Source of the DNA: Sulfurimonadaceae bacterium
Lineage (GTDB): Bacteria > Campylobacterota > Campylobacteria > Campylobacterales > Sulfurimonadaceae
Length of the DNA: 64,000 nucleotides
Assembly: GCA_028683835.1 (NCBI GenBank)
Contig: JAQUHB010000006.1
Location: 1 to 64,000, forward strand
Reading direction: 5' to 3'
Shown one piece after another: positions 1-64,000 of the stretch. The notes under the pieces are model-generated. The model was not told the origin of the DNA. It searched no databases and saw only the letters and a list, made by a program, of their open reading frames with translations. Numbering within the stretch: the stretch's first letter is position 1; each line of letters begins with the position of its first letter. The position numbers were made by a program, and so were the translations under genes.

Positions 1-164
1 AAGTGGTTTTAGACCGTTTAAAAGTCTATCATGATCTTACAAGTCCACTTATAGGCTACTACAAAGAACAAGCATCTAAAAACTCTAGTATCAAATACAT
101 CACAGTCGATGGTACAGCGCATATCGATGAAGTTGAAACAGCTATTGTCTCAGGACTCAACTAA
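1..164 (+). CDS. Adenylate kinase, C-terminal fragment (gene starts outside the window)
   Basis: The window opens inside this gene; 53 codons and the TAA stop at 162-164 are visible. The fragment contains RLKVYHDLTSPLIGYY and then VDGTAHIDEV, which is the usual C-terminal end of canonical bacterial adenylate kinases (ATP + AMP to 2 ADP, cytosolic). The nucleotide-binding P-loop lies outside the window, so activity cannot be judged. A second, full-length adenylate kinase of the Campylobacterota type lies 1.3 kb downstream on the other strand. The two C-termini are clearly different sequences, so this is a distant paralogue and not a recent duplication. Confidence 0.75.
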   Translation, partial: VVLDRLKVYHDLTSPLIGYYKEQASKNSSIKYITVDGTAHIDEVETAIVSGLN

Positions 165-169
165 ATAGC

Positions 170-181
170 GTTACATGTAAC
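170..181. repeat. TTACATGTAA palindrome, intergenic copy
   Basis: This is a perfect 12-bp palindrome (GTTACATGTAAC) six bases after the stop of the adenylate kinase fragment. It is one of eleven perfect TTACATGTAA copies in the window and the only one outside a coding region, so it shows that the motif is not tied to a protein sequence. Confidence 0.6.
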
Positions 182-209
182 CCTTTTGGGTTGCACAAAA
201 GGATATATA

Positions 210-368
210 ATGAAAACACTTTGTGAACTTAAACGGGATGACCTCGAAAAAGATTTTTCAAAAATCGTTAGTATCGTAAGTAAGCCAAAATATATATGCA
301 AAAAATGCGCACGTGTTGCAAAAGATAAAAAATACCTTTGTAAAGCAGTAGAGCTCAAAGATATTTAA
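210..368 (+). CDS. Small Cys-rich conserved-looking protein (52 aa)
   Basis: A 52-residue, Lys-rich cytosolic protein with four cysteines: one near the N-terminus (MKTLCEL), a central CKKC pair and a late C in YLCKAVEL. The spaced cysteines suggest metal binding or a redox role, but I recognise no named family. I chose the ATG at 210 because AAAAGGA lies at an ideal distance upstream; an in-frame TTG at 186 has no such site. It sits 45 bases after the adenylate kinase fragment and could be co-transcribed with it. I recall similar short proteins in other Campylobacterota, but this would need a search. Confidence 0.6.
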   Translation: MKTLCELKRDDLEKDFSKIVSIVSKPKYICKKCARVAKDKKYLCKAVELKDI

Positions 369-577
369 ATAGCCAATTCTTCAACTAGGTCAAAATATCC
401 TTAAAAGAAATTTTTGGAAGCTAATACTGTACTACCAATTCCAGACATTGTAAACTATAGTATCCAGAATAATTCTAGATATATGCTCACATTTTAGAAG
501 AGATAAAACTCTCATCTCAGCAACTATATTTTCAATAGTTCCTTTATCTTGTATAAATATAGAAACAGTTATAGTGC

Positions 578-583
578 TATAAT
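578..583 (+). promoter_or_regulatory. Extended -10 element upstream of the lipoprotein gene
   Basis: TATAAT preceded by TGC (extended -10), about 60 bases before the ATG at 646. There is no clear -35 box, as is usual for sigma70 promoters in Campylobacterota. Apart from this element I see nothing gene-like in the stretch 369-645. Confidence 0.5.
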
Positions 584-645
584 AGGCATTCGTGCTGATG
601 AAAATCTGCTAAAACTAGATTAGATTTTATATTATAAGGACTATT

Positions 646-1164
646 ATGAACAAACATTATATTTTTATGGGATTAGTGGCTAGTTTATTTTTAACAGGGT
701 GTGTAGGCACTCAACCTATTGCTACATCAAATAAATTCAATCCTGTACTCACACAATTTCTTTATGAAAATCATGGAAAAAGCACTATAAAAGGGAGCGC
801 ATATTTACGTAAAGATGATGGAAAAATTGTAACCTGCAAAGGGCTAGAAGTGGGAATGATCCCCGTTACACCATATTCATCTGAACGAATAGAGCATATA
901 TATTCTAGCACAGAGCATGGTTATAGGGCATTTTCAAAAGGGATTCCCCAATTTAATAAAACTCCTGATAAATATGAACAATATGTTGTAAAAAGAGTAT
1001 GCGACAGACAAGGTCACTTTACTTATGAAAATGTAGGAGATGGCGAGTATTTCATCACAACATCAGTTCAATGGCAAAATGGAAATGAAAAAGAGGGAGG
1101 TATTTTAATGCAAAAAGTAAAAATATCGAATCGTGAAACTAAAAAAATTGTGTTGACTGAGTAA
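646..1164 (+). CDS. Predicted lipoprotein of unknown function (172 aa)
   Basis: The N-terminus is a lipoprotein signal peptide (MNKHYIFMGLVASLFLTGC) with lipobox LTGC, giving Cys19 as the lipidated residue, so the mature protein is probably anchored in a membrane facing the periplasm. The rest reads as a beta-rich domain: YLRKDDGKIVTCKG near the start and GHFTYENVGDGEYFITTSVQW near the end. The second segment looks like a carboxypeptidase-regulatory-type beta-sandwich repeat, often found in surface lipoproteins. Cys residues at about 65 and 121 might form a disulfide. The gene stands alone, with its own promoter-like element. No function can be assigned. Confidence 0.7.
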   Translation: MNKHYIFMGLVASLFLTGCVGTQPIATSNKFNPVLTQFLYENHGKSTIKGSAYLRKDDGKIVTCKGLEVGMIPVTPYSSERIEHIYSSTEHGYRAFSKGIPQFNKTPDKYEQYVVKRVCDRQGHFTYENVGDGEYFITTSVQWQNGNEKEGGILMQKVKISNRETKKIVLTE

Positions 1165-1228
1165 GAATATTTATTTATTTTACAGTTAGCTGGGAATTAA
1201 TTTAACATTTTAACTCAACTGGGACTAA

Positions 1229-1257
1229 TGTAAACAACCAATAAAAAGCTGTTTACA
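1229..1257. terminator. Stem-loop between convergent genes
   Basis: An 8-bp inverted repeat, TGTAAACA and TGTTTACA, with a 13-base loop, lies between the convergent ends of the lipoprotein gene (1164) and the entericidin-like gene (1269). There is no strong T-tract on either side, so its role as a terminator is inferred from position. Confidence 0.35.
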
Positions 1258-1268
1258 AATTCTGAATT

Positions 1269-1409
1269 TTATTCAGTTGCTTTATGAATAGTCTCTTTCG
1301 TCGAATTCCATGCATTGTTGGAATCTTCTTTTACACCTCTCCATGTCGAGGAACATCCACTTATCAGCAGTGAGAATATTATTGTTAAAAGTAAAGTTGA
1401 TTTTTTCAT
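1269..1409 (-). CDS. Entericidin-like small lipoprotein (46 aa)
   Basis: A 46-residue protein with a lipoprotein signal peptide and lipobox LISGC (Cys19). The mature part begins CSSTWRGVKEDSNNAW and is followed by a short amphipathic tail. This matches the entericidin A/B pattern (tiny cell-envelope lipoproteins with a CNTxxGxGxD-like start). The start ATG at 1409 has AGGAG at a good distance, placed between the stop of adk (1419-1421) and this gene, so it is the third gene of the leftward aspS-adk operon. Entericidin B in E. coli is a stress-induced bacteriolytic lipoprotein; whether this protein acts the same way is unknown. Confidence 0.65.
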   Translation of the reverse strand: MKKSTLLLTIIFSLLISGCSSTWRGVKEDSNNAWNSTKETIHKATE

Positions 1410-1418
1410 TATGTACTC

Positions 1419-1988
1419 CTATAAATTTGAATTTATAAAACTTCCCATCTCAGAAGTGATCTCTTCGATGGTTCCTTCGCCGCTGATTACATGTAAAAGA
1501 TTTTTAGTATTATAAAAAGCTTGTATCTCAGCTAGGGGCTCAGTGTAGACTTTCATGCGGTTATCAAAAACTTCCGTATTATCATCAGCTCCGCGAGCGC
1601 GTCCGAGGACTCTATCACGTGCTGTTTCTTCGCTTACCTGTACTTCTATGACACTACTGAGTTTTAAAGATGAATCGTTTCGCAGATATTCATCCAAAGC
1701 ATTTAATTGCTCCATACTTCTAGGATAACCGTCAATAATGATGATATCAGTTGGAGCATTTTTGATGGCATTTACAATGGTCGTAATAGCTATCTTGATA
1801 GGGACAATAAGTCCTTTAGTTATGTAATTGTTTATCTCTAATCCGAGTTCACTGCCACTTGCGACTTCTGCGCGGAGCATATCGCCGGTAGAATAGTGTG
1901 TTATCTCGTCATTTTGCTTTGCGATCAGCTCTGCATCTGTCGTCTTACCAGAGCCTGGCGCTCCGATAATTAGAAATAACTTCTTCAT
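1419..1988 (-). CDS. adk: Adenylate kinase (Campylobacterota type)
   Basis: A cytosolic nucleoside monophosphate kinase of 189 residues that converts ATP and AMP to two ADP. Visible motifs are the P-loop GAPGSGKT at residues 8-15, the AMP-binding segment STGDMLRAEVASGSELG, IIDGYPRS near residue 85, and RGADDN plus NRMKVYTEPL in the lid and C-terminal region. The lid is short and lacks zinc cysteines. It follows aspS with a one-base overlap, the same adk-aspS pairing as in C. jejuni (Cj0639c-Cj0640c), and is followed by the entericidin-like gene. A perfect TTACATGTAA lies inside the gene at 1487-1496. A second adenylate kinase fragment is at the left edge of the window. Confidence 0.93.
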   Translation of the reverse strand: MKKLFLIIGAPGSGKTTDAELIAKQNDEITHYSTGDMLRAEVASGSELGLEINNYITKGLIVPIKIAITTIVNAIKNAPTDIIIIDGYPRSMEQLNALDEYLRNDSSLKLSSVIEVQVSEETARDRVLGRARGADDNTEVFDNRMKVYTEPLAEIQAFYNTKNLLHVISGEGTIEEITSEMGSFINSNL

Positions 1989-3745
1989 TATATTTTTACT
2001 TGCTCGCGGATTCTGATATGTAGGTCTTTTAGTTGCTCATTATCAACCGTACTTGGAGCTTGAGTCAAGATACAAGATGCTTTTTGTGTTTTAGGGAATG
2101 CGATGACATCACGGATGCTTGATTTTTTAGAGATAAGCATCATAAGTCTATCAAAACCGATCGCAAAACCACCATGTGGAGGTGCACCAAATTTGAGTGC
2201 ATCAAGCAAGAAACCAAATTTTTCTCTTGCTTCCTCTTCTCCAATACCAAGAAGTTTAAATATCTCTTCTTGAACTTCAGGTTTGTGGATACGGATACTT
2301 CCACCGCCAAGTTCAGTACCGTTTAGCACGATGTCATAAGCGATTGATTCTATCTCTTCTACATCATTTTTATCAGTATCTTTAGGCATTGTAAATGGAT
2401 GGTGAAGTGCTTTAACACGACCATCTTCCACTTCAAACATAGGGAAATCCACAACCCATACGAATTCAAATCTGTCTTTATCGACAAGGTTCATCTTCTC
2501 ATGCTCAGCGATGAAAATTCTAAAACGTCCCATATAATCTAAAACTGTTTTTTTATCTCCGGCACCAAAGAAAACAACATCACCTACTTGAAGCTCAGTT
2601 CTCTCGATAAGAAGGGTAATATCTTCCTCTTTGAAGAATTTAAGGAGTGGACCTTTGAGTCCATCTTCTTGCATCTGGAAGTATCCAAGACCATGCGCGC
2701 CGAATTTACGTACATAATCTTCAAAACTTTTCATCTCACGTTTAGAGAAAACAAGGTCAGCACCCGGAACTCTTAGCGCTTTGATACGGTTTTTATGTGG
2801 TTGTTTTGCGATATTTGTAAATATCTCATTGTCACAACGCTCGAAAATGTCGATAACATCCACCATTTTAAGGTCATAACGAAGATCTGGCTTATCTGAA
2901 CCGTACCATTCCATAGCATCAGAGTATTTGATGTGGTTAAACGGCGGTTTGATCTCTACGCCACAAGCGCTGAACATTCCCACAAGAAGGTCTTCAGCGA
3001 CTTTGATGACATCTTTTTGAGTACAAAAGCTCATCTCGACGTCTATTTGAGTAAATTCAGGTTGTCTGTCAGCTCTTAGATCTTCATCTCTGAAACATTT
3101 TGCAATTTGGAAATATCTATCGAATCCACCGACCATCAAAAGCTGTTTGAAAAGCTGTGGAGATTGTGGAAGAGCATAAAACTCTCCATTATGCACACGA
3201 GAAGGTACGAGATAATCTCTTGCTCCCTCGGGAGTCGATTTTGTTAAAATAGGAGTTTCAACTTCTAAAAATCCGTGAGCATCAAGGACATTACGCGCAG
3301 CTATTGCCGCTTTTGAACGAAGACGGAAAGTCTCAAACATAGATGGATCTCTAAGCTCTAGATAACGGTATTTCAAACGCGTTTCTTCGCCGACGTTTTT
3401 ATCGCCGATAACAAACGGAGTAGGGGCACTTTTATTTTCTATGACCAATATATCTACGACCATCTCTATATCACCCGTTTTAAGACGAGGATTTACAAGT
3501 CCTTCACCGCGAGGACGGATCTTACCTGTTGCTACAAGTACAAATTCGTCACGGACACTGTCAGCGACTTTGTGTGCCTCTGGATTATCAGATGGATCCA
3601 ATACAAGTTGGATAAGTCCGCTTTTATCGCGTACATCGATGAAAATAATCCCGCCATGATCGCGGTAGCTATTTGCCCAACCAGCGACAGTGACGACTTC
3701 ACCAACGTGTTTTATACTTAGGTCTGTACAGTAATGAGTTCTCAA
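1988..3745 (-). CDS. aspS: Aspartyl-tRNA synthetase (probably Asp/Asn non-discriminating)
   Basis: A class II aminoacyl-tRNA synthetase of 585 residues that charges tRNA-Asp with aspartate in the cytosol. An N-terminal OB-fold anticodon-binding domain (about 1-110) is followed by the catalytic core with motif 2 ([18 protein letters not shown] near 220), the bacterial GAD insertion (about 290-410) and motif 3 ([14 protein letters not shown] near 525). The length fits the bacterial type. Many relatives also charge tRNA-Asn for later amidation; that is a family inference. The start is a TTG at 3745 with AGGA upstream. It is the first gene of the leftward operon and overlaps adk by one base. Confidence 0.95.
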
Positions 3746-3774
3746 ATCTAGATTCCTAAAGAAAAATTTTCGCG

Positions 3775-3780
3775 ATTATA
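3775..3780 (-). promoter_or_regulatory. -10 element of the aspS-adk operon
   Basis: A TATAAT on the minus strand, about 30 bases upstream of the aspS TTG start. No good -35 box is visible. Confidence 0.55.
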
Positions 3781-3862
3781 ACGCAACTATACTGATAGCA
3801 AAATAAACGTCCAAGAGGGGAAAATATATATTTTATTGAACATAATCTTCACAATTTTACTA

Positions 3863-3890
3863 TTGACATTACGTTATATAAAAATATATA
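3863..3890 (+). promoter_or_regulatory. Sigma70-type promoter of the molybdate operon
   Basis: TTGACA (3863-3868) and TATATA (3885-3890) are separated by 16 bases, close to consensus. The start of transcription should be near 3897, giving a leader of about 110 bases before the porin ATG at 4007. The -10 region overlaps a ModE-like palindrome (3871-3895). Confidence 0.65.
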
Positions 3891-3895
3891 CTACG
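3871..3895. promoter_or_regulatory. Candidate ModE-type operator overlapping the mod promoter
   Basis: An imperfect inverted repeat with left half ACGTTATATA and right half TATATACTACG separated by a short A-run. The left half resembles the half-site TATATAACG (read on the other strand) that I recall for the molybdate-dependent repressor ModE. It covers the spacer and -10 of the operon's promoter, where a repressor would act. The function is inferred; no ModE gene is visible in the window. Confidence 0.45.
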
Positions 3896-4006
3896 AAAAT
3901 GTTTTTAATTGAAGTACTTTGTCACATATCGCTAGGTATTATTTTTGCATAGGTCGTTATGTACATAAAGATACAACAAAAAATAGATTTAATTTAAAGG
4001 ATAAAA

Positions 4007-5485
4007 ATGAAACAAAATGGACTTATAAAAGTCTCTATGGCAGCACTAGCATTTTGTATAAGTACACAAGCTTTTGCGGGGGATACAGCGCCAAAAGCTA
4101 CCTTGGCAGGAAATTATACAATTAAATATAATACTCAACCTGCAAGTGTCGACAGCTTTTCGGATATGTTTAGCAAAGGAAATTTTTTTGGAAGACTGAG
4201 ATCAAACACTTTTTTGTTTAACTATTCCAAGTCAACACAAAACGATACCTTATCAAGTGGGCTGGGTGGTTCTCTCGTATTTCAAAGTGGAGTATTTGAT
4301 AATTTTGATGCAAGATTAGGTCTTTACTACACACATGGTTTTGTAGATAACGCATCTCTTACGACTATCAATAATCTCAAAGGTGGTGCCGATGTTTTAA
4401 ATCGACCCGATTATCGCGCAAATAGAAGTCAAGACCTTGGTGTTTTAGGCCAAGCGTACCTTCGTTATAGTGGCATTTCTAAAAGCGAAATTATAGTTGG
4501 TCGTCAGTTAGTTGAAACATTTTTTACAGCTTCAAATGACACAAAGATGATTCCAGAGACATTTGATGGTATAGTATTTAATACTAATGCTATCCCAAGT
4601 ACAAAAGCAACTATTGCATATCTAGCCGATGAAAAAATGCGTGGACATACGGATACAAATTCACCTTTAGTGTATTCAAGCAGTACAACAAGCGACAGTA
4701 TCAATGATGATACGGCGATGGCGAAAGGTTTGACTTATACAAACCTTATGAAACATGGCAAGTCCACAGATGCACCGCTTATCATTGCAGAAGCTCATAA
4801 TACCTCAATAGAAAATTTAAAACTGGATGCTTCAGCTTATAGTGTTCCAGAGCTTGTGTCTCAAGCAATGCTAGAAGGTAACTATAAAATCGCGCTGGGT
4901 AAGAACTTTTCAATTAATCCGGGTGTAAGATATCTGCATCAGTTTGATGAGGGGGCAGGTAAGGTAGGCGGAGCTTCTTTAAGCGGAAAAGCATTAACAG
5001 ATGCAAAAATCAAAGCTGCATATGATGATCCGACTTCGATGAATTCTGATATGATTGCTGCGAGATTAGTAACAAAATATCAAAATTATACATTAAATCT
5101 TGGCTATTCTAACATCTATGGAAAGGCTGACCTGATAGATCCATGGAGAGCATTTCCAACAGCTGGATATACTCGTTCTATGGCTCGTTATAACTGGTAT
5201 GCAGACACAAGAAGTTACCGCGTCCAGTTTTCAGCAAAAACAAATATAACGCCTGTACTAAAAGACTTAAATATAGAAGTTTCAGCTCTTCATACAGATA
5301 ACGATATAGCAAAAGGCTGGCAGAGTGAAAATTATTATTATGTAGGTTTTATGCAAAATTTACCGGCACTACCACAGTTTCAGTGGCGTTTAAGAATAGG
5401 ATATGATGATATTCTCAATGGAACGTCAAATGCAGCTAGTAATGATAATCTCGACTCTCGTTTAGAGTTTAACTATTTATTTTAA
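4007..5485 (+). CDS. OprD-family outer membrane porin
   Basis: An outer-membrane channel of 492 residues. A cleavable signal peptide ends near AFA (residues 22-24). The body has the alternating pattern of a beta-barrel, ends in the aromatic residue F (LEFNYLF), and has the OprD hallmark segment IVGRQLVETFFTASNDTKMI followed by a long extracellular-loop region. It lies 11 bases before modA and shares its promoter, with AAAGGA before the ATG. The context suggests that this porin admits molybdate (or tungstate) across the outer membrane. OprD relatives in Campylobacterota carry diverse small solutes, so the substrate is an inference. Confidence 0.8.
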   Translation: MKQNGLIKVSMAALAFCISTQAFAGDTAPKATLAGNYTIKYNTQPASVDSFSDMFSKGNFFGRLRSNTFLFNYSKSTQNDTLSSGLGGSLVFQSGVFDNFDARLGLYYTHGFVDNASLTTINNLKGGADVLNRPDYRANRSQDLGVLGQAYLRYSGISKSEIIVGRQLVETFFTASNDTKMIPETFDGIVFNTNAIPSTKATIAYLADEKMRGHTDTNSPLVYSSSTTSDSINDDTAMAKGLTYTNLMKHGKSTDAPLIIAEAHNTSIENLKLDASAYSVPELVSQAMLEGNYKIALGKNFSINPGVRYLHQFDEGAGKVGGASLSGKALTDAKIKAAYDDPTSMNSDMIAARLVTKYQNYTLNLGYSNIYGKADLIDPWRAFPTAGYTRSMARYNWYADTRSYRVQFSAKTNITPVLKDLNIEVSALHTDNDIAKGWQSENYYYVGFMQNLPALPQFQWRLRIGYDDILNGTSNAASNDNLDSRLEFNYLF

Positions 5486-5496
5486 AAGGAAACACA

Positions 5497-6240
5497 ATGA
5501 AAAAGACAGTTTTAGCGTTATTATTTTCAATCTCTTCACTTTTTGCAGGAGAGATTAACATCGCAGTGGCGGCAAACGTAAGTTATGCTATGGATGAACT
5601 TAAAGCAGAATTTGCTAAAATCTCACCTCAGACAAAGGTACAAGTTACTCTTGGAAGCAGTGGAAAACTTGTTGCTCAAATCAAAAATGGTGCGCCTTAT
5701 GGAGTTTTTATGTCAGCAAATATGAAGTTCCCTGAAGCTTTATTCACAGACGGTTTAACTGCAGCTAAACCTGTTGTATACGCTCAAGGTTCTTTGGCAT
5801 ATTTAAGTGCTAAAAAACAGGATTTCAGCCAAGGTGTCAATATATTGATATCAAGCAATATCAATAAAATTGCTGTTGCGAATCCAACAACAGCTCCTTA
5901 TGGGAAAGCAGCTGTTGAGGCTATGCAAAAAGCTGGTATTTATGATAAAGTAAAAGATAAATTTGTTTATGCTGAGAGTATTTCTCAAGTTGTGACATAT
6001 TCAATTAGTGCGGCTGATATTGGTTTTGTTGCAAAATCTTCGCTTTATTCTCCAAAAATGGCACAATACAAAGAGGGGATAAACTACGCAGAAGTTGATC
6101 CGAAACTCTATACGCCTATTAAACAGGGAATTGTTTTGATGAAAAATGAAGAAAACAACAAAGAATATAAAGCTTTTTATAATTTTATCTTGAGTGAAAA
6201 AGCAAAAGCGATCTTTAAAAAATATGGATACATCATCTAA
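5497..6240 (+). CDS. modA: Molybdate ABC transporter, periplasmic binding protein
   Basis: The periplasmic substrate-binding protein (247 aa) that captures molybdate or tungstate for ModBC. A signal peptide (about 1-17, ending SSLFAG) precedes AAANVSYAMDEL-type ModA sequence (AVAANVSYAMDELKAEF), the oxyanion-binding region LGSSGKLVAQIKNGAP, and VANPTTAPYGKAAVEAM, all typical of the family. The length is normal. It sits between the porin gene and the Mop-domain gene; its stop overlaps the next ATG by one base. The family binds molybdate and tungstate similarly, so the preference is open. Confidence 0.93.
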   Translation: MKKTVLALLFSISSLFAGEINIAVAANVSYAMDELKAEFAKISPQTKVQVTLGSSGKLVAQIKNGAPYGVFMSANMKFPEALFTDGLTAAKPVVYAQGSLAYLSAKKQDFSQGVNILISSNINKIAVANPTTAPYGKAAVEAMQKAGIYDKVKDKFVYAESISQVVTYSISAADIGFVAKSSLYSPKMAQYKEGINYAEVDPKLYTPIKQGIVLMKNEENNKEYKAFYNFILSEKAKAIFKKYGYII

Positions 6241-6635
6241 TGAATACAATCAAGGCAACAGTGACTGAGATACAAAATTTTGAAAGAATCTCTTTTTTAG
6301 AACTCAAAACGCAGATAAATACTCTTGCGTTGGTAGCTTTAGAGATAGATGAAAGAGTCAAAGTCGGTACTGTTGTGACACTTTTAGTCAAAGCGACAAA
6401 TGTTGCTTTGGCAAAAAAAAGAGTTGAGGATATTTCACTTTCAAATCAACTGGAATGTTTGATAAAAGAGATACAAATAGGAACTCTTTTATCAAGTGTT
6501 ACTTTACATGTAGAGGAAAATATTTTAGAAAGTATCATCACTACAAAATCACTTCATAAGCTTGACTTACATGTAAACGACAAAGCTGTCGCACTCATAA
6601 AGGCAAGCGATCTTTCCATAGCATCAATAGAGTAA
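6240..6635 (+). CDS. Mop/TOBE-domain molybdenum-binding protein
   Basis: A 131-residue cytosolic protein made of two Mop-like halves (about 1-65 and 66-131), each a small beta-barrel of the TOBE fold that binds molybdate at subunit interfaces. It resembles ModG/Mop storage proteins and the C-terminal half of ModE, but it has no helix-turn-helix, so it is unlikely to be the operon's DNA-binding regulator. It overlaps modA by one base and is 10 bases before modD. Molybdate storage or buffering is the likely role. Two TTACATG-type palindromes, one perfect (6567-6576), lie inside it. Confidence 0.75.
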   Translation: MNTIKATVTEIQNFERISFLELKTQINTLALVALEIDERVKVGTVVTLLVKATNVALAKKRVEDISLSNQLECLIKEIQIGTLLSSVTLHVEENILESIITTKSLHKLDLHVNDKAVALIKASDLSIASIE

Positions 6636-6645
6636 AAGGATTTTT

Positions 6646-7491
6646 TTGACCCCGCTTTTAGACCATGAACTTATCGAATATATCAGAGAAGATATCCCAT
6701 ATTTTGACCTCAGTACGCATCTTTTGGCACCAACACCAAAGCTTGCAAAACTTGAGATCTACACAAGAGGGGATATCATTGTTGCATGTTCTGAAGAGGC
6801 GCAACGAATCGCTGAACTTTTAGGATGCAGTGTTGTAAAGAACACACCTTCTAGGACATTTGTAAAAGCAGGTTCGATCGTTTTAAAACTCCAAGGCGAT
6901 TCAGACAAACTCCATCAAGCTTGGAAGCTTTGTTCTATATTGCTTGAATATGCCTGCGGCATAGCCACTTATGGGCATGAAATGCTTCAAAATGCACATA
7001 AAGCCAATCCAAACTGTGAGATCTTGGCTACAAGAAAAACGATTCCCTTTGCAAAAAAGTTTGCCATCAGAGCAGTGCTTTGCGGAGGTGTTTTGCCTCA
7101 TCGCTTAGGGCTTTCTGAGTCCATAGTCATCTTCGATCAACACCGAGCTCTTTTTACGGATAAAGAGCAGTTTATCCAAGGATTTATGGAGCTAAAGAGA
7201 AAAGCAGTCGAGAAAAAAGTGGTCGTTGAATCCGACACTCTTGAAGACGCAAAAGAGATGCTAAGTCTAAGTGCTGATGTGATTCAAATGGATAAATGCG
7301 ATCAGAGTGTTTTAAAAGAATTGGTAGAGTACAAAAATCAGAACTTTCCTCATGCAAAGATTCTGGCCGCTGGCGGTATCAACAAAGAGAATGTTGCACT
7401 TTTTGCCCAAACTGGCGTGGATGCTATCGTCACTAGCAGTCCCTATCAGGCTAAAATGGCAGACTTTGGAACACGCTGGATCAACCTATGA
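6646..7491 (+). CDS. modD: ModD, nicotinate phosphoribosyltransferase-like molybdenum-operon protein
   Basis: A cytosolic protein of 281 residues of the ModD family, related to quinolinate phosphoribosyltransferase (NadC): the C-terminal half has the TIM-barrel signatures KKVVVESDTLEDAKEM and AAGGINKENVALFAQTGVDAIVTSSP. ModD proteins occur in molybdate operons, and their exact reaction is not established. The start is a TTG at 6646 with AAAAGGA six bases upstream. The stop overlaps the modB start. The operon context (modA, Mop, modD, modB, modC) separates it from a true NadC. Confidence 0.85.
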   Translation: MTPLLDHELIEYIREDIPYFDLSTHLLAPTPKLAKLEIYTRGDIIVACSEEAQRIAELLGCSVVKNTPSRTFVKAGSIVLKLQGDSDKLHQAWKLCSILLEYACGIATYGHEMLQNAHKANPNCEILATRKTIPFAKKFAIRAVLCGGVLPHRLGLSESIVIFDQHRALFTDKEQFIQGFMELKRKAVEKKVVVESDTLEDAKEMLSLSADVIQMDKCDQSVLKELVEYKNQNFPHAKILAAGGINKENVALFAQTGVDAIVTSSPYQAKMADFGTRWINL

Positions 7492-8171
7492 ATGAACTCA
7501 ATTTCGAACCATTTTTTCTCTCATTTCGCTTAGCCGCTACCGTTACTTTTATCCTTTTTTTAATAGCATTGCCTCTTGGCTGGTGGCTTTCTCAGACAAA
7601 AAATAGATTTAAACCCATGATAGAAGCAGTAGTCTCTTTACCCATCGTATTGCCTCCATCGGTTTTGGGTTTTTATATTCTTTACGCGCTTTCTTATAAT
7701 TCCCCTTTTGGCTCTTTTATGAATGAGTATTTTGGCATCAAGATGGTCTTTAACTTTACGGGACTTGTGATAGCGAGCTGTTTTTATTCTTTCCCTTTTA
7801 TGGTGCAGCCGCTTCAAGGAGGATTTGAGTCTTTAAATAAGAATATGCTTGAAGCTTCATATATTGCCGGCAAAGGAAAGATAAAAACACTCTTACATGT
7901 AGCGCTTCCAAATATCAAACCCGCACTTCTTACAGCACTTATCATCACCTTTGCACATACGGTCGGTGAGTTTGGTGTCGTACTAATGGTGGGTGGATCT
8001 ATTCCGGGAGAAACCAAAGTCGCATCGGTAGCAATCTATGAATATGTGGAAGTCATGGACTATAAATCCGCACATATCTACAGCGCTATTATGGTCGCAC
8101 TCAGCTTTTTGGTACTGCTTGGAGTTTATATGTTCAACCAACATCAAAATCGTAGATTGAGAGTCATATAA
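7488..8171 (+). CDS. modB: Molybdate ABC transporter permease
   Basis: The inner-membrane permease (227 aa) of the ModABC importer. There are about five hydrophobic membrane segments and the cytoplasmic EAA loop EASYIAGKGKIKTLLHVALP, which docks on ModC. The conserved EFGVVLMVGGSIPGETKV near the end is typical of ModB. The start overlaps modD by four bases and the stop overlaps modC by one, so translation of the three genes is probably coupled. The length is normal for the family. Confidence 0.93.
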   Translation: MNELNFEPFFLSFRLAATVTFILFLIALPLGWWLSQTKNRFKPMIEAVVSLPIVLPPSVLGFYILYALSYNSPFGSFMNEYFGIKMVFNFTGLVIASCFYSFPFMVQPLQGGFESLNKNMLEASYIAGKGKIKTLLHVALPNIKPALLTALIITFAHTVGEFGVVLMVGGSIPGETKVASVAIYEYVEVMDYKSAHIYSAIMVALSFLVLLGVYMFNQHQNRRLRVI

Positions 8172-9019
8172 TGATAAAAATAGATATTGATAAAAAACTT
8201 CACGGCTCAAACGGTGAGATGGCTTTACAAGTAAACCTTGAGATAAAGCAGGGCGATTTTGTAGCACTTTCAGGTCAAAGCGGAAGCGGGAAAACAACAC
8301 TTTTACGCATCCTTGCAGGACTTGAAAAAGCAAGTGGTGAAATAAATGTTTTTGGTACTGCGTGGCTTGATGGTAAAAAAAAGTTACCTCCTCAAGAACG
8401 CGGGATCGGTTTTGTATTTCAGGATTATGCGCTTTTTGCAAACATGACGGTGATGCAAAATCTGCTTTATGTGCAAAAAGATGAAACCCTTGCCAATCAT
8501 CTTTTAGAACTTACCCAACTCAGTGAACTCAAAAACAGATATCCAAATACGCTCAGCGGTGGACAGCAACAGCGTGTTTCACTTTGCCGTGCTTTGATGA
8601 AGCGTCCAAAAATACTGCTTATGGATGAACCGCTGTCAGCGCTTGACCCAGATATGCGAACAAAACTCCAACATGACATCTTAACATTGCATAAAGAGTT
8701 TGGCACGACCACCATTATGGTCAGTCATGATCCAAGCGAGATCTATCGTTTAGCTTCAAGAGTCCTCGTTTTAGAACAGGGAAAAATCACCCAAGACGGA
8801 ACAACGAAAGAGGTACTGCTTCACACCAGAGGAAGCCAGAAGTTTACATTTTCAGGTGAGCTGTTAGAGATCATTAAAGCGGATGTAATTTACATCGCAG
8901 TGGTCGCGATTGGTCAGCAGATCGTCGAAGTCGTCGTAGATTCTCATGAGGTCAAAAATTTCACTATCGGTCAGAAAGTCCAAGTCAGTACAAAGGCATT
9001 TTCACCCTCATTATCGTAA
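8171..9019 (+). CDS. modC: Molybdate ABC transporter ATPase
   Basis: The cytosolic ATPase (282 aa) that drives molybdate import through ModB. It shows Walker A GQSGSGKTT (about 38-46), the ABC signature LSGGQQQRVSL, Walker B ILLMDEPLSALD, and the switch histidine in MVSHDPSEI. The C-terminal 65 residues form a single short Mop/TOBE-like half, shorter than in E. coli ModC. It is the last gene of the molybdate operon; the unrelated tex gene starts 39 bases on. Confidence 0.92.
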   Translation: MIKIDIDKKLHGSNGEMALQVNLEIKQGDFVALSGQSGSGKTTLLRILAGLEKASGEINVFGTAWLDGKKKLPPQERGIGFVFQDYALFANMTVMQNLLYVQKDETLANHLLELTQLSELKNRYPNTLSGGQQQRVSLCRALMKRPKILLMDEPLSALDPDMRTKLQHDILTLHKEFGTTTIMVSHDPSEIYRLASRVLVLEQGKITQDGTTKEVLLHTRGSQKFTFSGELLEIIKADVIYIAVVAIGQQIVEVVVDSHEVKNFTIGQKVQVSTKAFSPSLS

Positions 9020-9058
9020 AAACAGTATAATCCGCAAAAAATTCACTAAAGATGAACT

Positions 9059-11164
9059 ATGCCAAACCTACTGAATCTCCTTTCTCAAAAAACAAATCTC
9101 AAAGCTGAGATTATCTCCAATATCTTAAAGCTCCTAGAAGAGGGAGCGACTATTCCCTTTATAGCCCGCTACCGTAAAGAGCTCACCGGCGGAGCAGATG
9201 ATGAAACACTTCGTGCTTTTGAAGATATCTATACAAGCACAAAAAAACTTTTAGAGCGTAAAGAGGATATCGCAAGACTTATAGCAGAGAGAGCGACACT
9301 CACACCGGAGATACAAAAAAGTATCGATGAAGCCGAAAGTTTACGGATTTTAGAAGATATTTACAGACCTTTTAAAGAGAAAAAAAGTTCTCGTGCGAGT
9401 GTCGCCGCGCTCAATGGACTCACACCTCTTGCAAACAGTTTACAGAGTGCGAAGATGAGCAAAGAGGAGTTTTTAAATTTTACTAAAAGTTTTGTCAAAG
9501 GTGCAGTAAAAAGCCTAGATGAAGCCGTTGCAGGCGCGCAGGATATTTTAGCAGAGCGTTATGCAGAAGAGCCAAGAGAGCGCGAAAACCTGCGAAATAC
9601 AATGTCTCGTCATGGAAGTTTAGAGATCAAAAAAGCTAAAGGGTTTAATGAAAAAGGTGTGTTTGTAAACTTTGTGGACAAAAGCGAAAAAGTCGCTTAT
9701 ATCCCATCCCATAGATATTTGGCATTGATGCGCGGAGTCAATGAAAAAGAGCTCAGTGTTAAGATAAGCGTCGATATGGAGCGCATCGAACAAAATATCA
9801 AAAGCTACAAGATCCCCCGCAACGCTTCAAGCTCCAAAGAACTGCTTTTTGATGCTTACAAAGATGGACTCAAACGTCTTTTACTCCCATCCATCGAGCG
9901 TGAAGTTCATGCAGAACTCAAAGAAAAAGCGGACTTGCAAGCTATCAATACTTTTGGTAAAAATCTTTCTCAGCTCCTTATCACTCCGCCTGTCACAAAA
10001 CGAGTGGTCTTAGGTGTCGATCCTGCATTTGTGAGCGGATGTAAACTCGCAGTTCTCGATGAAAACGGTAACTTTTTAGATTCTGCGGTTATCTATCCGA
10101 CTGAACCAAAAAAAGATTATGAAAACTCTAAAAGAAAGATTTTAGAGCTTGTCAAAAAATACAATATCAAAGCCATCGCCATTGGAAACGGAACAGCTTC
10201 AAGAGAGACGGAGGAGTTTTTTGCAAGAATAAATAGCGAAATAGAGGAGCAACTCAGTTACACGATTGTCTCTGAAGCTGGTGCATCGGTTTATAGTGCA
10301 TCAAAAATTGCTTCAGAGGAGTATCCTCATCTTGATGTGACGATTCGCGGAGCGATCTCCATAGCAGGGCGACTGCGTGATCCAATGGCAGCACTTGTCA
10401 AAATAGATCCAAAATCTCTAGGCATCGGGCAGTATCAGCATGATGTGGATCAAAAACTCTTAGAGAAAAAACTCGGCGATATCACGGTTGATCTCGTAAA
10501 CCGTGTGGGTGTCGATATCAACTCCGCTTCGGCTTCACTTCTCTCTTTTGTTGCGGGTATCGGAGAAAAATTGGCTAAAAATATCATCGCATATAGAGAT
10601 GAAAATGGCAACTTTAAAACCAAATCCGAACTCTTACATGTAAAGGGTTTAGGCAAAAAAGCTTACGAGCAAGCCGCGGGATTTATCCGTATCAAAGACG
10701 CTAAAAACCCTCTTGAAAATACAGGTATCCACCCTGAAAGCTATAAGATCGCCGAAAAGCTCAGCAGTATGGATCTAGATAATGTGGATATTGCAGTAGT
10801 TTCAAATGCCTTACATGTAGGCAAAGAAACGCTCAAAGATATTATATTTGAACTCAAGAAACCGGGGTTTGATCCAAGGATGGAACTCCCTCCAATCGCC
10901 TTTAAAAGCGGACTGACAGATATCTCGATGCTTCATGAGGGAAGTATCGTTTCTGGAGTTGTAAGAAATATCACCGATTTTGGTGCATTTGTAGATATCG
11001 GGCTTAAAAATGACGGGCTTATTCATATTTCAAAGATCAGTGAAAAAAGAGTTTCTCATCCGCTTGAAGCAGTGAGTCTAAACCAATACCTTCCAAATAT
11101 TGAAGTCATATCAATTGACAGAGAAAAAGGGAAGGTGAGTTTGAGTTTGCAAAGTAGCCTTTAG
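9059..11164 (+). CDS. tex: Tex-family S1 RNA-binding protein
   Basis: A cytosolic nucleic-acid-binding protein (701 aa) of the Tex family, linked in other bacteria to transcription-related functions. The domain order is the family's: N-terminal helical region (GATIPFIARYRKELTGG at about 28-44), YqgF-like RNase H fold (LGVDPAFVSGCKLAVLDENG near 320), helix-hairpin-helix domain (VGVDINSASASLLSFVAGIG), and a C-terminal S1 domain (GSIVSGVVRNITDFGAFVDIG near 630). It is not obviously in an operon. It carries a perfect TTACATGTAA at 10634 and a one-mismatch copy at 10811. Confidence 0.93.
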   Translation: MPNLLNLLSQKTNLKAEIISNILKLLEEGATIPFIARYRKELTGGADDETLRAFEDIYTSTKKLLERKEDIARLIAERATLTPEIQKSIDEAESLRILEDIYRPFKEKKSSRASVAALNGLTPLANSLQSAKMSKEEFLNFTKSFVKGAVKSLDEAVAGAQDILAERYAEEPRERENLRNTMSRHGSLEIKKAKGFNEKGVFVNFVDKSEKVAYIPSHRYLALMRGVNEKELSVKISVDMERIEQNIKSYKIPRNASSSKELLFDAYKDGLKRLLLPSIEREVHAELKEKADLQAINTFGKNLSQLLITPPVTKRVVLGVDPAFVSGCKLAVLDENGNFLDSAVIYPTEPKKDYENSKRKILELVKKYNIKAIAIGNGTASRETEEFFARINSEIEEQLSYTIVSEAGASVYSASKIASEEYPHLDVTIRGAISIAGRLRDPMAALVKIDPKSLGIGQYQHDVDQKLLEKKLGDITVDLVNRVGVDINSASASLLSFVAGIGEKLAKNIIAYRDENGNFKTKSELLHVKGLGKKAYEQAAGFIRIKDAKNPLENTGIHPESYKIAEKLSSMDLDNVDIAVVSNALHVGKETLKDIIFELKKPGFDPRMELPPIAFKSGLTDISMLHEGSIVSGVVRNITDFGAFVDIGLKNDGLIHISKISEKRVSHPLEAVSLNQYLPNIEVISIDREKGKVSLSLQSSL

Positions 11165-11231
11165 ACTAAAAATGTCAATCTGTCATACTTTGTAGCTTTT
11201 ATTGGAATTGAGACTACTATTTAGAAATAAG

Positions 11232-11259
11232 TTGGCAAAAAAAATAAAAAGTGTATAAT
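11232..11259 (+). promoter_or_regulatory. Promoter of the nadK-recN gene run
   Basis: TTGGCA (11232-11237) and TATAAT (11254-11259) with a 16-base spacer. Transcription should begin near 11266, which excludes an in-frame GTG at 11251 as the nadK start. Confidence 0.65.
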
Positions 11260-11289
11260 AAACCAATAAAAAGCCCTAAAGAGTCTTGT

Positions 11290-12144
11290 TTGAAAAAAAT
11301 GAATATAAAAAAAGTAGGTATTGTTTTAAGACCTTCTACTCCAGAACTTAAAGATGTTTTCTACGATATCAAAAACTTGTTTGAAGCTCACGATATAGAA
11401 GTTTTTATTGATAGCATCAGTGGTGGAATGATAGATGTGATGGGTCAAGAGTTTGATACGCTTTGTCAAAAATGTGATATTTTGGTCAGTATTGGAGGCG
11501 ATGGCACGCTTATTTCTGTTGTTCGACGCTCGTATAAATATCAGATTCCAATTTTAGGTGTCCATGCTGGAAAACTTGGCTTTTTAGCTGACCTTTCCAT
11601 CGATGATATGAAAGATTTTGTAAAGCTTTTGACTATAAATGAGTTTCGTATTGATCGTAGATCTGTCTTACAAGCAACGATTAAAACCGCTCAATCAGAA
11701 GACACTATTTATGCATTTAACGATATTGTACTTACTCGTCCCTCTATATCAAAGATGATCCGTATAGAGACTTTAGTGGATGATAAAGCGTTTAATACCT
11801 ACTATGGCGATGGCGTTATTGTCTCGACTCCAACAGGTTCAACAGCTTATAATCTTTCAGCCGGCGGCCCAGTTTTATTTCCTTTGACAAATGTTTTTTC
11901 CCTCACTCCTATTTGTCCACATTCTCTCACACAAAGACCAGTTGTTCTTCCGGGACACTTTTCTATAGATATGAAAACTCCTGATAAATCTGCACTTCTT
12001 ATCGTTGATGGACAAGATATGCACGAATTTGGAAGCGGTGATACCATCAGTATCAAACTTGCTAAAAACTCGGCAAAACTGATCCATAAAAAAGAGTTTA
12101 ACTACTTTGATGTTCTCAAAGAAAAACTCAGTTGGGGAGAATAG
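11290..12144 (+). CDS. nadK: NAD kinase
   Basis: A cytosolic enzyme (about 284 aa) that phosphorylates NAD to NADP. The catalytic GGDGT motif (SIGGDGTLI) and the second conserved block STPTGSTAYNLSAGGP are intact. The longer frame from GTG 11251 overlaps the predicted -10 box, so translation must start later, at TTG 11290 (with AAAGAG seven bases upstream) or ATG 11299. The next gene, recN, starts three bases after the stop, as in C. jejuni (Cj0641-Cj0642). Confidence 0.92.
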   Translation: MKKMNIKKVGIVLRPSTPELKDVFYDIKNLFEAHDIEVFIDSISGGMIDVMGQEFDTLCQKCDILVSIGGDGTLISVVRRSYKYQIPILGVHAGKLGFLADLSIDDMKDFVKLLTINEFRIDRRSVLQATIKTAQSEDTIYAFNDIVLTRPSISKMIRIETLVDDKAFNTYYGDGVIVSTPTGSTAYNLSAGGPVLFPLTNVFSLTPICPHSLTQRPVVLPGHFSIDMKTPDKSALLIVDGQDMHEFGSGDTISIKLAKNSAKLIHKKEFNYFDVLKEKLSWGE

Positions 12145-12147
12145 GGC

Positions 12148-13686
12148 GTGATTGAGCGTTTTTATCTTAAAGATTATCTCAGTTTTAAAAATATTGAGCT
12201 GAACCTGTCTCGCGGGCTTATCGTCTTTACAGGAGCGAGTGGAAGTGGAAAATCAGTTTTGATGGATTCTATCCTTAGTACATTTGGTTTATCCGATGGT
12301 GGTGCGGCACTTTGTGAATCTCAAATAAACTGGAATATCTTAGGTGGTGATTTTGGCATAGAAAATGAGGATATCAATGTATTTAGACAAATAAAAAAAG
12401 AGAAAGTACGCTTTTTTATTAATAATCAAAGTATCTCAAAAAAAGATATTAAGGGTATAGGTTCAAATTACATTCGACATTTAAGCCTCAAAGACTATAG
12501 CGATTTTGAAAACAAAAATCTTTTAGAGATTTTGGATAATCGTGTTAAAAATGCAGACATTCAAACAATAAAAGAAAGATTTAAACTAAATTATTTGAAG
12601 TATCTCGAAGTTTCAAAAGAGTTGCAAGAGATCGAGGATGAAGAAAAACGTATTGTAGAGCTGAAAGAGTTTGCCGCTTTTGAAATACAAAAAATTAATG
12701 ACATAAATCCAAAAATAGGCGAAGATGAAGCACTTTTAGAGATAAAGAAAGAACTTTCAAAAAAAGAAAAATCAACTAAAAAGATAGAAGAAGCAAATAA
12801 AATATTTGATTATGAACATGTTGTTGCTTCCACACTTGAATTTTTAGAGATAGAGAATTCTTTTTTTGATGATGCAATGAACGAGCTTCGAGCACATTTA
12901 GATGAAGCAACACAAAAGTTTACCAATCTTGAAGATATTGATGTTGAAGAGGTTTTAAACCGTATTGAAGCACTTTCTTCACTGAAGCGAAGATACGGCG
13001 GAATAAAAGAAGCTCTAGAATATAAAGAACTCAAACTCCAAGAGCTTGAGCGTTATAATAATATCGAGATTACAAAAGACAGCTTAGTTGATTTAAAAAA
13101 TAATTTACATGGTAGCATCACAGAAGATGCAAATAAGATGACTCAGCTAAGAGAATCTGCTCTTGCAGATTTTACAAAAGATCTTAACAGTTATGTGACA
13201 CAGCTTTATCTTCGAGGGGTGAACGTCAAACTCAAAGAGATTCCACTTGGAAATTCCGGTCAGGATTTTGTTGAGATAATTTTAAGTGAAACTCCATTGG
13301 ATAAAGTAAGCACGGGAGAGTTCAACCGTCTACGTTTAGCAATCTTAGCTATTAAGTCAGAATCCTCTCAAGAAAGCGGCGGAGTACTTATGCTCGATGA
13401 GATTGATGCAAATCTCAGCGGCGAAGAGTCTATGAGCGTTGCAAAGGTACTTAGACATCTGTCTAAAAAGTTTCAGATTTTTGTTATCTCTCATCAGCCT
13501 CAACTCACATCTATGGGAGATCAGCATTTTTTAGTGCATAAATCTGATGGGGAAAGCTTTGCTAAACTCCTCCAACCGCTTGAAAGAATAGATGAGATAG
13601 CTAGGATGATCAGCGGAGAAAGTATCACAAATGAAGCAAAACTTTTTGCAAAAGACCTTTTAGAGGTGAGTAAATGTGTTTTATAA
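12148..13686 (+). CDS. recN: RecN-type DNA repair ATPase
   Basis: An SMC-like ATPase (512 aa) of recombinational repair. Walker A GASGSGKS lies near residues 29-36; a long coiled-coil region spans about 150-360 with many E/K/L heptads; the C-terminal lobe has the signature VSTGEFNRLRLAIL, Walker B VLMLDEIDANLSGEES and the switch ISHQPQL. The GTG start is three bases after nadK. The protein is shorter than E. coli RecN (about 550), as usual in Campylobacterota. A small membrane-protein gene overlaps its 3' end. Confidence 0.92.
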   Translation: MIERFYLKDYLSFKNIELNLSRGLIVFTGASGSGKSVLMDSILSTFGLSDGGAALCESQINWNILGGDFGIENEDINVFRQIKKEKVRFFINNQSISKKDIKGIGSNYIRHLSLKDYSDFENKNLLEILDNRVKNADIQTIKERFKLNYLKYLEVSKELQEIEDEEKRIVELKEFAAFEIQKINDINPKIGEDEALLEIKKELSKKEKSTKKIEEANKIFDYEHVVASTLEFLEIENSFFDDAMNELRAHLDEATQKFTNLEDIDVEEVLNRIEALSSLKRRYGGIKEALEYKELKLQELERYNNIEITKDSLVDLKNNLHGSITEDANKMTQLRESALADFTKDLNSYVTQLYLRGVNVKLKEIPLGNSGQDFVEIILSETPLDKVSTGEFNRLRLAILAIKSESSQESGGVLMLDEIDANLSGEESMSVAKVLRHLSKKFQIFVISHQPQLTSMGDQHFLVHKSDGESFAKLLQPLERIDEIARMISGESITNEAKLFAKDLLEVSKCVL

Positions 13687-13850
13687 TCGCTGTGGTCTTA
13701 GTTATACTGAGTTATAACTTTTTTATGGCAAATAATATTGCACTCGCCATAGGATCTTTTTTAGGCTCTGGTTTCTTTATATTTTTAATGATAAAAAATA
13801 TCTTACATGTAAAGAATTTAAAAAAAGATCACAAAGGAAAAGAAAAATGA
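13674..13850 (+). CDS. Small membrane protein (58 aa) between recN and tatD
   Basis: A 58-residue protein with two hydrophobic stretches (about 2-16 and 20-42) and a Lys-rich cytoplasmic tail. The ATG at 13674 lies inside the end of recN with a strong site (GAGGTGAG) just upstream, and its TGA overlaps the tatD ATG (ATGA), so it is coupled on both sides. This spacing strongly supports a real gene. Function unknown. A perfect TTACATGTAA (13803-13812) encodes LHVK in its tail. Confidence 0.65.
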   Translation: MCFIIAVVLVILSYNFFMANNIALAIGSFLGSGFFIFLMIKNILHVKNLKKDHKGKEK

Positions 13851-14623
13851 TTATAGATACCCATATACATCTTGATGATGTCAGATATGATGATGATTTT
13901 GAAGATGTTCTTAAAAGAGCCCATGAAAATCGTGTAGAAAGATTTATTATCCCTGGGGCTGATCCCTCAACACTTTCTAAAGCAATAAAAATCGCTCAAA
14001 ATCATGAAAATATCTATTTTTCAATCGGTGTACATCCTTATGATAAGGATGCTTTTAATGAAGAGATATTTAAACAATATATAGATCATCCAAAATGTGT
14101 TGCAGTTGGTGAATGTGGGTTAGATTATTTCAGATTAGAAGGAACAGAGCAAGAAAAAGAGAGTGAAAAGCAGCAACAAGAAAAGATTTTTAGAGCTCAA
14201 ATACGGCTTGCAAAAAAATATAAGAAGCCTCTTATTATCCATATTCGTGATGCTTCTCATGATGCGAAGATGATACTTTTAGATGAAGATGCTAGCATGG
14301 TAGGAGGTGTCTTACACTGTTACAATGCTGATGAAGAGCTTCTATCTTTGGCAAAACAAAACTTCTATTTTGGTATCGGAGGGGTCGTTACTTTTAGCAA
14401 TGCAAAAAAACTTATCAATGTGTTACCAAAAGTCCCACTTGAAAAGCTACTTATTGAAACAGATGGTCCATATCTTACGCCAACTCCTCATAGAGGCAAG
14501 CGCAATGAGCCCGCGTATACGAGCTTTGTTGTAGAAAAAATTTCAGAACTTTTAGCTATGAATAAAAATGAGATAGAAAAAATAACTACAAAAAATGCTA
14601 TGAATTTATTTCATATTTCTTAA
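13847..14623 (+). CDS. tatD: TatD-family metal-dependent DNase
   Basis: A cytosolic TIM-barrel hydrolase (258 aa) of the TatD family, which acts as a 3' exonuclease on DNA in studied members. Metal ligands are in the expected places: DTHIHLD at the N-terminus, GECGLDYF near 90, IIHIRDA near 128, LHCYN near 155 and ETDGPYLTP near 205. Length and motif spacing are standard. It starts by overlapping the small membrane-protein gene and belongs to the conserved run shared with C. jejuni (Cj0644). Confidence 0.92.
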   Translation: MIIDTHIHLDDVRYDDDFEDVLKRAHENRVERFIIPGADPSTLSKAIKIAQNHENIYFSIGVHPYDKDAFNEEIFKQYIDHPKCVAVGECGLDYFRLEGTEQEKESEKQQQEKIFRAQIRLAKKYKKPLIIHIRDASHDAKMILLDEDASMVGGVLHCYNADEELLSLAKQNFYFGIGGVVTFSNAKKLINVLPKVPLEKLLIETDGPYLTPTPHRGKRNEPAYTSFVVEKISELLAMNKNEIEKITTKNAMNLFHIS

Positions 14624-14711
14624 TATATTCAGAGGTTAGTGGGCTTATTTTGGACCCATTAGCTATTTTAGGATAGAATATTAACCCTATCTTAAAGTAG
14701 AAAGTTTATAT

Positions 14712-15935
14712 ATGTTCAAGTATTTAGTTTTATTATTGCTTCCGTATGTTCTTTTTGGTGGTCCAAATACAAGTTCGGAAAAATATAAAGATATTGATCT
14801 TCTCAAAACATTTGATATTGATCCCTCTTTTTTAAATGATTCACAACTTAGAAAAATGCAATCTTCTGAATTTATAAAATATAAAAATAATCGTTTATTT
14901 CAGGACATGGGAGATGCTTCTGCATTTATTCCCAATGTAAGAGAAGTATTAAATGAATATAAAGTTCCGCCTGAATTTTTGTTTGTGGCTATCGCCGAAT
15001 CAAATTTTTCTGCCAAGGCCAACTCTGCTAGAAATGCTGGTGGAGTTTGGCAGTTTATGCCTCAAACTGCCAAACGTTATCATCTTCGTATTGATAAATA
15101 CGTTGATGAAAGACGTGATCTAGTAAAATCTTCAAGAGCTGCCGCAAAATATTTAAGTATCTTACATAACCAGTTTGGAAAATGGTATCTTGCCGCTATA
15201 GCCTACAACTGTGGAAGCGGATATCTTAGTCGCGCAATACAAAAAGCAGGTACAGATAATTTACATGTACTTTTAGATGAAAAGAAAAAATATATTCCTG
15301 CAGAAAGTCGCAGATATATAAGAAAAATTTTGGCTCTAGCCATGGTGGAAAACAATGAAGGACGTTTACTCGGAGATGAAAATGATGATTCTAATAACGG
15401 CTTGGATACTCCTTCTCTCACCGCTGTTCAAGTTGGCAGTGGTGAATCATTGTCAAAAGTATCAGATATGCTCGGATTACCAGAAAATGACCTGAAAAAA
15501 TTCAACCGCCAGATAAATTATGATCTCACCCCGCCAGATGCAAATGGCTATGATATTTATATTCCTTCTGCTAAACTTTCTGAGTTTAATGATAAATATA
15601 ACGGAGATAACGAAAAGAAAAAGTATATTGTCTATACGCCAAAACAAGAGGATTCATCCTCTTCAAATTCTGGAAAATATAAAATACAGTCAAAAATCGT
15701 AAAAGATTTAAATAAATTGAATACAATGAAGCTTTTATCCAAACAAGATATTATAATTCCAGTTGCATCTAAAAGTAATATTATTTTAGACAAAGGGGCT
15801 TATATAGTCAAAGATACAGATACTTTGGAATCAATTGCTAAGGCAAACAAAGTAACAGTAGCGTACATAAAATCAAAAAACAATATTAAAAATGACAGCG
15901 TAAAAGCTGGAGATAGGCTTTATATAAATGAATAA
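14712..15935 (+). CDS. Membrane-bound lytic murein transglycosylase with LysM repeats
   Basis: A secreted peptidoglycan-cleaving enzyme (407 aa) resembling MltD. A signal peptide (about 1-16) precedes an SLT domain: catalytic Glu in VAIAESNFSAKANSARNAGG, then GVWQFMPQTAKRYHLRID and AYNCGSGYLSRAI. Two LysM-like segments follow (about 237-290 and 355-405; the last reads AYIVKDTDTLESIAKANKV), which would bind peptidoglycan. It overlaps rlpA by eight bases, and a -10-like TAGAAT lies about 40 bases upstream, so these two genes probably start a transcript. Equivalent to C. jejuni Cj0645 by position. Confidence 0.9.
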   Translation: MFKYLVLLLLPYVLFGGPNTSSEKYKDIDLLKTFDIDPSFLNDSQLRKMQSSEFIKYKNNRLFQDMGDASAFIPNVREVLNEYKVPPEFLFVAIAESNFSAKANSARNAGGVWQFMPQTAKRYHLRIDKYVDERRDLVKSSRAAAKYLSILHNQFGKWYLAAIAYNCGSGYLSRAIQKAGTDNLHVLLDEKKKYIPAESRRYIRKILALAMVENNEGRLLGDENDDSNNGLDTPSLTAVQVGSGESLSKVSDMLGLPENDLKKFNRQINYDLTPPDANGYDIYIPSAKLSEFNDKYNGDNEKKKYIVYTPKQEDSSSSNSGKYKIQSKIVKDLNKLNTMKLLSKQDIIIPVASKSNIILDKGAYIVKDTDTLESIAKANKVTVAYIKSKNNIKNDSVKAGDRLYINE

Positions 15936-16695
15936 AATTCTCACATTTACTCTTATTTTACTTTTTGTGTCAGGTTGTAGTACACGTGGCATAAGATATT
16001 ATGGCGGAGGGAATAGCTCTTCATATCAAGGTTCACAACAAAATGTAAAAGCAACAATGCGTCCATACACGATTCGTGGTATCACCTATTATCCGACTGT
16101 TGTAAGTGTTGGAGATGAATTTAACGGACGGGCTAGCTGGTATGGTCCAGATTTTCACGGAAAGCAGACATCCAGCGGTGAAACTTATAATATGCATGAT
16201 ATGACAGCGGCACATAAAACATTGCCTATGAATACGATTGTCCAAGTAACAAGTAGAGAGACAGGAAAGTCTGTTATAGTGCGTATCAATGATCGCGGGC
16301 CTTTTGTCGATAATAGAATCATCGATCTTTCGAATGAAGCGGCTTCAAGAATCAATATGATCGGAAGAGGAACTGCTTTAGTTTCTTTAAAAATACTTGG
16401 TTTTGAGAAAAGTGGTGCTAAAATTATTCCAAATCAAAAAGAACTAAATAAAGGACCAAAAGAGGAAATTATCACTGAATTTGCTTTACAAATTGCTTCA
16501 TTTTCAAATATAGATGGTGCAGTTTTTACTCAGAAAAAATATGACGGTTTAGATGGCTATAAAACAATCATCAAAGATATACCAGGAGACAGGACTGCTT
16601 TTAAAGTTTGGATAAAAGGGTTTCAAAGTGAAGCAGAAGCAAGAGACTACAGCGTAAACGGAAAATTTAGAGGCGCATTTATCGTAAAGGAATAA
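15928..16695 (+). CDS. rlpA: RlpA-type septal lipoprotein with SPOR domain
   Basis: An outer-membrane lipoprotein (255 aa; lipobox FVSGC, Cys17) of the RlpA family, a peptidoglycan glycosidase at division sites in studied species. The double-psi beta-barrel has its typical segments: ASWYGPDFHGKQTSSGE, TAAHKTLPMNT and RINDRGPFVDNRIIDLS. The C-terminal 70 residues (LQIASFSNIDGA...) form a SPOR domain, which binds denuded glycans. It overlaps the transglycosylase gene and is one base before hisB. The same pairing occurs in C. jejuni (Cj0645-0646). Confidence 0.92.
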   Translation: MNKILTFTLILLFVSGCSTRGIRYYGGGNSSSYQGSQQNVKATMRPYTIRGITYYPTVVSVGDEFNGRASWYGPDFHGKQTSSGETYNMHDMTAAHKTLPMNTIVQVTSRETGKSVIVRINDRGPFVDNRIIDLSNEAASRINMIGRGTALVSLKILGFEKSGAKIIPNQKELNKGPKEEIITEFALQIASFSNIDGAVFTQKKYDGLDGYKTIIKDIPGDRTAFKVWIKGFQSEAEARDYSVNGKFRGAFIVKE

Positions 16696-16696
16696 T

Positions 16697-17269
16697 ATGA
16701 AAAATAAAACAAGAACGACAAAAGAAACAAATATCACAGTATCTCTAAAACTCTATGGCACGGGAAAGAGTAAAATAGAAACGGGTGTAGGCTTTTTAGA
16801 CCATATGCTAGAGAGTTTTGCAAAACATGCGCTTATGGACTTGGAAATTACATGTAAGGGCGATACACATATAGATGATCACCACAGTGTTGAAGATGTG
16901 GCTATCGTTGTAGGTTCTTTATTGGCTGAGGCCATCTATCCTGTTGTTAAACTGGAACGTTTTGGGAATGCGAGTGTTGTTATGGATGAAGCTTGTGTAA
17001 GTGCTGATATAGACCTTAGTAATCGTCCTTTTTTAGTATATGAACTAGATCTTGCAGGAAAAGTTGGAACTTTTGACACAGAACTTGTGGAAGAGTTTTT
17101 TAGAGCGCTTGTGTTCAATGCGAGAATCAGTGCTCACATCATCCAGCAACGCGGAAAAAATAAGCATCACATCATAGAAGCATCATTTAAAGCTCTCGCT
17201 GTTGCTCTTCGTCGTGCGACGACTATCAATGAAAGAGTCGGTATTCCAAGCACAAAAGATGTTTTATGA
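16697..17269 (+). CDS. hisB: Imidazoleglycerol-phosphate dehydratase
   Basis: A cytosolic histidine-biosynthesis enzyme (190 aa, single-function form without the phosphatase domain). Both metal-binding histidine blocks are present: GFLDHMLESFAKHA with DDHHSVEDVAI, and the second copy SAHIIQQRGKNKHHIIEASFKALA. The length matches monofunctional HisB. It is embedded in an envelope-gene run and overlaps kdsC by four bases (ATGA), so it is co-translated with genes of a different pathway. In C. jejuni the corresponding place has no hisB, so it has moved in this lineage. A perfect TTACATGTAA is at 16848. Confidence 0.95.
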   Translation: MKNKTRTTKETNITVSLKLYGTGKSKIETGVGFLDHMLESFAKHALMDLEITCKGDTHIDDHHSVEDVAIVVGSLLAEAIYPVVKLERFGNASVVMDEACVSADIDLSNRPFLVYELDLAGKVGTFDTELVEEFFRALVFNARISAHIIQQRGKNKHHIIEASFKALAVALRRATTINERVGIPSTKDVL

Positions 17270-17760
17270 TCAAGCTTTTGGTTTTGGATGTAGATGGATG
17301 TTTGACTGATGGGAAAATTATCTATTCAAACAGCGGTGAAGAGAGTAAAAATTTTAATGTAAAAGATGGTTTTGCCATCACAAACTGGATAAAACTCGGC
17401 TACGACATAGTGATCATTACCGGACGAAAATCTCAGCTTGTAGAATATCGTGCAAAAGAGCTTGGAGTCAAATATCTTTATCAAGGTATCAAAGACAAAA
17501 AAGCGGTTTTAAAACAGCTTTTAGAAGAACTTAAACTCACAATGAACGAAGTAGCAGCAATTGGCGATGAGCTTAATGACTATAAACTTCTTGCATGCGT
17601 AGGAAAAAGTTTTACACCCAAAGATGGTGCTGAGTATATCAAAAATATTGTAGATGTAACCCTTACATGTAAGGGTGGCGAGGGCGCAGTTCGCGAAATG
17701 ATAGATATAGTCGTTAAAGAAAATAAGCAACTTGATCAGTATTTGGCTCTTTGGATATGA
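17266..17760 (+). CDS. kdsC: 3-deoxy-D-manno-octulosonate 8-phosphate phosphatase
   Basis: A HAD-superfamily phosphatase (164 aa) that removes phosphate from KDO-8-P for lipopolysaccharide core synthesis. The nucleophile motif DVDGCLTDG is at residues 7-15, GFAITNWIKLGYDIVIITGRKS carries motif 2, and AIGDELNDYKLL is motif 4. The small uncapped size is normal for KdsC. It overlaps hisB and lptC at its ends, and the neighbours lptC and lptA export LPS, which supports the call. It contains the window's longest TTACATGTAA-centred palindrome (17659-17676). Confidence 0.9.
   Translation: MIKLLVLDVDGCLTDGKIIYSNSGEESKNFNVKDGFAITNWIKLGYDIVIITGRKSQLVEYRAKELGVKYLYQGIKDKKAVLKQLLEELKLTMNEVAAIGDELNDYKLLACVGKSFTPKDGAEYIKNIVDVTLTCKGGEGAVREMIDIVVKENKQLDQYLALWI
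17659..17676. repeat. 18-bp perfect palindrome centred on TTACATGTAA
   Basis: ACCCTTACATGTAAGGGT, a perfect 18-bp palindrome inside kdsC. It is the most extended copy of the over-represented motif in this window. Confidence 0.7.
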
Positions 17761-18278
17761 ATATAAATTTCTTTTTTATATTTATATTTACGGCCCTTGC
17801 CATGATATATCTGTTTTTCAATCCTACAAAACTACAACAATTCGAAACAAAAGAGATAGCACAACTTGAACTTTTTAATTTTACTATTTATGATATGGAT
17901 AAAAATGGATTAAGAAGCGTTTTTAGTGGCTTAAAAGGGTATAAATTTAAAGACAGATATGAAGTTTCTGATATAAATTATACTGACAATACAAAAGAAT
18001 ATACAGCAAATATTCTCTCAAATTTTGGTGTTTATAAAGATAATATTGTAAATATGCAAGACCATGTTGTTTACACAAGATCAGATGGACTGACTTTTAA
18101 AACAGATAAAGCGTCTTATAATCAAGATACGGGCTTCCTTAAAACACCAAGTACATATACTTTATACAAAAATGATGATAAAATCACGGGGACAAAACTA
18201 ATTTTTGACAGCAAAGAAAATCGCGTACAATCACAACAGATATCTGCAACATATCAAATCAAAAACAATGGAAAATAA
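17757..18278 (+). CDS. lptC: LPS export protein LptC-like
   Basis: A single-pass inner-membrane protein (173 aa) with an N-terminal hydrophobic anchor (about 4-22) and a periplasmic beta-jellyroll region, as in LptC, which hands lipopolysaccharide from LptBFG to LptA. Sequence identity to known LptC is weak by eye; the call rests on size, topology and its place directly before lptA. I chose ATG 17757, which overlaps the kdsC TGA (ATGA), over the TTG at 17751. It corresponds by position to C. jejuni Cj0648. Confidence 0.75.
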   Translation: MNINFFFIFIFTALAMIYLFFNPTKLQQFETKEIAQLELFNFTIYDMDKNGLRSVFSGLKGYKFKDRYEVSDINYTDNTKEYTANILSNFGVYKDNIVNMQDHVVYTRSDGLTFKTDKASYNQDTGFLKTPSTYTLYKNDDKITGTKLIFDSKENRVQSQQISATYQIKNNGK

Positions 18279-18757
18279 TGAAAATAAAAACAATGTTTAC
18301 TCTACTTTTACTCTCTTCAGCCGTTCTTTTAAGTAATGACTTGAAAGTTGTTTCTAACTCTTTTGATGGTGACGAGAAAAAAGGAATAGGTATATTCACA
18401 GGTAATGTAAAAATGACAAAGGGTTCGGATGAACTCAATGCTACTAAAGTGACTATTTATACAGACAACAAACATGATCCTATAAAAATGGTTGCAGAGG
18501 GAGATGCTTCATTTTTTGTAAAAACAGAAAATAATTCGACATATACTGGAAAAGCTCAAAAAGTAGTATACATGCCAAAGATAAAAGAGTACCAGTTTTA
18601 TACTAACGTTCATCTACGTCAACTCAATGAACATAAACAAATTGATGGAGATAAAGTCATATTAAATACTATTACAGGTAAAGCATTGGCACAAGGGGCC
18701 AACAAAGAGCCTGTGATTATGATCTTTCACCTAAAAGATCAAAATGAGAGTAAATAA
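18278..18757 (+). CDS. lptA: LPS transport periplasmic protein LptA
   Basis: A periplasmic OstA/LptA-domain protein (159 aa) that bridges the inner and outer membrane for lipopolysaccharide transport. A signal peptide (about 1-19) precedes repeats of short beta-strands typical of the jellyroll: GIGIFTGNVKMTKGSDELNA, then KMVAEGDASFFVKTENNSTY and YTGKAQKVVYMPKIKEYQF. It overlaps lptC by one base and engB by one base, so the three genes are tightly coupled. Confidence 0.85.
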   Translation: MKIKTMFTLLLLSSAVLLSNDLKVVSNSFDGDEKKGIGIFTGNVKMTKGSDELNATKVTIYTDNKHDPIKMVAEGDASFFVKTENNSTYTGKAQKVVYMPKIKEYQFYTNVHLRQLNEHKQIDGDKVILNTITGKALAQGANKEPVIMIFHLKDQNESK

Positions 18758-19380
18758 TGATTGAGATCGTAGAAGCCAAATTCATAACATCTGCTCCAAA
18801 TATAGAAAAAGCGCCTCCATCAGAAAAACAAAATGAGATTGTCTTAATGGCTCGCTCAAATGCAGGAAAAAGCTCTCTTTTAAATGCATTGGCAAATCAT
18901 AAAGGTCTTGCGAAAGTTTCTTCAACACCTGGAAAAACACGCCTTATAAACTATTTTGATATCACTTTTATGGATAGAGAAATAAATGAAAAAAAATATG
19001 CGAGGCTAGTGGATCTTCCGGGATTTGGTTATGCGAAAGTTTCTAAGTCCATGAAATATGACTGGGAAAAAAATTTAACAGATTATATTGCCCAAAGAGA
19101 ACAAATAAAGCTTTTTGTTCATCTTATCGACAGTCGTCATCCTGATCTTGAGATTGATATAGGGGTTTCAGAGTTTTTAAACGAAATCGTAGATCAATCA
19201 CAAGTTATCTTAAGAGTATTTACAAAAATAGATAAACTCAATCAAAAAGAACAGAGTGCATTAAGACTGAGATTTCCGGATGCTTTAATGGTTTCAAGTA
19301 GTAAAAAGCGTGGAATCTCAAAACTCATTTCTATAATTTATGAAGTTGTAAAAGAGGAGATGTCTGATGATAGAGTATAG
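18757..19380 (+). CDS. engB: Ribosome biogenesis GTPase EngB/YsxC
   Basis: A cytosolic GTPase (207 aa) needed for large ribosomal subunit assembly. G1 is ARSNAGKSSLLNAL (about 30-43), G2 lies in STPGKTRLINYF, G3 is DLPGFGYAK, G4 is TKIDKL and G5 is VSSSKKRG. The length is standard. It is translationally coupled to lptA upstream and to the GNAT gene downstream (14-base overlap). Same position as Cj0650. Confidence 0.95.
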   Translation: MIEIVEAKFITSAPNIEKAPPSEKQNEIVLMARSNAGKSSLLNALANHKGLAKVSSTPGKTRLINYFDITFMDREINEKKYARLVDLPGFGYAKVSKSMKYDWEKNLTDYIAQREQIKLFVHLIDSRHPDLEIDIGVSEFLNEIVDQSQVILRVFTKIDKLNQKEQSALRLRFPDALMVSSSKKRGISKLISIIYEVVKEEMSDDRV

Positions 19381-19825
19381 AAAAGCTTATCTTAGCGATA
19401 TCGAATCGATGCAAAATCTGATACAGCCTGAAGTTGAATCAGGTGTTATCTTGCCAAGAAGTAATGATGAGATAGCAACAAATATCAGATCTTATATGTT
19501 GGCTTTTGATGGAGAAGTGCTTGTAGGTTTTTGTGCTTTACATGTACACTCTTACACTCTTGCAGAGATCCGTTCTTTAATAGTAAGAGATGGCTATAGA
19601 GCTAAACATATAGGCTCTGAAATTGTCAAAAGAGCTCTTGATGAAGCTGCATCTCTTGGCTTGAAGCAAGTTTTAGCACTTACGTATAAGCAAAGTTTTT
19701 TTGAAAATTTAGGATTTATTGAGATTCCAAAAGAGTCTTTACCCGATCATAAGATTTGGGCTGATTGTATAAAATGCAAACACTTTCCAATATGCAACGA
19801 AATATCACTTATCAAAAATATTTAA
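19367..19825 (+). CDS. GNAT N-acetyltransferase, likely short N-acetylglutamate synthase-like
   Basis: A cytosolic acetyltransferase of 152 residues. The acetyl-CoA loop is the degenerate segment VRDGYRAKHIGSEIVKRAL (RxxxxG type), and the tail has ESLPDHKIWADCIKCKHFP, a Cys-containing ending seen in stand-alone ArgA-like acetyltransferases. This suggests the first step of arginine synthesis (glutamate to N-acetylglutamate), but the substrate is an inference from that tail. It overlaps engB and the next membrane-protein gene. Confidence 0.7.
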   Translation: MIEYRKAYLSDIESMQNLIQPEVESGVILPRSNDEIATNIRSYMLAFDGEVLVGFCALHVHSYTLAEIRSLIVRDGYRAKHIGSEIVKRALDEAASLGLKQVLALTYKQSFFENLGFIEIPKESLPDHKIWADCIKCKHFPICNEISLIKNI

Positions 19826-20250
19826 ATATTGTTCTCGTTCTTGCAATATTTTTAGTTTATGAGAGCTTGAGCGACATCTATCTTTTTTTGCCGCCTTTTT
19901 TTGCAATTATGTTTGTCATCTTTATCAATTCAATCAAAAATCATGACAGTATTACACTTTTTGCCACCTCTTTTGCCTTGATGTTCTTTGAGGCACAAAA
20001 GGGTTATGTACTTTTTAGTTCCATCGTATATTTTACTTTAGTATATAGACTTCTTATTTTCAAAATGGATAAGTATATCCAGTGTGTTGCCTGTACAAAG
20101 ATACTGATGGTTTTACTTGCTTATGTCGGATATTACTTTTTTTCCTACACACTAGCACAGACATTTTTATTAAATGAGCCAGAGTTTAGCTGGTATGTGA
20201 TCTATTATATTGTTGTTGAATTTTTTCTACTATTGATTTTTAAAGATTAG
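19774..20250 (+). CDS. Integral membrane protein before mrdA (MreD-like position)
   Basis: A hydrophobic protein of about 158 residues with five predicted membrane segments (the main ones near 20-38, 42-60, 66-88, 100-122 and 132-155 of this frame). It sits immediately before mrdA, as Cj0651 does in C. jejuni, and in size and topology resembles the rod-shape protein MreD. Sequence similarity is not evident by eye, so that is only a suggestion. The ATG at 19774 lies inside the 3' end of the acetyltransferase gene; a later ATG at 19792 is possible. Confidence 0.65.
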   Translation: MQTLSNMQRNITYQKYLNIVLVLAIFLVYESLSDIYLFLPPFFAIMFVIFINSIKNHDSITLFATSFALMFFEAQKGYVLFSSIVYFTLVYRLLIFKMDKYIQCVACTKILMVLLAYVGYYFFSYTLAQTFLLNEPEFSWYVIYYIVVEFFLLLIFKD

Positions 20251-20268
20251 AGCTAAAGGGTATTTTCA

Positions 20269-22059
20269 TTGAGACTTAAAATAATATTGACACTTTTTAC
20301 TCTAGCTTGGGTTGCCTTAATTGTAAGAGTTTTTTATCTTTCCATTTCACACAATGCCTATTATGAAGATCTTTCTGATAGAAATACTATAAAAACAGAC
20401 TTGACTGCGCCAGTACGCGGAGAAATCCTAGACAGAAATAATAATCCTGTCGCTATTAACAAGCTAGGCTTTAAAATAAAGATAGTTCCTCATTTAGTCC
20501 GTGGAGATGACACCAGTTTGTTAGATACGGAATTAAATGTTTTGATGAAATATATTCCCTCTTTAGACAGAGAGAAAATGAAAAAAATTTATCTTCAGAA
20601 TGATTCTTATTACAATCAAGATTATATACAAGTAGCTGATTTTATTCCCTATGATGCGATGATTCCTGTCTATTCTGTTTTAAATTTAAGAGAAAATCTA
20701 CATATTTTATCCGCGCCAAAACGTTTTTATCCATACAACGATACCGCGGCCCATATTATTGGCTATGTCTCAAACGCTAATCAAACTGATATTGATAAAG
20801 ATCCTCTTCTATCTGTCATTGGGACTGTTGGCAAAAATGGGATCGAAAAATATTATAACACCTACTTAGAGGGTGAGGCTGGTGAGAGAAAAATTAAAGT
20901 GAGTGCAAAAAATGAGGAGATCGAAGAACTTTCTCATAAAAGTCCAATTGAAAATAAACAAATAAAACTTGCTATTGACATGAACTTACAACAATATATC
21001 GCCGAAATGTTTAAAGATGAAGCGGGGGCTGTTGTCGTTATGGATGTAAATGGCTCAGTCTTGGCTGCGGGTAGTTTTCCCGAATATAACCTAAATTCTT
21101 TTTCAAACGGTATTTCGAGCGATGAATGGAAAGCACTTATCAACAGTGCTGATAAACCTTTCACCAATAAACTTGTCAATGGTCTGTATCCTCCAGGTTC
21201 AATTGTGAAAATTGGACTTGGACTTATTATGATTACGACAGCACTTGATGAACATTCAAGTGTAAACTGTACGGGCAGTTATGTAGTTTCTAACCGTAAT
21301 TTCAGATGTTGGAAAAAAGATGGACACGGCGAAACTGATATCAGAAAAGCTGTTCGTGAGAGCTGTGATGATTATTTTTATAAAGGGAGCGTTAAGACTG
21401 GTATAGACGCCATGAGTGCAGGTATGCTCCGATATGGCTTTGGTCAAAAGACTGGTGTTGATCTTCCTAATGAATTTATCGGAACTGTACCAAATCGTGA
21501 GTGGAAAAGAAAAAAATATCATCAGTCTTGGTATATTGGAGAAACTCTTAATACAGCAATCGGGCAGGGTGATTTTTTAGTAACACCGATGCAAGTAGCA
21601 AGATTTACAGCCCTTTTAGCAACAGGTAAACTAGTAACGCCGCATCTTGTAGAAAAAGTTGGGGACAAAGTATTACCGCCAGAATATAAAGAAGTGTTAA
21701 CTCCTACTGAAAAGCAAAAAATTGAAATTATCCGAGAAGGGATGTATGATGTATGTAATTCTCCTGGTGGAACAGCGAAAAACTACATACATTCAAAAGT
21801 TACCATTGCGGGAAAAACAGGAACGGCACAGGTTGTAGGTATCTCACAAGATACTATCAAGAGGACAGAAGAGTTAAATATGGCTTATTACTCACGCTCT
21901 CATGCTTGGTTAACTACTTATGGTCCTTATAAAAACCCTCAATTCATTGTAACCGTATTAGTTGAGCATGGTGGACATGGCGGTAATGCTGCTGGAGAAA
22001 TTGTCTCAAAGATCTATGACAAACTTCTAGAAAATGGTTACATCAAAAACAACGATTAA
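20269..22059 (+). CDS. mrdA: Penicillin-binding protein 2 (elongasome transpeptidase)
   Basis: An inner-membrane class B penicillin-binding protein (596 aa) that cross-links peptidoglycan during cell elongation. The N-terminal anchor is at about 6-26; the dimerisation domain includes TAPVRGEILDRNNNPVA; catalytic Ser311 is in PPGSIVK (S-I-V-K); the third motif KTGTAQ is in TIAGKTGTAQVVG. A Cys-containing segment (CRYWKK-like NFRCWKKDGHGETDIRKAV) is typical of PBP2. The start is TTG with AAAGGG upstream. It ends the envelope-gene run shared with C. jejuni (Cj0652). Confidence 0.93.
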   Translation: MRLKIILTLFTLAWVALIVRVFYLSISHNAYYEDLSDRNTIKTDLTAPVRGEILDRNNNPVAINKLGFKIKIVPHLVRGDDTSLLDTELNVLMKYIPSLDREKMKKIYLQNDSYYNQDYIQVADFIPYDAMIPVYSVLNLRENLHILSAPKRFYPYNDTAAHIIGYVSNANQTDIDKDPLLSVIGTVGKNGIEKYYNTYLEGEAGERKIKVSAKNEEIEELSHKSPIENKQIKLAIDMNLQQYIAEMFKDEAGAVVVMDVNGSVLAAGSFPEYNLNSFSNGISSDEWKALINSADKPFTNKLVNGLYPPGSIVKIGLGLIMITTALDEHSSVNCTGSYVVSNRNFRCWKKDGHGETDIRKAVRESCDDYFYKGSVKTGIDAMSAGMLRYGFGQKTGVDLPNEFIGTVPNREWKRKKYHQSWYIGETLNTAIGQGDFLVTPMQVARFTALLATGKLVTPHLVEKVGDKVLPPEYKEVLTPTEKQKIEIIREGMYDVCNSPGGTAKNYIHSKVTIAGKTGTAQVVGISQDTIKRTEELNMAYYSRSHAWLTTYGPYKNPQFIVTVLVEHGGHGGNAAGEIVSKIYDKLLENGYIKNND

Positions 22060-22068
22060 AAGGTTAAT

Positions 22069-23049
22069 ATGCAATACTTCATTAGTTCATTTATAATTTT
22101 AGGTCTCGGCTTATTAGGTGGGTATTTTTTAGGCGGTTTTGAGGGCGTTTATATTGCCGCATTGCTTGTTGTTTTAGAGATTTCGCTTTCTTTTGACAAT
22201 GCTGTTGTTAATGCCAAAATATTAGATACGATGGATCCAATCTGGCAAAAACGATTTATAGTTTTTGGTATTCCTATTGCCGTGTTTGGTATGCGTCTTT
22301 TCTTTCCACTTGCTATTGTTTCTATCGTAACAGGAATGGGATTATTTGAAACCTTACATATAGCGATAAATGAACCTCATCAGTATGAATCCATACTAAA
22401 AAGTACAGAAACTACGATCTTCGCATTCGGTGGAGCATTTTTACTCATGGTGTTTTTAGATTTCTTTTTCCAAGAGCATGAGATTACATGGTTCAAACTC
22501 ATTGAAAATTCTAAAATGCTAAAACAGTTTTCTGGAGTTGCAAATATTGAGTTGATTATTGCAATTATCATAGGTATTGTTCTTGGACATCTTACACAGG
22601 ATTTTGGAATTATTTTAGCCTTTATGTATGGTGTATTATTACACTCATTACTGGGAATACTCGATCATTTTCTTTCAAGTGATACAGTTAAAAGTGGTAT
22701 AGCAGGATTTATTTATCTCGAAGTTCTTGACGCAAGTTTTAGTTTTGATGGTGTTATCGGAGCTTTCGCACTCTCTAGCAATATCTTTATTATTATGATC
22801 GGTCTTGGTATTGGTGCGATGTTTGTAAGAAGTATTACTTTATATTTTGTAGAACATAAAACACTTTCACAGTTCCAATATCTTGAACACGGTGCTCATT
22901 ATGCCATAGGTGTTTTAGCAATTATTATGCTGATAAAGATAATGATGCCTATAGGCGAAGCTATCACAGGAACCGTAGGAATTGGGTTAATCTCTCTTGC
23001 TTTTTTACACTCTATTTGGGAAAACAAGAAAGCAAGTCACTTAAAGTAA
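22069..23049 (+). CDS. DUF475-family integral membrane protein
   Basis: A polytopic inner-membrane protein (326 aa, about eight to nine hydrophobic segments) of the DUF475 family, distantly like TerC transporters. The hallmark is the acidic membrane motif VVLEISLSFDNAVVNAK near residues 35-51, repeated as EVLDASFSFDGVIGAFALSS near 217. Paired acidic SFDN/SFDG motifs suggest cation binding or transport, but no substrate is known to me. It follows mrdA by nine bases and may be read through from it. The next gene is convergent. Confidence 0.85.
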   Translation: MQYFISSFIILGLGLLGGYFLGGFEGVYIAALLVVLEISLSFDNAVVNAKILDTMDPIWQKRFIVFGIPIAVFGMRLFFPLAIVSIVTGMGLFETLHIAINEPHQYESILKSTETTIFAFGGAFLLMVFLDFFFQEHEITWFKLIENSKMLKQFSGVANIELIIAIIIGIVLGHLTQDFGIILAFMYGVLLHSLLGILDHFLSSDTVKSGIAGFIYLEVLDASFSFDGVIGAFALSSNIFIIMIGLGIGAMFVRSITLYFVEHKTLSQFQYLEHGAHYAIGVLAIIMLIKIMMPIGEAITGTVGIGLISLAFLHSIWENKKASHLK

Positions 23050-23074
23050 ATCTTTTTATACAATTTACAAAACG

Positions 23075-23494
23075 TTATCCCTCTGTACGAACAATCAAGC
23101 TATCAGGCAGGTTATACTGCTTGATAAGCTCACTCTCTTTTTGACGCATCTCTCCATTATCTACTTCATGATCAAAACCTAAGATATGAAGCAATCCATG
23201 GATAAATAAAAGTGTAAACTCCTCTTGTTCAGAATGCTTGAGTTTTTGTGCGACATCTTGCACATATTCGTAAGAGATGATAATACTGCCAAGTGGAGAA
23301 AAAGGCATCTTTTCATAGGGAAAACTTAAAACATCAGTGGGTTTGTCTATATTTCTAAACTCTTTGTTTATTGCTTGTATCTCTTCATTATTTGTTAATA
23401 CAAGTTCAATCTCTTGATCCGTAAAGGTAGAAGCCATGCGTTCTAGAGTTGTAAGGTCAAAATGAAGTAGGGTTCTGTTATCAAAATCAATCAT
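23075..23494 (-). CDS. ybeY: Endoribonuclease YbeY (16S rRNA maturation)
   Basis: A cytosolic zinc-dependent RNase (139 aa) for 16S rRNA 3' maturation and ribosome quality control. The metal site HGLLHILGFDH is intact, and NIDKPTDVLSFPYE is the other family block. I chose ATG 23494 (MIDFDNRT), which gives the family's usual length; the frame extends to an ATG at 23557. A TATAAT lies only a few bases upstream of 23494, so a transcript from it would be almost leaderless, which leaves the longer start (160 aa) possible. Confidence 0.9.
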   Translation of the reverse strand: MIDFDNRTLLHFDLTTLERMASTFTDQEIELVLTNNEEIQAINKEFRNIDKPTDVLSFPYEKMPFSPLGSIIISYEYVQDVAQKLKHSEQEEFTLLFIHGLLHILGFDHEVDNGEMRQKESELIKQYNLPDSLIVRTEG

Positions 23495-23571
23495 GAAGAG
23501 ATTATATCGAAGTGGAGTTGTAAAATGGTTGAAAAAAGTTAATACAGATAGAATCATCTACCTGTAAATAA

Positions 23572-23781
23572 CTATACTTTTAAATCTAAGCTTTGGCCTA
23601 AACCTGTTTTCTGTGCTGTAGATTGTTGCATCTGCTGTGCTTGAGCATCTTGAATATTTTTACTTTGAGTAGTAGCACTATCCAAAATTTTAGCCATTGA
23701 CTGCGCATCGACTTCACGACTTTTTTTCATTGCATACACTTGTGCTGCAACAGGAGCTTGTGAATTAGTAACTGAATCCAT
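23572..23781 (-). CDS. YjfB-like putative motility-associated small protein
   Basis: A 69-residue, Gln- and Ala-rich soluble protein. The core VAAQVYAMKKSREVDAQSMA resembles the YjfB family (often annotated as putative motility protein), in which a QV..xAxMKKA pattern is followed by a helix. Two adjacent ATG codons (23784 and 23781) follow AAGGAA; the second has the better spacing. It is divergent from the dehydrogenase pair and 15 bases before the longer ybeY frame. Its function is not established. Confidence 0.65.
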   Translation of the reverse strand: MDSVTNSQAPVAAQVYAMKKSREVDAQSMAKILDSATTQSKNIQDAQAQQMQQSTAQKTGLGQSLDLKV

Positions 23782-23864
23782 CATATTTCCTTTATAGAGT
23801 ATTTGCACGCAATTACATCGACCAAATAATCAAAAGGTTAAATCTTCTATGCTACTATTACAAG

Positions 23865-24383
23865 ATGAAAAGAAGAGAGTTTATCAAATATTCTGTATTG
23901 CTACTTGGTTCTAGTGCCTTTGCCAGTGATCTCAAGTTTTACTCTTACCACATAAATATCATTCAAGAACCCTTTCAGAGCATCTCACATGTGCTAGAAC
24001 AGCTTTTTCCTCCAAATATTGCTATGCCTTCTGTACACTCTTTTAATGTAGTGGGTTTTTTAAAAGCACTTATGCAAGATCCTCGTGTTAAAAATGAAAC
24101 AAAACAAATACTACAAGATGGCGTAAAATGGCTCAATCAAACTTCACAAAATAGTTATATGAAAAACTATAAAGAACTAACACTTTCACAAAAAGAAAAA
24201 CTTCTACAACAAATATCTCAAAAACAGTGGGGAGATACTTGGCTGTGGTATCTCATGAACTACAGTTTTGAAGCGATGTTCAGTGATCCAGTCTATGGAG
24301 CAAATAGCAATAAAATCGGATGGAAATGGGTAGAGTATGAGAGCGGTTTGCCCCGTCCGCCAAAGGTGAATGCTTATGTATGA
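23865..24383 (+). CDS. Gluconate 2-dehydrogenase subunit 3-like protein
   Basis: A 172-residue protein with a Tat-like or Sec signal (MKRREFIKYSVLLLGSSAFA) of the gluconate 2-dehydrogenase subunit 3 type, the small partner of membrane GMC dehydrogenases. It probably helps the large subunit fold or be exported; it has no cofactor site of its own. The RR pair (residues 3-4) followed by EFIK suggests Tat export, possibly carrying the flavoprotein as a hitchhiker, since that protein lacks a signal of its own. The stop overlaps the next start. Confidence 0.75.
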   Translation: MKRREFIKYSVLLLGSSAFASDLKFYSYHINIIQEPFQSISHVLEQLFPPNIAMPSVHSFNVVGFLKALMQDPRVKNETKQILQDGVKWLNQTSQNSYMKNYKELTLSQKEKLLQQISQKQWGDTWLWYLMNYSFEAMFSDPVYGANSNKIGWKWVEYESGLPRPPKVNAYV

Positions 24384-26049
24384 TATTTGTATAATAGGTA
24401 GTGGTCCAGGTGGTGCACCTATTGCTTATGAACTTGCCCATGCCGGAAAAAAAGTGCTTGTCTTAGAAAAAGGGCGGCATTATACTGAAAAAGATTTTTT
24501 CAAAGATGAGCTTGCAGTAAGTCGTCGCGATATTTATACACCACCGCTAGAAGAGCAACAACATGTCATAGAAACGCAAGATGAAAATGGACAATGGCAG
24601 AGTGTCGAGGCAAAAAACAGTAACTGGAATTTCTGGAACGGCTCTATGGTAGGTGGTTCATCGAATCTCATGAGCGGATATTTTCACCGTCTAAAGCCAA
24701 ACGATTTTAAAATGGCTTCAGTCTATGGCAAGATCAAGGGTGCAAATGTGGTTGATTGGGTGATTGACTATAAAACGCTTGAACCCTACTATGATAAAGT
24801 GGAAAAAATCGTAGGTGTCTCGGGACGAGTCGTACAACATCCGTTTCTAGAGCCGCGTTCTTCAAAAGATTATTCATTCAGACCGACTTGGGAACATCCT
24901 ATCGCTTCATGGTTTGACCTTACATGTAAGCATCTTGGATATCACTCAATTCCCACTGCTCGCGCTATTTTGCCCCATAATGCTTTGGAGCGAAAAGGGT
25001 GTTCTTACTCTAACTTCTGCGGCAGCTACGGCTGTGCCACGGGAGCAAAAGGCAATGCCAGATCTGCTCTTTTAGATAAAGCCCTTAAAACAGGAAACTG
25101 TACGATACTCAGTGAATCCTTTGTATATAAAATAGATACGGACGATAAAAACGCGACAAAAATATACTATTTTGATAAAAACAATAAACCTTTTTTCGTA
25201 AAAGCCAAAATCTTTGTCTTAGCCGCACAGCCCATCGAAACTGCGAGACTGCTTTTAAACTCCAAAAATAACCACTTTCCAAGAGGGATATTAAATAATT
25301 TTAATCAAGTCGGAAAAAATCTTATATTCTCCGCTGGAGGCACTGGAGAAGGGCAGTTTACATTTACAAATCTGCCAAAAGAAAAACGTGATGTTTTACT
25401 CCTGCGTGGTGCTTTTGTCAATCGTTCTTTGCAAGATTGGTATGAATACACCAAAAATGGTAAAAAAATAAAAGGGGGAACAATAGACTTTTTGTTTGAG
25501 CATGCAAATCCTACAAGTCGTGCTATGAGAGAGGTCTATGATAAAAATTCAAATCTTGTCTGGGGTGAAGCTTTACAAAAGAAAATCCAATATGCTTTTA
25601 TGCAATCAAGAAAATTCACTTTTGAGGTATTTAACGATTGGCTCCCGACAAATGATTGTTTTGTGAGTGTTGATGATAAGGTCAAAGATAAATGGGGAGT
25701 TCCTGTTGGAAAAATAAGGCTAAATTCCCATCCTCATGACATAGAAGTTGGTGAATTTTTAGCGCAAAAAGCGGTTAACGTTTTAAAAGAGATGGGAGCT
25801 GTAAATGTAACTTCATCCATCTCAGCAGCACCGCCTCCAAATCTTGTAGCCGGCGGATGCCGTTTTGGAAATGATGAAAAAAGCTCGGTGCTAGATAAAA
25901 ATTGTAAAGCCCATGCACTAAATAATCTCTACATCACAGACGCTTCTTTTATGCCAACAGGCGGCAGTGTTCCCTATACATGGACAATCTACGCCAACTC
26001 TTTTCGGGTCGCAGATGAGATACTCAAAAGATTTAATATGTTAAAATGA
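24376..26049 (+). CDS. GMC-family FAD-dependent dehydrogenase
   Basis: A flavoprotein of 557 residues that oxidises an alcohol or sugar; the exact substrate is unknown. The FAD-binding fold [20 protein letters not shown] starts at residue 6; the GMC signature region is [14 protein letters not shown] near 95; the C-terminal block with the catalytic His region is [15 protein letters not shown] and [12 protein letters not shown]. The partner gene upstream encodes the subunit-3-like protein, so the two form a dehydrogenase as in sugar dehydrogenases of other proteobacteria. ATG 24376 has AAAGGTG at a good distance. No cytochrome subunit is next to it. A perfect TTACATGTAA is at 24920. Confidence 0.85.
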
Positions 26050-26053
26050 GGTT

Positions 26054-26767
26054 ATGAAAAATATGACAAATAAAAAGGCTGTTTGTATTATGAGCGGCGG
26101 AATGGACTCTACTTTGAGCGCTTATATGATGCGCTCTCTTGGCTATGAGATCATTCCTGTGCATTTTAATTATGACCAGCGTACACAAAAAAAAGAGCTC
26201 GAGTGTTTCAACAATATCTGCGATGCATTAAAGACGCAAGATACTTTACACCCGCAGGGCACTTCACATGGAAGCAAAAAATACAGTCTTGACATCGGTT
26301 TTTTTAAAGAACTCGGAGCTTCGGCACTCACAGACACAAGCATAGAAGTGCCAACTGGCGGGATAGAAGAGGGGGTTCCTGTAACTTACGTGCCCTTTCG
26401 CAACGGCATCTTTTTAAGTATGGCGGCGGCTATTGCAGAAAAAGAGGGAGCATGTGCTATTAGTATCGGTGTTGTGGAAGAAGATAGCAGCGGATATCCT
26501 GATTGTAGACAAGAGTATATAGAGAGTATGCAGCGTAGTATCAATCTTGGGACAAAAGATGAGACAAATATCACTATCTTTATGCCGCTTGTGCACCTAA
26601 AAAAATCTCAGATCGTCCAAGAAGCGCAAAAACTCAACGTCCCATTAGAACTTACATGGAGCTGTTATAAAAATGAAGATAAAGCATGTGGAGTCTGCGA
26701 CAGCTGTAGACTACGACTAAACGGTTTTAAAGAAGCCGGAATCAAAGACCCAATCGAGTATGAATAG
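26054..26767 (+). CDS. queC: 7-cyano-7-deazaguanine synthase
   Basis: A cytosolic ATP-dependent enzyme (237 aa) that makes preQ0, the queuosine precursor. The PP-loop [14 protein letters not shown] is near residue 13, and the zinc-binding cysteines are in [18 protein letters not shown] near the C-terminus. Length and motifs are standard. It lies four bases after the GMC gene and overlaps the peptidase gene by eight bases. Other queuosine genes are not visible nearby. Confidence 0.93.
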
Positions 26768-27428
26768 CTTAGAGATTCTTGGCTTACATGTAAGCTATAC
26801 ATATAATCCAAGACTCAAAAATAGCTATATCAATATTCTCCCATCTGCAAAAATCGTTGTTAAAACACCTATAAACTCACAAAAGCATATTCGTGAACTC
26901 ATACAAAGCAAACATAGTTGGATTGTGAAAAAAATCAATCATATTGAAAAATATCAAAAGGTAAATGTCAATCTTGAAGATGAAGTGCTTATTTTTGGAG
27001 AACTTTACAGTGTCGATCATGAAGTAGCTTCTATTTTAAGAGAGAAACTATCCAAATCAAGAAGTGTCACAAACGAAAATATCGTAAATCTTTATGATGG
27101 CTACTATAAAGAGATGGCATTACAATATATCCCTAAGCGTGTAGAGTATTTCAGTCGTATTATGGGACTTTATCCTTCAAACATCAAATACAGAAAGATG
27201 AAAAGAAGATGGGGAAGCTGTGACTCCAAAAAAGAGTTGACCTTTAATATCTATCTTCTAAAGCTCTCTCGCGAACTTATTGATTATGTGATCGTCCATG
27301 AGCTCTCCCACATAAAGCATATGAATCACTCAAAACGGTTTCATGAACTTGTCTCAAAATATCTTATAAACGCCAAAGAGTTAGAAAAAAAGATCCAAGA
27401 AGAGTATTATAAATTTATGTTACAATAA
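26760..27428 (+). CDS. YgjP/SprT-like zinc metallopeptidase (DUF45)
   Basis: A predicted cytosolic metalloprotein of 222 residues. The zinc motif [17 protein letters not shown] (HExxH plus a distal His) and the block [17 protein letters not shown] are the hallmarks of the YgjP/DUF45 family. Its substrate is not known. The start ATG overlaps the end of queC. A TTACATGTAA-centred 14-bp palindrome (26782-26795) lies near its start. Confidence 0.85.
26782..26795. repeat. 14-bp palindrome centred on TTACATGTAA
   Basis: GCTTACATGTAAGC is a perfect palindrome in the first codons of the peptidase gene. Another copy of the over-represented motif. Confidence 0.6.
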
Positions 27429-27446
27429 ACAAAGAAGGGGGATAGT

Positions 27447-28247
27447 ATGAGTGTAAATATCTTATTTGTATGTGTTGAGATTCCAAAAATCGTTACAAAA
27501 AATGAGTTGGAAGCCGAATTTCCCGGCATGATGCTCAGTAAAATAGAAAACTCTCTTGTAGGCGAGATAGCAAACAATAAGCTTATTTTTGTCTCCTCTT
27601 TTGGTGTGATTACCTTTTGTAATTTTGTACATGAGGAGATACGTTCATTTCTATCCCGTTTAAATATCCAAGAAGCAGAACACTATAAGACGGCACTAAT
27701 CAACCAAGATTACCCAATGATCGTTCATGAACAATATATAAAGCCCATTATTGATGCAAATACCATAAAATATGATAAATTTGATAAAGCCACAGCTTCC
27801 ATCATCTCTTTGGCACTTTCTCAAAGCGTTGGACTCGAAATTCGAGAACGGACACTTGAGAGGAAGATGACAGAGAGTAAAAAGCTCTATGAAAAGATAG
27901 AAACACTGCAGGTGAAGGATAGGGCGAAATTGATGAAATTCGCCAGTTCTATCGCAAAAGAACGCTTTCATATCCTCAATCAACTTTATCTCTTAGACAA
28001 GCCCGATATCTTATGGGATGATGTAGAACTAGAATCACTTTACAACCAGCTCTCTTTACAGTTAGAGCTTAAATCCAGATTTGATGTGATCGAATATAAG
28101 ATCTCCTATTTAAAAGAGTCTGTGGAGTTTGCAAAAGATATGATCAATCAGAAGTCGAGTGAATTTTTGGAGTGGATTATTATTTGGCTCATCGTGATAG
28201 AGATTATCTTTTCTGTCTATAATTTTATAAAAGATTTTGCGAAGTGA
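27447..28247 (+). CDS. RMD1/DUF155-family protein
   Basis: A 266-residue protein of the RMD1/DUF155 family, whose members include yeast and mitochondrial RMND1 proteins. The family's C-terminal region is present: ASIAKERFHILNQLYLLDKPDILWD, then a coiled segment, then a single C-terminal membrane anchor (LEWIIIWLIVIEIIFSVYNF near 240-260). It is likely anchored in the inner membrane with most of it cytosolic. The bacterial role is unknown. It has a GGGGG-type site upstream and is convergent with the next gene. Confidence 0.8.
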   Translation: MSVNILFVCVEIPKIVTKNELEAEFPGMMLSKIENSLVGEIANNKLIFVSSFGVITFCNFVHEEIRSFLSRLNIQEAEHYKTALINQDYPMIVHEQYIKPIIDANTIKYDKFDKATASIISLALSQSVGLEIRERTLERKMTESKKLYEKIETLQVKDRAKLMKFASSIAKERFHILNQLYLLDKPDILWDDVELESLYNQLSLQLELKSRFDVIEYKISYLKESVEFAKDMINQKSSEFLEWIIIWLIVIEIIFSVYNFIKDFAK

Positions 28248-28253
28248 AAAGAG

Positions 28254-28697
28254 TTACTGTCCACTCGATTTAGCGAGCATATCATAATTTTTTAATACTT
28301 TTGAATAGTAGTTATTGCCATTTATTTTTCCATTATAGCAATTGAGTGTTTTTGAAGTAAATCCGTATTTGCCAATACAACCTTTTAACACCCAAGCACC
28401 CATATAGATATTCACTTTTTCATCAAGAAGCTTATCTATGGGAATACCATTTTTTTTCAACGTCGACAAATGTACAGAGTTTACCTGCATAATGCCATAG
28501 TCGCATGTACCATTGCTATTTGCACAATTAACGGCATTCGGATTTTGTCCCGATTCAGTTTGTGCAATTGCTTTTAAGAGAAGATAATTGATCTCATAAA
28601 ACTCACCTGCATCTTTATAGTTTTGATCATCCGCAACCGCATCAGAACAGATTAGAAAGATAATAAATATGGCAATTAAAAAATTAAACGATTTCAT
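28254..28697 (-). CDS. Secreted SLT-type lytic transglycosylase (147 aa)
   Basis: A small periplasmic transglycosylase with a signal peptide (about 1-22). The catalytic glutamate is in IAQTESGQNPNAVN, and the family block DYGIMQVNSVHL follows. Four cysteines (about 58, 65, 107 and 119) could form disulfides. Proteins of this size (IagB/VirB1-like) often open the cell wall for secretion systems or pili, but none is encoded here. It stands alone, convergent with the DUF155 gene. Confidence 0.85.
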   Translation of the reverse strand: MKSFNFLIAIFIIFLICSDAVADDQNYKDAGEFYEINYLLLKAIAQTESGQNPNAVNCANSNGTCDYGIMQVNSVHLSTLKKNGIPIDKLLDEKVNIYMGAWVLKGCIGKYGFTSKTLNCYNGKINGNNYYSKVLKNYDMLAKSSGQ

Positions 28698-28861
28698 ACC
28701 ATTATTCTAGCACAAATGAACTATATTGTATAAAAATTAGAAGATTTCTGAAGATAGATGACCTATGAATACTAAAAATACAACACTCATATTGGTATTT
28801 TTTAGAATAAAATATGCATAATAATACCTAATAATACTATTTATAAAGAAGAGGGTGATAT

Positions 28862-29245
28862 ATGCTGGAATATATCTTAAAGAGTGATGATTTTTTAGTA
28901 TCACAAACAGACGAAAAAGGTATGATCATTTTTGCCAATGATGATTTTTGCAAAATTGCCGGCTATACGCTTGAAGAGTTAGTAGGAAAAGCTCATAGTA
29001 TCGTAAGACATCCAGATATGCCTCGAGCTGCGTTTAAAGATCTTTGGGAAACCGTAAAAAGTGACAAGATTTGGAGTGGCTATGTGAAGAATAAAACAAA
29101 AAATGGCGGTTACTATTGGGTATATGCAAGTGTATATCCTATGTACGATGCAGTAAAACACGTAAAAACCTATATGTCATGCAGAAGAAAACCTTCAAAA
29201 TCAGAGATCCAAGAAGCACAAGATCTCTACAAAACACTCAAATAG
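28862..29245 (+). CDS. PAS-domain energy-taxis sensor (CetB/Aer-like)
   Basis: A single PAS domain (127 aa), cytosolic, of the Aer type that binds FAD and senses redox state. The signature blocks are NDDFCKIAGYTLEELVGK, IVRHPDMPRAAFKDLWETV and WSGYVKNKTKNGGYYWV. It is followed after nine bases by a transducer with no ligand-binding domain of its own. This matches the bipartite CetA/CetB receptor of C. jejuni, in which CetB is the PAS part. Energy taxis is inferred from that similarity. Confidence 0.85.
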   Translation: MLEYILKSDDFLVSQTDEKGMIIFANDDFCKIAGYTLEELVGKAHSIVRHPDMPRAAFKDLWETVKSDKIWSGYVKNKTKNGGYYWVYASVYPMYDAVKHVKTYMSCRRKPSKSEIQEAQDLYKTLK

Positions 29246-29254
29246 GATATAGAC

Positions 29255-30370
29255 ATGGATAAATTACAAAAAAATATCATTTTACTAGTTGTTTTTGGCT
29301 TACTGTTTCTCTCTTATTTGTTAACGGATTCTTCTCTTATTCGATTAGTGCTTTCGTTTGTCACTTTTATAGTCACAATGTTTTTACACAATATGATATC
29401 TTCATCGTCAAATAATAATAATGTTGCTTTGCTGAAAAAAATAGACGAGATGATAGAATTTGAAAGGAATAAAATAATACTAAATGAAAACACGACAGAT
29501 AATGTCGAAAAAGAGCTTAATATTTTACTTAGAAAATATGCTAAAACAATTTCAGACGATACCAAAGTTGCCGGAGAGATGGTACTTTTAGCAGACAAAG
29601 TAGCAAGAGGACATTATACATGTAGAGTAGGTGCTGATACTAAAACTCCATATGTTCATGTACTGAGAAACAGTATGAACAATATGATTGATTCATCTGA
29701 GCAAAATCTTGACAATGCCATTACAACCCTTAAAAACTTTGCAAAAGGAGATTTTAACTCTCGAAGTAATGTTAATGTCGAAGCAAAGATGGCTGAACTT
29801 TTGGAAAATATCAATAATTTAGGAGAGTCACTTCAAAATATGGAGCAAGAAAATAAAAATTCAAATCAAATGATTGTGGAATCTGCAAATGTCCTCAATC
29901 AAACAGTCGAAAATATCACAAATACGACGATTGTAGATTTTAAAAATATGCTTAATGGGATTGTTGAACGTATCCATTATGTGTCTCAAAAAGAAAATGA
30001 ATTAGTCGGAAATCTTCAATCGCTTGTTCAAAATGCGAATGAAACAAAAGTTATTTTACGAACTATTGGTGATATTGCAGATCAAACAAATCTGCTTGCA
30101 TTAAATGCTGCCATAGAAGCAGCACGAGCAGGAGAACATGGACGAGGATTTGCCGTTGTTGCGGATGAAGTCAGAAAACTTGCAGAACGTACACAAAAAA
30201 GTCTAGCTGAGACTTCTGCAACAACAAATGTCCTTATCCAGTCCATTTCAGATACTTCAGAAACACTCAATAAAAATGCAAATGATGTTAATGAAATATC
30301 TGATGAAGTAGGTGCAGTCAGTGGCAAGATGGACGAGATTATTGTGACATTAAATAATCTAACAAAGTAG
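29255..30370 (+). CDS. Methyl-accepting chemotaxis transducer (CetA-like)
   Basis: An inner-membrane chemoreceptor (371 aa). A hydrophobic hairpin near the N-terminus (about 7-45) has almost no periplasmic loop, then comes a HAMP-like linker and the cytoplasmic signalling domain, whose tip reads [20 protein letters not shown] and [18 protein letters not shown]. There is no C-terminal receptor-modification pentapeptide. It pairs with the PAS protein upstream as a split Aer-type receptor. Confidence 0.88.
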
Positions 30371-30380
30371 TGTCATTGAT

Positions 30381-30418
30381 AATTTACATTATATCATTTG
30401 GTTAACATAATGTAAATT
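30381..30418. repeat. 12-bp perfect inverted repeat after the transducer gene
   Basis: AATTTACATTAT and ATAATGTAAATT are perfect inverted copies with a 14-base loop, ten bases after the transducer stop. There is no T-tract directly after, so it may be a weak terminator, an mRNA 3' stabiliser or a protein-binding site. Confidence 0.4.
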
Positions 30419-30503
30419 CTCTTGAAAAAAGCTTCTTGCGAAATCAAGGCTAAAAGGCACGCAAAAAAAATATTGATTTGTTTTGTGGGCCATTGTTATA
30501 TAT

Positions 30504-31250
30504 TTATTTTACCAAGCTCGTTTCCCAACCATCATACTGACCATTGTAGTTTTTGCAGTGTTCAATAAGTTCTAATGTCAAAGTATCTATATTATGATAA
30601 AATGGAACGTCTATGCGATAAAATTTTACTCCGTAATCTGGTGCTTCAACACTTGGTTCCATATCTTTTAAAATTTTAAAATTTTCACTTACGATAAACG
30701 CTGAAAATATCTCTCGTTCTTGTGAATTTTTAAAATAACTTGTATGTTCAATCGCCCTTTGTATTGTAAGATTATCCCCTGCTTTAGCCAGTTCATCGCA
30801 AGCATGATGATTATGAATGATCTGCCACTCTTTAGCTGTAGGAAAAAGCAGTTTTTCATACACTTCCCACTCACTATCTATGCGAGATCCAAGCTCAAAA
30901 CTATAACCTTCAAAATGACTCATCGCTCCATTTACAGTATCACTCCATTCAAAATCAAGTTTTAAGTAGTATATAAATGTAATACTACCTTGAGAAATAA
31001 CACGCCCAACATACTGTCCGTGACGATATCTCAAACATTCGAGTTCTAAACGGTCTTCGATGAAAGTTATCTCTTCAATCTCATCTTTTGAAACAAATCC
31101 ATCCTCGGTCTTCGTGTTAAGTTTGACTTTTACAAAAGCGACATATCCGTGGTCGTCCTTTGAGCCATCCTCTGAGACGCTGATGTTTAAAGAGATCATC
31201 GCTGGATGTGCATCGACGATTTTTATATATTCTTCCCAATATCCTTGCAT
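30504..31250 (-). CDS. DUF695 plus RraB-like protein
   Basis: A cytosolic two-domain protein (248 aa). The first half (about 1-130, with WEEYIKIVDAHPAMISLNI) is a DUF695 domain. The second half (about 150-248) resembles RraB, the inhibitor of RNase E: HTSYFKNSQEREIFSAFIV, YGVKFYRIDVP and YNGQYDGWETSLV. Campylobacterota generally have no RNase E, so the role of the RraB-like part is unclear. It ends the leftward Hyp block, 30 bases after hypA, but is probably functionally separate. Confidence 0.75.
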   Translation of the reverse strand: MQGYWEEYIKIVDAHPAMISLNISVSEDGSKDDHGYVAFVKVKLNTKTEDGFVSKDEIEEITFIEDRLELECLRYRHGQYVGRVISQGSITFIYYLKLDFEWSDTVNGAMSHFEGYSFELGSRIDSEWEVYEKLLFPTAKEWQIIHNHHACDELAKAGDNLTIQRAIEHTSYFKNSQEREIFSAFIVSENFKILKDMEPSVEAPDYGVKFYRIDVPFYHNIDTLTLELIEHCKNYNGQYDGWETSLVK

Positions 31251-31279
31251 ATTATTATCCTAATTTAAATTTTTTTATC

Positions 31280-31621
31280 TTATTGCATCTCTAAACTCAT
31301 CAAAAACATATCTTCGCCATCTATCACTTTGACATCTATGCTTTGACACTTCGGACAACAGTATTGAACCTTATCGAGTTCGCTCACTGTTTTACACTCT
31401 TGACACTCTATAGTAAGCGGCTGGATATTCATAATAAACTCTCCTCCATCACATACGGTTGTCTCCTTAAAAGTATTAAAAGCAGTTTCTAAAAGATATG
31501 GCTCGATTCCGCTCATCACACCTATTTTGACTACGACTTTAGTTATTTTTTTGGCATTATTAACTACTGCATGCTCTTCGCACTGCGTGAGTAGTGCCTG
31601 TACCACACTATATTCATGCAT
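31280..31621 (-). CDS. hypA: Hydrogenase nickel incorporation protein HypA
   Basis: A cytosolic nickel chaperone (113 aa) that, with HypB, delivers nickel to [NiFe] hydrogenase large subunits. The N-terminal nickel-binding MHEYSV (His2) and the zinc site CQEC...CCPKC are intact, and length is standard. It is the last gene of the leftward nickel permease-hypBCDE-hypX-hypA operon and overlaps hypX by eight bases. Confidence 0.95.
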   Translation of the reverse strand: MHEYSVVQALLTQCEEHAVVNNAKKITKVVVKIGVMSGIEPYLLETAFNTFKETTVCDGGEFIMNIQPLTIECQECKTVSELDKVQYCCPKCQSIDVKVIDGEDMFLMSLEMQ

Positions 31622-33311
31622 CTTTTTCTCCTTTATAAATTAATCTCTCTGGGGTGCTAAGAGGGCATTTTTTATAGACAAAATCTTTTCTAAGAGAATG
31701 AAAGCTACTCTTCTCATCCCAAAATTGGTTATACATTGTGTCTAATTCTTCTTTATGCTTTGCCAAAATAAGAGCACTATCTTTTTGCAGTTTTTCTCTT
31801 TTTGCATCAAGAAGTTCAAACCATGCATCTTCATCACGTACCAAGCTTTGGGTAAAAATATCAAGTTCTTCATGAAACTTGTCCATCTCTTCGCTAAATA
31901 CTTTGTCTATCAAACCTATCCTCTGTGCTTCTTTTACTGTAAGAGGCAAAGCATTGTCTAAAAGTTCTTCGGCTTTTGCATTTCCAACTCTTGTTGGCAA
32001 AGTATATGTATGAAACTCACTGCCGCTAAGTCCTATGGTTTTATAGTGCGGATTTAAGACGACTCCTTCTCTTGCGACTGTATAATCGCAGGAGGTACCT
32101 AAAAACACACCACCCGCTCCTGCTCCACTTCTAAAAGCGGCCACAGTTAAAATATCATCCGACATCAATACTGAGCGTACCATATCGTTCATGGCATTTA
32201 TGTTACTCCATCCATCTTCACCCGCTTTTTTACTGTCTTCTAAAATATTAAGATGAATACCGTTTGAAAAAAAATCTTTTCCACCCATAAGAACGAGAAC
32301 TTTACAGTGCTCTTGTAGAAATTCTACGGCATATTTTAAGCGTATCGATTGCTCCGAACTAAACGCACCATTATAAAAATCAAAGTAAAGATATGCCACT
32401 TCGCCTTTTATCTCTGTATAAATCTCATAGAATGTTTCTCTATGACTCTCCATAATCAGTGGGATTCTTGACTCTTTTATCCCTTTAAGTTTCTCTTTTA
32501 ACACATAAGTTGCAGGCAGTTTAAATTTTAAAACCTCTTTGAGATGTGAAATCCATACCGCCCCGTCGATCGTCTTGATGCACACTGCACCGTCTCTTTT
32601 GGCAAATATCTCTTTTAGCTTCGCATTTTTGGCAAGATTTCTTAGATTTTCATCATTTTCAAGGCTTTCAGAATGTGCACCAAATAGATAACATTTCACC
32701 TCCAACAACTCATCAGGTACTCCGGGAAAACTATCTGAAGCATTGATCTTTTGAATGATCTTTTTCGTAGTATCTTTTTCCCAATCAATAGCTCTCTCTA
32801 AAGAGGTTATTTTTTTGTGCATAGGCGTGGGTAACTGTTTGATCGACTCGAACGAGTTATTTTGGAGATTTTTTAAAAGTTTTTTGATAGCTTTAGATGC
32901 CGCCATACTAACTTCTTGTCTATATATCGATGCTTTTTTTGTATCACGCATAGGAAAGTTTTCCAATGCATAAATATCTCCACCATCAAACTCATTATTT
33001 GCTCGGATGATACTCACTCCCCACTCATCTTTTTCATCAAAGATCGCATGTTCGAGCGAATGGGGACCTTTGTCTCCCAAGACACCCGGATGAACGATGA
33101 ATGTTGGAATGTTAGAATATATTGATTCAGGAATGAATTTCGTTAGATAGGGACAGATAACAATATCTGGATGAAAACTCTTTACTGCATTTTGCATTAG
33201 CTCATCGTTGATGGCAAACTGTACAGACACAATATGCCCAGAATCTTTCATCTCACAAAAGATTCTTTGTGTTAAAGAGTTAAGCACAGTAGATATTATA
33301 AGAATTCTCAT
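31614..33311 (-). CDS. hypX: HypX/HoxX-type hydrogenase maturation protein (CO ligand synthesis)
   Basis: A cytosolic two-domain protein (565 aa). The N-terminal part (about 1-250) is a formyl-transferase-like domain (PTFIVHPGVLGDKGPHSLEHA, with the tetrahydrofolate-binding LExAIDW-type segment LERAIDWEKDTTKK). The C-terminal part (about 285-540) is an enoyl-CoA hydratase-like domain (LVLMGGKDFFSNGIHLN, then AFRSGAGAGGVFLGTSCDYT). HypX makes the CO ligand of the [NiFe] centre from N10-formyl-tetrahydrofolate in aerobic hydrogen oxidisers. It sits between hypE and hypA, an unusual place within a Hyp operon. Confidence 0.88.
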   Translation of the reverse strand: MRILIISTVLNSLTQRIFCEMKDSGHIVSVQFAINDELMQNAVKSFHPDIVICPYLTKFIPESIYSNIPTFIVHPGVLGDKGPHSLEHAIFDEKDEWGVSIIRANNEFDGGDIYALENFPMRDTKKASIYRQEVSMAASKAIKKLLKNLQNNSFESIKQLPTPMHKKITSLERAIDWEKDTTKKIIQKINASDSFPGVPDELLEVKCYLFGAHSESLENDENLRNLAKNAKLKEIFAKRDGAVCIKTIDGAVWISHLKEVLKFKLPATYVLKEKLKGIKESRIPLIMESHRETFYEIYTEIKGEVAYLYFDFYNGAFSSEQSIRLKYAVEFLQEHCKVLVLMGGKDFFSNGIHLNILEDSKKAGEDGWSNINAMNDMVRSVLMSDDILTVAAFRSGAGAGGVFLGTSCDYTVAREGVVLNPHYKTIGLSGSEFHTYTLPTRVGNAKAEELLDNALPLTVKEAQRIGLIDKVFSEEMDKFHEELDIFTQSLVRDEDAWFELLDAKREKLQKDSALILAKHKEELDTMYNQFWDEKSSFHSLRKDFVYKKCPLSTPERLIYKGEKDA

Positions 33312-33323
33312 CTATATTTATGC

Positions 33324-34322
33324 CTAACAAATACGCGGTAATAGCTCGCCCGTAGGCAAGTCTAAAAATCTTTTCGTTCCATATGATGAGTTCAAGATCA
33401 CTTTTCCAACATAAGCATCACTCACCTTTCCTATCGCTACGGCATTTGAAGAGTTATCAAACTGATGAAGTACCTCAAGCGCTCTTAGTGCGTATTCTTT
33501 GGGGATTGCAAGAACAAAAGTGCCTTCGTTTGCCAGATTAAGCGGTTCAAATCCAAGCATTTCACAACTTCCATAAACCTCAGAACTTACAGGAATCGTT
33601 TCTTCATCTACTTCTATACAGATATTAGACTGTTTTGCCCATTCATTTAACACTGCCGCCACACCGCCGCGGGTTGCATCTCTAAGAGCCGTTATCTTTA
33701 TACCAGCATCCATCAACGCTTTAACTTGAATATATAAAGACGCACAGTCACTTTGAAGTGACGAACCAAAATCCATCCCCTCTCTTGCCACAAAGATTGT
33801 CGCTCCATGTCTGCCAATATCTCTTGAGAGTAATATCAGATCATCTTGGCTTATATTATTTGAACTAATACCACGCTGCTGTATTTCGCCTATGCCAGTA
33901 GTGTTAATAAATATCTTGTCCACAGCACCTTTAGGAACTACTTTGGTATCTCCACTTACTACTATTGCGCCGTTAATTTCTAGTTCTTTTTTCATAGAAC
34001 GTACGATACTTTCAAGGTCACGAACAGCAAAACCCTCCTCAATGATAACGCTACATGTAAGATATTTTGGCTTTGCGCCCATCATGGCAAGATCGTTACA
34101 AGTACCACAAATTGCAAGTTTTCCTATATCTCCACCGGGAAAGAATATCGGCGAGACAGTAAAAGAATCCGTCGAAAAAGCAAGCTCTCCGTTATGAATC
34201 ACCGCCGCATCTTCGCTTTTAGAAAGAATCTCGTTTTCAAAAGCTTTGTAAAACACTTTTGAAATTAACTCGTTATTTTCTTCTCCACCATTGCCATGTG
34301 CTAAAGTTACATATTTTGTCAT
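33324..34322 (-). CDS. hypE: Hydrogenase maturation factor HypE
   Basis: A cytosolic ATP-dependent dehydratase (332 aa) that converts the carbamoyl group from HypF into the CN- ligand on its own C-terminal cysteine. The start (LAHGNGGEENNELI) and the ATP-binding AFSTDSFTVSPIFFPGGDIG are typical, and the protein ends PRIC with the essential terminal Cys332. It overlaps hypD by four bases. Confidence 0.95.
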   Translation of the reverse strand: MTKYVTLAHGNGGEENNELISKVFYKAFENEILSKSEDAAVIHNGELAFSTDSFTVSPIFFPGGDIGKLAICGTCNDLAMMGAKPKYLTCSVIIEEGFAVRDLESIVRSMKKELEINGAIVVSGDTKVVPKGAVDKIFINTTGIGEIQQRGISSNNISQDDLILLSRDIGRHGATIFVAREGMDFGSSLQSDCASLYIQVKALMDAGIKITALRDATRGGVAAVLNEWAKQSNICIEVDEETIPVSSEVYGSCEMLGFEPLNLANEGTFVLAIPKEYALRALEVLHQFDNSSNAVAIGKVSDAYVGKVILNSSYGTKRFLDLPTGELLPRIC

Positions 34323-35467
34323 TTTAAAAGATTCCCATATTTATAGTATGCTGCACATGCGCCCTCACTGCTCACCATACAGCTGCCAAGTGGAGAACTC
34401 GGTTTACATGCCGTACCAAATATCGTACATTCCGGCGGGTTTGCCATACCGCGAAGGATATCTCCACAAATACAGAGTTTATGATCTTCTATCTCCTCTT
34501 TTGGCAGAATATCGTCATAAATTATTTGCGCGTCAAGTTCACTGTACTCATTTTTGAGTTTGTATCCACTCTCAGGTATGTTTCCAAGACCACGCCATTT
34601 AAACAAGTCTGCTTTTTCAAAATATTTTTCGATAAGCTGTTGCGCTTTGAGATTGCCTTCATATGAGACTAGTCTCTTATATTGAATCTCCAACTCACAA
34701 CGTTGCTCGTTAAACTGACGAACCAGCATCAAGATAGCTTCCATCACATCTACAGGTTCAAACCCTGAAACGACGACAGGACGGTTATACTCTTTTGGAA
34801 ACTTCTCATATATCTTCGCACCCGTAATCACGCTCACATGACTCGGCCCTAAAAATGCATCTATCCGGTTGTTATAACTGTCTACATGTTCATCACGGCT
34901 GTCGATAAGTTCGACCATTACTTCAGGTACCGTTACATGGTTTATATGAAAAAAGATGTTTTTGATACCGCGTTTAATAACCGTGTCTATCAAAGCTACG
35001 GTCATAGGCGCCGTCGTCTCAAAACCGATAGCAAAAAATATCACTTTCTTTTCTGGATTTTCTATAGCTATCTTTAATACATCTAAAGGGGAATAAACAA
35101 AGCGTACATCTGCGCCTCTGGCTCTTGCATCTTGCAGAGATCCCTTACTTCCTGGTACTTTTATCATATCTCCCAAAGTAACAAGAATTACATCTTCTTG
35201 CTGGCTCAAAATATATGCATGATCGATGCGTTCCTTTGGCATAATACAGACGGGACAGCCTGGGCCATGGATAAACTTGATATTTTTTGGCATAAGCTGA
35301 GGAAGCCCGTATTTCATTATCGAATGTGTATGACCACCGCAAACTTCCATAATATTTATGGGATGAGATAATTGTTTTGCCTCTTCATTTATGAGTTTTG
35401 CAAGTCCTTCAATAACCTCTGGATTACGAAATCCCTCATACAGATCTTTTAACTGTAACTCACTCAT
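34319..35467 (-). CDS. hypD: Hydrogenase maturation factor HypD
   Basis: A cytosolic iron-sulfur protein (382 aa) that, with HypC, carries the Fe(CN)2CO unit. Conserved blocks are MEVCGGHTHSI, FIHGPGCPVCIMP and FAIGFETTAP; the C-terminal [4Fe-4S] cysteines lie in CICGDILRGMANPPECTIFG and further on. Length is standard. It overlaps hypC by one base and hypE by four. Confidence 0.96.
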   Translation of the reverse strand: MSELQLKDLYEGFRNPEVIEGLAKLINEEAKQLSHPINIMEVCGGHTHSIMKYGLPQLMPKNIKFIHGPGCPVCIMPKERIDHAYILSQQEDVILVTLGDMIKVPGSKGSLQDARARGADVRFVYSPLDVLKIAIENPEKKVIFFAIGFETTAPMTVALIDTVIKRGIKNIFFHINHVTVPEVMVELIDSRDEHVDSYNNRIDAFLGPSHVSVITGAKIYEKFPKEYNRPVVVSGFEPVDVMEAILMLVRQFNEQRCELEIQYKRLVSYEGNLKAQQLIEKYFEKADLFKWRGLGNIPESGYKLKNEYSELDAQIIYDDILPKEEIEDHKLCICGDILRGMANPPECTIFGTACKPSSPLGSCMVSSEGACAAYYKYGNLLK

Positions 35468-35757
35468 TATAGAGTCCTGTTTTCACAGTTATCATCTTCT
35501 AAAACGAGCCTTTCACGTTCCTCATCATCGAGTTTTGCAAGTATCTCGTTATAGACTTTTAAAGATTCTAAAGCATCTTCTTCATCTATCTTGTTCATGA
35601 CAAAACCTATATGGATTAAAACATAGTCGCCCACTTTGACACTACCTTCTTCAACAAGATCCAATCCCGCTTTTCTCGTAACGCCCATAGTATCGACCAC
35701 TGCTACGTTTTGCTCTTTGTCGATCTCTACGACTTTACTTGGAATAGATAAACACAT
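35467..35757 (-). CDS. hypC: Hydrogenase maturation chaperone HypC
   Basis: A small cytosolic chaperone (96 aa) that carries the iron centre with HypD and binds the large-subunit precursor. The N-terminal MCLSIPSKVVEI has the essential Cys2, and GDYVLIHIGFVMNKIDEEDA is the second conserved block. There is one HypC in this window for two or three hydrogenases, so it may serve them all. It overlaps hypD by one base. Confidence 0.95.
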   Translation of the reverse strand: MCLSIPSKVVEIDKEQNVAVVDTMGVTRKAGLDLVEEGSVKVGDYVLIHIGFVMNKIDEEDALESLKVYNEILAKLDDEERERLVLEDDNCENRTL

Positions 35758-35760
35758 AAA

Positions 35761-36582
35761 TTACCCTCTCATCTTTCTTTTAAATTCTATCCACTCTATC
35801 ACACGTTTGATGGAGTTTTCATCTTTAATATTGAGTTCTAAAATATCTACATTTGGTTTTAATCTTCTCGCTTCTGCTTTTTCATGTTCGATGTCATAAT
35901 CGAAGTACGGCAGAAGGTCAGTTTTGGTAATGAGTACTAAATCTGCTTGACGAAACATTACGGGATATTTTTCTATTTTGTCATTTCCCTCGGGAACTGA
36001 AACAAGCACGATGTTTAAATGGCTTCCCACATCATAAGAAGCGGGACACACAAGATTACCCACGTTTTCCACAAAACAAACATCCATCGCGTCCAAATCC
36101 ATATGATGCAAAGCTTTATGAACCATAAAAGCATCCAAATGACATGCCGAGCCTGTTTGTATCTGATGTGCCATAATCCCTTTAGCTTTAAGTCTATCTG
36201 CATCACGACTTGTCTCTAAATCACCCTCAACTACGCCAAACTTAAAAGGAGCTAGTGCAACCATATGTTCGAGCATCGTTGTCTTTCCACTTCCAGGAGA
36301 ACTCATAAGGTTGATACAAAGTACACCATGAGCATCAAAATGTGCTCTGTTATGCCCTGCTTCATGATCATTTTTATCAAGTATCTTTGTGATAACTGCT
36401 ATAGTCTTTGCATCATTAAGCTGAGGGTTATCATGAAGATGCTGATGCGCATCTTGATGTTTATGAGAATCATCGTGGTCATGATGATGTCCCTCTTCGT
36501 GATCATGATGATGTCCCTCTTCGTGAGAATGATGATGAGCGTGTTTATCTGTTGTTATACTGCAACCGCAATCTTTACACAT
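35761..36582 (-). CDS. hypB: Hydrogenase nickel incorporation GTPase HypB
   Basis: A cytosolic GTPase (273 aa) for nickel insertion. The N-terminal CKDCGC site is followed by a His-rich stretch (about 12-50 with repeats of EGHHHDHE type), which stores or binds nickel. The P-loop is SSPGSGKT and the GTPase switch is the conserved ENVGNLVCPA. His-rich HypB occurs in many nickel-storing bacteria. It follows the nickel permease gene by about 20 bases. Confidence 0.95.
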   Translation of the reverse strand: MCKDCGCSITTDKHAHHHSHEEGHHHDHEEGHHHDHDDSHKHQDAHQHLHDNPQLNDAKTIAVITKILDKNDHEAGHNRAHFDAHGVLCINLMSSPGSGKTTMLEHMVALAPFKFGVVEGDLETSRDADRLKAKGIMAHQIQTGSACHLDAFMVHKALHHMDLDAMDVCFVENVGNLVCPASYDVGSHLNIVLVSVPEGNDKIEKYPVMFRQADLVLITKTDLLPYFDYDIEHEKAEARRLKPNVDILELNIKDENSIKRVIEWIEFKRKMRG

Positions 36583-36603
36583 ATTTTTTCCTTATTTTAA
36601 TTT

Positions 36604-37245
36604 TTATGCTAACCAAATTTGGCTTCCAACAACCAAAGAGATAACCCCAGCCATGGCAAACACTCTTCGGACATTTTTAACATCTGTTAAAAGATGCTTA
36701 TTGATTTGAAGTATAACAGCACCAAAACCTACAAATACGACAGACACGCCAGCTACAAATACTAACACCATAGTTGGGTCAACGCTTGTCCCTTGAAGCA
36801 TTCCTAAAGTAATAAGCATACCTCTCACTCCGCCCATGCCCATAAGCGCACCCATGGTAAGAGCAGAAGAGGAATCAGGCGATACTGCATGGGTATGTTC
36901 TTTGCCAAAATAAATATGTACATGTTCCTCCCCTTTATGATGGTGTCTGCTTACATGGATTTTGTTTGCCGCAACCATATATAAAAGATAGATACCCATC
37001 CCAATGATAACTGTTGAAGATATCATATCACCATACTCTGTAATAGAACTTGGCAGTGAGTATTCTTGTAAAAGTTTTGCAAAGAGAAAAAGCATTAACC
37101 CATGTCCAAACGCAAACATAACGGTGATGATAAATGTTTTTTTCATCGATTTGCCAATAGAAAAATCTGCTATCGCAGTTAAATGGTCGGGACCAAAGGC
37201 ATGTAGTATGCCATACCAAAATATCAAGACATAAGCTATTTCCAT
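36604..37245 (-). CDS. NicO/HupE-like nickel permease
   Basis: An inner-membrane protein of 213 residues with about six hydrophobic segments. The first segment contains HAFGPDHLTAIADFSIG, a signature of nickel/cobalt transport proteins, and a cytoplasmic or periplasmic loop has a His-rich stretch (HHHKGEEHVHIYFGKEHTH). The context at the head of the hyp operon indicates nickel supply for hydrogenase. I chose ATG 37245, with GGAG at six bases, over the adjacent GTG 37248. The operator-like palindrome at 37265 and the -10 at 37288 lie just upstream. Confidence 0.8.
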   Translation of the reverse strand: MEIAYVLIFWYGILHAFGPDHLTAIADFSIGKSMKKTFIITVMFAFGHGLMLFLFAKLLQEYSLPSSITEYGDMISSTVIIGMGIYLLYMVAANKIHVSRHHHKGEEHVHIYFGKEHTHAVSPDSSSALTMGALMGMGGVRGMLITLGMLQGTSVDPTMVLVFVAGVSVVFVGFGAVILQINKHLLTDVKNVRRVFAMAGVISLVVGSQIWLA

Positions 37246-37264
37246 CACAAACTCCTAAATAAAC

Positions 37265-37278
37265 TGAATATTCATTCA
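37265..37278. promoter_or_regulatory. TetR-type operator at the hyp operon promoter
   Basis: A 14-bp palindrome reading TGAATGAATATTCA on the minus strand (TGAAT-N4-ATTCA), nine bases downstream of the predicted -10 (37288-37293). It differs by one base from the site before hydA (54391) and by two from that before the TetR gene (57218). Its position just after the start of transcription fits a repressor site. Confidence 0.65.
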
Positions 37279-37287
37279 TTTTAGAAA

Positions 37288-37293
37288 ATTATA
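37288..37293 (-). promoter_or_regulatory. -10 element of the nickel permease-hyp operon
   Basis: TATAAT on the minus strand, 43 bases upstream of the permease ATG. No clear -35. The transcript would begin near 37281, directly at the operator. Confidence 0.55.
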
Positions 37294-37360
37294 GTATATT
37301 TCTGTAAAATATAGATTAATATTTTACATTTTCATCAATATAACTAAAATTAATACACAA

Positions 37361-37384
37361 AACTCCTCATTTGAGGAGGTTTTT
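37361..37384 (+). terminator. Terminator-like hairpin in the leader of the maturation protease gene
   Basis: CTCCTCA and TGAGGAG form a seven-base stem with a tiny loop, followed by five T's; A's precede it, so it could end transcription in both directions. It is 14 bases before the ATG of the protease gene, upstream of its AAGGAA site. It may isolate the two divergent units or act as an attenuator. Confidence 0.5.
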
Positions 37385-37397
37385 AAGGAAAATAAAA

Positions 37398-37943
37398 ATG
37401 AGTAAAACAAAAATTGTAGTGTTGGGTGTCGGAAACATTTTAGAAAAAGATGATGGTATTGCAGTTTATGCAACATCTTATTTAGAAAAAAACTATCTTT
37501 TTGATCCTTCTATAGAGATCATTAACGGCGGAGTTGAAGGGATTAATTTACTTAATCTTTTTATGGATAACAATCATATTCTTATCTTAGATGCAATCAA
37601 TCTTGATGATGAAGTAGGAAGTATCTATTATATTCCCTCACATGAACTCAGTGGTTACGGAATCAACTCTGGTGGTGCTCATGAAGTGGGTGTAATGCAG
37701 TGCCTTGATATGCTAGAACTTATGAATAAGCCTCTGCCAAAATCAAGTGTCGTAGGCATAGTCCCAAAAACGGTAGAGGTGGGCATCGGCTTAACAAAAG
37801 AGATGAAAAATACATTTACCACTTATATAGACACTATTATCAATATTTTAAAAGAAGAGCATATCATTGTCACAAAGAAAGAAAATACTTGTGATTTAGA
37901 AACTATTATCGAACTTTTTAGAAATCCAAAGATTTTATTTTAA
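37398..37943 (+). CDS. Hydrogenase maturation protease (HyaD/HybD family)
   Basis: A cytosolic endopeptidase (181 aa) that removes the C-terminal tail of a nickel-loaded large subunit. The conserved GVGNILEKDDGI at the N-terminus, LILDAI near 65 and GGAHEVGV near 98 correspond to the metal-binding E16, D62 and H93 of E. coli HybD (the first is Asp here). It starts at ATG 37398 with AAGGAA upstream. Which large subunit it serves is not clear from position; it is divergent from the hyp operon and followed by an efflux operon. HydB, whose own neighbour HydD has a degenerate site, is a candidate. Confidence 0.85.
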   Translation: MSKTKIVVLGVGNILEKDDGIAVYATSYLEKNYLFDPSIEIINGGVEGINLLNLFMDNNHILILDAINLDDEVGSIYYIPSHELSGYGINSGGAHEVGVMQCLDMLELMNKPLPKSSVVGIVPKTVEVGIGLTKEMKNTFTTYIDTIINILKEEHIIVTKKENTCDLETIIELFRNPKILF

Positions 37944-38031
37944 AAAGAACTTAATTCTAAAAAAGAGTTATATTCAATTTTAAGTTTTCTTGCATTACAA
38001 TGAGTGAAACTCTAAGAAGTGAAAAACAAAG

Positions 38032-38616
38032 ATGTCATTCAAGAAAAAAATACAGGGCTTAAAAAGAGAATTGTTGCTCGAAGAAGCGGCTACTCTCTTT
38101 ATCCGTGATGGATATGAGGGGATGAAGGTCGCAGATCTTTCCATCAACACAGGAGTTTCCATAGGAGCTATATATGCGATGTTTGGCTCTAAAGAGGGAA
38201 TTTATAATAATTACATTCTGAACCAAATAGAGTATTACATCAATCTTATGCAAGAAGAGATCAACACATGTAGTGACCCAAAAGAGATGCTTAGAATTAT
38301 TACAAAAATCAAATTTTCCGCCATCATCAAAAACAAAAATGCTCTTAAGGAAAGCTATAGCGACCCGACCTTTTTTTTAACTCTCTCTTTAGATGAAAAT
38401 GATCCTATGATGCAGATGTATCGTTACATTGCGCAACATGTAATGGAACCTCTTTGTGCAACAATTACAACAGATAAAAAGCCATTGGAAATGGTATTTT
38501 TATATGATGGTCTTTCTTTTGGAATAGTGAAATACTGGCTTGTTGAAGGAGGTGATCTGATGTCAACAATTGATGATACTGTAGAGAATTTTTTACGTGT
38601 GATACGAATTAGCTAA
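38032..38616 (+). CDS. TetR-family regulator of the efflux operon
   Basis: A 194-residue regulator with an N-terminal helix-turn-helix (about 10-55: AATLFIRDGYEGMKVADLSI then TGVSIGAIYAMFGSKEGIY) and a divergent ligand-binding C-terminal half. It precedes the OMF, MFP and ABC genes by ten bases and most likely regulates them as a drug- or solute-responsive repressor. A -10-like TACAAT (37996-38001) is followed by GAGTGAAACTC, a small inverted repeat that could be its operator. It is not obviously related to the hydrogenase genes around it. Confidence 0.85.
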   Translation: MSFKKKIQGLKRELLLEEAATLFIRDGYEGMKVADLSINTGVSIGAIYAMFGSKEGIYNNYILNQIEYYINLMQEEINTCSDPKEMLRIITKIKFSAIIKNKNALKESYSDPTFFLTLSLDENDPMMQMYRYIAQHVMEPLCATITTDKKPLEMVFLYDGLSFGIVKYWLVEGGDLMSTIDDTVENFLRVIRIS

Positions 38617-38626
38617 GGAGTCAATT

Positions 38627-41005
38627 ATGAAAAACAACTTTGTTTTTTTGCTATTGCTATCTACTCAAACACTTTTATTTGGGCAATCTGTTTTTCGAAT
38701 CGGAACCGTTATTGACGGCTCGCAAGCAGAGCTAAATGCTCAACATGATATGTTTATCTCTGAAATAAATAAAGTCAGTGAAGGAGAGTTTCTGCTTCAC
38801 TTTCCCAAAAATAAGCAATTAGATGGAAACTTTTCAGTACAAACGACCGACAAACAGATAGAGCGTTTGGAAAATGATCCGAGTGTAGATATGGTATTGC
38901 TTATAGGAGGGATTTCAAGTCAGCTTGCATTAAAAAAAAATATCTTGCATAAACCTACTTTTGCACCTTTTGTCTACAATGTATCCTTGTCGGGTGTCAG
39001 TCATACAGAAAATTTCAGCAATATCAGAAATCTAAACTATCTTACAGATGAACTGACACTCAATGAAGAGATTCAAACTTTTTCGCATATTGTGCCTTTT
39101 AAGCATCTTGCTATACTCGTAGATGAGTCCCAATACCGTCTCTTTTCAACAACAGCAGAGCGTTTGATTATAGAAGCACAGCAAAAAGAGATAACGCTAC
39201 AGTTTATTCAGGTGTCGGGTTCGAACGAAAACATAAGCGCTAAAATTCCCGCTGATGTACAAGCTGTTATGTTAGCGCCCTTACCTAATCTTGATAGCAA
39301 AGCTGCAAAATCACTTTATGAAGAACTTATAAAACGTAAACTTCCGACATATGCGTTAAGTGAGGGAGATCGAGTGAAAGATGGTGTATTGGTTTCTCAA
39401 ATAGCCTCTTCAAATCGTGTACGTAGAGCACGAAGTACAGCTTTAAACATGCTCGCTGTGATGCGCGGCGAACAAACGCAAAAACAACCCATAGAGTTTA
39501 AAGAAAAGCGTTCTGTTTATATCAATATGGCAACGGCACGTGCTATTGGAATTTATCCTAAATATAGCGTACTTGCAAATGCAGTTTTACTAAACGAAAT
39601 CAAAGAGAAAAAACCAAATCTGACATTTGCCTCCATCGCCCAAGAAGCTGTACATGCCAATCTAAGCCTCATCACCAGTCGCCTTGGAGTTGAATCTGAT
39701 AAAGAAAATATTGCGGAGGTTCGATCTGTTCTCTTTCCTCATGTCAGCGCAGAACTGGGATATACTCAGCTTAACAGTGATAACGCATATGTAAAAGATG
39801 GCTTTTATGCCGAAAAAAGTACCGATGGAGCTTTAAAAGTGCAGCAAGTTATCTTCTCGGAAAAAGCTCTTGCCAACCTTGAGATCCAAAAAAAACTCCA
39901 TGTGGCAGTAGAACAAAAACAACGTGCCTTAGAGCTTGAAGTAGTTAAGCAGGCTTCTACTCTATTTTTAAATATGCTGGTAGCTCAAACACAATATAAG
40001 ATTCAAACTGATAATCTTGCGCTAACAACAAGCAATCTAGAACTTGCTAAAGGTCGGGTGGAAGCAGGAACAACAGATATGTCAGATGTTTATTATTGGC
40101 AAAGTACTATTGCTAGTGTCAAGCAAAATGTATTGCATGTAAAAGCGGAAGTCGAAAAAGCTAAAGATGCCCTAAACCACATACTTAACCGTAATATCGC
40201 AGATCGTTTTATCATGGATATTCCCTCGTTAAATGATCCCTCTATCAGAAAAAATCTCGATCTCGTTACAGAGATGTTAAATGATCAGCAAAGCTATAAC
40301 GCTATTGAAAAGTTTCTCTTACAAGAGGGGATGGCAAATTCCTGCGAACTGCATCAGTTAGACGCGCAACTTTCCGCTCAAAAACGTCAACTTCTTTCTA
40401 ATGAAAGAGCATACTATGTTCCTGATATCATAGCAGCAGCAGAGGTCTCACATGTATTTAATGAAACACGTAATCCCATAGCAGGTATCTCTCTTGAAAA
40501 TACAACAGATTGGCAAGCGGGAGTCAAAGTCTCACTTCCTCTTTATGAAGGGGGAGCAAAAGATGCCAAAACTTCACGTACCCGTTTAAATCTTCAACAG
40601 ACACAAGTAGTTTATATTGATACAAAACAATCGATTGAACAACAGATAAGAGGTGATTTACACTCTATTGAAGCTAGTTATCCCTCTATCGCTCTTGCAA
40701 AACAAGCAACTAATGCGGCACATAAAAGTTTTGAGATCGTTAGGGAAAACTATGCGCAAGGAACACGCTCCGTTAGTGATCTGCTCACAGCACAAAATAA
40801 TGCCCTTGTTGCAGAGCAAGCAGCAACCAATGCAAGTTATCGTTTTTTGATTGATGCCCTGCAACTGCAAAGAGATATCAGTAATTTCACCCTACTCTTA
40901 CAACCATCGGATGAGGATTTTTTACATCGAATGAAACAGTTCGTCCATGACTATAATAGTAAAAAAACAGTACATACTAACAATCAACAAGAGGAAGAAA
41001 AATGA
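38627..41005 (+). CDS. Outer-membrane efflux protein with an N-terminal periplasmic-binding-like domain
   Basis: A 792-residue protein, far longer than ordinary TolC proteins (about 450). A signal peptide (about 1-19) is followed by a region of about 300 residues that looks like an ABC-type periplasmic binding fold (FRIGTVIDGSQAELNAQHDM, VDMVLLIGGISSQLALKK, FKHLAILVDES, DVQAVMLAPLPNLDSK). After residue 330 the sequence becomes TolC/OEP-like, with the helical pattern LELAKGRVEAGTTDMSDVYY and ENYAQGTRSVSDLLTAQNN near the end. The fusion probably places a binding or sensing domain at the periplasmic entrance of the channel. Its downstream partners are the MFP and two ABC genes. Confidence 0.8.
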   Translation: MKNNFVFLLLLSTQTLLFGQSVFRIGTVIDGSQAELNAQHDMFISEINKVSEGEFLLHFPKNKQLDGNFSVQTTDKQIERLENDPSVDMVLLIGGISSQLALKKNILHKPTFAPFVYNVSLSGVSHTENFSNIRNLNYLTDELTLNEEIQTFSHIVPFKHLAILVDESQYRLFSTTAERLIIEAQQKEITLQFIQVSGSNENISAKIPADVQAVMLAPLPNLDSKAAKSLYEELIKRKLPTYALSEGDRVKDGVLVSQIASSNRVRRARSTALNMLAVMRGEQTQKQPIEFKEKRSVYINMATARAIGIYPKYSVLANAVLLNEIKEKKPNLTFASIAQEAVHANLSLITSRLGVESDKENIAEVRSVLFPHVSAELGYTQLNSDNAYVKDGFYAEKSTDGALKVQQVIFSEKALANLEIQKKLHVAVEQKQRALELEVVKQASTLFLNMLVAQTQYKIQTDNLALTTSNLELAKGRVEAGTTDMSDVYYWQSTIASVKQNVLHVKAEVEKAKDALNHILNRNIADRFIMDIPSLNDPSIRKNLDLVTEMLNDQQSYNAIEKFLLQEGMANSCELHQLDAQLSAQKRQLLSNERAYYVPDIIAAAEVSHVFNETRNPIAGISLENTTDWQAGVKVSLPLYEGGAKDAKTSRTRLNLQQTQVVYIDTKQSIEQQIRGDLHSIEASYPSIALAKQATNAAHKSFEIVRENYAQGTRSVSDLLTAQNNALVAEQAATNASYRFLIDALQLQRDISNFTLLLQPSDEDFLHRMKQFVHDYNSKKTVHTNNQQEEEK

Positions 41006-42003
41006 AGTCTAAAATTTTAAAATGGATAGCTTATCTTTTGGGCGTACTCTTTTTGAGTATCGGTGGCATGTATGTCATGAAATATTTTTCAAAAACAGAT
41101 ACGCTTCGTGGATTTGTATCAGGAAACGGCAGAGTTGAGGCGACACAAGTCGACTTGGCGACAAAATTTCCGGGGCGTATTATAGAAATATTGGCAAATG
41201 AAGGAGACAGTGTTCACAAAAATGAGATACTAGCACGTTTAGACAGCGATGAACTAAATGCACGAATGGCTCAGGCAAAAGCACAGATACAACAAGCGAT
41301 AGAAAATAAAAAATATGCTGTAGATCTGGTACATCAGCATGAAAGTGAACTCTCTTTTGCGCAAAAAAATCTAACACGCTCAAAAAATCTTTATATCAAC
41401 AACAACATCTCTTTAGTGCAACTACAGCAAAATGAAACAACGGTAGAATCGATGAAAGCGGCATTAAATGCTGCTAAAAATCAGGTATATGCCGCAGATG
41501 CCACTATTAATGGCGCTAAAGCACAAAGTCAGACAATCCAAAGTAGTCTTAACGATTCAATTCTTCGCTCACCCATTAATGCAGAAGTACTCTACAAACT
41601 TATAGAACCGGGTGAAGTGGTCGGTGCTGGTGGAAAAGTATTGACTTTGCTCGATCTTAGCGATGTTTACATGACGATTTTTGTTCCCACATCCTATGTG
41701 GGACATATTACAGTGGGCAGTGAGGCAAGAATAATACTTGATTCTATGCCAAACACACCAATACCCGCGACAGTTTCTTTTATTTCTCCAGATGCACAGT
41801 TTACACCAAAAGAGATTGAGACACAAAATGAACGAGAAAAATTGATGTTTAGGATTAAGGTAAAAATCGATCCAAAACTGCTCCAAACCACGAAGCTGCA
41901 TATCAACAGCGGTATGCCTGGAATCGCTTACGTGCGTCTTGATCCTAACGCTCCATGGCCCGAAGCTATTGCTTCTGTCAAACCTCTTACAAAAACGCCA
42001 TGA
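41002..42003 (+). CDS. HlyD-type membrane fusion protein
   Basis: A periplasmic adaptor (333 aa) with one N-terminal membrane anchor (about 7-29). The biotinyl-lipoyl halves are [20 protein letters not shown] and [19 protein letters not shown]; the coiled-coil hairpin lies between (about 85-185). It links the inner-membrane ABC transporter to the outer-membrane protein. It overlaps the upstream gene by four bases and the ABC gene by four bases (ATGA). Confidence 0.9.
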
Positions 42004-44717
42004 ATTCGATTGCGACTCTAAATGGCATTTCACATCGCTACGGTAATACTATAGCCGTTGATAATGCCACTTTAGAGATACCCTCCGGATGTATGGTTGG
42101 ATTTATAGGACCCGACGGTGTCGGTAAATCGACTCTTTTAGCATTGATATCGGGTGTACGAATACTTCAACAAGGCAAGCTGGAAGTCTTTGGCGGAGAT
42201 ATCTCAAAAAGAGAGTATCGAGAAAGTGTATGCCCTCGCATCGCCTATATGCCCCAAGGTCTTGGCAAAAATCTTTATATGTCACTTTCAGTCTATGAAA
42301 ATATTGATTTTTTTGGACGACTCTTTTCTCAAGACGCAAAAGAGAGAAAAGAGAGAGTCTTCGAGTTACTTGAAAGTACCGGACTTACCCCTTTTAAAGA
42401 TCGTCCTGCAGGACAGCTTTCAGGAGGTATGAAACAAAAACTCGGATTATGCTGTGCTTTGATTCACGATCCTGATCTCTTGATTCTTGATGAACCGACT
42501 ACAGGTGTTGATCCACTTTCAAGAAGACAATTTTGGGAACTTATCGATAGACTCAGGAATCGTGGTGATGGGATGAGTGTTATTGTTGCGACAGCCTATA
42601 TGGAAGAAGCGCAACGTTTTGACTGGCTCATAGCGATGGATGATGGAAAGATACTTGCAGAAGGCTCTCCAAAAGAACTTATGGCAACAACAAATTGCGA
42701 TAATCTCGATGCCGCGTTTATCCGTCTCCTTCCCGAGGAAAAACAGCGTGAGCATCGCTTTTTGGTCGTTCCGCCTCGAGTTATCGATCCTAACGCAGTT
42801 TTGGCGATCGAAGCAGAAAACTTAACCATGAAGTTTGGTGATTTTACAGCTGTGGATCATGTGAGTTTTAGCATAGAAAAAGGAGAAATTTTCGGCTTTT
42901 TAGGTTCAAATGGCTGTGGTAAAACAACGACTATGAAAATATTGACAGGCTTACTCTCCCCAACTGAAGGAACGGCAAAGTTATTTGGCGAAGAGCCAAC
43001 AGCCAATGATTTAGAAACACGTAAACGAGTCGGCTATATGACGCAGGCTTTTTCACTTTATTTGGAACTGAGCGTCTTTCAAAATCTTCTCTTACATGCA
43101 CAGCTTTTTCATCTTCCACCCGAACAAATAGAGCAACGAGTAGAGGAGATGCTTCTACACTTTCATCTCAAAGAGTATAAAGATACTGACGCCGCTGATC
43201 TACCTTTGGGAATTCGACAGCGCCTTTCACTGGCTGTAGCAGTTATACATAAACCTGAAATGCTCATACTTGATGAGCCTACATCAGGAGTTGATCCTGT
43301 TTCTCGTGATAATTTTTGGGAACTGCTAATCGATCTCTCCCGTAAAGACGGTGTTACTATTTTCGTCTCAACTCACTTCATGAACGAAGGTGAAAGATGT
43401 GACCGCATCTCTCTTATGCATCAAGGGAAAGTTCTTGCGAACGACACACCTCAAGGTCTTGTTCGTTCTAGAAATAAAGAAACGCTGGAAGACGCGTTTA
43501 TCGATTATCTCCAAGAAGTAGAAGTAGTAAATACTGCGTCAAAGTCTATCAAATCCCTACATGTACAACATCAACGCAAAAAAAATAATTTTTTTAGCCT
43601 TTTGCGTTTATTTGGTTATGCGTATCGTGAATCGCTAGAGTTGATCCGTGATCCTATCCGTCTGATATTCGCACTCCTTGGAACTGGGATATTGATGCTT
43701 ATCTTAGGATTTGGCATCACGATGGATGTAGAAGATCTCAGTTTTGCCGCATTGGATCAAGATGGTTCGCCACAAAGTCGACAATATCTTCAAAACCTCT
43801 CTGGTTCACGCTATTTTCTTGAACATAAACCGCTACACTCTATGGAGGAGCTTGACCAGAGAATGAAATCAGGAGAGCTTTCGATCGCTTTTATCATCCC
43901 TCCCCATTTTGGAGAAGACCTAAAAAAAGGACGGCATACAGAGATTGCTGTTTGGGTTGATGGAGCAATGCCTTTTCGTGCAGAGACTATCAAAGGATAT
44001 GTACAAGGAATGCACATCAACTATATCCGTCAACTTGCCCGTGATACCTTAGGATATATTCCTGCTCTGACGCCGTACAATGTAGAGATGCGATATCGTT
44101 ATAACCAAGATTTTAAAAGTATTTACGCTATGGTTCCTGCTGTATTGCCGATGTTACTGATCTTCATTCCATCTATCTTGATGGCACTCAGCGTTGTTCG
44201 TGAAAAAGAACTAGGTTCGATCACCAATTTTTATGCCACGCCTGTAACACGACTGGAGTTTTTAATAGGCAAACAGTTGCCTTATATAGTTATCAGTATG
44301 ATTGGATTTCTTATCCTTCTTATACTTGCGGTATTGGTATTTGACGTTTATCCTAAAGGGAGTATGGTGACTCTCATTTTTGGTGCTTTACTCTACGTAA
44401 CTATCACCACGGGAATCGGGTTTTTAATCTCTTCATTTATGGAGACTCAGATTGCAGCACTTGCAGGAACGGCAATCTTGACTCTTCTGCCAACAATCAA
44501 TTTTTCAGGTATCAAAGATCCCGTTTCATCTCTTGAGGGAGTAGGTGCTTTTATCGGGTATATTTTTCCAGCTACCTATTTTATCAATATTAGCCGTGGT
44601 ATTTTTAGTAAAGAACTGGATTTTAAAGATCTTCACCATGATTTTTTTGCTATGGCAATAGCTCTTGTAGTTATTTCAGTTTTTAGTATGTTGTTACTAA
44701 AAAAACAGGAAAAATAA
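42000..44717 (+). CDS. Fused ABC transporter with two ATPase domains and a permease (RbbA/YhiH-like)
   Basis: A 905-residue inner-membrane protein with two ATPase domains followed by an ABC-2 permease. Domain 1 has Walker [10 protein letters not shown], signature LSGGMKQKL and Walker [14 protein letters not shown]. Domain 2 has Walker [10 protein letters not shown], Walker [14 protein letters not shown], but the signature is [13 protein letters not shown] instead of LSGGQ, as I recall for E. coli YhiH/RbbA. The permease half (about 560-905) has six hydrophobic segments. The start is ATG 42000, in frame with and later than another ATG inside the upstream gene. It probably forms an exporter with the next gene. 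Confidence 0.87.
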
Positions 44718-45841
44718 TGAATCATCTTGCAAATATATTTCGTCTTGGTATCAAAGAACTCCGCAGTCTATGGCATGACAAAGTGATGATGATTATGATT
44801 GCATACTCTTTTACAATCGCAATTTATGTCGGAGCTACAGCAACATCAACCGAGTTACATAATGCGCCCATCGGCTTTGTCGATGAGGACCATTCCGCAC
44901 TCTCTCATAAAATCATAGAAGATTTTTATCCGCCGCGTTTTGGAATACCTCAGATAATTTCTTGGACTCAGGTAGATACTGATCTTGATGCGGGACTGTA
45001 CACTTTTGTAATAGTCATACCCAACAACTTTGAAAAAGATATTTTATCAAAGAGAAATCCCGATATCCAAGTAAATATTGATGCGACACGTATGACACAA
45101 GCAGGAATAGGAGCAGGATATATTCAACAAATCATCAATAATGAGGTTAGTGAATATTTTAGTAAAGGGAAAACAACACAAACCCTTCCCATAAATATGT
45201 TGATTCGAATGAAATATAATCCAAATCTGACAAGCAGCTGGTTTGGAGGAGTTATGGAGATGATAAGTATGATATCACTTCTATCCATTGTTTTAACGGG
45301 TGCCGCATTAATTCGTGAGAGAGAACATGGTACACTTGAACATCTTATGGTCATGCCGCTGACTGCTTCTGAGATTATTCTTGCTAAAGTATGGTCAATG
45401 GGACTCGTTGTTTTAGTATCTGCTGCATTTGCTCTTATAGTTGTTATAGAAGGAGTTTTACAAGTACCTGTTACGGGTTCGGAGCTTTTATTTTTGTTGA
45501 CTGCGCTTTTAACCTTATTTGCAACTACATCTATGGGAATCTTTATGGGAACAATTGCGCGCACGATGCCTCAACTCGGACTCATCTTTATCTTGACTAT
45601 TTTACCCTTGCAGATTCTTTCAGGCGGGATCACCCCTTTTGAAAGTATGCCGCAAGTGCTTCAAAATATTATGTTTTTCACCCCAACAAGTCATTTTGTT
45701 AATATTGCACAAGCTATACTCTATCGTGGTGCAGGACTTAGTGTCATATGGCCACATATGCTTGCAATTATTGGCATAGGACTCGCATTTTTCTTTCTTG
45801 CACTCTTAATGTTTAGAAGAAGTCTTGCTTCATCCACATAA
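44717..45841 (+). CDS. ABC-2 type permease (YhhJ-like)
   Basis: An inner-membrane permease (374 aa) with an N-terminal anchor (about 25-43), a large periplasmic domain and about five C-terminal membrane segments. ALIREREHGTLEHLMVMPLTASEI is the conserved cytoplasmic loop of ABC-2 exporters, and SGGITPFESMPQVLQNIMFF is typical of the group. It overlaps the fused ABC gene by one base and completes the TetR-OMF-MFP-ABC exporter operon. The substrate is unknown. It ends 10 bases from the convergent hydD gene. Confidence 0.88.
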   Translation: MNHLANIFRLGIKELRSLWHDKVMMIMIAYSFTIAIYVGATATSTELHNAPIGFVDEDHSALSHKIIEDFYPPRFGIPQIISWTQVDTDLDAGLYTFVIVIPNNFEKDILSKRNPDIQVNIDATRMTQAGIGAGYIQQIINNEVSEYFSKGKTTQTLPINMLIRMKYNPNLTSSWFGGVMEMISMISLLSIVLTGAALIREREHGTLEHLMVMPLTASEIILAKVWSMGLVVLVSAAFALIVVIEGVLQVPVTGSELLFLLTALLTLFATTSMGIFMGTIARTMPQLGLIFILTILPLQILSGGITPFESMPQVLQNIMFFTPTSHFVNIAQAILYRGAGLSVIWPHMLAIIGIGLAFFFLALLMFRRSLASST

Positions 45842-45851
45842 GACAAGAGGT

Positions 45852-46409
45852 TTAAAAGCCTCTATTATGCTCGATGCTCGGATTTGCAAAGGTATGTAAA
45901 ATATCTTCTAAAGAGAAACTCTCTTTACTTTTTGTTACTTCAACTCCACTTTTCTTTAAAACACTTATGATCGTCTCAATATATTCGCTCCAAACTGAAC
46001 GTAAAATGTCACTTAGCCCTACTTCCACAGAGATAATATCCTCAGGCGCAATGGAGATAAGTGTCGTATTTGCCATATGATTTGCCATTGAACATATCTG
46101 AAGCATTTCAGCTATCTCTACTTCATTAGCTGTTTTTTTGATAAGTGTTCCATCAAGAAACTCATTACAACTTTTTACTGTGACAGTTCCTGCCTTCACA
46201 TCACCTTCTGAAGCTGTGTTCACAATGATAACCTCAAGAAATTCTTGAAGTAAAGGCATTAGGAGAAATCCAAGTGTGCCACCGTCTACGAACTCTATTT
46301 CAGGACTAAAATCATAATTTTCTTTTAAATACTTTGCTGCATAAAGGCCGACACCTTCATCTTTAAAAAACGCGTTTCCAGAGCCTATAAGGGCCAATTT
46401 TTTATTCAT
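45852..46409 (-). CDS. hydD: HydD, hydrogenase maturation protease-like protein with a degenerate metal site
   Basis: A cytosolic protein of the HyaD/HybD protease family (185 aa), last gene of the leftward hyd operon. The fold markers GSGNAFFKDEGVG and VDGGTLGFLL are present, but two of three metal ligands are changed by my alignment with E. coli HybD: Asp62 becomes Asn (VIIVNTAS) and His93 becomes Asn (TANEVEIAEML). It may not cleave and might act as a chaperone, or may use other ligands. ATG 46409 has GGAGAG upstream, so I prefer it to the longer frame from 46421. It overlaps the end of hypF by eight bases. Confidence 0.75.
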   Translation of the reverse strand: MNKKLALIGSGNAFFKDEGVGLYAAKYLKENYDFSPEIEFVDGGTLGFLLMPLLQEFLEVIIVNTASEGDVKAGTVTVKSCNEFLDGTLIKKTANEVEIAEMLQICSMANHMANTTLISIAPEDIISVEVGLSDILRSVWSEYIETIISVLKKSGVEVTKSKESFSLEDILHTFANPSIEHNRGF

Positions 46410-48693
46410 ATTTCTCTCCATTTTTTAATGCATAGTAGATCTGTCCAAGAGCAATAGAGCCATCATTGACAGGTGTTGTTTTTTGTATATAGTATCGCAA
46501 TTTTCTTTGTTCAAATTTTTGTCTAAGAAGATTGACAAGAACTTTATTTTGAAAAACACCGCCGCTTAGAACAATGGGTAGGAAAGGATATTTTTGCGCT
46601 ATCTCCAATATGATATTTGCAAGAGTAATGATAAATCTCGAACATACTTCCTCTTTTTGCCTGACATATAAGAGCTCTTGTATCATAGAACTGATATCAA
46701 TTTCACCATCTTTAAGAGAATAACTAAATCCTTTTTCGCTTTCAATCTTTGTTGCAAAAGACTCTACAAGGAGACCGCTTTCTCCCTCATATCCCACTAT
46801 TTGCGAAATTCCACACAAAGAAGCCACTGCGTCAAAAACTCTTCCGACAGAACTTGTATAAGGTGAATTCAAACTCTTTTTCCACATTACATGTAGAGCT
46901 TTTATCTCATCTACGCCAAAACTTTTTACCGTCTCATTTTCTAGTGTTAAAATTTCATCAAGTGTATAGATATCAAACAACAGTGAAAGTGCCACACGTC
47001 TTGGCTCTTTGACCGCTTTCTCTCCTCCAAGGAGACGAAATGGCTTGATATGGTACACTCTCTCACCCTTTTTACAATCTGCCAAAAGCACCTCTCCACC
47101 CCAAAGTGTGCGATCATCTCCATAACCCGTGCCATCAAAACAAAATGCCAATACTGTTTCATCTAGATTGTACTCAGCCATACATGCAAGAGCGTGAGCA
47201 TAATGATGTTGCACTTCTAAAAGCTGAATATTTGGATTTTCTTTGACTATCTGTTTTGCCCATTTAGTCGTTTCATACTGTGGATGTTGATCACATACGA
47301 TGATATCGGGCTCAAACTCATAAAACTCTTTAAAAGTTTGAAGTGTTCTTGTAAAATATTCAAAGGCCTCTAAAGAATTTAAATCGCCGATATGAGGTGA
47401 TAAGATGATGTTTTCATCAAACGCAAGTGCGAGAGTATTCTTTTGATTTGCACCCACGGCCAAGATTTTCTTACTGCTTTTTTGAGGCAACAAAAGACTC
47501 TTTGGTGCATAACCTCGAGAATGTCGCATAACAATCGTCTCATCTGCGCTTTGTATCACAACGCTGTCATCACAACCATTTATGATTTCTCTATCGTAAG
47601 TGAGAACGGCATCCACCACAGAGCCAAGTTTTAAAAAGATATCTTTCTCATCTATGATAATAGGCTCGTCACTCAAGTTTGCACTTGTCGCAACTATTGG
47701 AGTTTGAAGCTCTTGTAAAAGCCTTACATGTAAGGGCGTATAAGGCAAAAAAACGCCGATTCTATCGATATTTGGAGCTACAAATTTTGAAAGTTTTGAA
47801 AGTGTTGTATGAGATTTTTTTTCTACTATGACGATTGGACGTTCATGACTTAAGATGAGCGCTTTCTCTTTTTCGTTGATATCAGTTTCTCTTTCTATAG
47901 TCTGCATATTTTCAAACATCACTGCCAAAGGCTTGCTTGGACGTTTTTTTTTCTCTCGAAGTGAAGACACCGCTACATCACTCAAAGCATCACACACGAT
48001 ATGAAAACCGCCTATGCCTTTGATAGCTACTATTTTTGCCTCTTTAATTAGCTTACAGGTAATCGTTATGGCTTCAGAGGAAGTTGCTATTTGTTTGCCA
48101 TCACGATTTAAAAGAGCGAGCGTCGGACCACAGTTAAAACAGCTGATAGGTTCTGCGTGGTAGCGTCTGTTCGAGGGATCTTCATACTCAGTTTGACACT
48201 CTTTACACATCGTAAACTTTTTCATTGATGTATTTTTTCTGTCATAAGGAAGTGATCTTATAATGGTGTATCTCGGTCCACAGTCGGTGCAGTTGATAAA
48301 GGGGTACATGTATCTGCGATTATGCGGATCTTGCATCTCCATTTTGCATGTTTCACATAAAGAGATATCAGGAGAAATCATTGTAAAAACAGAGGAGTTT
48401 TTTTGAGATTCTAAAATAGTAAATCCAATAGTATTTGCTGTGGGCAACTCTTCAACATGCAAAGAGTCAATGCGGCTAAGCGGCGGCGGATTTTTTCGCA
48501 AAGTATGAAGAAATCTTTCTATCGCCGCACTTTCCCCCTGAAGCTCGATACTTACTCCATTAGAATCATTTAATATAAATCCGCAAAGCTCCTCTTTTAG
48601 AGCCAATTGATACACAAAAGGACGAAATCCGACCCCTTGAACGATTCCCTTGACTCTGACTTGAACTCTTTTAGAGATAGACTCCACCGACAA
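46402..48693 (-). CDS. hypF: Carbamoyltransferase HypF
   Basis: A cytosolic enzyme (763 aa) that activates carbamoyl phosphate and passes the carbamoyl group to HypE for the CN- ligands. The full domain order is present: acylphosphatase (VKGIVQGVGFRPFVYQLAL), zinc fingers (CETCKMEMQ...CTDCGPRYT and CKECQTEYE...CFNCGPTL), YrdC-like domain (IKGIGGFHIVCDALSD), and Kae1-like domain (VQHHYAHALACMAEY with metal His, then FDGTGYGDDRTLWGGEV and SGGVFQNKVLVNLL). The start is TTG 48693 or a nearby GTG, overlapping hydE; there is no clear ribosome site, so translation is probably coupled. A TTACATGTAA is at 47724. Confidence 0.95.
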   Translation of the reverse strand: MSVESISKRVQVRVKGIVQGVGFRPFVYQLALKEELCGFILNDSNGVSIELQGESAAIERFLHTLRKNPPPLSRIDSLHVEELPTANTIGFTILESQKNSSVFTMISPDISLCETCKMEMQDPHNRRYMYPFINCTDCGPRYTIIRSLPYDRKNTSMKKFTMCKECQTEYEDPSNRRYHAEPISCFNCGPTLALLNRDGKQIATSSEAITITCKLIKEAKIVAIKGIGGFHIVCDALSDVAVSSLREKKKRPSKPLAVMFENMQTIERETDINEKEKALILSHERPIVIVEKKSHTTLSKLSKFVAPNIDRIGVFLPYTPLHVRLLQELQTPIVATSANLSDEPIIIDEKDIFLKLGSVVDAVLTYDREIINGCDDSVVIQSADETIVMRHSRGYAPKSLLLPQKSSKKILAVGANQKNTLALAFDENIILSPHIGDLNSLEAFEYFTRTLQTFKEFYEFEPDIIVCDQHPQYETTKWAKQIVKENPNIQLLEVQHHYAHALACMAEYNLDETVLAFCFDGTGYGDDRTLWGGEVLLADCKKGERVYHIKPFRLLGGEKAVKEPRRVALSLLFDIYTLDEILTLENETVKSFGVDEIKALHVMWKKSLNSPYTSSVGRVFDAVASLCGISQIVGYEGESGLLVESFATKIESEKGFSYSLKDGEIDISSMIQELLYVRQKEEVCSRFIITLANIILEIAQKYPFLPIVLSGGVFQNKVLVNLLRQKFEQRKLRYYIQKTTPVNDGSIALGQIYYALKNGEKYE

Positions 48694-50596
48694 CAGCGTT
48701 CTCCTTGCCTATTGGATAGTTCATATTTAAAAGCGGCGGTGTAAGTTTTAGGTTTCTTTGCATTCTGCTAAAAAGTGACTGATTAGCAAAATGAGCGCCA
48801 CAAAGGATGATATGCTTGGCTTTAGTTTTTGCCTGTATCTCTTTGATAAGTTCACTAAAGTAATCTCCCAAAGACTCAAAGATAGAATAACTCAACATCA
48901 CGCTCTCAACTCCACCAAGTTGATAACTGATGATACTCGATAAAAATGCAATATGATCAAAGCGATTGTCTTTGACATGCGTATCTATCTGAATGCCACC
49001 CTTGCCTATAAATTTTAAAGCCTCTTTTGTCACGCCACGCATCGTTTCATCTTCAATTCCAAGCACAATGGCAGTAGCCACAAAAAGGTCAACCTCTCCT
49101 TTTTTCTCTAAAGCTTCCAGTTTTTCATATACTAGAGGCATCTTCGTTTGAAGATTGGTAATCAGACGATCTGAGCCTTCTCTAAGTGTTCTCATTTTTT
49201 CTAAAAGATCCGCTGCGTTAAAATCTTTCTGCGGCACTATTTTTATAACTTGTTTTCCGTCATAGTATAAAAATGAAGCTTCTTCATCAAAATAAACTCC
49301 GACACAACCGCTTCCAAAAAGCTGGTGCTCGGCCACAACTGACATAAATGAAGCCGTGTCTTGATGCATAAGTGACTGATTTGAATGCCATTGTTCAGCG
49401 TCATGACCTTCTAAAACCATCACTTTTGTAGCTTTAGTAGAGTTAAAATGCTCCATCTTATCAAAGAGCATCTCTTCCTTCACTTTTGTACCTATAAGAC
49501 CATGTGCAACGCTCAGTGTCTCAGTTGCAGGTGAGAGTGAAGAGGGAAAACTCACTCTCTCACCTGAAGCAATAAACTGAATATCTTTATTGATAAAAAG
49601 TCTCATATCTTCTTGGTGTGTCACTTCTAAATCATAATCCATTAAAATATCCGCACTTGCATCTTTCTCTACATCTTCATAAGAGATATAATCGATTCCA
49701 AGTGTTTGCAACTCTTTGGCGAGTAAAATGCTAAATCCCTCATCAGGATATTTTACATCTGTAGTATTACCTACTTCACGTTTAAGTTCCTCATCTTTTA
49801 TAGCTACATGTAAGATAGGACGCTCAATGCTAAGAAGTGCATTAAACTCCTGTTCTATCAAAGAAAGATAATCTGTGATCTTTTTTGCATTTATCACCAT
49901 AAGTACGGAGTTATTATTGGTCGCGCTTGTCTTATAAAAAACTCTGTATCCAAAAGTAGTCTTGATGAGCACTCTTTTATTGTCTTTTAATGCTTTTGCA
50001 CTCACTTCAAACATAGTTCGAAAACTACCAGCATCATTTGCATAGCGTTCACTATTTTTATTCATCAGTCTCACTGCCGTACCACATTTATGACAACTGT
50101 TCATATGATGATTTTCTCGTATCCCTACATGATTCATCTCACTTTCACAATCACTGCATGGCTGAATAAAACGAAATGAAGTGTTTTTACGTTCATAAGG
50201 GAAAGTGTTTAAAAAACTATATTTGCCTCCGCAATGTGTACATGAAGTAAATGGATAGTAGTATCTTCTCGAAGAGGGATCAAACATCTCTTTTTGACAA
50301 GATGGACAAAGTCCAAGACCCAAAGGATAATTATCTGTATATGCAGGGAGATCATGAGGCTCGCCTTCGGCTGTATAGTGATCACTTTTGGTTAAAAAAC
50401 ATGATGCAGGAAGTCTTGCTGCGATAGACTCTAGACAGTGTTGTAACTCTGTATTTTCAGAATCAAGTGCAAAAATAAGTCTGCCTTTTTTATTGGCTGC
50501 AACAGCATTTATACCAAATTCTCTAATGATACTGACAATATAATTTTTTATATAAACTTGAGAAGAGATTGTATGAAGTTCAAGCACGAATGCCAT
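48671..50596 (-). CDS. hydE: HydE-like protein, degenerate HypF paralogue
   Basis: A 641-residue cytosolic protein that follows HypF's domain order but has lost its catalytic motifs. The N-terminal acylphosphatase-like part lacks the VQGVGFRP loop. The zinc-finger block is intact (CPSCQKEM...CTHCGGKYS, then CSDC...CHKCG). The YrdC-like and Kae1-like parts are barely recognisable (CGAHFANQSLFSRM and VVGGVYL at the end; no HHxxH). I recall HydE of Wolinella succinogenes as a HypF-related protein needed for hydrogenase formation. It is located between hydC and the real hypF, so it is probably an accessory for HydABC assembly. Confidence 0.7.
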   Translation of the reverse strand: MAFVLELHTISSQVYIKNYIVSIIREFGINAVAANKKGRLIFALDSENTELQHCLESIAARLPASCFLTKSDHYTAEGEPHDLPAYTDNYPLGLGLCPSCQKEMFDPSSRRYYYPFTSCTHCGGKYSFLNTFPYERKNTSFRFIQPCSDCESEMNHVGIRENHHMNSCHKCGTAVRLMNKNSERYANDAGSFRTMFEVSAKALKDNKRVLIKTTFGYRVFYKTSATNNNSVLMVINAKKITDYLSLIEQEFNALLSIERPILHVAIKDEELKREVGNTTDVKYPDEGFSILLAKELQTLGIDYISYEDVEKDASADILMDYDLEVTHQEDMRLFINKDIQFIASGERVSFPSSLSPATETLSVAHGLIGTKVKEEMLFDKMEHFNSTKATKVMVLEGHDAEQWHSNQSLMHQDTASFMSVVAEHQLFGSGCVGVYFDEEASFLYYDGKQVIKIVPQKDFNAADLLEKMRTLREGSDRLITNLQTKMPLVYEKLEALEKKGEVDLFVATAIVLGIEDETMRGVTKEALKFIGKGGIQIDTHVKDNRFDHIAFLSSIISYQLGGVESVMLSYSIFESLGDYFSELIKEIQAKTKAKHIILCGAHFANQSLFSRMQRNLKLTPPLLNMNYPIGKENAVVGGVYL

Positions 50597-50649
50597 ATGT
50601 ATCCTTTATGTAATCAGACAAGAAGATGTCTGACTACGACTATAAAATT

Positions 50650-51351
50650 TTATTTCTCTTTAACGAACTTACTTCCACCAAAAACAATAGCAATGTCAGC
50701 CTCTTTCCAAAAAATAGTTCTCCATACTTGATAGTAGATATGGAATACAACCCAAGTAATAATATACCACATCGTATAATGATGCACTATTCTAACATCC
50801 ATGATCGTCCCACCACAAACAACACGTGTCCAATCAGTAGAAATATGTAGCATCCAAGGCCACCATTTTCCAATAGAACTAAGTCCTGATTCAAGTCCTG
50901 AAACATAGAGTTGCAATCCCGTGAGAAGCATCCATGCTAAAAGTAGATGAAATATTAGAAAATAAACTGAGTTAAAACTATCACTATGTGTAGAATCAAA
51001 TTTCTTACGTTTATTTAATGTTGCAAGGTTAATGACAACTTCAATAAACTCAGCAATATTTTTCCCTGTAGGAATTACTTTTTTATATGCTTTTTCAAAA
51101 CGGCTGAAAAAGAAAAGATAGGCAATTACTACTGAAGTGACATCAAATATGATAGCTACGATAAAATGTCCCCATCTGTTCCAAGCCATCACATATTTGT
51201 CAACTGCACCATCAGCGATAAAAGTTTGATAGTAAGGATGACCAATATAGAGACCTGTAATGATTGCGACAACCATAGAGATCGCATTAGCCCAATGGAT
51301 AATGCGTCCCGTAGTCGTCATACGCTTGACCTGTTTATATTCAGAGCTCAT
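50650..51351 (-). CDS. hydC: Hydrogenase cytochrome b subunit HydC
   Basis: The membrane anchor and di-haem b-type cytochrome (233 aa) that passes electrons from HydA to the quinone pool. There are four hydrophobic segments (about 18-40, 62-80, 128-150 and 185-212), with paired His residues for haem (RIIHWANA, GHFIVAI, IFHLLLAW, RIVHHYTMWYI). Length is standard for the HyaC/HydC type. It lies 11 bases after hydB and about 50 before hydE in the leftward operon. Confidence 0.93.
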   Translation of the reverse strand: MSSEYKQVKRMTTTGRIIHWANAISMVVAIITGLYIGHPYYQTFIADGAVDKYVMAWNRWGHFIVAIIFDVTSVVIAYLFFFSRFEKAYKKVIPTGKNIAEFIEVVINLATLNKRKKFDSTHSDSFNSVYFLIFHLLLAWMLLTGLQLYVSGLESGLSSIGKWWPWMLHISTDWTRVVCGGTIMDVRIVHHYTMWYIITWVVFHIYYQVWRTIFWKEADIAIVFGGSKFVKEK

Positions 51352-51361
51352 AATAATCTCC

Positions 51362-53140
51362 TTAGATACTGCATTGCGTATCTATTTTATAGACACCTAA
51401 CTCTTTACCTTTTGTATCAACAACGTGAACGGCACAAGCGATACAAGGGTCAAAACTGTGAATGGTACGAATAATTTCAAGCGGCTGCTCAGGGTTAGCG
51501 ACTTTCGTACCAATAAGACTCGCTTCATAAGCACCCATTCTTCCTTTATAATCACGAGGTCCAGCATTCCAAGTAGAAGGCACAACTGCTTGATAATTCT
51601 CAACTTTTCCATTTTCTACACGAACCCAGTGACCAAGAGAACCACGAGGTGCTTCAGCTAGTCCCATACCTTTTGTTTTGACACTCACTTTATCAAAATC
51701 AAATTCTGTCCAAGTTCTAAGATCACCAGAAGCCGCATTTTTAGCTAACTCATCTGCCCACTCGACCATGATATCTGCCATCAATTCTGTTTCAACAGCA
51801 CGAGCCGCAGTTCTACCAACTGTACTAAAAAGCACTGAAATAGGAAGATTACCGCGTTTTAGAAAGTTTGTCACATATTTTGTGATACGCTCATCTTTGC
51901 GTGCAACACCGATAACCATACGAGCTAACGGTCCAACCTCTACGCGAGTATCGTTATAGATAGGTGTTTTTATCCAACTGTATTTTTCGCCAGTTTTAAG
52001 ATATGCGATACCATCTGAACGTTTGTCTAGTCCTGTATAGTGAGGAATAGTTTGTCCGTCATAAGGGTGAAGAGGTTTTTGACCCTCATACCAAGAGTGA
52101 GTGACATCTTCAGCTATTTTATTTTGATCAACATCTTGTACTTTAGAGATATCACCACCATAAACTATACCGCTTGGAAAGAGTGTTTTTGCTTTATAAA
52201 AGCCTGTGTCATCCAAACGGAAATCTCCATAACTCATATAGTTAAGTAAACCGCCGCCAGTTCCACCAACACCCTTTTTCTCCATAAGTTCAGTAAAAGT
52301 TGCTTTAGAATCAGTCGCTTCTTCAGCATACATCGTCCCAGCCATATAAACATCAGGAAGATATGCTTCTTTAACAAACTTTGTCCCATCTGCAAGTAAC
52401 TGTTTAAAAAGTGCTATACGTGCAGGATTTTCAATATCTTGCACACAAGTCACACCACCAACAACGATGGACTGAGGATGCGGGTTTTTACCACCGAAGA
52501 TCGCTTGCATTTTTGCTAATTCACGTTGAATATCAAGTGCTTTTAGGTAGTGTGCTACGCCGATAAGGTTTTGTTCAGGAGTGAGTTTATAATGTTTATT
52601 ACCCCAATATCCATTTCCAAATATTCCAAGACGACCCTGTTTCACAAAGTTTGCCACACGTGTTTGTATCTCTTTAAATTCACCCTCGCCATCAGTATAT
52701 GGATTTACTCCAGCTACTGTAGCCCATTTTCTAGCCTCAGCAGCCGTCTTTGCAGGATCGGCAGAAAGTGCCGAAACGACATCGACAAAGTCAAGCGCAT
52801 GAAGATGGTAAAAATGTACTAAGTGGTCATGCATATAAAGTGAACCTTGGATAAGGTTACGAACAATACGTGCATTTTTTGGAATAGTAACACCAAACGC
52901 ATCTTCTACAGCTTCAATCGATCTTTGATAGTGTGTTCCCGTACAAACACCACAAATACGCATTGCCAAAAGTCCACAATCACGAGGATCTCTTCCTTTT
53001 AAAATTGTTTCTATTCCACGGAACATCGTAGAAGAACTATAAGCATCTATGATGGTATTATTTTCATCAATAACAGCCTCAATTCTTAAATGCCCTTCAA
53101 TACGTGTAATTGGGTCTACTACTATATGCTTATTACTCAT
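51362..53140 (-). CDS. hydB: Group 1 [NiFe] hydrogenase large subunit HydB
   Basis: The catalytic subunit (592 aa) of a periplasm-facing uptake hydrogenase (H2 to 2 H+ + 2 e-). The proximal nickel motif is RICGVCTGTH (Cys63, Cys66) and the distal one DPCIACAVH (Cys566, Cys569, His572). After His572 there are 20 residues, so maturation should remove a C-terminal tail, as in group 1 enzymes. It overlaps hydA by one base. The subunit is exported through the Tat signal of HydA. Similar to Wolinella and Helicobacter HydB. Confidence 0.95.
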   Translation of the reverse strand: MSNKHIVVDPITRIEGHLRIEAVIDENNTIIDAYSSSTMFRGIETILKGRDPRDCGLLAMRICGVCTGTHYQRSIEAVEDAFGVTIPKNARIVRNLIQGSLYMHDHLVHFYHLHALDFVDVVSALSADPAKTAAEARKWATVAGVNPYTDGEGEFKEIQTRVANFVKQGRLGIFGNGYWGNKHYKLTPEQNLIGVAHYLKALDIQRELAKMQAIFGGKNPHPQSIVVGGVTCVQDIENPARIALFKQLLADGTKFVKEAYLPDVYMAGTMYAEEATDSKATFTELMEKKGVGGTGGGLLNYMSYGDFRLDDTGFYKAKTLFPSGIVYGGDISKVQDVDQNKIAEDVTHSWYEGQKPLHPYDGQTIPHYTGLDKRSDGIAYLKTGEKYSWIKTPIYNDTRVEVGPLARMVIGVARKDERITKYVTNFLKRGNLPISVLFSTVGRTAARAVETELMADIMVEWADELAKNAASGDLRTWTEFDFDKVSVKTKGMGLAEAPRGSLGHWVRVENGKVENYQAVVPSTWNAGPRDYKGRMGAYEASLIGTKVANPEQPLEIIRTIHSFDPCIACAVHVVDTKGKELGVYKIDTQCSI

Positions 53141-54372
53141 TATGCTTCTCCTCCATCATCTTTTTTACCACCCACTGCACTCGCTATTGCATGGATTCCA
53201 ATACCAATACTTGCTGCTGTAAGAAGCCCTAAACCAAATTCATCAACCGTTTTTTCAACACCACCTGTTGGTGCTTTTATTTTCGCATTTGCCATTGGAC
53301 GCTCATATGCATATTTATCCCAAAAATCAGGTTCAGAACAGCCGATACAGCCACGCCCAACACCGATTGGCCAGTTCACAGCTTCGTTGTAACGTACGAT
53401 TGAACAGTTGTTAAAAGTCATAGGACCTTTACATCCCATTTTATAGAGACAAAAGTTATTTTTTGCACCCTCATCACCCCACTCTTCTACATATTCACCC
53501 GCATCAAAGTGTGCACGTCTTTCACAGTTATCATGAATTCTATAACCAAATGCAAATTTAGGACGTAATAAAGAATCCAGTTCAGGAAGTGTTCCTGTTA
53601 AAACATAGTGCATTACAACACCAACCATGTTTACAGGGTTAGCAGGACATGCCGGGATATTTACCAAAGGTTTGCCTTTGACAACATCCATAACACCCAC
53701 AGCACCCGTTGGGTTTGGAGCAGCAGCTGGAATACCGCCAAATGTTGCACAAGCACCTACTGCTATAACCGCTGCAGCATCTTTTGAAACACGCATCAAG
53801 TGATCATGAAAAGTCTCACCGCTAGCACCAATAGTCCCATACTGACCATGCATACCCATAGGAATAGAACCTTCAACAAAAAGCAAAAACTTGCCTTTAA
53901 AAGTTTCTATTGCTTCATCAAGCTGTTTTTCTGCCTGAAAGCCTGAAGCAGCTTGCAGTGTTTCGTGATACTCAAGAGAGATAATGTCAAGTACAATCTC
54001 ATCTATTTTCGGTCCATCTGAACGAAGAAGTGCTTCCGAGTTTCCTGCACAATCTTGGAGCTCAAGCCAAATAACTGGAGCACGGTTCATGAGTTCAGCA
54101 GCTTCTGCTACTAAAGGTGAAAACATTGGAGGTAGCATAAGCATCGCTGTTGTAGCACTTACCCATTTCATAAAATCACGTCTGTCAATACCATTATCAT
54201 TTAGTAATCCACTAAAATCCAATCTATTTGCAGGTTGTGAAGCACGTAGCTCACTTAATCTTGTTTGACACTTTTCAAACAGATCCAAATAATAAGACTC
54301 ACCTTTGTTCGTCTCAACTCGAGCACTCTTTGAAGTAAACAGTTTCTTTACCCCTTCTATTCTATCTGACAT
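53140..54372 (-). CDS. hydA: Group 1 [NiFe] hydrogenase small subunit HydA
   Basis: The electron-transfer subunit (410 aa) with three iron-sulfur clusters, exported by Tat. The twin-arginine motif RRDFMKW is at 64-70, preceded by about 60 residues, a longer N-region than in E. coli HyaA. Cluster ligands: Cys108 in DCAGN (Asn111 replaces the usual second Cys), GACATFGG, the C of CPANP, distal HDNCERRAHFD with FCLYKMGCKGP, and medial NNCSIVRYNEAV with GRGCIGCSEP. A C-terminal membrane helix (about 375-398, LGLLTAASIGIGIHAIASAV) anchors it next to HydC. The start has GGAG six bases upstream, and an operator-like palindrome lies 19 bases upstream of the ATG. Confidence 0.94.
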   Translation of the reverse strand: MSDRIEGVKKLFTSKSARVETNKGESYYLDLFEKCQTRLSELRASQPANRLDFSGLLNDNGIDRRDFMKWVSATTAMLMLPPMFSPLVAEAAELMNRAPVIWLELQDCAGNSEALLRSDGPKIDEIVLDIISLEYHETLQAASGFQAEKQLDEAIETFKGKFLLFVEGSIPMGMHGQYGTIGASGETFHDHLMRVSKDAAAVIAVGACATFGGIPAAAPNPTGAVGVMDVVKGKPLVNIPACPANPVNMVGVVMHYVLTGTLPELDSLLRPKFAFGYRIHDNCERRAHFDAGEYVEEWGDEGAKNNFCLYKMGCKGPMTFNNCSIVRYNEAVNWPIGVGRGCIGCSEPDFWDKYAYERPMANAKIKAPTGGVEKTVDEFGLGLLTAASIGIGIHAIASAVGGKKDDGGEA

Positions 54373-54390
54373 CCTCGACTCCTTCTAAAA

Positions 54391-54404
54391 TGAATGTTCA
54401 TTCA
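54391..54404. promoter_or_regulatory. TetR-type operator at the hydABC promoter
   Basis: A 14-bp palindrome, TGAATG-TT-CATTCA on the plus strand (TGAATGAACATTCA on the gene strand), nine bases downstream of a predicted -10 and 19 bases before hydA. It matches the hyp operon operator in 13 of 14 positions, with the identical 9-base offset. Confidence 0.65.
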
Positions 54405-54413
54405 CCTACCAAC

Positions 54414-54419
54414 ATTTTA
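54414..54419 (-). promoter_or_regulatory. Predicted -10 element of the hydABC operon
   Basis: TAAAAT on the minus strand, 42 bases upstream of hydA. It is weaker than the consensus, but its distance to the operator is the same as in the hyp operon. Confidence 0.45.
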
Positions 54420-54473
54420 AAAGAATTAATCTTCAAAATTGCTTAAATAATAAAAAGTTATATATTAATTTGT

Positions 54474-55733
54474 TTAATGTGTAGTACAGACGGAACAAAC
54501 GTCAAAACTTTTAAATACAAGCTCTGCTATCTCAATGTTTTCAAGCCCTATCATGGCCTTTTGCGAGACACCATGATTTTCGTTCACCCCTCCGCATAGA
54601 TTCCATTGAGTTGGCGTTATTATCTCATAGCTTTTGATAAGAGAATCTTCGATAACTACCTTATGGATGAGCGTCCCTCTAGCTGCTTCCACCGCTGAAG
54701 AGCCGCTTGAGTTCAAGCTTGTAATATCCATTTTTGGTTTTATATAGGATGGTTCACTTAAGTCTAACTCCGTAATAAGTGATTTACAATGCAACAAAAG
54801 TTGTGAGATCTCACATACCCTTGCCAAGATTCTTGTAAATATACTGTCTGTATATTTTTTATGTGCATCTTTTATCAATGGAGTTTTTTTCACCATGGCT
54901 CTAGACAAAGGACCCACTTCATAATATTTGCCATGATAGTGAACACTTTTAGCAAATGAAGTAGTCGATACAGATTCAATAACATCTTCTAAAAATAGAT
55001 TATGCATCACTCTGGTTTTAATCGATTTTCCTTTAGTAAAATAACTACTTTCTCCAAAGACTATAAATCTGTCATAACTCTTTCCGTATTCCAGCCAACC
55101 GTTTTTTTCTATAAGATGAAGCACATCTACTAAATCCCCGCTTTTACTTAAGACATTCATCACATTATCGCAATCTTGTAACATTTGTACATCAACATCA
55201 AGGAGATTTTTTTCAAAAAATTGAATTGTCTCATCTATATAATGCCCTAGTTTGATAAGATCCATTTGTGTGATCTCACAAACGACTCCGCCAACAATTG
55301 CATAAGAGGTATGAGGATACTGACCGCCAAAGAGTGCTATAGCTTTTCCCATTAGCTGAGATGGAATAACTGCTTTCATCACATTCTGTTTGAATCCAAA
55401 AAGAGGAAAGATAGTCAAGTAAAACCATTTAAAATGGTTTTGTATCAATTCAAAATTAAGCGTCAATTCTCTTATGATCTTCGCTTTGTTTGAGATCTCT
55501 ATGCTCTCATAACAATCTTCTAAAGCCCGAACAGTGGCAATAAGATGTGCATGTCCGCATATACCGCAAACTCTTGGGTTTATGACTAAAGCATCTAAAG
55601 GTGATTTACCTTTAAGGATATCTTCTATATGACGTGTGGACATAAAATCAACATCTACGTTATCAATTTTGTTGTTTTTAAAATGAAAATTGAGTTTAGC
55701 TTCACCCTCTATTTTTTCTATTAATTTAATCAT
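54474..55733 (-). CDS. HupV-like group 2 hydrogenase large subunit without C-terminal tail
   Basis: A soluble [NiFe] hydrogenase large subunit (419 aa). Both nickel motifs are present: RVCGICGHAH (Cys56, Cys59) and DVCSVCTTH (Cys413, Cys416). The protein ends exactly at that His419, so no protease processing is needed. That is characteristic of H2-sensing regulatory hydrogenases (HupV/HoxC); group 2 members in Campylobacterota can also be of the 2d type with unknown role. It overlaps the small subunit gene by eight bases and follows a TetR gene. H2 sensing is an inference. Confidence 0.78.
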   Translation of the reverse strand: MIKLIEKIEGEAKLNFHFKNNKIDNVDVDFMSTRHIEDILKGKSPLDALVINPRVCGICGHAHLIATVRALEDCYESIEISNKAKIIRELTLNFELIQNHFKWFYLTIFPLFGFKQNVMKAVIPSQLMGKAIALFGGQYPHTSYAIVGGVVCEITQMDLIKLGHYIDETIQFFEKNLLDVDVQMLQDCDNVMNVLSKSGDLVDVLHLIEKNGWLEYGKSYDRFIVFGESSYFTKGKSIKTRVMHNLFLEDVIESVSTTSFAKSVHYHGKYYEVGPLSRAMVKKTPLIKDAHKKYTDSIFTRILARVCEISQLLLHCKSLITELDLSEPSYIKPKMDITSLNSSGSSAVEAARGTLIHKVVIEDSLIKSYEIITPTQWNLCGGVNENHGVSQKAMIGLENIEIAELVFKSFDVCSVCTTH

Positions 55734-56607
55734 CTAATAACTTCTTTTGTAATCTATCAATTTTAAAGGCTTTCGTGATTCCAGCAAGTGTTAAATATAC
55801 TCGCTTGTTTACACCCACGGGTAGGAATTCTGGAATACCCATATTTTTTTTTGTACTAAAAAGATTTTGTTTTGGAAAACTCGGTTCGGTACATCCCATA
55901 CATGGAAGTCCTGCTCTTGTCTTAGAGTTTATCTCGTTCCAAAGTATCTTATTACAACTGCCATGTGTCAAAGGACCTTGACAACCATGATCGTAAAACA
56001 TACATCCCTCAAGTTCACCGAAATGATGATTATCTACTTTATACTCAAAATATTCATTTCTTGTGCATCCATTGTGCACGGTATATGCAAAATAGTCTTT
56101 AGGTCTTAAATAGCTATCAAGTTTTAAACTTAACCCTTTTTTGATGGCATAAAGAGTACTTACTAATGTTTCAGGATGAATTGGACAACCTGAGATAGAG
56201 ATTGTTTTTTCAAAAAGATGATTATATTTTTCTGTACGCTTATCTTCTCTAAAATGCAGACCTGAAACATTTTTATAATGACTCTCTTTAAAGATACCGC
56301 CAAAAGTGGCGCATGTACCGACAGTAACTATCTTTGACACTATCTTTGAATATTTTTTAATGATGTCAATACCTAAAACATCTGCTTTTATAAAATCATC
56401 TGCTATAGCCCCTTCAATAAGTAAGACATCACAAGCAATATCTTGCGAAATAATATCTTCTAAGGAATACTCAGAATCGATAATGGGATGATATATAAAT
56501 TCAAAATCATTAAAAAACTGTTCTAAGTGTGGATAGTTTAAAAAAGAGTGCGTATTTCCATTGCAGGTCATTAAACCAAGCCATAGAATCCTCACTTTTT
56601 TTTTCAT
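55726..56607 (-). CDS. HupU-like group 2 hydrogenase small subunit
   Basis: The iron-sulfur subunit (293 aa) of a soluble group 2 hydrogenase. It has no Tat signal, so the enzyme is cytosolic. Ligand-bearing segments are LMTCNGNTHSF (Cys15; Asn18 at the place of the usual second proximal Cys), GTCATFGGI, SGCPIHPETL, HNGCTRNEYFEY with GCMFYDHGCQGP, and GLPCMGCTEPSF. The start is three bases after the TetR stop (start 56607, TetR end 56610), so the two are co-transcribed. The same Cys-to-Asn change occurs in cyanobacterial HupS, as I recall. Confidence 0.85.
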   Translation of the reverse strand: MKKKVRILWLGLMTCNGNTHSFLNYPHLEQFFNDFEFIYHPIIDSEYSLEDIISQDIACDVLLIEGAIADDFIKADVLGIDIIKKYSKIVSKIVTVGTCATFGGIFKESHYKNVSGLHFREDKRTEKYNHLFEKTISISGCPIHPETLVSTLYAIKKGLSLKLDSYLRPKDYFAYTVHNGCTRNEYFEYKVDNHHFGELEGCMFYDHGCQGPLTHGSCNKILWNEINSKTRAGLPCMGCTEPSFPKQNLFSTKKNMGIPEFLPVGVNKRVYLTLAGITKAFKIDRLQKKLLDD

Positions 56608-56609
56608 GG

Positions 56610-57197
56610 TTATACACTTAACGCTTTATATATGTTATCTGTTACATCATCTATATATTCATTGAGATTTTTTGGCAGTACGTTTTCACCCTGTAAAAAT
56701 ACCATTCCACCCAAATAACCCATAAAAAGTCCAAATGCATTAAAAAAATCTTGATCTCTCAAATCTCCGCATTTGACTCCCTCTTCAAAATAGATCATGA
56801 TCTCCGTTACAAAATCGTTGACACATATCATACCTTCACAGCCATCTTTAAACACTTCCCTCGTTGACAGATAGATTCTTAAAAAATAGTCTAACATCTC
56901 TGGTTTTACTGTAGCAGTCTGAAAATAGATCTCGACAATCTTTCTTGTTTTTTCTTTTGTTGAGATATTTTCTTCATTGATAACTTTTATCTTTTTTCCA
57001 AAATATGAAGACACAAATTTGATGATCTCTTTTGCAAGAAGATCTTTGGATTTAAAATAGTTATACATATTTCCCACACTCATCTTTAAAGAGAGGGCAA
57101 TATCTGGAATAGTTGTATTATAAAAACCTTTTGTAGCAAAAAGTCCTAGTGATGCCAACATTATCTGTTCTTTTTTTTGCTGTTTTTTATCAGTCAA
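56610..57197 (-). CDS. TetR-family regulator encoded with the HupUV-like hydrogenase
   Basis: A 195-residue regulator. The N-terminal helix-turn-helix (about 10-55) includes MLASLGLFATKGFYNTTIPD and LKMSVGNMYNYFKSKDLLAK; the C-terminal part is a diverse ligand-binding domain with Cys residues at about 122, 126 and 141. The start is TTG 57197 with GGAAG upstream. A perfect 22-bp palindrome covers its promoter (57214-57235). Its core, TGAAT-N4-ATTCA, recurs at the hyp and hyd promoters, so it is the best candidate repressor of all three operons. It is directly followed by the HupUV-like genes. Confidence 0.82.
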   Translation of the reverse strand: MTDKKQQKKEQIMLASLGLFATKGFYNTTIPDIALSLKMSVGNMYNYFKSKDLLAKEIIKFVSSYFGKKIKVINEENISTKEKTRKIVEIYFQTATVKPEMLDYFLRIYLSTREVFKDGCEGMICVNDFVTEIMIYFEEGVKCGDLRDQDFFNAFGLFMGYLGGMVFLQGENVLPKNLNEYIDDVTDNIYKALSV

Positions 57198-57213
57198 AAT
57201 ATTTGCTTCCTTT

Positions 57214-57239
57214 ATACTGAATAATTATTCAGTATTGTA
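57214..57239 (-). promoter_or_regulatory. Operator and -10 of the TetR-HupUV operon
   Basis: A perfect 22-bp palindrome (57214-57235) with core TGAATAATTATTCA (57218-57231), directly followed upstream by a -10-like TACAAT (57234-57239 on the minus strand). Being about 17 bases before the TetR TTG start and covering the transcription start, it fits autoregulation. The core shares the TGAAT-N4-ATTCA pattern with 37265 and 54391. Confidence 0.7.
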
Positions 57240-57266
57240 TCAGCAATTCTAAATATTAGCAATTAT

Positions 57267-57677
57267 TTATACAATTAAAAAAGAGGTAACATTATCAATA
57301 CACTGGTCATATCGATCTCTATCTTCAATCATTTCAAAATTATATGTAAGCATAGAATAGATGGAATAATCAACTTTTTTCTCATACAGATCTTCCATAA
57401 GAGCAATAAGTATCTGCGGCTGGATATGGTGGCTGAGATTTGAGCTGTTTTTTAAAAGAGAACAAGCAAGGGCATAATGATTTTCTCCATCATAACAAGC
57501 ATCCACAAAAATGATCTCATCGGCGTCTAAAACCTCTAAAATAAGCTCAGGAGTGAGACAAAACACACTGATAAGTTTGATATCTTTATGAGCAAAGGAT
57601 TGGAGTTTTTTGATAACTTCTAGCCCAAAGCCATCTTCTCCCCGAAGCTCATTTCCATAACCGATGATGATTTTCAA
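57267..57677 (-). CDS. hoxW: Hydrogenase maturation protease HoxW
   Basis: A cytosolic endopeptidase (136 aa) that trims the HoxH C-terminal tail. Conserved blocks are GYGNELRGEDGFG, IIFVDACYD and NLSHHIQPQILIAL, corresponding to the three metal ligands. It is four bases after hoxH and closes the leftward Hox operon. The short size is typical of HoxW-type proteases. All ligands appear intact, in contrast to HydD. Confidence 0.85.
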   Translation of the reverse strand: MKIIIGYGNELRGEDGFGLEVIKKLQSFAHKDIKLISVFCLTPELILEVLDADEIIFVDACYDGENHYALACSLLKNSSNLSHHIQPQILIALMEDLYEKKVDYSIYSMLTYNFEMIEDRDRYDQCIDNVTSFLIV

Positions 57678-57680
57678 AGA

Positions 57681-59105
57681 TCAATTTCTTTTTAATATTT
57701 TTATGATTTTTTTATGATGGTCACGAAGTTCTATTTGTGAAGAGACGATTCCAAGAGCATGGGTTGAACAGCTCAAACATGGATCAAAACAGCGTATGAC
57801 GGCTTCAACTCGGTTGAGTGCTCCATCTGTGATATCTTCGGGGTCTATAAAGGCTTTTGCCACTTGTTTCACTCCCGCGTTCATCGCAAGATTATTGTTC
57901 CCTGTGGCGATGATGAGATTTACTTTTTCTATGATGCCGTTATGATCCACTTCATAGTCATGAAAAAGCGTCCCGCGCGGTGCTTCAGAACATCCCACTC
58001 CTCTTTTGTTGTTTATCTTTCCTCTTGCAAAAATATTATCACTCAAACTCTCTTCATCTCGCAAAAGTTGTTCTATTTTTTCAAGTCCATAGATAATCTC
58101 AATGATCCTCGCATAGTGATAATAAAAGGAGTTTTGTACAGGTTTGCCCTGCCCGAGAGCTTTAAAGTTCTGAAGCTCCTCATCCGCAAGCGGAGTACCG
58201 CATTTTGTAGCGATATTGAGTCTTGCAAGCGCTCCGACTCTATACATCCCTTGTGGATATCCAAGAGGTTTATAATAGGGTGATTTGAGGTAGCTGTCAT
58301 CTTCTACGGCTTCGCCTATGAACTCTTTATAGTTTTGAGGATCGATGGCTTCGTTTAAAATATTGCCCTCACTGTCGATAAAACGAAGCACTCCATCATA
58401 ATGCTCCAAACTTCCATCTTCGCCTACAAGCGCCATAAAAAGTGATGGAAAGCTGGCAAAACTTTCTATCTCTTTTTGAAATTTATGGAGATTTTCTTTA
58501 AAATATTTGAGTGTATTTTGCGCGATTTGCATTGCTTTTGGAATCTCTTGAAGAAGTTTTTCTTTGACTTCAATTTCAAGAATATTGCTCACTCCTCCGG
58601 GAATTATACCCGTGGGATGGATTCTTTTACCCGCAAGTGCTTCTATGATCTTTTGTCCAAAGGCTCTAAGTTCTATCCCATCTTTTGCCATCTGCGGATG
58701 GGTCTGCATCAGTTTAAAGATATTTCTATCCTCTTTTGGTGCATCAAATCCATACACAAAATCGGGACTGCTGAGATGATAAAAGTTAAGTGTATGTGAT
58801 TGGATAATCTGTGCGAGATTGACTATTTTTCTGATGTTGATGGCCGCTTGCGGCGGTGTGACACAAAGAAGTGTGTCACATGCCTTTGAAGAAGAGATGA
58901 CATGGCTGACTGGACAGATACCGCAGGTTCGAGCCGTAAGAGCGGGCATATCGGTGTAAATCTTTCCTTCACAGAACTTCTCAAACCCTCGATATTGTGT
59001 TACATGCAAGCGTGCATCTTCTACTGTTCCATCTTCATTTAGATCTATCGTTATCTTTGCATGACCCTCTATGCGAGTCACAGGATCGATGGTGATTGTT
59101 TTCAT
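57681..59105 (-). CDS. hoxH: NAD-linked bidirectional hydrogenase large subunit HoxH
   Basis: The [NiFe] catalytic subunit (474 aa) of a group 3d bidirectional hydrogenase. The proximal motif is RTCGICPVSH (Cys61, Cys64) and the distal one FDPCLSCSTH (Cys443, Cys446, His449), followed by 25 residues (starting ALGIV) for HoxW to remove. It overlaps hoxY by four bases (ATGA). Together with HoxEFUY it couples H2 and NAD+/NADH in the cytosol. Confidence 0.93.
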   Translation of the reverse strand: MKTITIDPVTRIEGHAKITIDLNEDGTVEDARLHVTQYRGFEKFCEGKIYTDMPALTARTCGICPVSHVISSSKACDTLLCVTPPQAAINIRKIVNLAQIIQSHTLNFYHLSSPDFVYGFDAPKEDRNIFKLMQTHPQMAKDGIELRAFGQKIIEALAGKRIHPTGIIPGGVSNILEIEVKEKLLQEIPKAMQIAQNTLKYFKENLHKFQKEIESFASFPSLFMALVGEDGSLEHYDGVLRFIDSEGNILNEAIDPQNYKEFIGEAVEDDSYLKSPYYKPLGYPQGMYRVGALARLNIATKCGTPLADEELQNFKALGQGKPVQNSFYYHYARIIEIIYGLEKIEQLLRDEESLSDNIFARGKINNKRGVGCSEAPRGTLFHDYEVDHNGIIEKVNLIIATGNNNLAMNAGVKQVAKAFIDPEDITDGALNRVEAVIRCFDPCLSCSTHALGIVSSQIELRDHHKKIIKILKRN

Positions 59106-59641
59106 TTTCCAAACCTTGTATATTTACTAATATCAATAATTGTACCATTGATAAGAGCGTGTATCATCTCATAGATCGCATCGGCAGGCGTCGGACATCC
59201 GGGAAGAAAATAATCCACTTTGACAGCTTCATGCAAAGGGATTACCCTGTCTAAAAGTTTTGGAACGACAGTGGAAGGATATCTGTTGTCTTTATTGATA
59301 TCTGAGAGTTCAAAATAGCCTCTTTGAAGCACTGCTTCACTTTTGTAAAGATTTTTCATCGCAGAGATATTGCCCGTGATTGCACAGTCCCCAAGAGCTA
59401 AAATAAGTTTGGAATTTGCACGTATTTTTTTGATGATCTCTAAATCATGATCACTGCTAAGAGCGCCTTCAACGATGGTGAGATCTACATTCTCCGGAAA
59501 CTCTTTAGTGTCAACATAAGGGCTGTAAAGCACGTCAAAATAGGGAGCGAGTTCTATGAGTCTTTCATCCATATCCAAAAAAGACATATGACATCCGGAA
59601 CATCCATCGAGCCAAATAGTCGCTAAACGTATCTTATTCAT
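59102..59641 (-). CDS. hoxY: Bidirectional hydrogenase small subunit HoxY
   Basis: A short hydrogenase small subunit (179 aa) holding only the proximal cluster. Cys14 and Cys17 (WLDGCSGCHMSF) are both present, unlike in the other two small subunits here, and GDCAIT and PGCPTPAD complete the ligands. It passes electrons to the HoxU diaphorase unit. It overlaps hoxU and hoxH. Confidence 0.92.
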   Translation of the reverse strand: MNKIRLATIWLDGCSGCHMSFLDMDERLIELAPYFDVLYSPYVDTKEFPENVDLTIVEGALSSDHDLEIIKKIRANSKLILALGDCAITGNISAMKNLYKSEAVLQRGYFELSDINKDNRYPSTVVPKLLDRVIPLHEAVKVDYFLPGCPTPADAIYEMIHALINGTIIDISKYTRFGK

Positions 59642-60356
59642 TTTCAGCCCTATTTTTTAGTAGATTGCGGATAATCTCTCTTTTTGTAGTCACATCCTCT
59701 TTTGTGATCTCTTTTTCATAAAGGGCTCCCGTCGGGCAGACATAGACGCATTTACCGCAACTCGTACAGCTTTGTGAATCGATCCAAGGTTCATCCATAT
59801 CGTGAATAATCATAGAATTGATTCCACGCCCACCTATGTTGATGGCATTGGCACCTTCGATTTCATTACAAACTCTCACGCATCTCGAACATAAGATACA
59901 TCTATTTGGGTCATGAACAAAGTTTTTATGTGAGGCATCAATAGCAAATCTTGAGTCAATATAAGGTACTAAAGAGTGGTCAAGCTGTAGTTCAACCGAT
60001 TTGTCTTGAAGTTCACAGTCTCCATTTGCCTCACAGACGCTACATGTATGACTGCGTTCAGAAAAGATCATAGAAAGGATCATCTTTCTGTGCGAATCAA
60101 TTTTTTCAGAGGTTGTAAAGACTTCCATATCCTCTTTAATCTTAGAAGTACAAGCTGGGACAAGCTCGCGAGCTCCTTTGACTTCTACTAAACATAGTCT
60201 GCAAGATCCAACACAACTAAGCCCCTCAAGATAGCAGAGTGTAGGAATAAAAATATCATGTTCTTTTGCAACTTCCAAAAGAGTTTGATCTGACCTCCCT
60301 GTTACCGTGATATCATTGATTTTAAAGCTTTTAACACGTACTTTTTGCTTAATCAT
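59634..60356 (-). CDS. hoxU: Hydrogenase diaphorase iron-sulfur subunit HoxU
   Basis: A 240-residue iron-sulfur protein like the N-terminus of complex I NuoG. An N-terminal [2Fe-2S] domain (TLCYLEGLSCVGSCRLCLVE), the His-Cys segment SHTCSVCEANGDCELQD and two ferredoxin-type clusters (CILCSRCVRVCNE and CTSCGKCVYVCPTG) carry electrons between HoxF and HoxY. I chose ATG 60356 (MIKQKVRV), which overlaps the hoxF stop and has GAAGGGA upstream, rather than the longer frame from 60386. Confidence 0.92.
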   Translation of the reverse strand: MIKQKVRVKSFKINDITVTGRSDQTLLEVAKEHDIFIPTLCYLEGLSCVGSCRLCLVEVKGARELVPACTSKIKEDMEVFTTSEKIDSHRKMILSMIFSERSHTCSVCEANGDCELQDKSVELQLDHSLVPYIDSRFAIDASHKNFVHDPNRCILCSRCVRVCNEIEGANAINIGGRGINSMIIHDMDEPWIDSQSCTSCGKCVYVCPTGALYEKEITKEDVTTKREIIRNLLKNRAENE

Positions 60357-61968
60357 TTTTAATCCCTTCGAGATACTCTGACTCAAAATAGCGTATAGTG
60401 CTCAATACCGGATTTGGAGCAGTTTGTCCAAGTCCGCAGAGGCTTGTCCCTTTGACAACTTTTGAAAGTTCTTTGAGTAGCTCAAAATTTGCTTGTGTTG
60501 CCTCTTTTGCGATATATTTTTCAAGTAAAAGGGTGAGCTGTGTTGTTCCAACTCTGCATGGAACACATTTACCGCATGATGCACTTTTACAAAAATCCAT
60601 AAAAAAGTGCGCTAGCTCTACCATATTGGAACTCTCATCAATGACAATCATTCCACCGCTTCCCATAATGGTTCCAACACTTTTGAGTGAATCATAATCG
60701 ATAGAGAGATCTAGAAATTGTGTAGGAATACATCCACCGCTTGGACCTCCTGTTTGGATTGCTTTGAGAGCTTTCCCATCGCTGACACCGCCTCCAATCT
60801 CAAAGATAAGTTCTCGCAAGGTTATACCCATAGGAACCTCGACTAAACCGGTATTTTTAATATGTCCGGTAAGTGCGAAGATCTTTGTTCCTGTGGACGT
60901 TGGCGTACCGATGTTTTTAAACCACTCTCCGCCATTTTTTAGAATTGAGGGAATATTTGCCAAAGTTTCTACATTGTTGAGTACGGTCGGTTCACCCCAA
61001 AGACCATAGTCGCTTAGATGAGGCGGTTTTTGTCTTGGATTGCCTCGATTTCCTTCGATAGATGCTATAAGCGCCGTAGCTTCTCCACACACGAATGCTC
61101 CGCCTCCAAGACGCACTTCTATATCAAAATCAAATCCGCTATGAGCGATCTGATTTCCTAGTATTCCAAGTTTTCTTGCTTGTTTGATGGCACGATTTAT
61201 TTTCTCAACTGCGATAGGATACTCTGCGCGTACATATATGTATCCTTTTGTCGCTTCGCAGGCGAATCCGGCGATAATCATCCCCTCTAAAACCTTATGT
61301 GGATCAGCTTCCATAAGCGCTCTATCCATAAATGCACCGGGATCTCCCTCATCACCGTTGCAGACGATATATTTTTGGTCACTTTGAACTTTATAAACAC
61401 TTTCCCATTTTTGACCTGTTGGAAATCCGCCGCCGCCTCTGCCACGAAGACCGCTTATTTTGACCTCATTTATGACATCGACTGGCATCATCTCATGCAG
61501 GACATGAAAAAGAGTCGCGTATCCGCCATGAGCGATGTAATCTTCAATATCATTTGGATCTATGATACCGGCGTTTTCTAGGACAATTTTTGTTTGTTTT
61601 GTAAAAAATAGTTGGTTTGTGTCACAAACTTTTAAAGAGTAAGACTTTTGCTCTTCGATGGATGCCACGAGTGCATCCACATCGTCAAGTATAATCTCTT
61701 CATAGAGTGTGTTTTCTTTTGTAGAATTTTTATAGTGTGAAACTAGAGTCCCATTGGCGCAAAGACCGCTGCAGCCAACGCCTTTAACTCTACATCTGTT
61801 TTGTAAGCCTTTATTTTCTATGGCAGTTTTGAGATTTTTTTCAATCTCATCTGCTCCTCGTGATACACAGCTGCTGCCAATACAGACTCTCAGCTCTTCT
61901 ACAATACTTGCTTCATCACATCGCTTACAATTTGCCAGTTCCTCTAGCTCTAAAAGTGAGGTTATCAT
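60349..61968 (-). CDS. hoxF: NADH-binding diaphorase subunit HoxF
   Basis: The flavoprotein (539 aa) that exchanges electrons with NAD(H). An N-terminal thioredoxin-like [2Fe-2S] part (CIGSSCVSRGA with GVGCSGLC) precedes the NuoF-like core: NADH site GLRGRGGGGFPTGQKW, FMN-binding CNGDEGDPGAFMDR, the SLBB domain and the [4Fe-4S] site SCGKCVPCRVGTTQ with SLCGLGQTAPNPV. It overlaps hoxE by four bases and hoxU by eight. Confidence 0.94.
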   Translation of the reverse strand: MITSLLELEELANCKRCDEASIVEELRVCIGSSCVSRGADEIEKNLKTAIENKGLQNRCRVKGVGCSGLCANGTLVSHYKNSTKENTLYEEIILDDVDALVASIEEQKSYSLKVCDTNQLFFTKQTKIVLENAGIIDPNDIEDYIAHGGYATLFHVLHEMMPVDVINEVKISGLRGRGGGGFPTGQKWESVYKVQSDQKYIVCNGDEGDPGAFMDRALMEADPHKVLEGMIIAGFACEATKGYIYVRAEYPIAVEKINRAIKQARKLGILGNQIAHSGFDFDIEVRLGGGAFVCGEATALIASIEGNRGNPRQKPPHLSDYGLWGEPTVLNNVETLANIPSILKNGGEWFKNIGTPTSTGTKIFALTGHIKNTGLVEVPMGITLRELIFEIGGGVSDGKALKAIQTGGPSGGCIPTQFLDLSIDYDSLKSVGTIMGSGGMIVIDESSNMVELAHFFMDFCKSASCGKCVPCRVGTTQLTLLLEKYIAKEATQANFELLKELSKVVKGTSLCGLGQTAPNPVLSTIRYFESEYLEGIKND

Positions 61969-62438
61969 GAGAGTATCTCCTCTATTTTTTCTAGGGTCTC
62001 ATCAATAGTAAGTTTGCCATATGTCTTATTATCACAAATCATGACCGGCGCGATTGAGCAGGAACCTACACATCTAGCACTCAAAAGTGAGAGAAGATTA
62101 TCGTTTGTTGTCTGGGTGACTTTGATGGCAAATCTAGTTTCAAGTGCCGCAAGAATCTCTTTTGCACCTTTAATATAACAAGCAGTCCCAAGACAAACGA
62201 CTAAAGTATGCTTACCTTGAGGTTTGAGAGTAAAACGGTGATAAAAAGTTGCCACGCCGTAAACTTTAGAGTAAGGCGCCTTGAGACGTTTTGCTATAAA
62301 TTTGAGGGCATCTCTATCAAGGTAGCCAAAAGTTTCTTGTGCTATATGTAAGACCTCAAGAAGCGCACTTTTTTCATAACCAAGCTTTCTCATAGCCTGA
62401 TCTATTATCTTATATCTGCTATCCACTATATCAGCCAT
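61965..62438 (-). CDS. hoxE: Hydrogenase diaphorase subunit HoxE
   Basis: A NuoE-like [2Fe-2S] thioredoxin-fold protein (157 aa), first gene of the leftward hoxEFUYHW operon. The cluster ligands are in VCLGTACYIKGA and ARCVGSCSIAPVM. It probably links the HoxFU diaphorase to other electron carriers such as ferredoxin. The ATG has GGAG upstream, and a -10 element lies at 62475-62480. Confidence 0.92.
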   Translation of the reverse strand: MADIVDSRYKIIDQAMRKLGYEKSALLEVLHIAQETFGYLDRDALKFIAKRLKAPYSKVYGVATFYHRFTLKPQGKHTLVVCLGTACYIKGAKEILAALETRFAIKVTQTTNDNLLSLLSARCVGSCSIAPVMICDNKTYGKLTIDETLEKIEEILS

Positions 62439-62474
62439 TGCAGTTCTCCAATAAATTTAGAGTTGTATTCCATC

Positions 62475-62480
62475 ATAATA
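62475..62480 (-). promoter_or_regulatory. -10 element of the hox operon
   Basis: TATTAT preceded by TG-containing sequence (TTGTATTAT) on the minus strand, about 37 bases before hoxE. No TGAAT-N4-ATTCA palindrome is present here, so the hox operon does not seem to share the hyd/hyp regulator. Confidence 0.45.
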
Positions 62481-62617
62481 CAAGATTTTTCTTACAAGAT
62501 AGACACATTTAATTAGAGATTATATATAAACTTAGAAAAAAATTGTTCCATTCCCTATAATATAGTCATTTATGAGACTAAAAAAAGGAATAAAGGGAGT
62601 TGAATCATTTGAAGATG

Positions 62618-63051
62618 ATAGGTACAACGGTAAGCTGGGTTTTGTTATAGTGATATTAATCTACTTTGATTTTTACAAATCAACTCTAGCGAAACAGTAG
62701 CATTGTAAGACGCTAACCATCTGTTTCTTGCTACCAGGTTGGGTTTACAAGCTACTTATATTACTATAAATACTGGTGGTCTCTTACACCGCCGTTTCAC
62801 CCTTACCACTTATTTAAACGCATAAAGAGACAAAGTCCCTTTATTGCTACGCTAGCCGCTGTGGCACTGAAGTACAAAAAAGCTTCCGCTTTTTCACAAT
62901 TCAGTGTACAGAGCAATCAGCATAAATGGCGGTCTATTCTCTGTTGCACTTTCCCTCGCATTACTGCGGCCATTCGTTAAATGGAACCCTGTCTTACGGT
63001 AGCCCAGACTTTCCTCTTGAAATAGATCAAGCATCAACTCATTGTACCTAT
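62618..63051 (-). ncRNA. rnpB: RNase P RNA
   Basis: The catalytic RNA of RNase P, which trims tRNA 5' ends. On the minus strand the P4-region hallmark AGAGGAAAGTCTGGGCT lies near the 5' end (about 63000-63016), GAAACGGCGGTGTAAGAGACC follows in the middle, and ACAAAACCCAGCTTACCG near the 3' end. The ends pair as helix P1: ATAGGTACAATG (63040-63051) with CGTTGTACCTAT (62618-62629), eleven Watson-Crick pairs plus one G-T. The length of about 434 bases fits a bacterial A-type RNA. The exact mature ends are estimates. It fills most of the gap between the hox promoter and the TetR gene. Confidence 0.93.
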
Positions 63052-63054
63052 GAA

Positions 63055-63060
63055 ATAATA
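63055..63060 (-). promoter_or_regulatory. -10 element of rnpB
   Basis: TATTAT on the minus strand, about five bases before the start of helix P1. The first TetR-type operator (63098-63109) lies upstream of the likely -35 area. Confidence 0.45.
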
Positions 63061-63097
63061 ACTAAAAAAGGATAAGTATAATATTTCATGAAGATAT

Positions 63098-63174
63098 GAA
63101 CAAGTGTTCTTTTTTTACATAAGAATATATTAACACTTGTTCATATATAATTTTAGAACAAAGAACATTTGTTC
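63098..63174. promoter_or_regulatory. Three phased TetR-type operators
   Basis: Three copies of GAACA-N2-TGTTC: 63098-63109 and 63163-63174 are perfect, 63131-63142 has one mismatch. Their centres are 33 and 32 bases apart, that is three helical turns. The first two are also part of a 15-base inverted repeat (63094-63108 and 63132-63146). They lie between rnpB and the rightward TetR gene, most likely its autoregulatory sites. Confidence 0.6.
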
Positions 63175-63201
63175 ATATAACTGACTTGTAAGGAGGCTTC
63201 A

Positions 63202-63825
63202 ATGCCAGAAAATAGGGATTCAAATCAAATATTATCTACAAAAGAGAAGATTATGAATGCTTCTATGAAACTATTTTCAGAGCTTGGATATAAAAATGCA
63301 TCTGTGAGAAAAATAGCCGTAGCTGTTGGTATTAGAGAAAGTGCTTTATATAATCATTTTAAAAATAAAGAGGATATTTTTCTTTGTGTAGCATCGGAGA
63401 TATTTAATTCACCTTTTAATAATGATGATAGCCCTGCTCTGACTTCTACTCAGCTCAGTAATCCAAAATCATATTTACAAAAATTTGTAACAGAATATAA
63501 ATTAGTTACTTTTGATAAAACACAAGAAAGTTTGTTTAGAATATTAATGATAGAGCTTTTACAAAATAAAGCATTAAGGGAAGGATTTTTGAATGAGTTT
63601 CATAATAAAAATATTAAGGTACTCTCTGGCATATTCTTCACACTCATGCAAAATGGAGTTGTTCGATCTTCCGATCCAATTTTAATGGCACATGAATTTA
63701 TTGCCCCACTCTTTTACTTACGTTTACATGTAACTTTACTTCGAATAGATAATCTTTCGACATCGAATCTTTCAAGTCAATTTGAAAAGCATGTGGATTT
63801 TTTTTGGGAGAGCATAAAAGTATAA
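63202..63825 (+). CDS. TetR-family regulator near rnpB
   Basis: A 207-residue regulator whose N-terminal helix-turn-helix (about 15-60) reads MNASMKLFSELGYKNASVRK and VGIRESALYNHFKNKEDIF. The C-terminal domain is unlike those of the other two TetR proteins here. Strong start: ATG 63202 with AAGGAGG upstream. No target gene is visible in the window besides itself; three operator-like sites precede it. A TTACATGTAA lies at 63724. Confidence 0.85.
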   Translation: MPENRDSNQILSTKEKIMNASMKLFSELGYKNASVRKIAVAVGIRESALYNHFKNKEDIFLCVASEIFNSPFNNDDSPALTSTQLSNPKSYLQKFVTEYKLVTFDKTQESLFRILMIELLQNKALREGFLNEFHNKNIKVLSGIFFTLMQNGVVRSSDPILMAHEFIAPLFYLRLHVTLLRIDNLSTSNLSSQFEKHVDFFWESIKV

Positions 63826-63855
63826 AAAAAGTAGTTCCTACGTAGGAACTACTTT
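63824..63855 (-). terminator. Long perfect hairpin between convergent genes
   Basis: A perfect 28-bp palindrome (63828-63855; core arms GTAGTTCCTAC and GTAGGAACTAC) with a run of A's at 63824-63830, which is a T-run on the minus strand. It ends the leftward gene at the right edge and can also terminate the TetR gene. Confidence 0.8.
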
Positions 63856-63874
63856 GAAGATTAAATGAGTAATA

Positions 63875-64000
63875 TTATTTAGCCATTGCTTCGTTAGCGT
63901 ATTTTTCACCAAGTTCATATGCTTTTAAATTTGCAGCATGAACTTTTGCAGGTACTTTTGAAAGCATAGTATCTACAAGAATCGTTTTATCAATAGCATG
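63875..64000 (-). CDS. C-terminal fragment, possibly 2-oxoacid:acceptor oxidoreductase gamma subunit
   Basis: Only the last 41 codons are visible; the gene continues beyond the window. The end reads DKTILVDTMLSKVPAKVHAA and AYELGEKYANEAMAK. The pattern of a VPAK segment followed by an AYELG helix reminds me of gamma subunits of pyruvate or 2-oxoacid ferredoxin oxidoreductases, but the fragment is too short to be sure. It is followed by the long hairpin terminator. Confidence 0.4.
   Translation of the reverse strand, partial: HAIDKTILVDTMLSKVPAKVHAANLKAYELGEKYANEAMAK

Follow-up and report, generated by a model that had tools for sequence, protein, structure and literature searches.

A TetR-family regulator encoded with a tail-less HupUV-like hydrogenase: a probable H2 sensor with a predicted operator at hydrogenase promoters

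Organization of the tetR-hupU-hupV locus

The window analyzed in this work, a stretch of 64,000 nucleotides from a Sulfurimonadaceae bacterium, carries on its minus strand a series of genes in the order tetR, hupU, hupV, hydA, hydB, hydC, two HypF-related genes and a protease gene. The tetR gene (positions 56610-57197) encodes a TetR-family regulator of 195 amino acids, and its stop codon is separated by 2 bases from the ATG of a hupU-like gene (55726-56607; PF01058, PF14720) for the small subunit of a soluble group 2 [NiFe]-hydrogenase, followed by a hupV-like gene (54474-55733; PF00374) for a large subunit that lacks the C-terminal tail. The genes downstream are hydA (53140-54372; TIGR00391, E 4e-132), hydB (51362-53140; NF033181, PF00374) and hydC (50650-51351; PF01292), which encode the small, large and cytochrome b subunits of an uptake hydrogenase, and then the gene of a HypF-related protein with a zf-HYPF finger (48671-50596; PF07503), hypF (46402-48693; PF22521, PF17788, PF01300) and hydD, which encodes a hydrogenase maturation protease (45852-46421; PF01750). 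The same strand carries a hyp operon whose first gene encodes a NicO/UreH-like nickel transporter (36604-37248; weak match to PF03824, the same gene standing after the operator site in relatives), together with hypB (35761-36582; PF02492), hypD (34319-35467; PF01924) and hypE (33324-34322; PF00586, PF02769). All of these genes from hydA onwards are predicted targets of TetR.

The original prediction had extended the locus to position 57239. Its gene order was confirmed, but positions 57198-57239 are not coding and correspond to the tetR promoter; tetR starts at a TTG codon at 57197, and the frame up to 57239 is interrupted by a stop codon. A promoter-like TTGCTA-17-TACAAT sequence, read by eye, may drive tetR from positions 57234-57262 (minus strand), with its -10 box abutting a palindrome.

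When the complete 102-kb contig was searched for domains, neither HisKA nor response-regulator domains were found, which extends to the whole contig the earlier remark that hupUV has no kinase or response regulator nearby. The rest of the genome gave 36 HisKA and 59 response-regulator matches, all of them off the hupUV contig.

A soluble group 3 type hydrogenase cluster (57267-62438, minus strand) runs into tetR and encodes NuoE/HoxE, HoxF, HoxU, a small and a large subunit and a protease. The best NCBIfam models for its large and small subunits were VhuA and VhuG, and the cluster was present in just two close relatives (G002 and G084). The RNA gene upstream of this hox cluster is that of a class A RNase P RNA (62615-63050, minus strand; Rfam RF00010, 231 bits), and no tRNA or tmRNA gene was found there.

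Features of the TetR and HupUV proteins

The TetR protein shows an N-terminal HTH domain (PF00440, E 6e-11, 42.3 bits versus a cut-off of 24) and an all-helical C-terminal domain, as expected for a member of the TetR family. Its AlphaFold model (mean pLDDT 86.7) is an all-helical TetR fold, and the nearest solved folds retrieved with Foldseek were 3ppb, 4me9 and 3vpr. Two cysteines, C120 and C125, were invariant in 47/47 Campylobacterota sequences and also in those Aquificota sequences that cover the site, and the pLDDT falls below 50 at residues 111-115 and 117-120. An invariant and poorly modelled CX4C loop has the look that would be expected of a cofactor, redox or partner site; we found no paper on a redox-sensing Fe-S TetR in the open-access literature searched. 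The protein resembles the TetR one-component repressors of the FadR (Bacillus), BetI and HapR class in its PF00440 domain, its all-helical fold and a palindromic predicted operator at the promoter, but it differs from them in the invariant CX4C of its ligand domain and in being tied to a hydrogenase and not to a small-molecule pathway. The TetR proteins encoded at 63202 and 38032 of the window were rejected as kin of the hupUV-linked TetR, because their alignment to it is poor and neither has the CX4C.

HupV ends with CSVCTTH followed by a stop codon. The claim that the large subunit is tail-less held throughout the alignment, with no C-terminal tail in 49/49 homologues, all of which end at CxxCxx[HQK]. 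On the other hand, the claim that its last residue is a terminal nickel ligand, His419, was wrong, because eight of the 49 homologues have Gln or Lys there; C56, C59, C413 and C416, the Cys residues of the two CxxC motifs that are the established Ni ligands of [NiFe]-hydrogenases, are invariant in all 49. The alignment of HupU revealed nine invariant Cys plus H178, so that all Fe-S ligands are kept and electron transfer is therefore possible.

HupUV shares with the group 2b enzymes HoxBC/HupUV (kinase HoxJ/HupT, regulator HoxA/HupR) a soluble heterodimeric structure, a tail-less large subunit, three Fe-S cluster sites and a link to the control of uptake hydrogenase genes. In contrast to group 2b, whose hallmark is a linked PAS histidine kinase plus response regulator, the contig has neither of the two, and a TetR is the fixed neighbour. 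The RH-type (group 2b) sensors are also described as having Gln in place of a conserved His near the active site (PMC5665086), whereas HupV keeps a His, H63, in at least 90% of 22 sequences at the position that we ourselves assigned as equivalent from that description. The enzyme resembles those of group 2d (HupSL/HuaSL of Campylobacterota, hydrogenase III of Aquifex aeolicus) in being soluble, of group 2 and from the same taxa. Campylobacterota orthologues of hupUV have been labelled group 2d (PMC12286921, PMC11406935), and the enzyme of Sulfurimonas is named as 2b in one publication (PMC7952632). In agreement with a group 2d assignment, the HupV profile matched proteins of Aquifex, Aquificaceae, Persephonella and Hydrogenothermaceae within the Aquificota (E 7e-86 to 1e-149). 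For this group HydDB states: 'Unresolved role. May generate reductant for carbon fixation or have a regulatory role' (PMC5037454).

Conservation and co-inheritance of the trio

Within a set of 150 related genomes, we counted HupV orthologues (threshold E <1e-75) in 67 and TetR orthologues in 69. Both were present in 65 genomes and lay on one contig in 63, and the order TetR-HupU-HupV, with hupU alone in between, was found in all of these 63 checkable genomes; in G126 and G111 the two genes are on separate contigs. HupV was found without TetR only in G084 and G040, in both cases at contig ends, and TetR without HupV in G145 (where the contig ends inside hupU), in the fragmentary G056, in G014 and in G060. 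The adjacency of tetR and hupUV, whose conservation among relatives the original prediction had named as its check, is thus far from chance, and it also occurs in Aquificota.

The trio remained together when its surroundings changed. At five loci (L053, L054, L056, L070 and L084) the uptake hydrogenase lies elsewhere and TetR is still with HupUV. The pairwise distances at 38 loci correlated strongly between TetR and HupU (r 0.86) or HupV (r 0.88) and weakly between TetR and HydA (r 0.25) or HydB (r 0.23), a correlation that is partly due to linkage. TetR distances track those of HupUV and not those of HydAB: uptake hydrogenases of different types have taken each other's place, and the trio remained intact throughout. 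The mean identity was 64% for TetR versus 54% for HupU and 47% for HupV.

A scan of one genome per species (84,980 species) retrieved at least 52 clear TetR orthologues with 54-92% identity to the query, below which there was a gap and then short, weak matches. The orthologues listed include those of Sulfurospirillum, Aliarcobacter, Poseidonibacter, Nautiliaceae, Nitratiruptor, Hydrogenimonas and Aquificota. In Aquificota, Persephonella (L181) has the trio and the hydA site and Hydrogenothermaceae (L188) the trio, whereas in Aquifex/Aquificaceae bins TetR is located behind hypB or before hydA, with the site mostly before hydA and HupV elsewhere. HupV was present in 10/10 genomes of the Aquificota set searched for it. 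Since many of these genomes are metagenome bins, single contigs could be mis-binned.

A predicted operator at the hyd and hyp promoters

A 14-bp palindrome, TGAATNNNNATTCA, occurs in three exact copies in the window, all of them in hydrogenase promoters. The predicted operator before hydA (TGAATGAACATTCA, 54391-54404) lies 18 bases before the ATG, and that before the hyp operon (TGAATGAATATTCA on the minus strand, 37265-37278) lies 16 bases before the first gene, the same place as in relatives. The third copy forms the core (57218-57231) of a 20-bp perfect palindrome before tetR (TACTGAATAATTATTCAGTA, 57215-57234), likewise a predicted operator. Judging by the sequence, the palindrome would overlap the target promoters, a trait of TetR repressors, and the 16-18 bases between the end of the site and the start codons of hydA and the first hyp gene, similar before ureH of relatives, are the spacing of a putative repressor site. 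The whole genome contains 11 copies of TGAATNNNNATTCA versus 4 of the reversed pattern.

The motif was spotted in the window and tested in other genomes afterwards. Since the palindrome before tetR is retained in close relatives only (13/44 with at least 9/10 fixed positions), it was discarded as a general signature and the search was moved to hydA. Within 300 bp upstream of the hydA genes located behind HupV, an exact site was present in 31/40 and a site with at least 9/10 fixed positions in 39/40 (9/10 only in some lineages), the frequency of at least 9 matches in randomly chosen 361-bp segments from these loci being about 4%. The hydA genes of TetR-less genomes had an exact site in 0/26 within 500 bp, their sole 9/10 match being 459 bp away; the Fisher p of 6e-11 for exact sites in TetR-bearing versus TetR-less genomes overstates independence because the sequences are related. 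The contrast holds, however, within genera g1 (G007), g15 (G035) and g21 (G128 and G141 versus G093) and within family f9 (G098, G116 and G144 versus G131), and the hydA site tracks TetR even when hydA and tetR lie apart.

Ten complete or nearly complete TetR genomes contain 20 exact TGAATRNNYATTCA sites, 1-3 per genome, 16 of which are at hydA or the hyp operon (9 before hydA and 7 before ureH or hypB). The other four are located in the hydD-protease gap (G004), behind hupV as judged by coordinates (G017), at a TetR paralogue (G125) and in G114. Five of six TetR-less genomes had no exact site, and the two copies in the sixth, G007, are not at hydrogenase genes. These data support the proposal that hyd and hyp are targets of TetR, and such control through the palindrome is very likely, close to settled by the comparative evidence.

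A probable H2 sensor with a one-component output

Gene linkage, co-inheritance, a natural hupUV deletion and published expression data all fit H2 sensing via TetR. In G014 (L116 5300-6300) tetR is intact, but a deletion of nearly all of hupUV has left behind tetR just the first part of hupU and the last part of hupV, and the hydA operator is degraded to TTAATCACAATTCA. Sensor and operator would be expected to be lost together if nothing remained to lift the repressor. In A. butzleri hDNRA1, RNA-seq revealed 2.3-6.2 fold higher expression of the two hynAB sets with H2 and lower expression of huaSL, that is, group 1b genes went up and group 2d genes down, in a comparison of H2/DNRA with acetate/nitrate where H2 is not the sole difference (PMC12286921). 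The trio's own promoter is mostly devoid of the site, as expected for a sensor and not for a co-regulated enzyme.

We propose that TetR-HupU-HupV would be an H2 sensor with a one-component output. A TetR dimer would bind the 14-bp palindrome between the promoter and the ribosome-binding site and repress hydABC and the hyp operon, and soluble HupUV would oxidise H2 and hand the signal to TetR, which would then leave its operators, so that uptake hydrogenase and maturation proteins would be made when H2 is present. The likeliest route of the signal would be redox, with electrons passing from the HupU Fe-S chain to TetR, directly or via a small carrier, and reducing its invariant CX4C as a dithiol or Fe-S site. 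We regard this explanation as a whole as probable. HupUV as the H2 input of TetR is likewise the best explanation and a fairly likely one, but the cysteines as the relay are a guess with the chances somewhat against it.

Several observations count against H2 sensing by the trio. The main one is G060 (L117 1763-3950), which has TetR and two sites, one of them exact, but no hupUV, and where TetR may have another input; lineages with a 9/10 site only, and the Aquificaceae bins with TetR and HupUV apart, add to it. In S. multivorans, the membrane hydrogenase (MBH) was reported to be constitutive and hupL to be nearly silent, and an H2 sensor was called missing (PMC5357620). Its relative S. diekertiae has the site before hydA, and if tetR and hupSL of S. 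multivorans share one weak transcript, its hydrogenase would, in our reading, be unrepressed.

G060 and the Aquificaceae bins, where TetR goes with hypB or hydA and not with hupUV, would also suit an arrangement in which HupUV is a catalytic enzyme that provides reductant for carbon fixation (reverse TCA cycle), an older hypothesis for group 2d (PMC5401914, PMC5037454) compatible with the complete set of HupU Fe-S ligands, and in which TetR, receiving no signal from HupUV, is a general regulator of hydrogen metabolism that senses another cue, such as a metabolite or, through its own CX4C, the redox state of the cell. However, TetR stays with hupUV when hydA is elsewhere and co-evolves with HupUV and not with HydAB, the operator that marks hyd and hyp is mostly missing from the hupUV promoter, huaSL falls with H2 in A. 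butzleri (PMC12286921), and HupUV loss in G014 accompanies operator decay, all of which makes a purely catalytic HupUV unlikely.

That TetR is a mere local repressor of hupUV, the hydA palindrome belonging to another regulator, was suggested by its position: Kruse et al. 2017 noticed that hupSL of S. multivorans is immediately preceded by a TetR-like gene and considered it a possible repressor of hupSL (PMC5357620), and the source genus has a palindrome before tetR. Nevertheless, the hydA/hyp palindrome is confined to TetR genomes even within genera and families, is present when hydA is unlinked to tetR and is rarer before tetR itself, and we consider such a local role very improbable. The HisKA and response-regulator matches elsewhere in the genome would allow a scheme like that of group 2b, in which HupUV signals to a PAS histidine kinase and a response regulator encoded at a distance and TetR forms a separate layer, but a contig devoid of both, a TetR beside hupUV in every checkable genome and the retained H63, at our assigned position, leave hardly any room for this arrangement.

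In the open-access literature searched, we found no paper joining TetR, hupU and a regulatory hydrogenase in Epsilonproteobacteria, and no description of the operator, the regulon or a cross-phylum TetR-HupUV pairing; operator, regulon and phylum-wide TetR pairing go beyond the accounts of group 2d in the papers searched. Now that hupUV has a constant partner, and operator and regulon are defined, what group 2d does can be put to a sharp test. If H2 reaches DNA via a single repressor, the bacteria concerned, which at vents and redoxclines are major H2 oxidisers, would signal H2 in a simpler way than by the kinase systems known so far. A wider claim, that group 2d hydrogenases are H2 sensors that reduce the CX4C of a dedicated TetR, a direct enzyme-to-repressor relay replacing the two-component system in Campylobacterota and Aquificota, is tentative and somewhat doubtful.

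Other TetR genes and operator-like sites

A second TetR gene of the window (63202-63825, plus strand) has GAACANNTGTTC twice, and once more with one mismatch, in its promoter (window 63098-63825), and this sequence is probably its own, different operator. The TetR paralogue of G125 (L241 859-1515), which lacks the CX4C, has an exact TGAATGAATATTCA upstream, that is, the same operator type, and adjoins a divergent rhodanese-like gene. In G060, a flavocytochrome/sulfide-quinone-reductase-like gene in the opposite direction lies between tetR and hydA. Two further operator-like sites of the genome that contains the window are outside hydrogenase loci, one (C49:13745-13758, L131) beside the gene of a small membrane protein before cysteine synthase and the other (C37:28770-28783, L130) flanked by the genes of a radical-SAM activase and of a response regulator.
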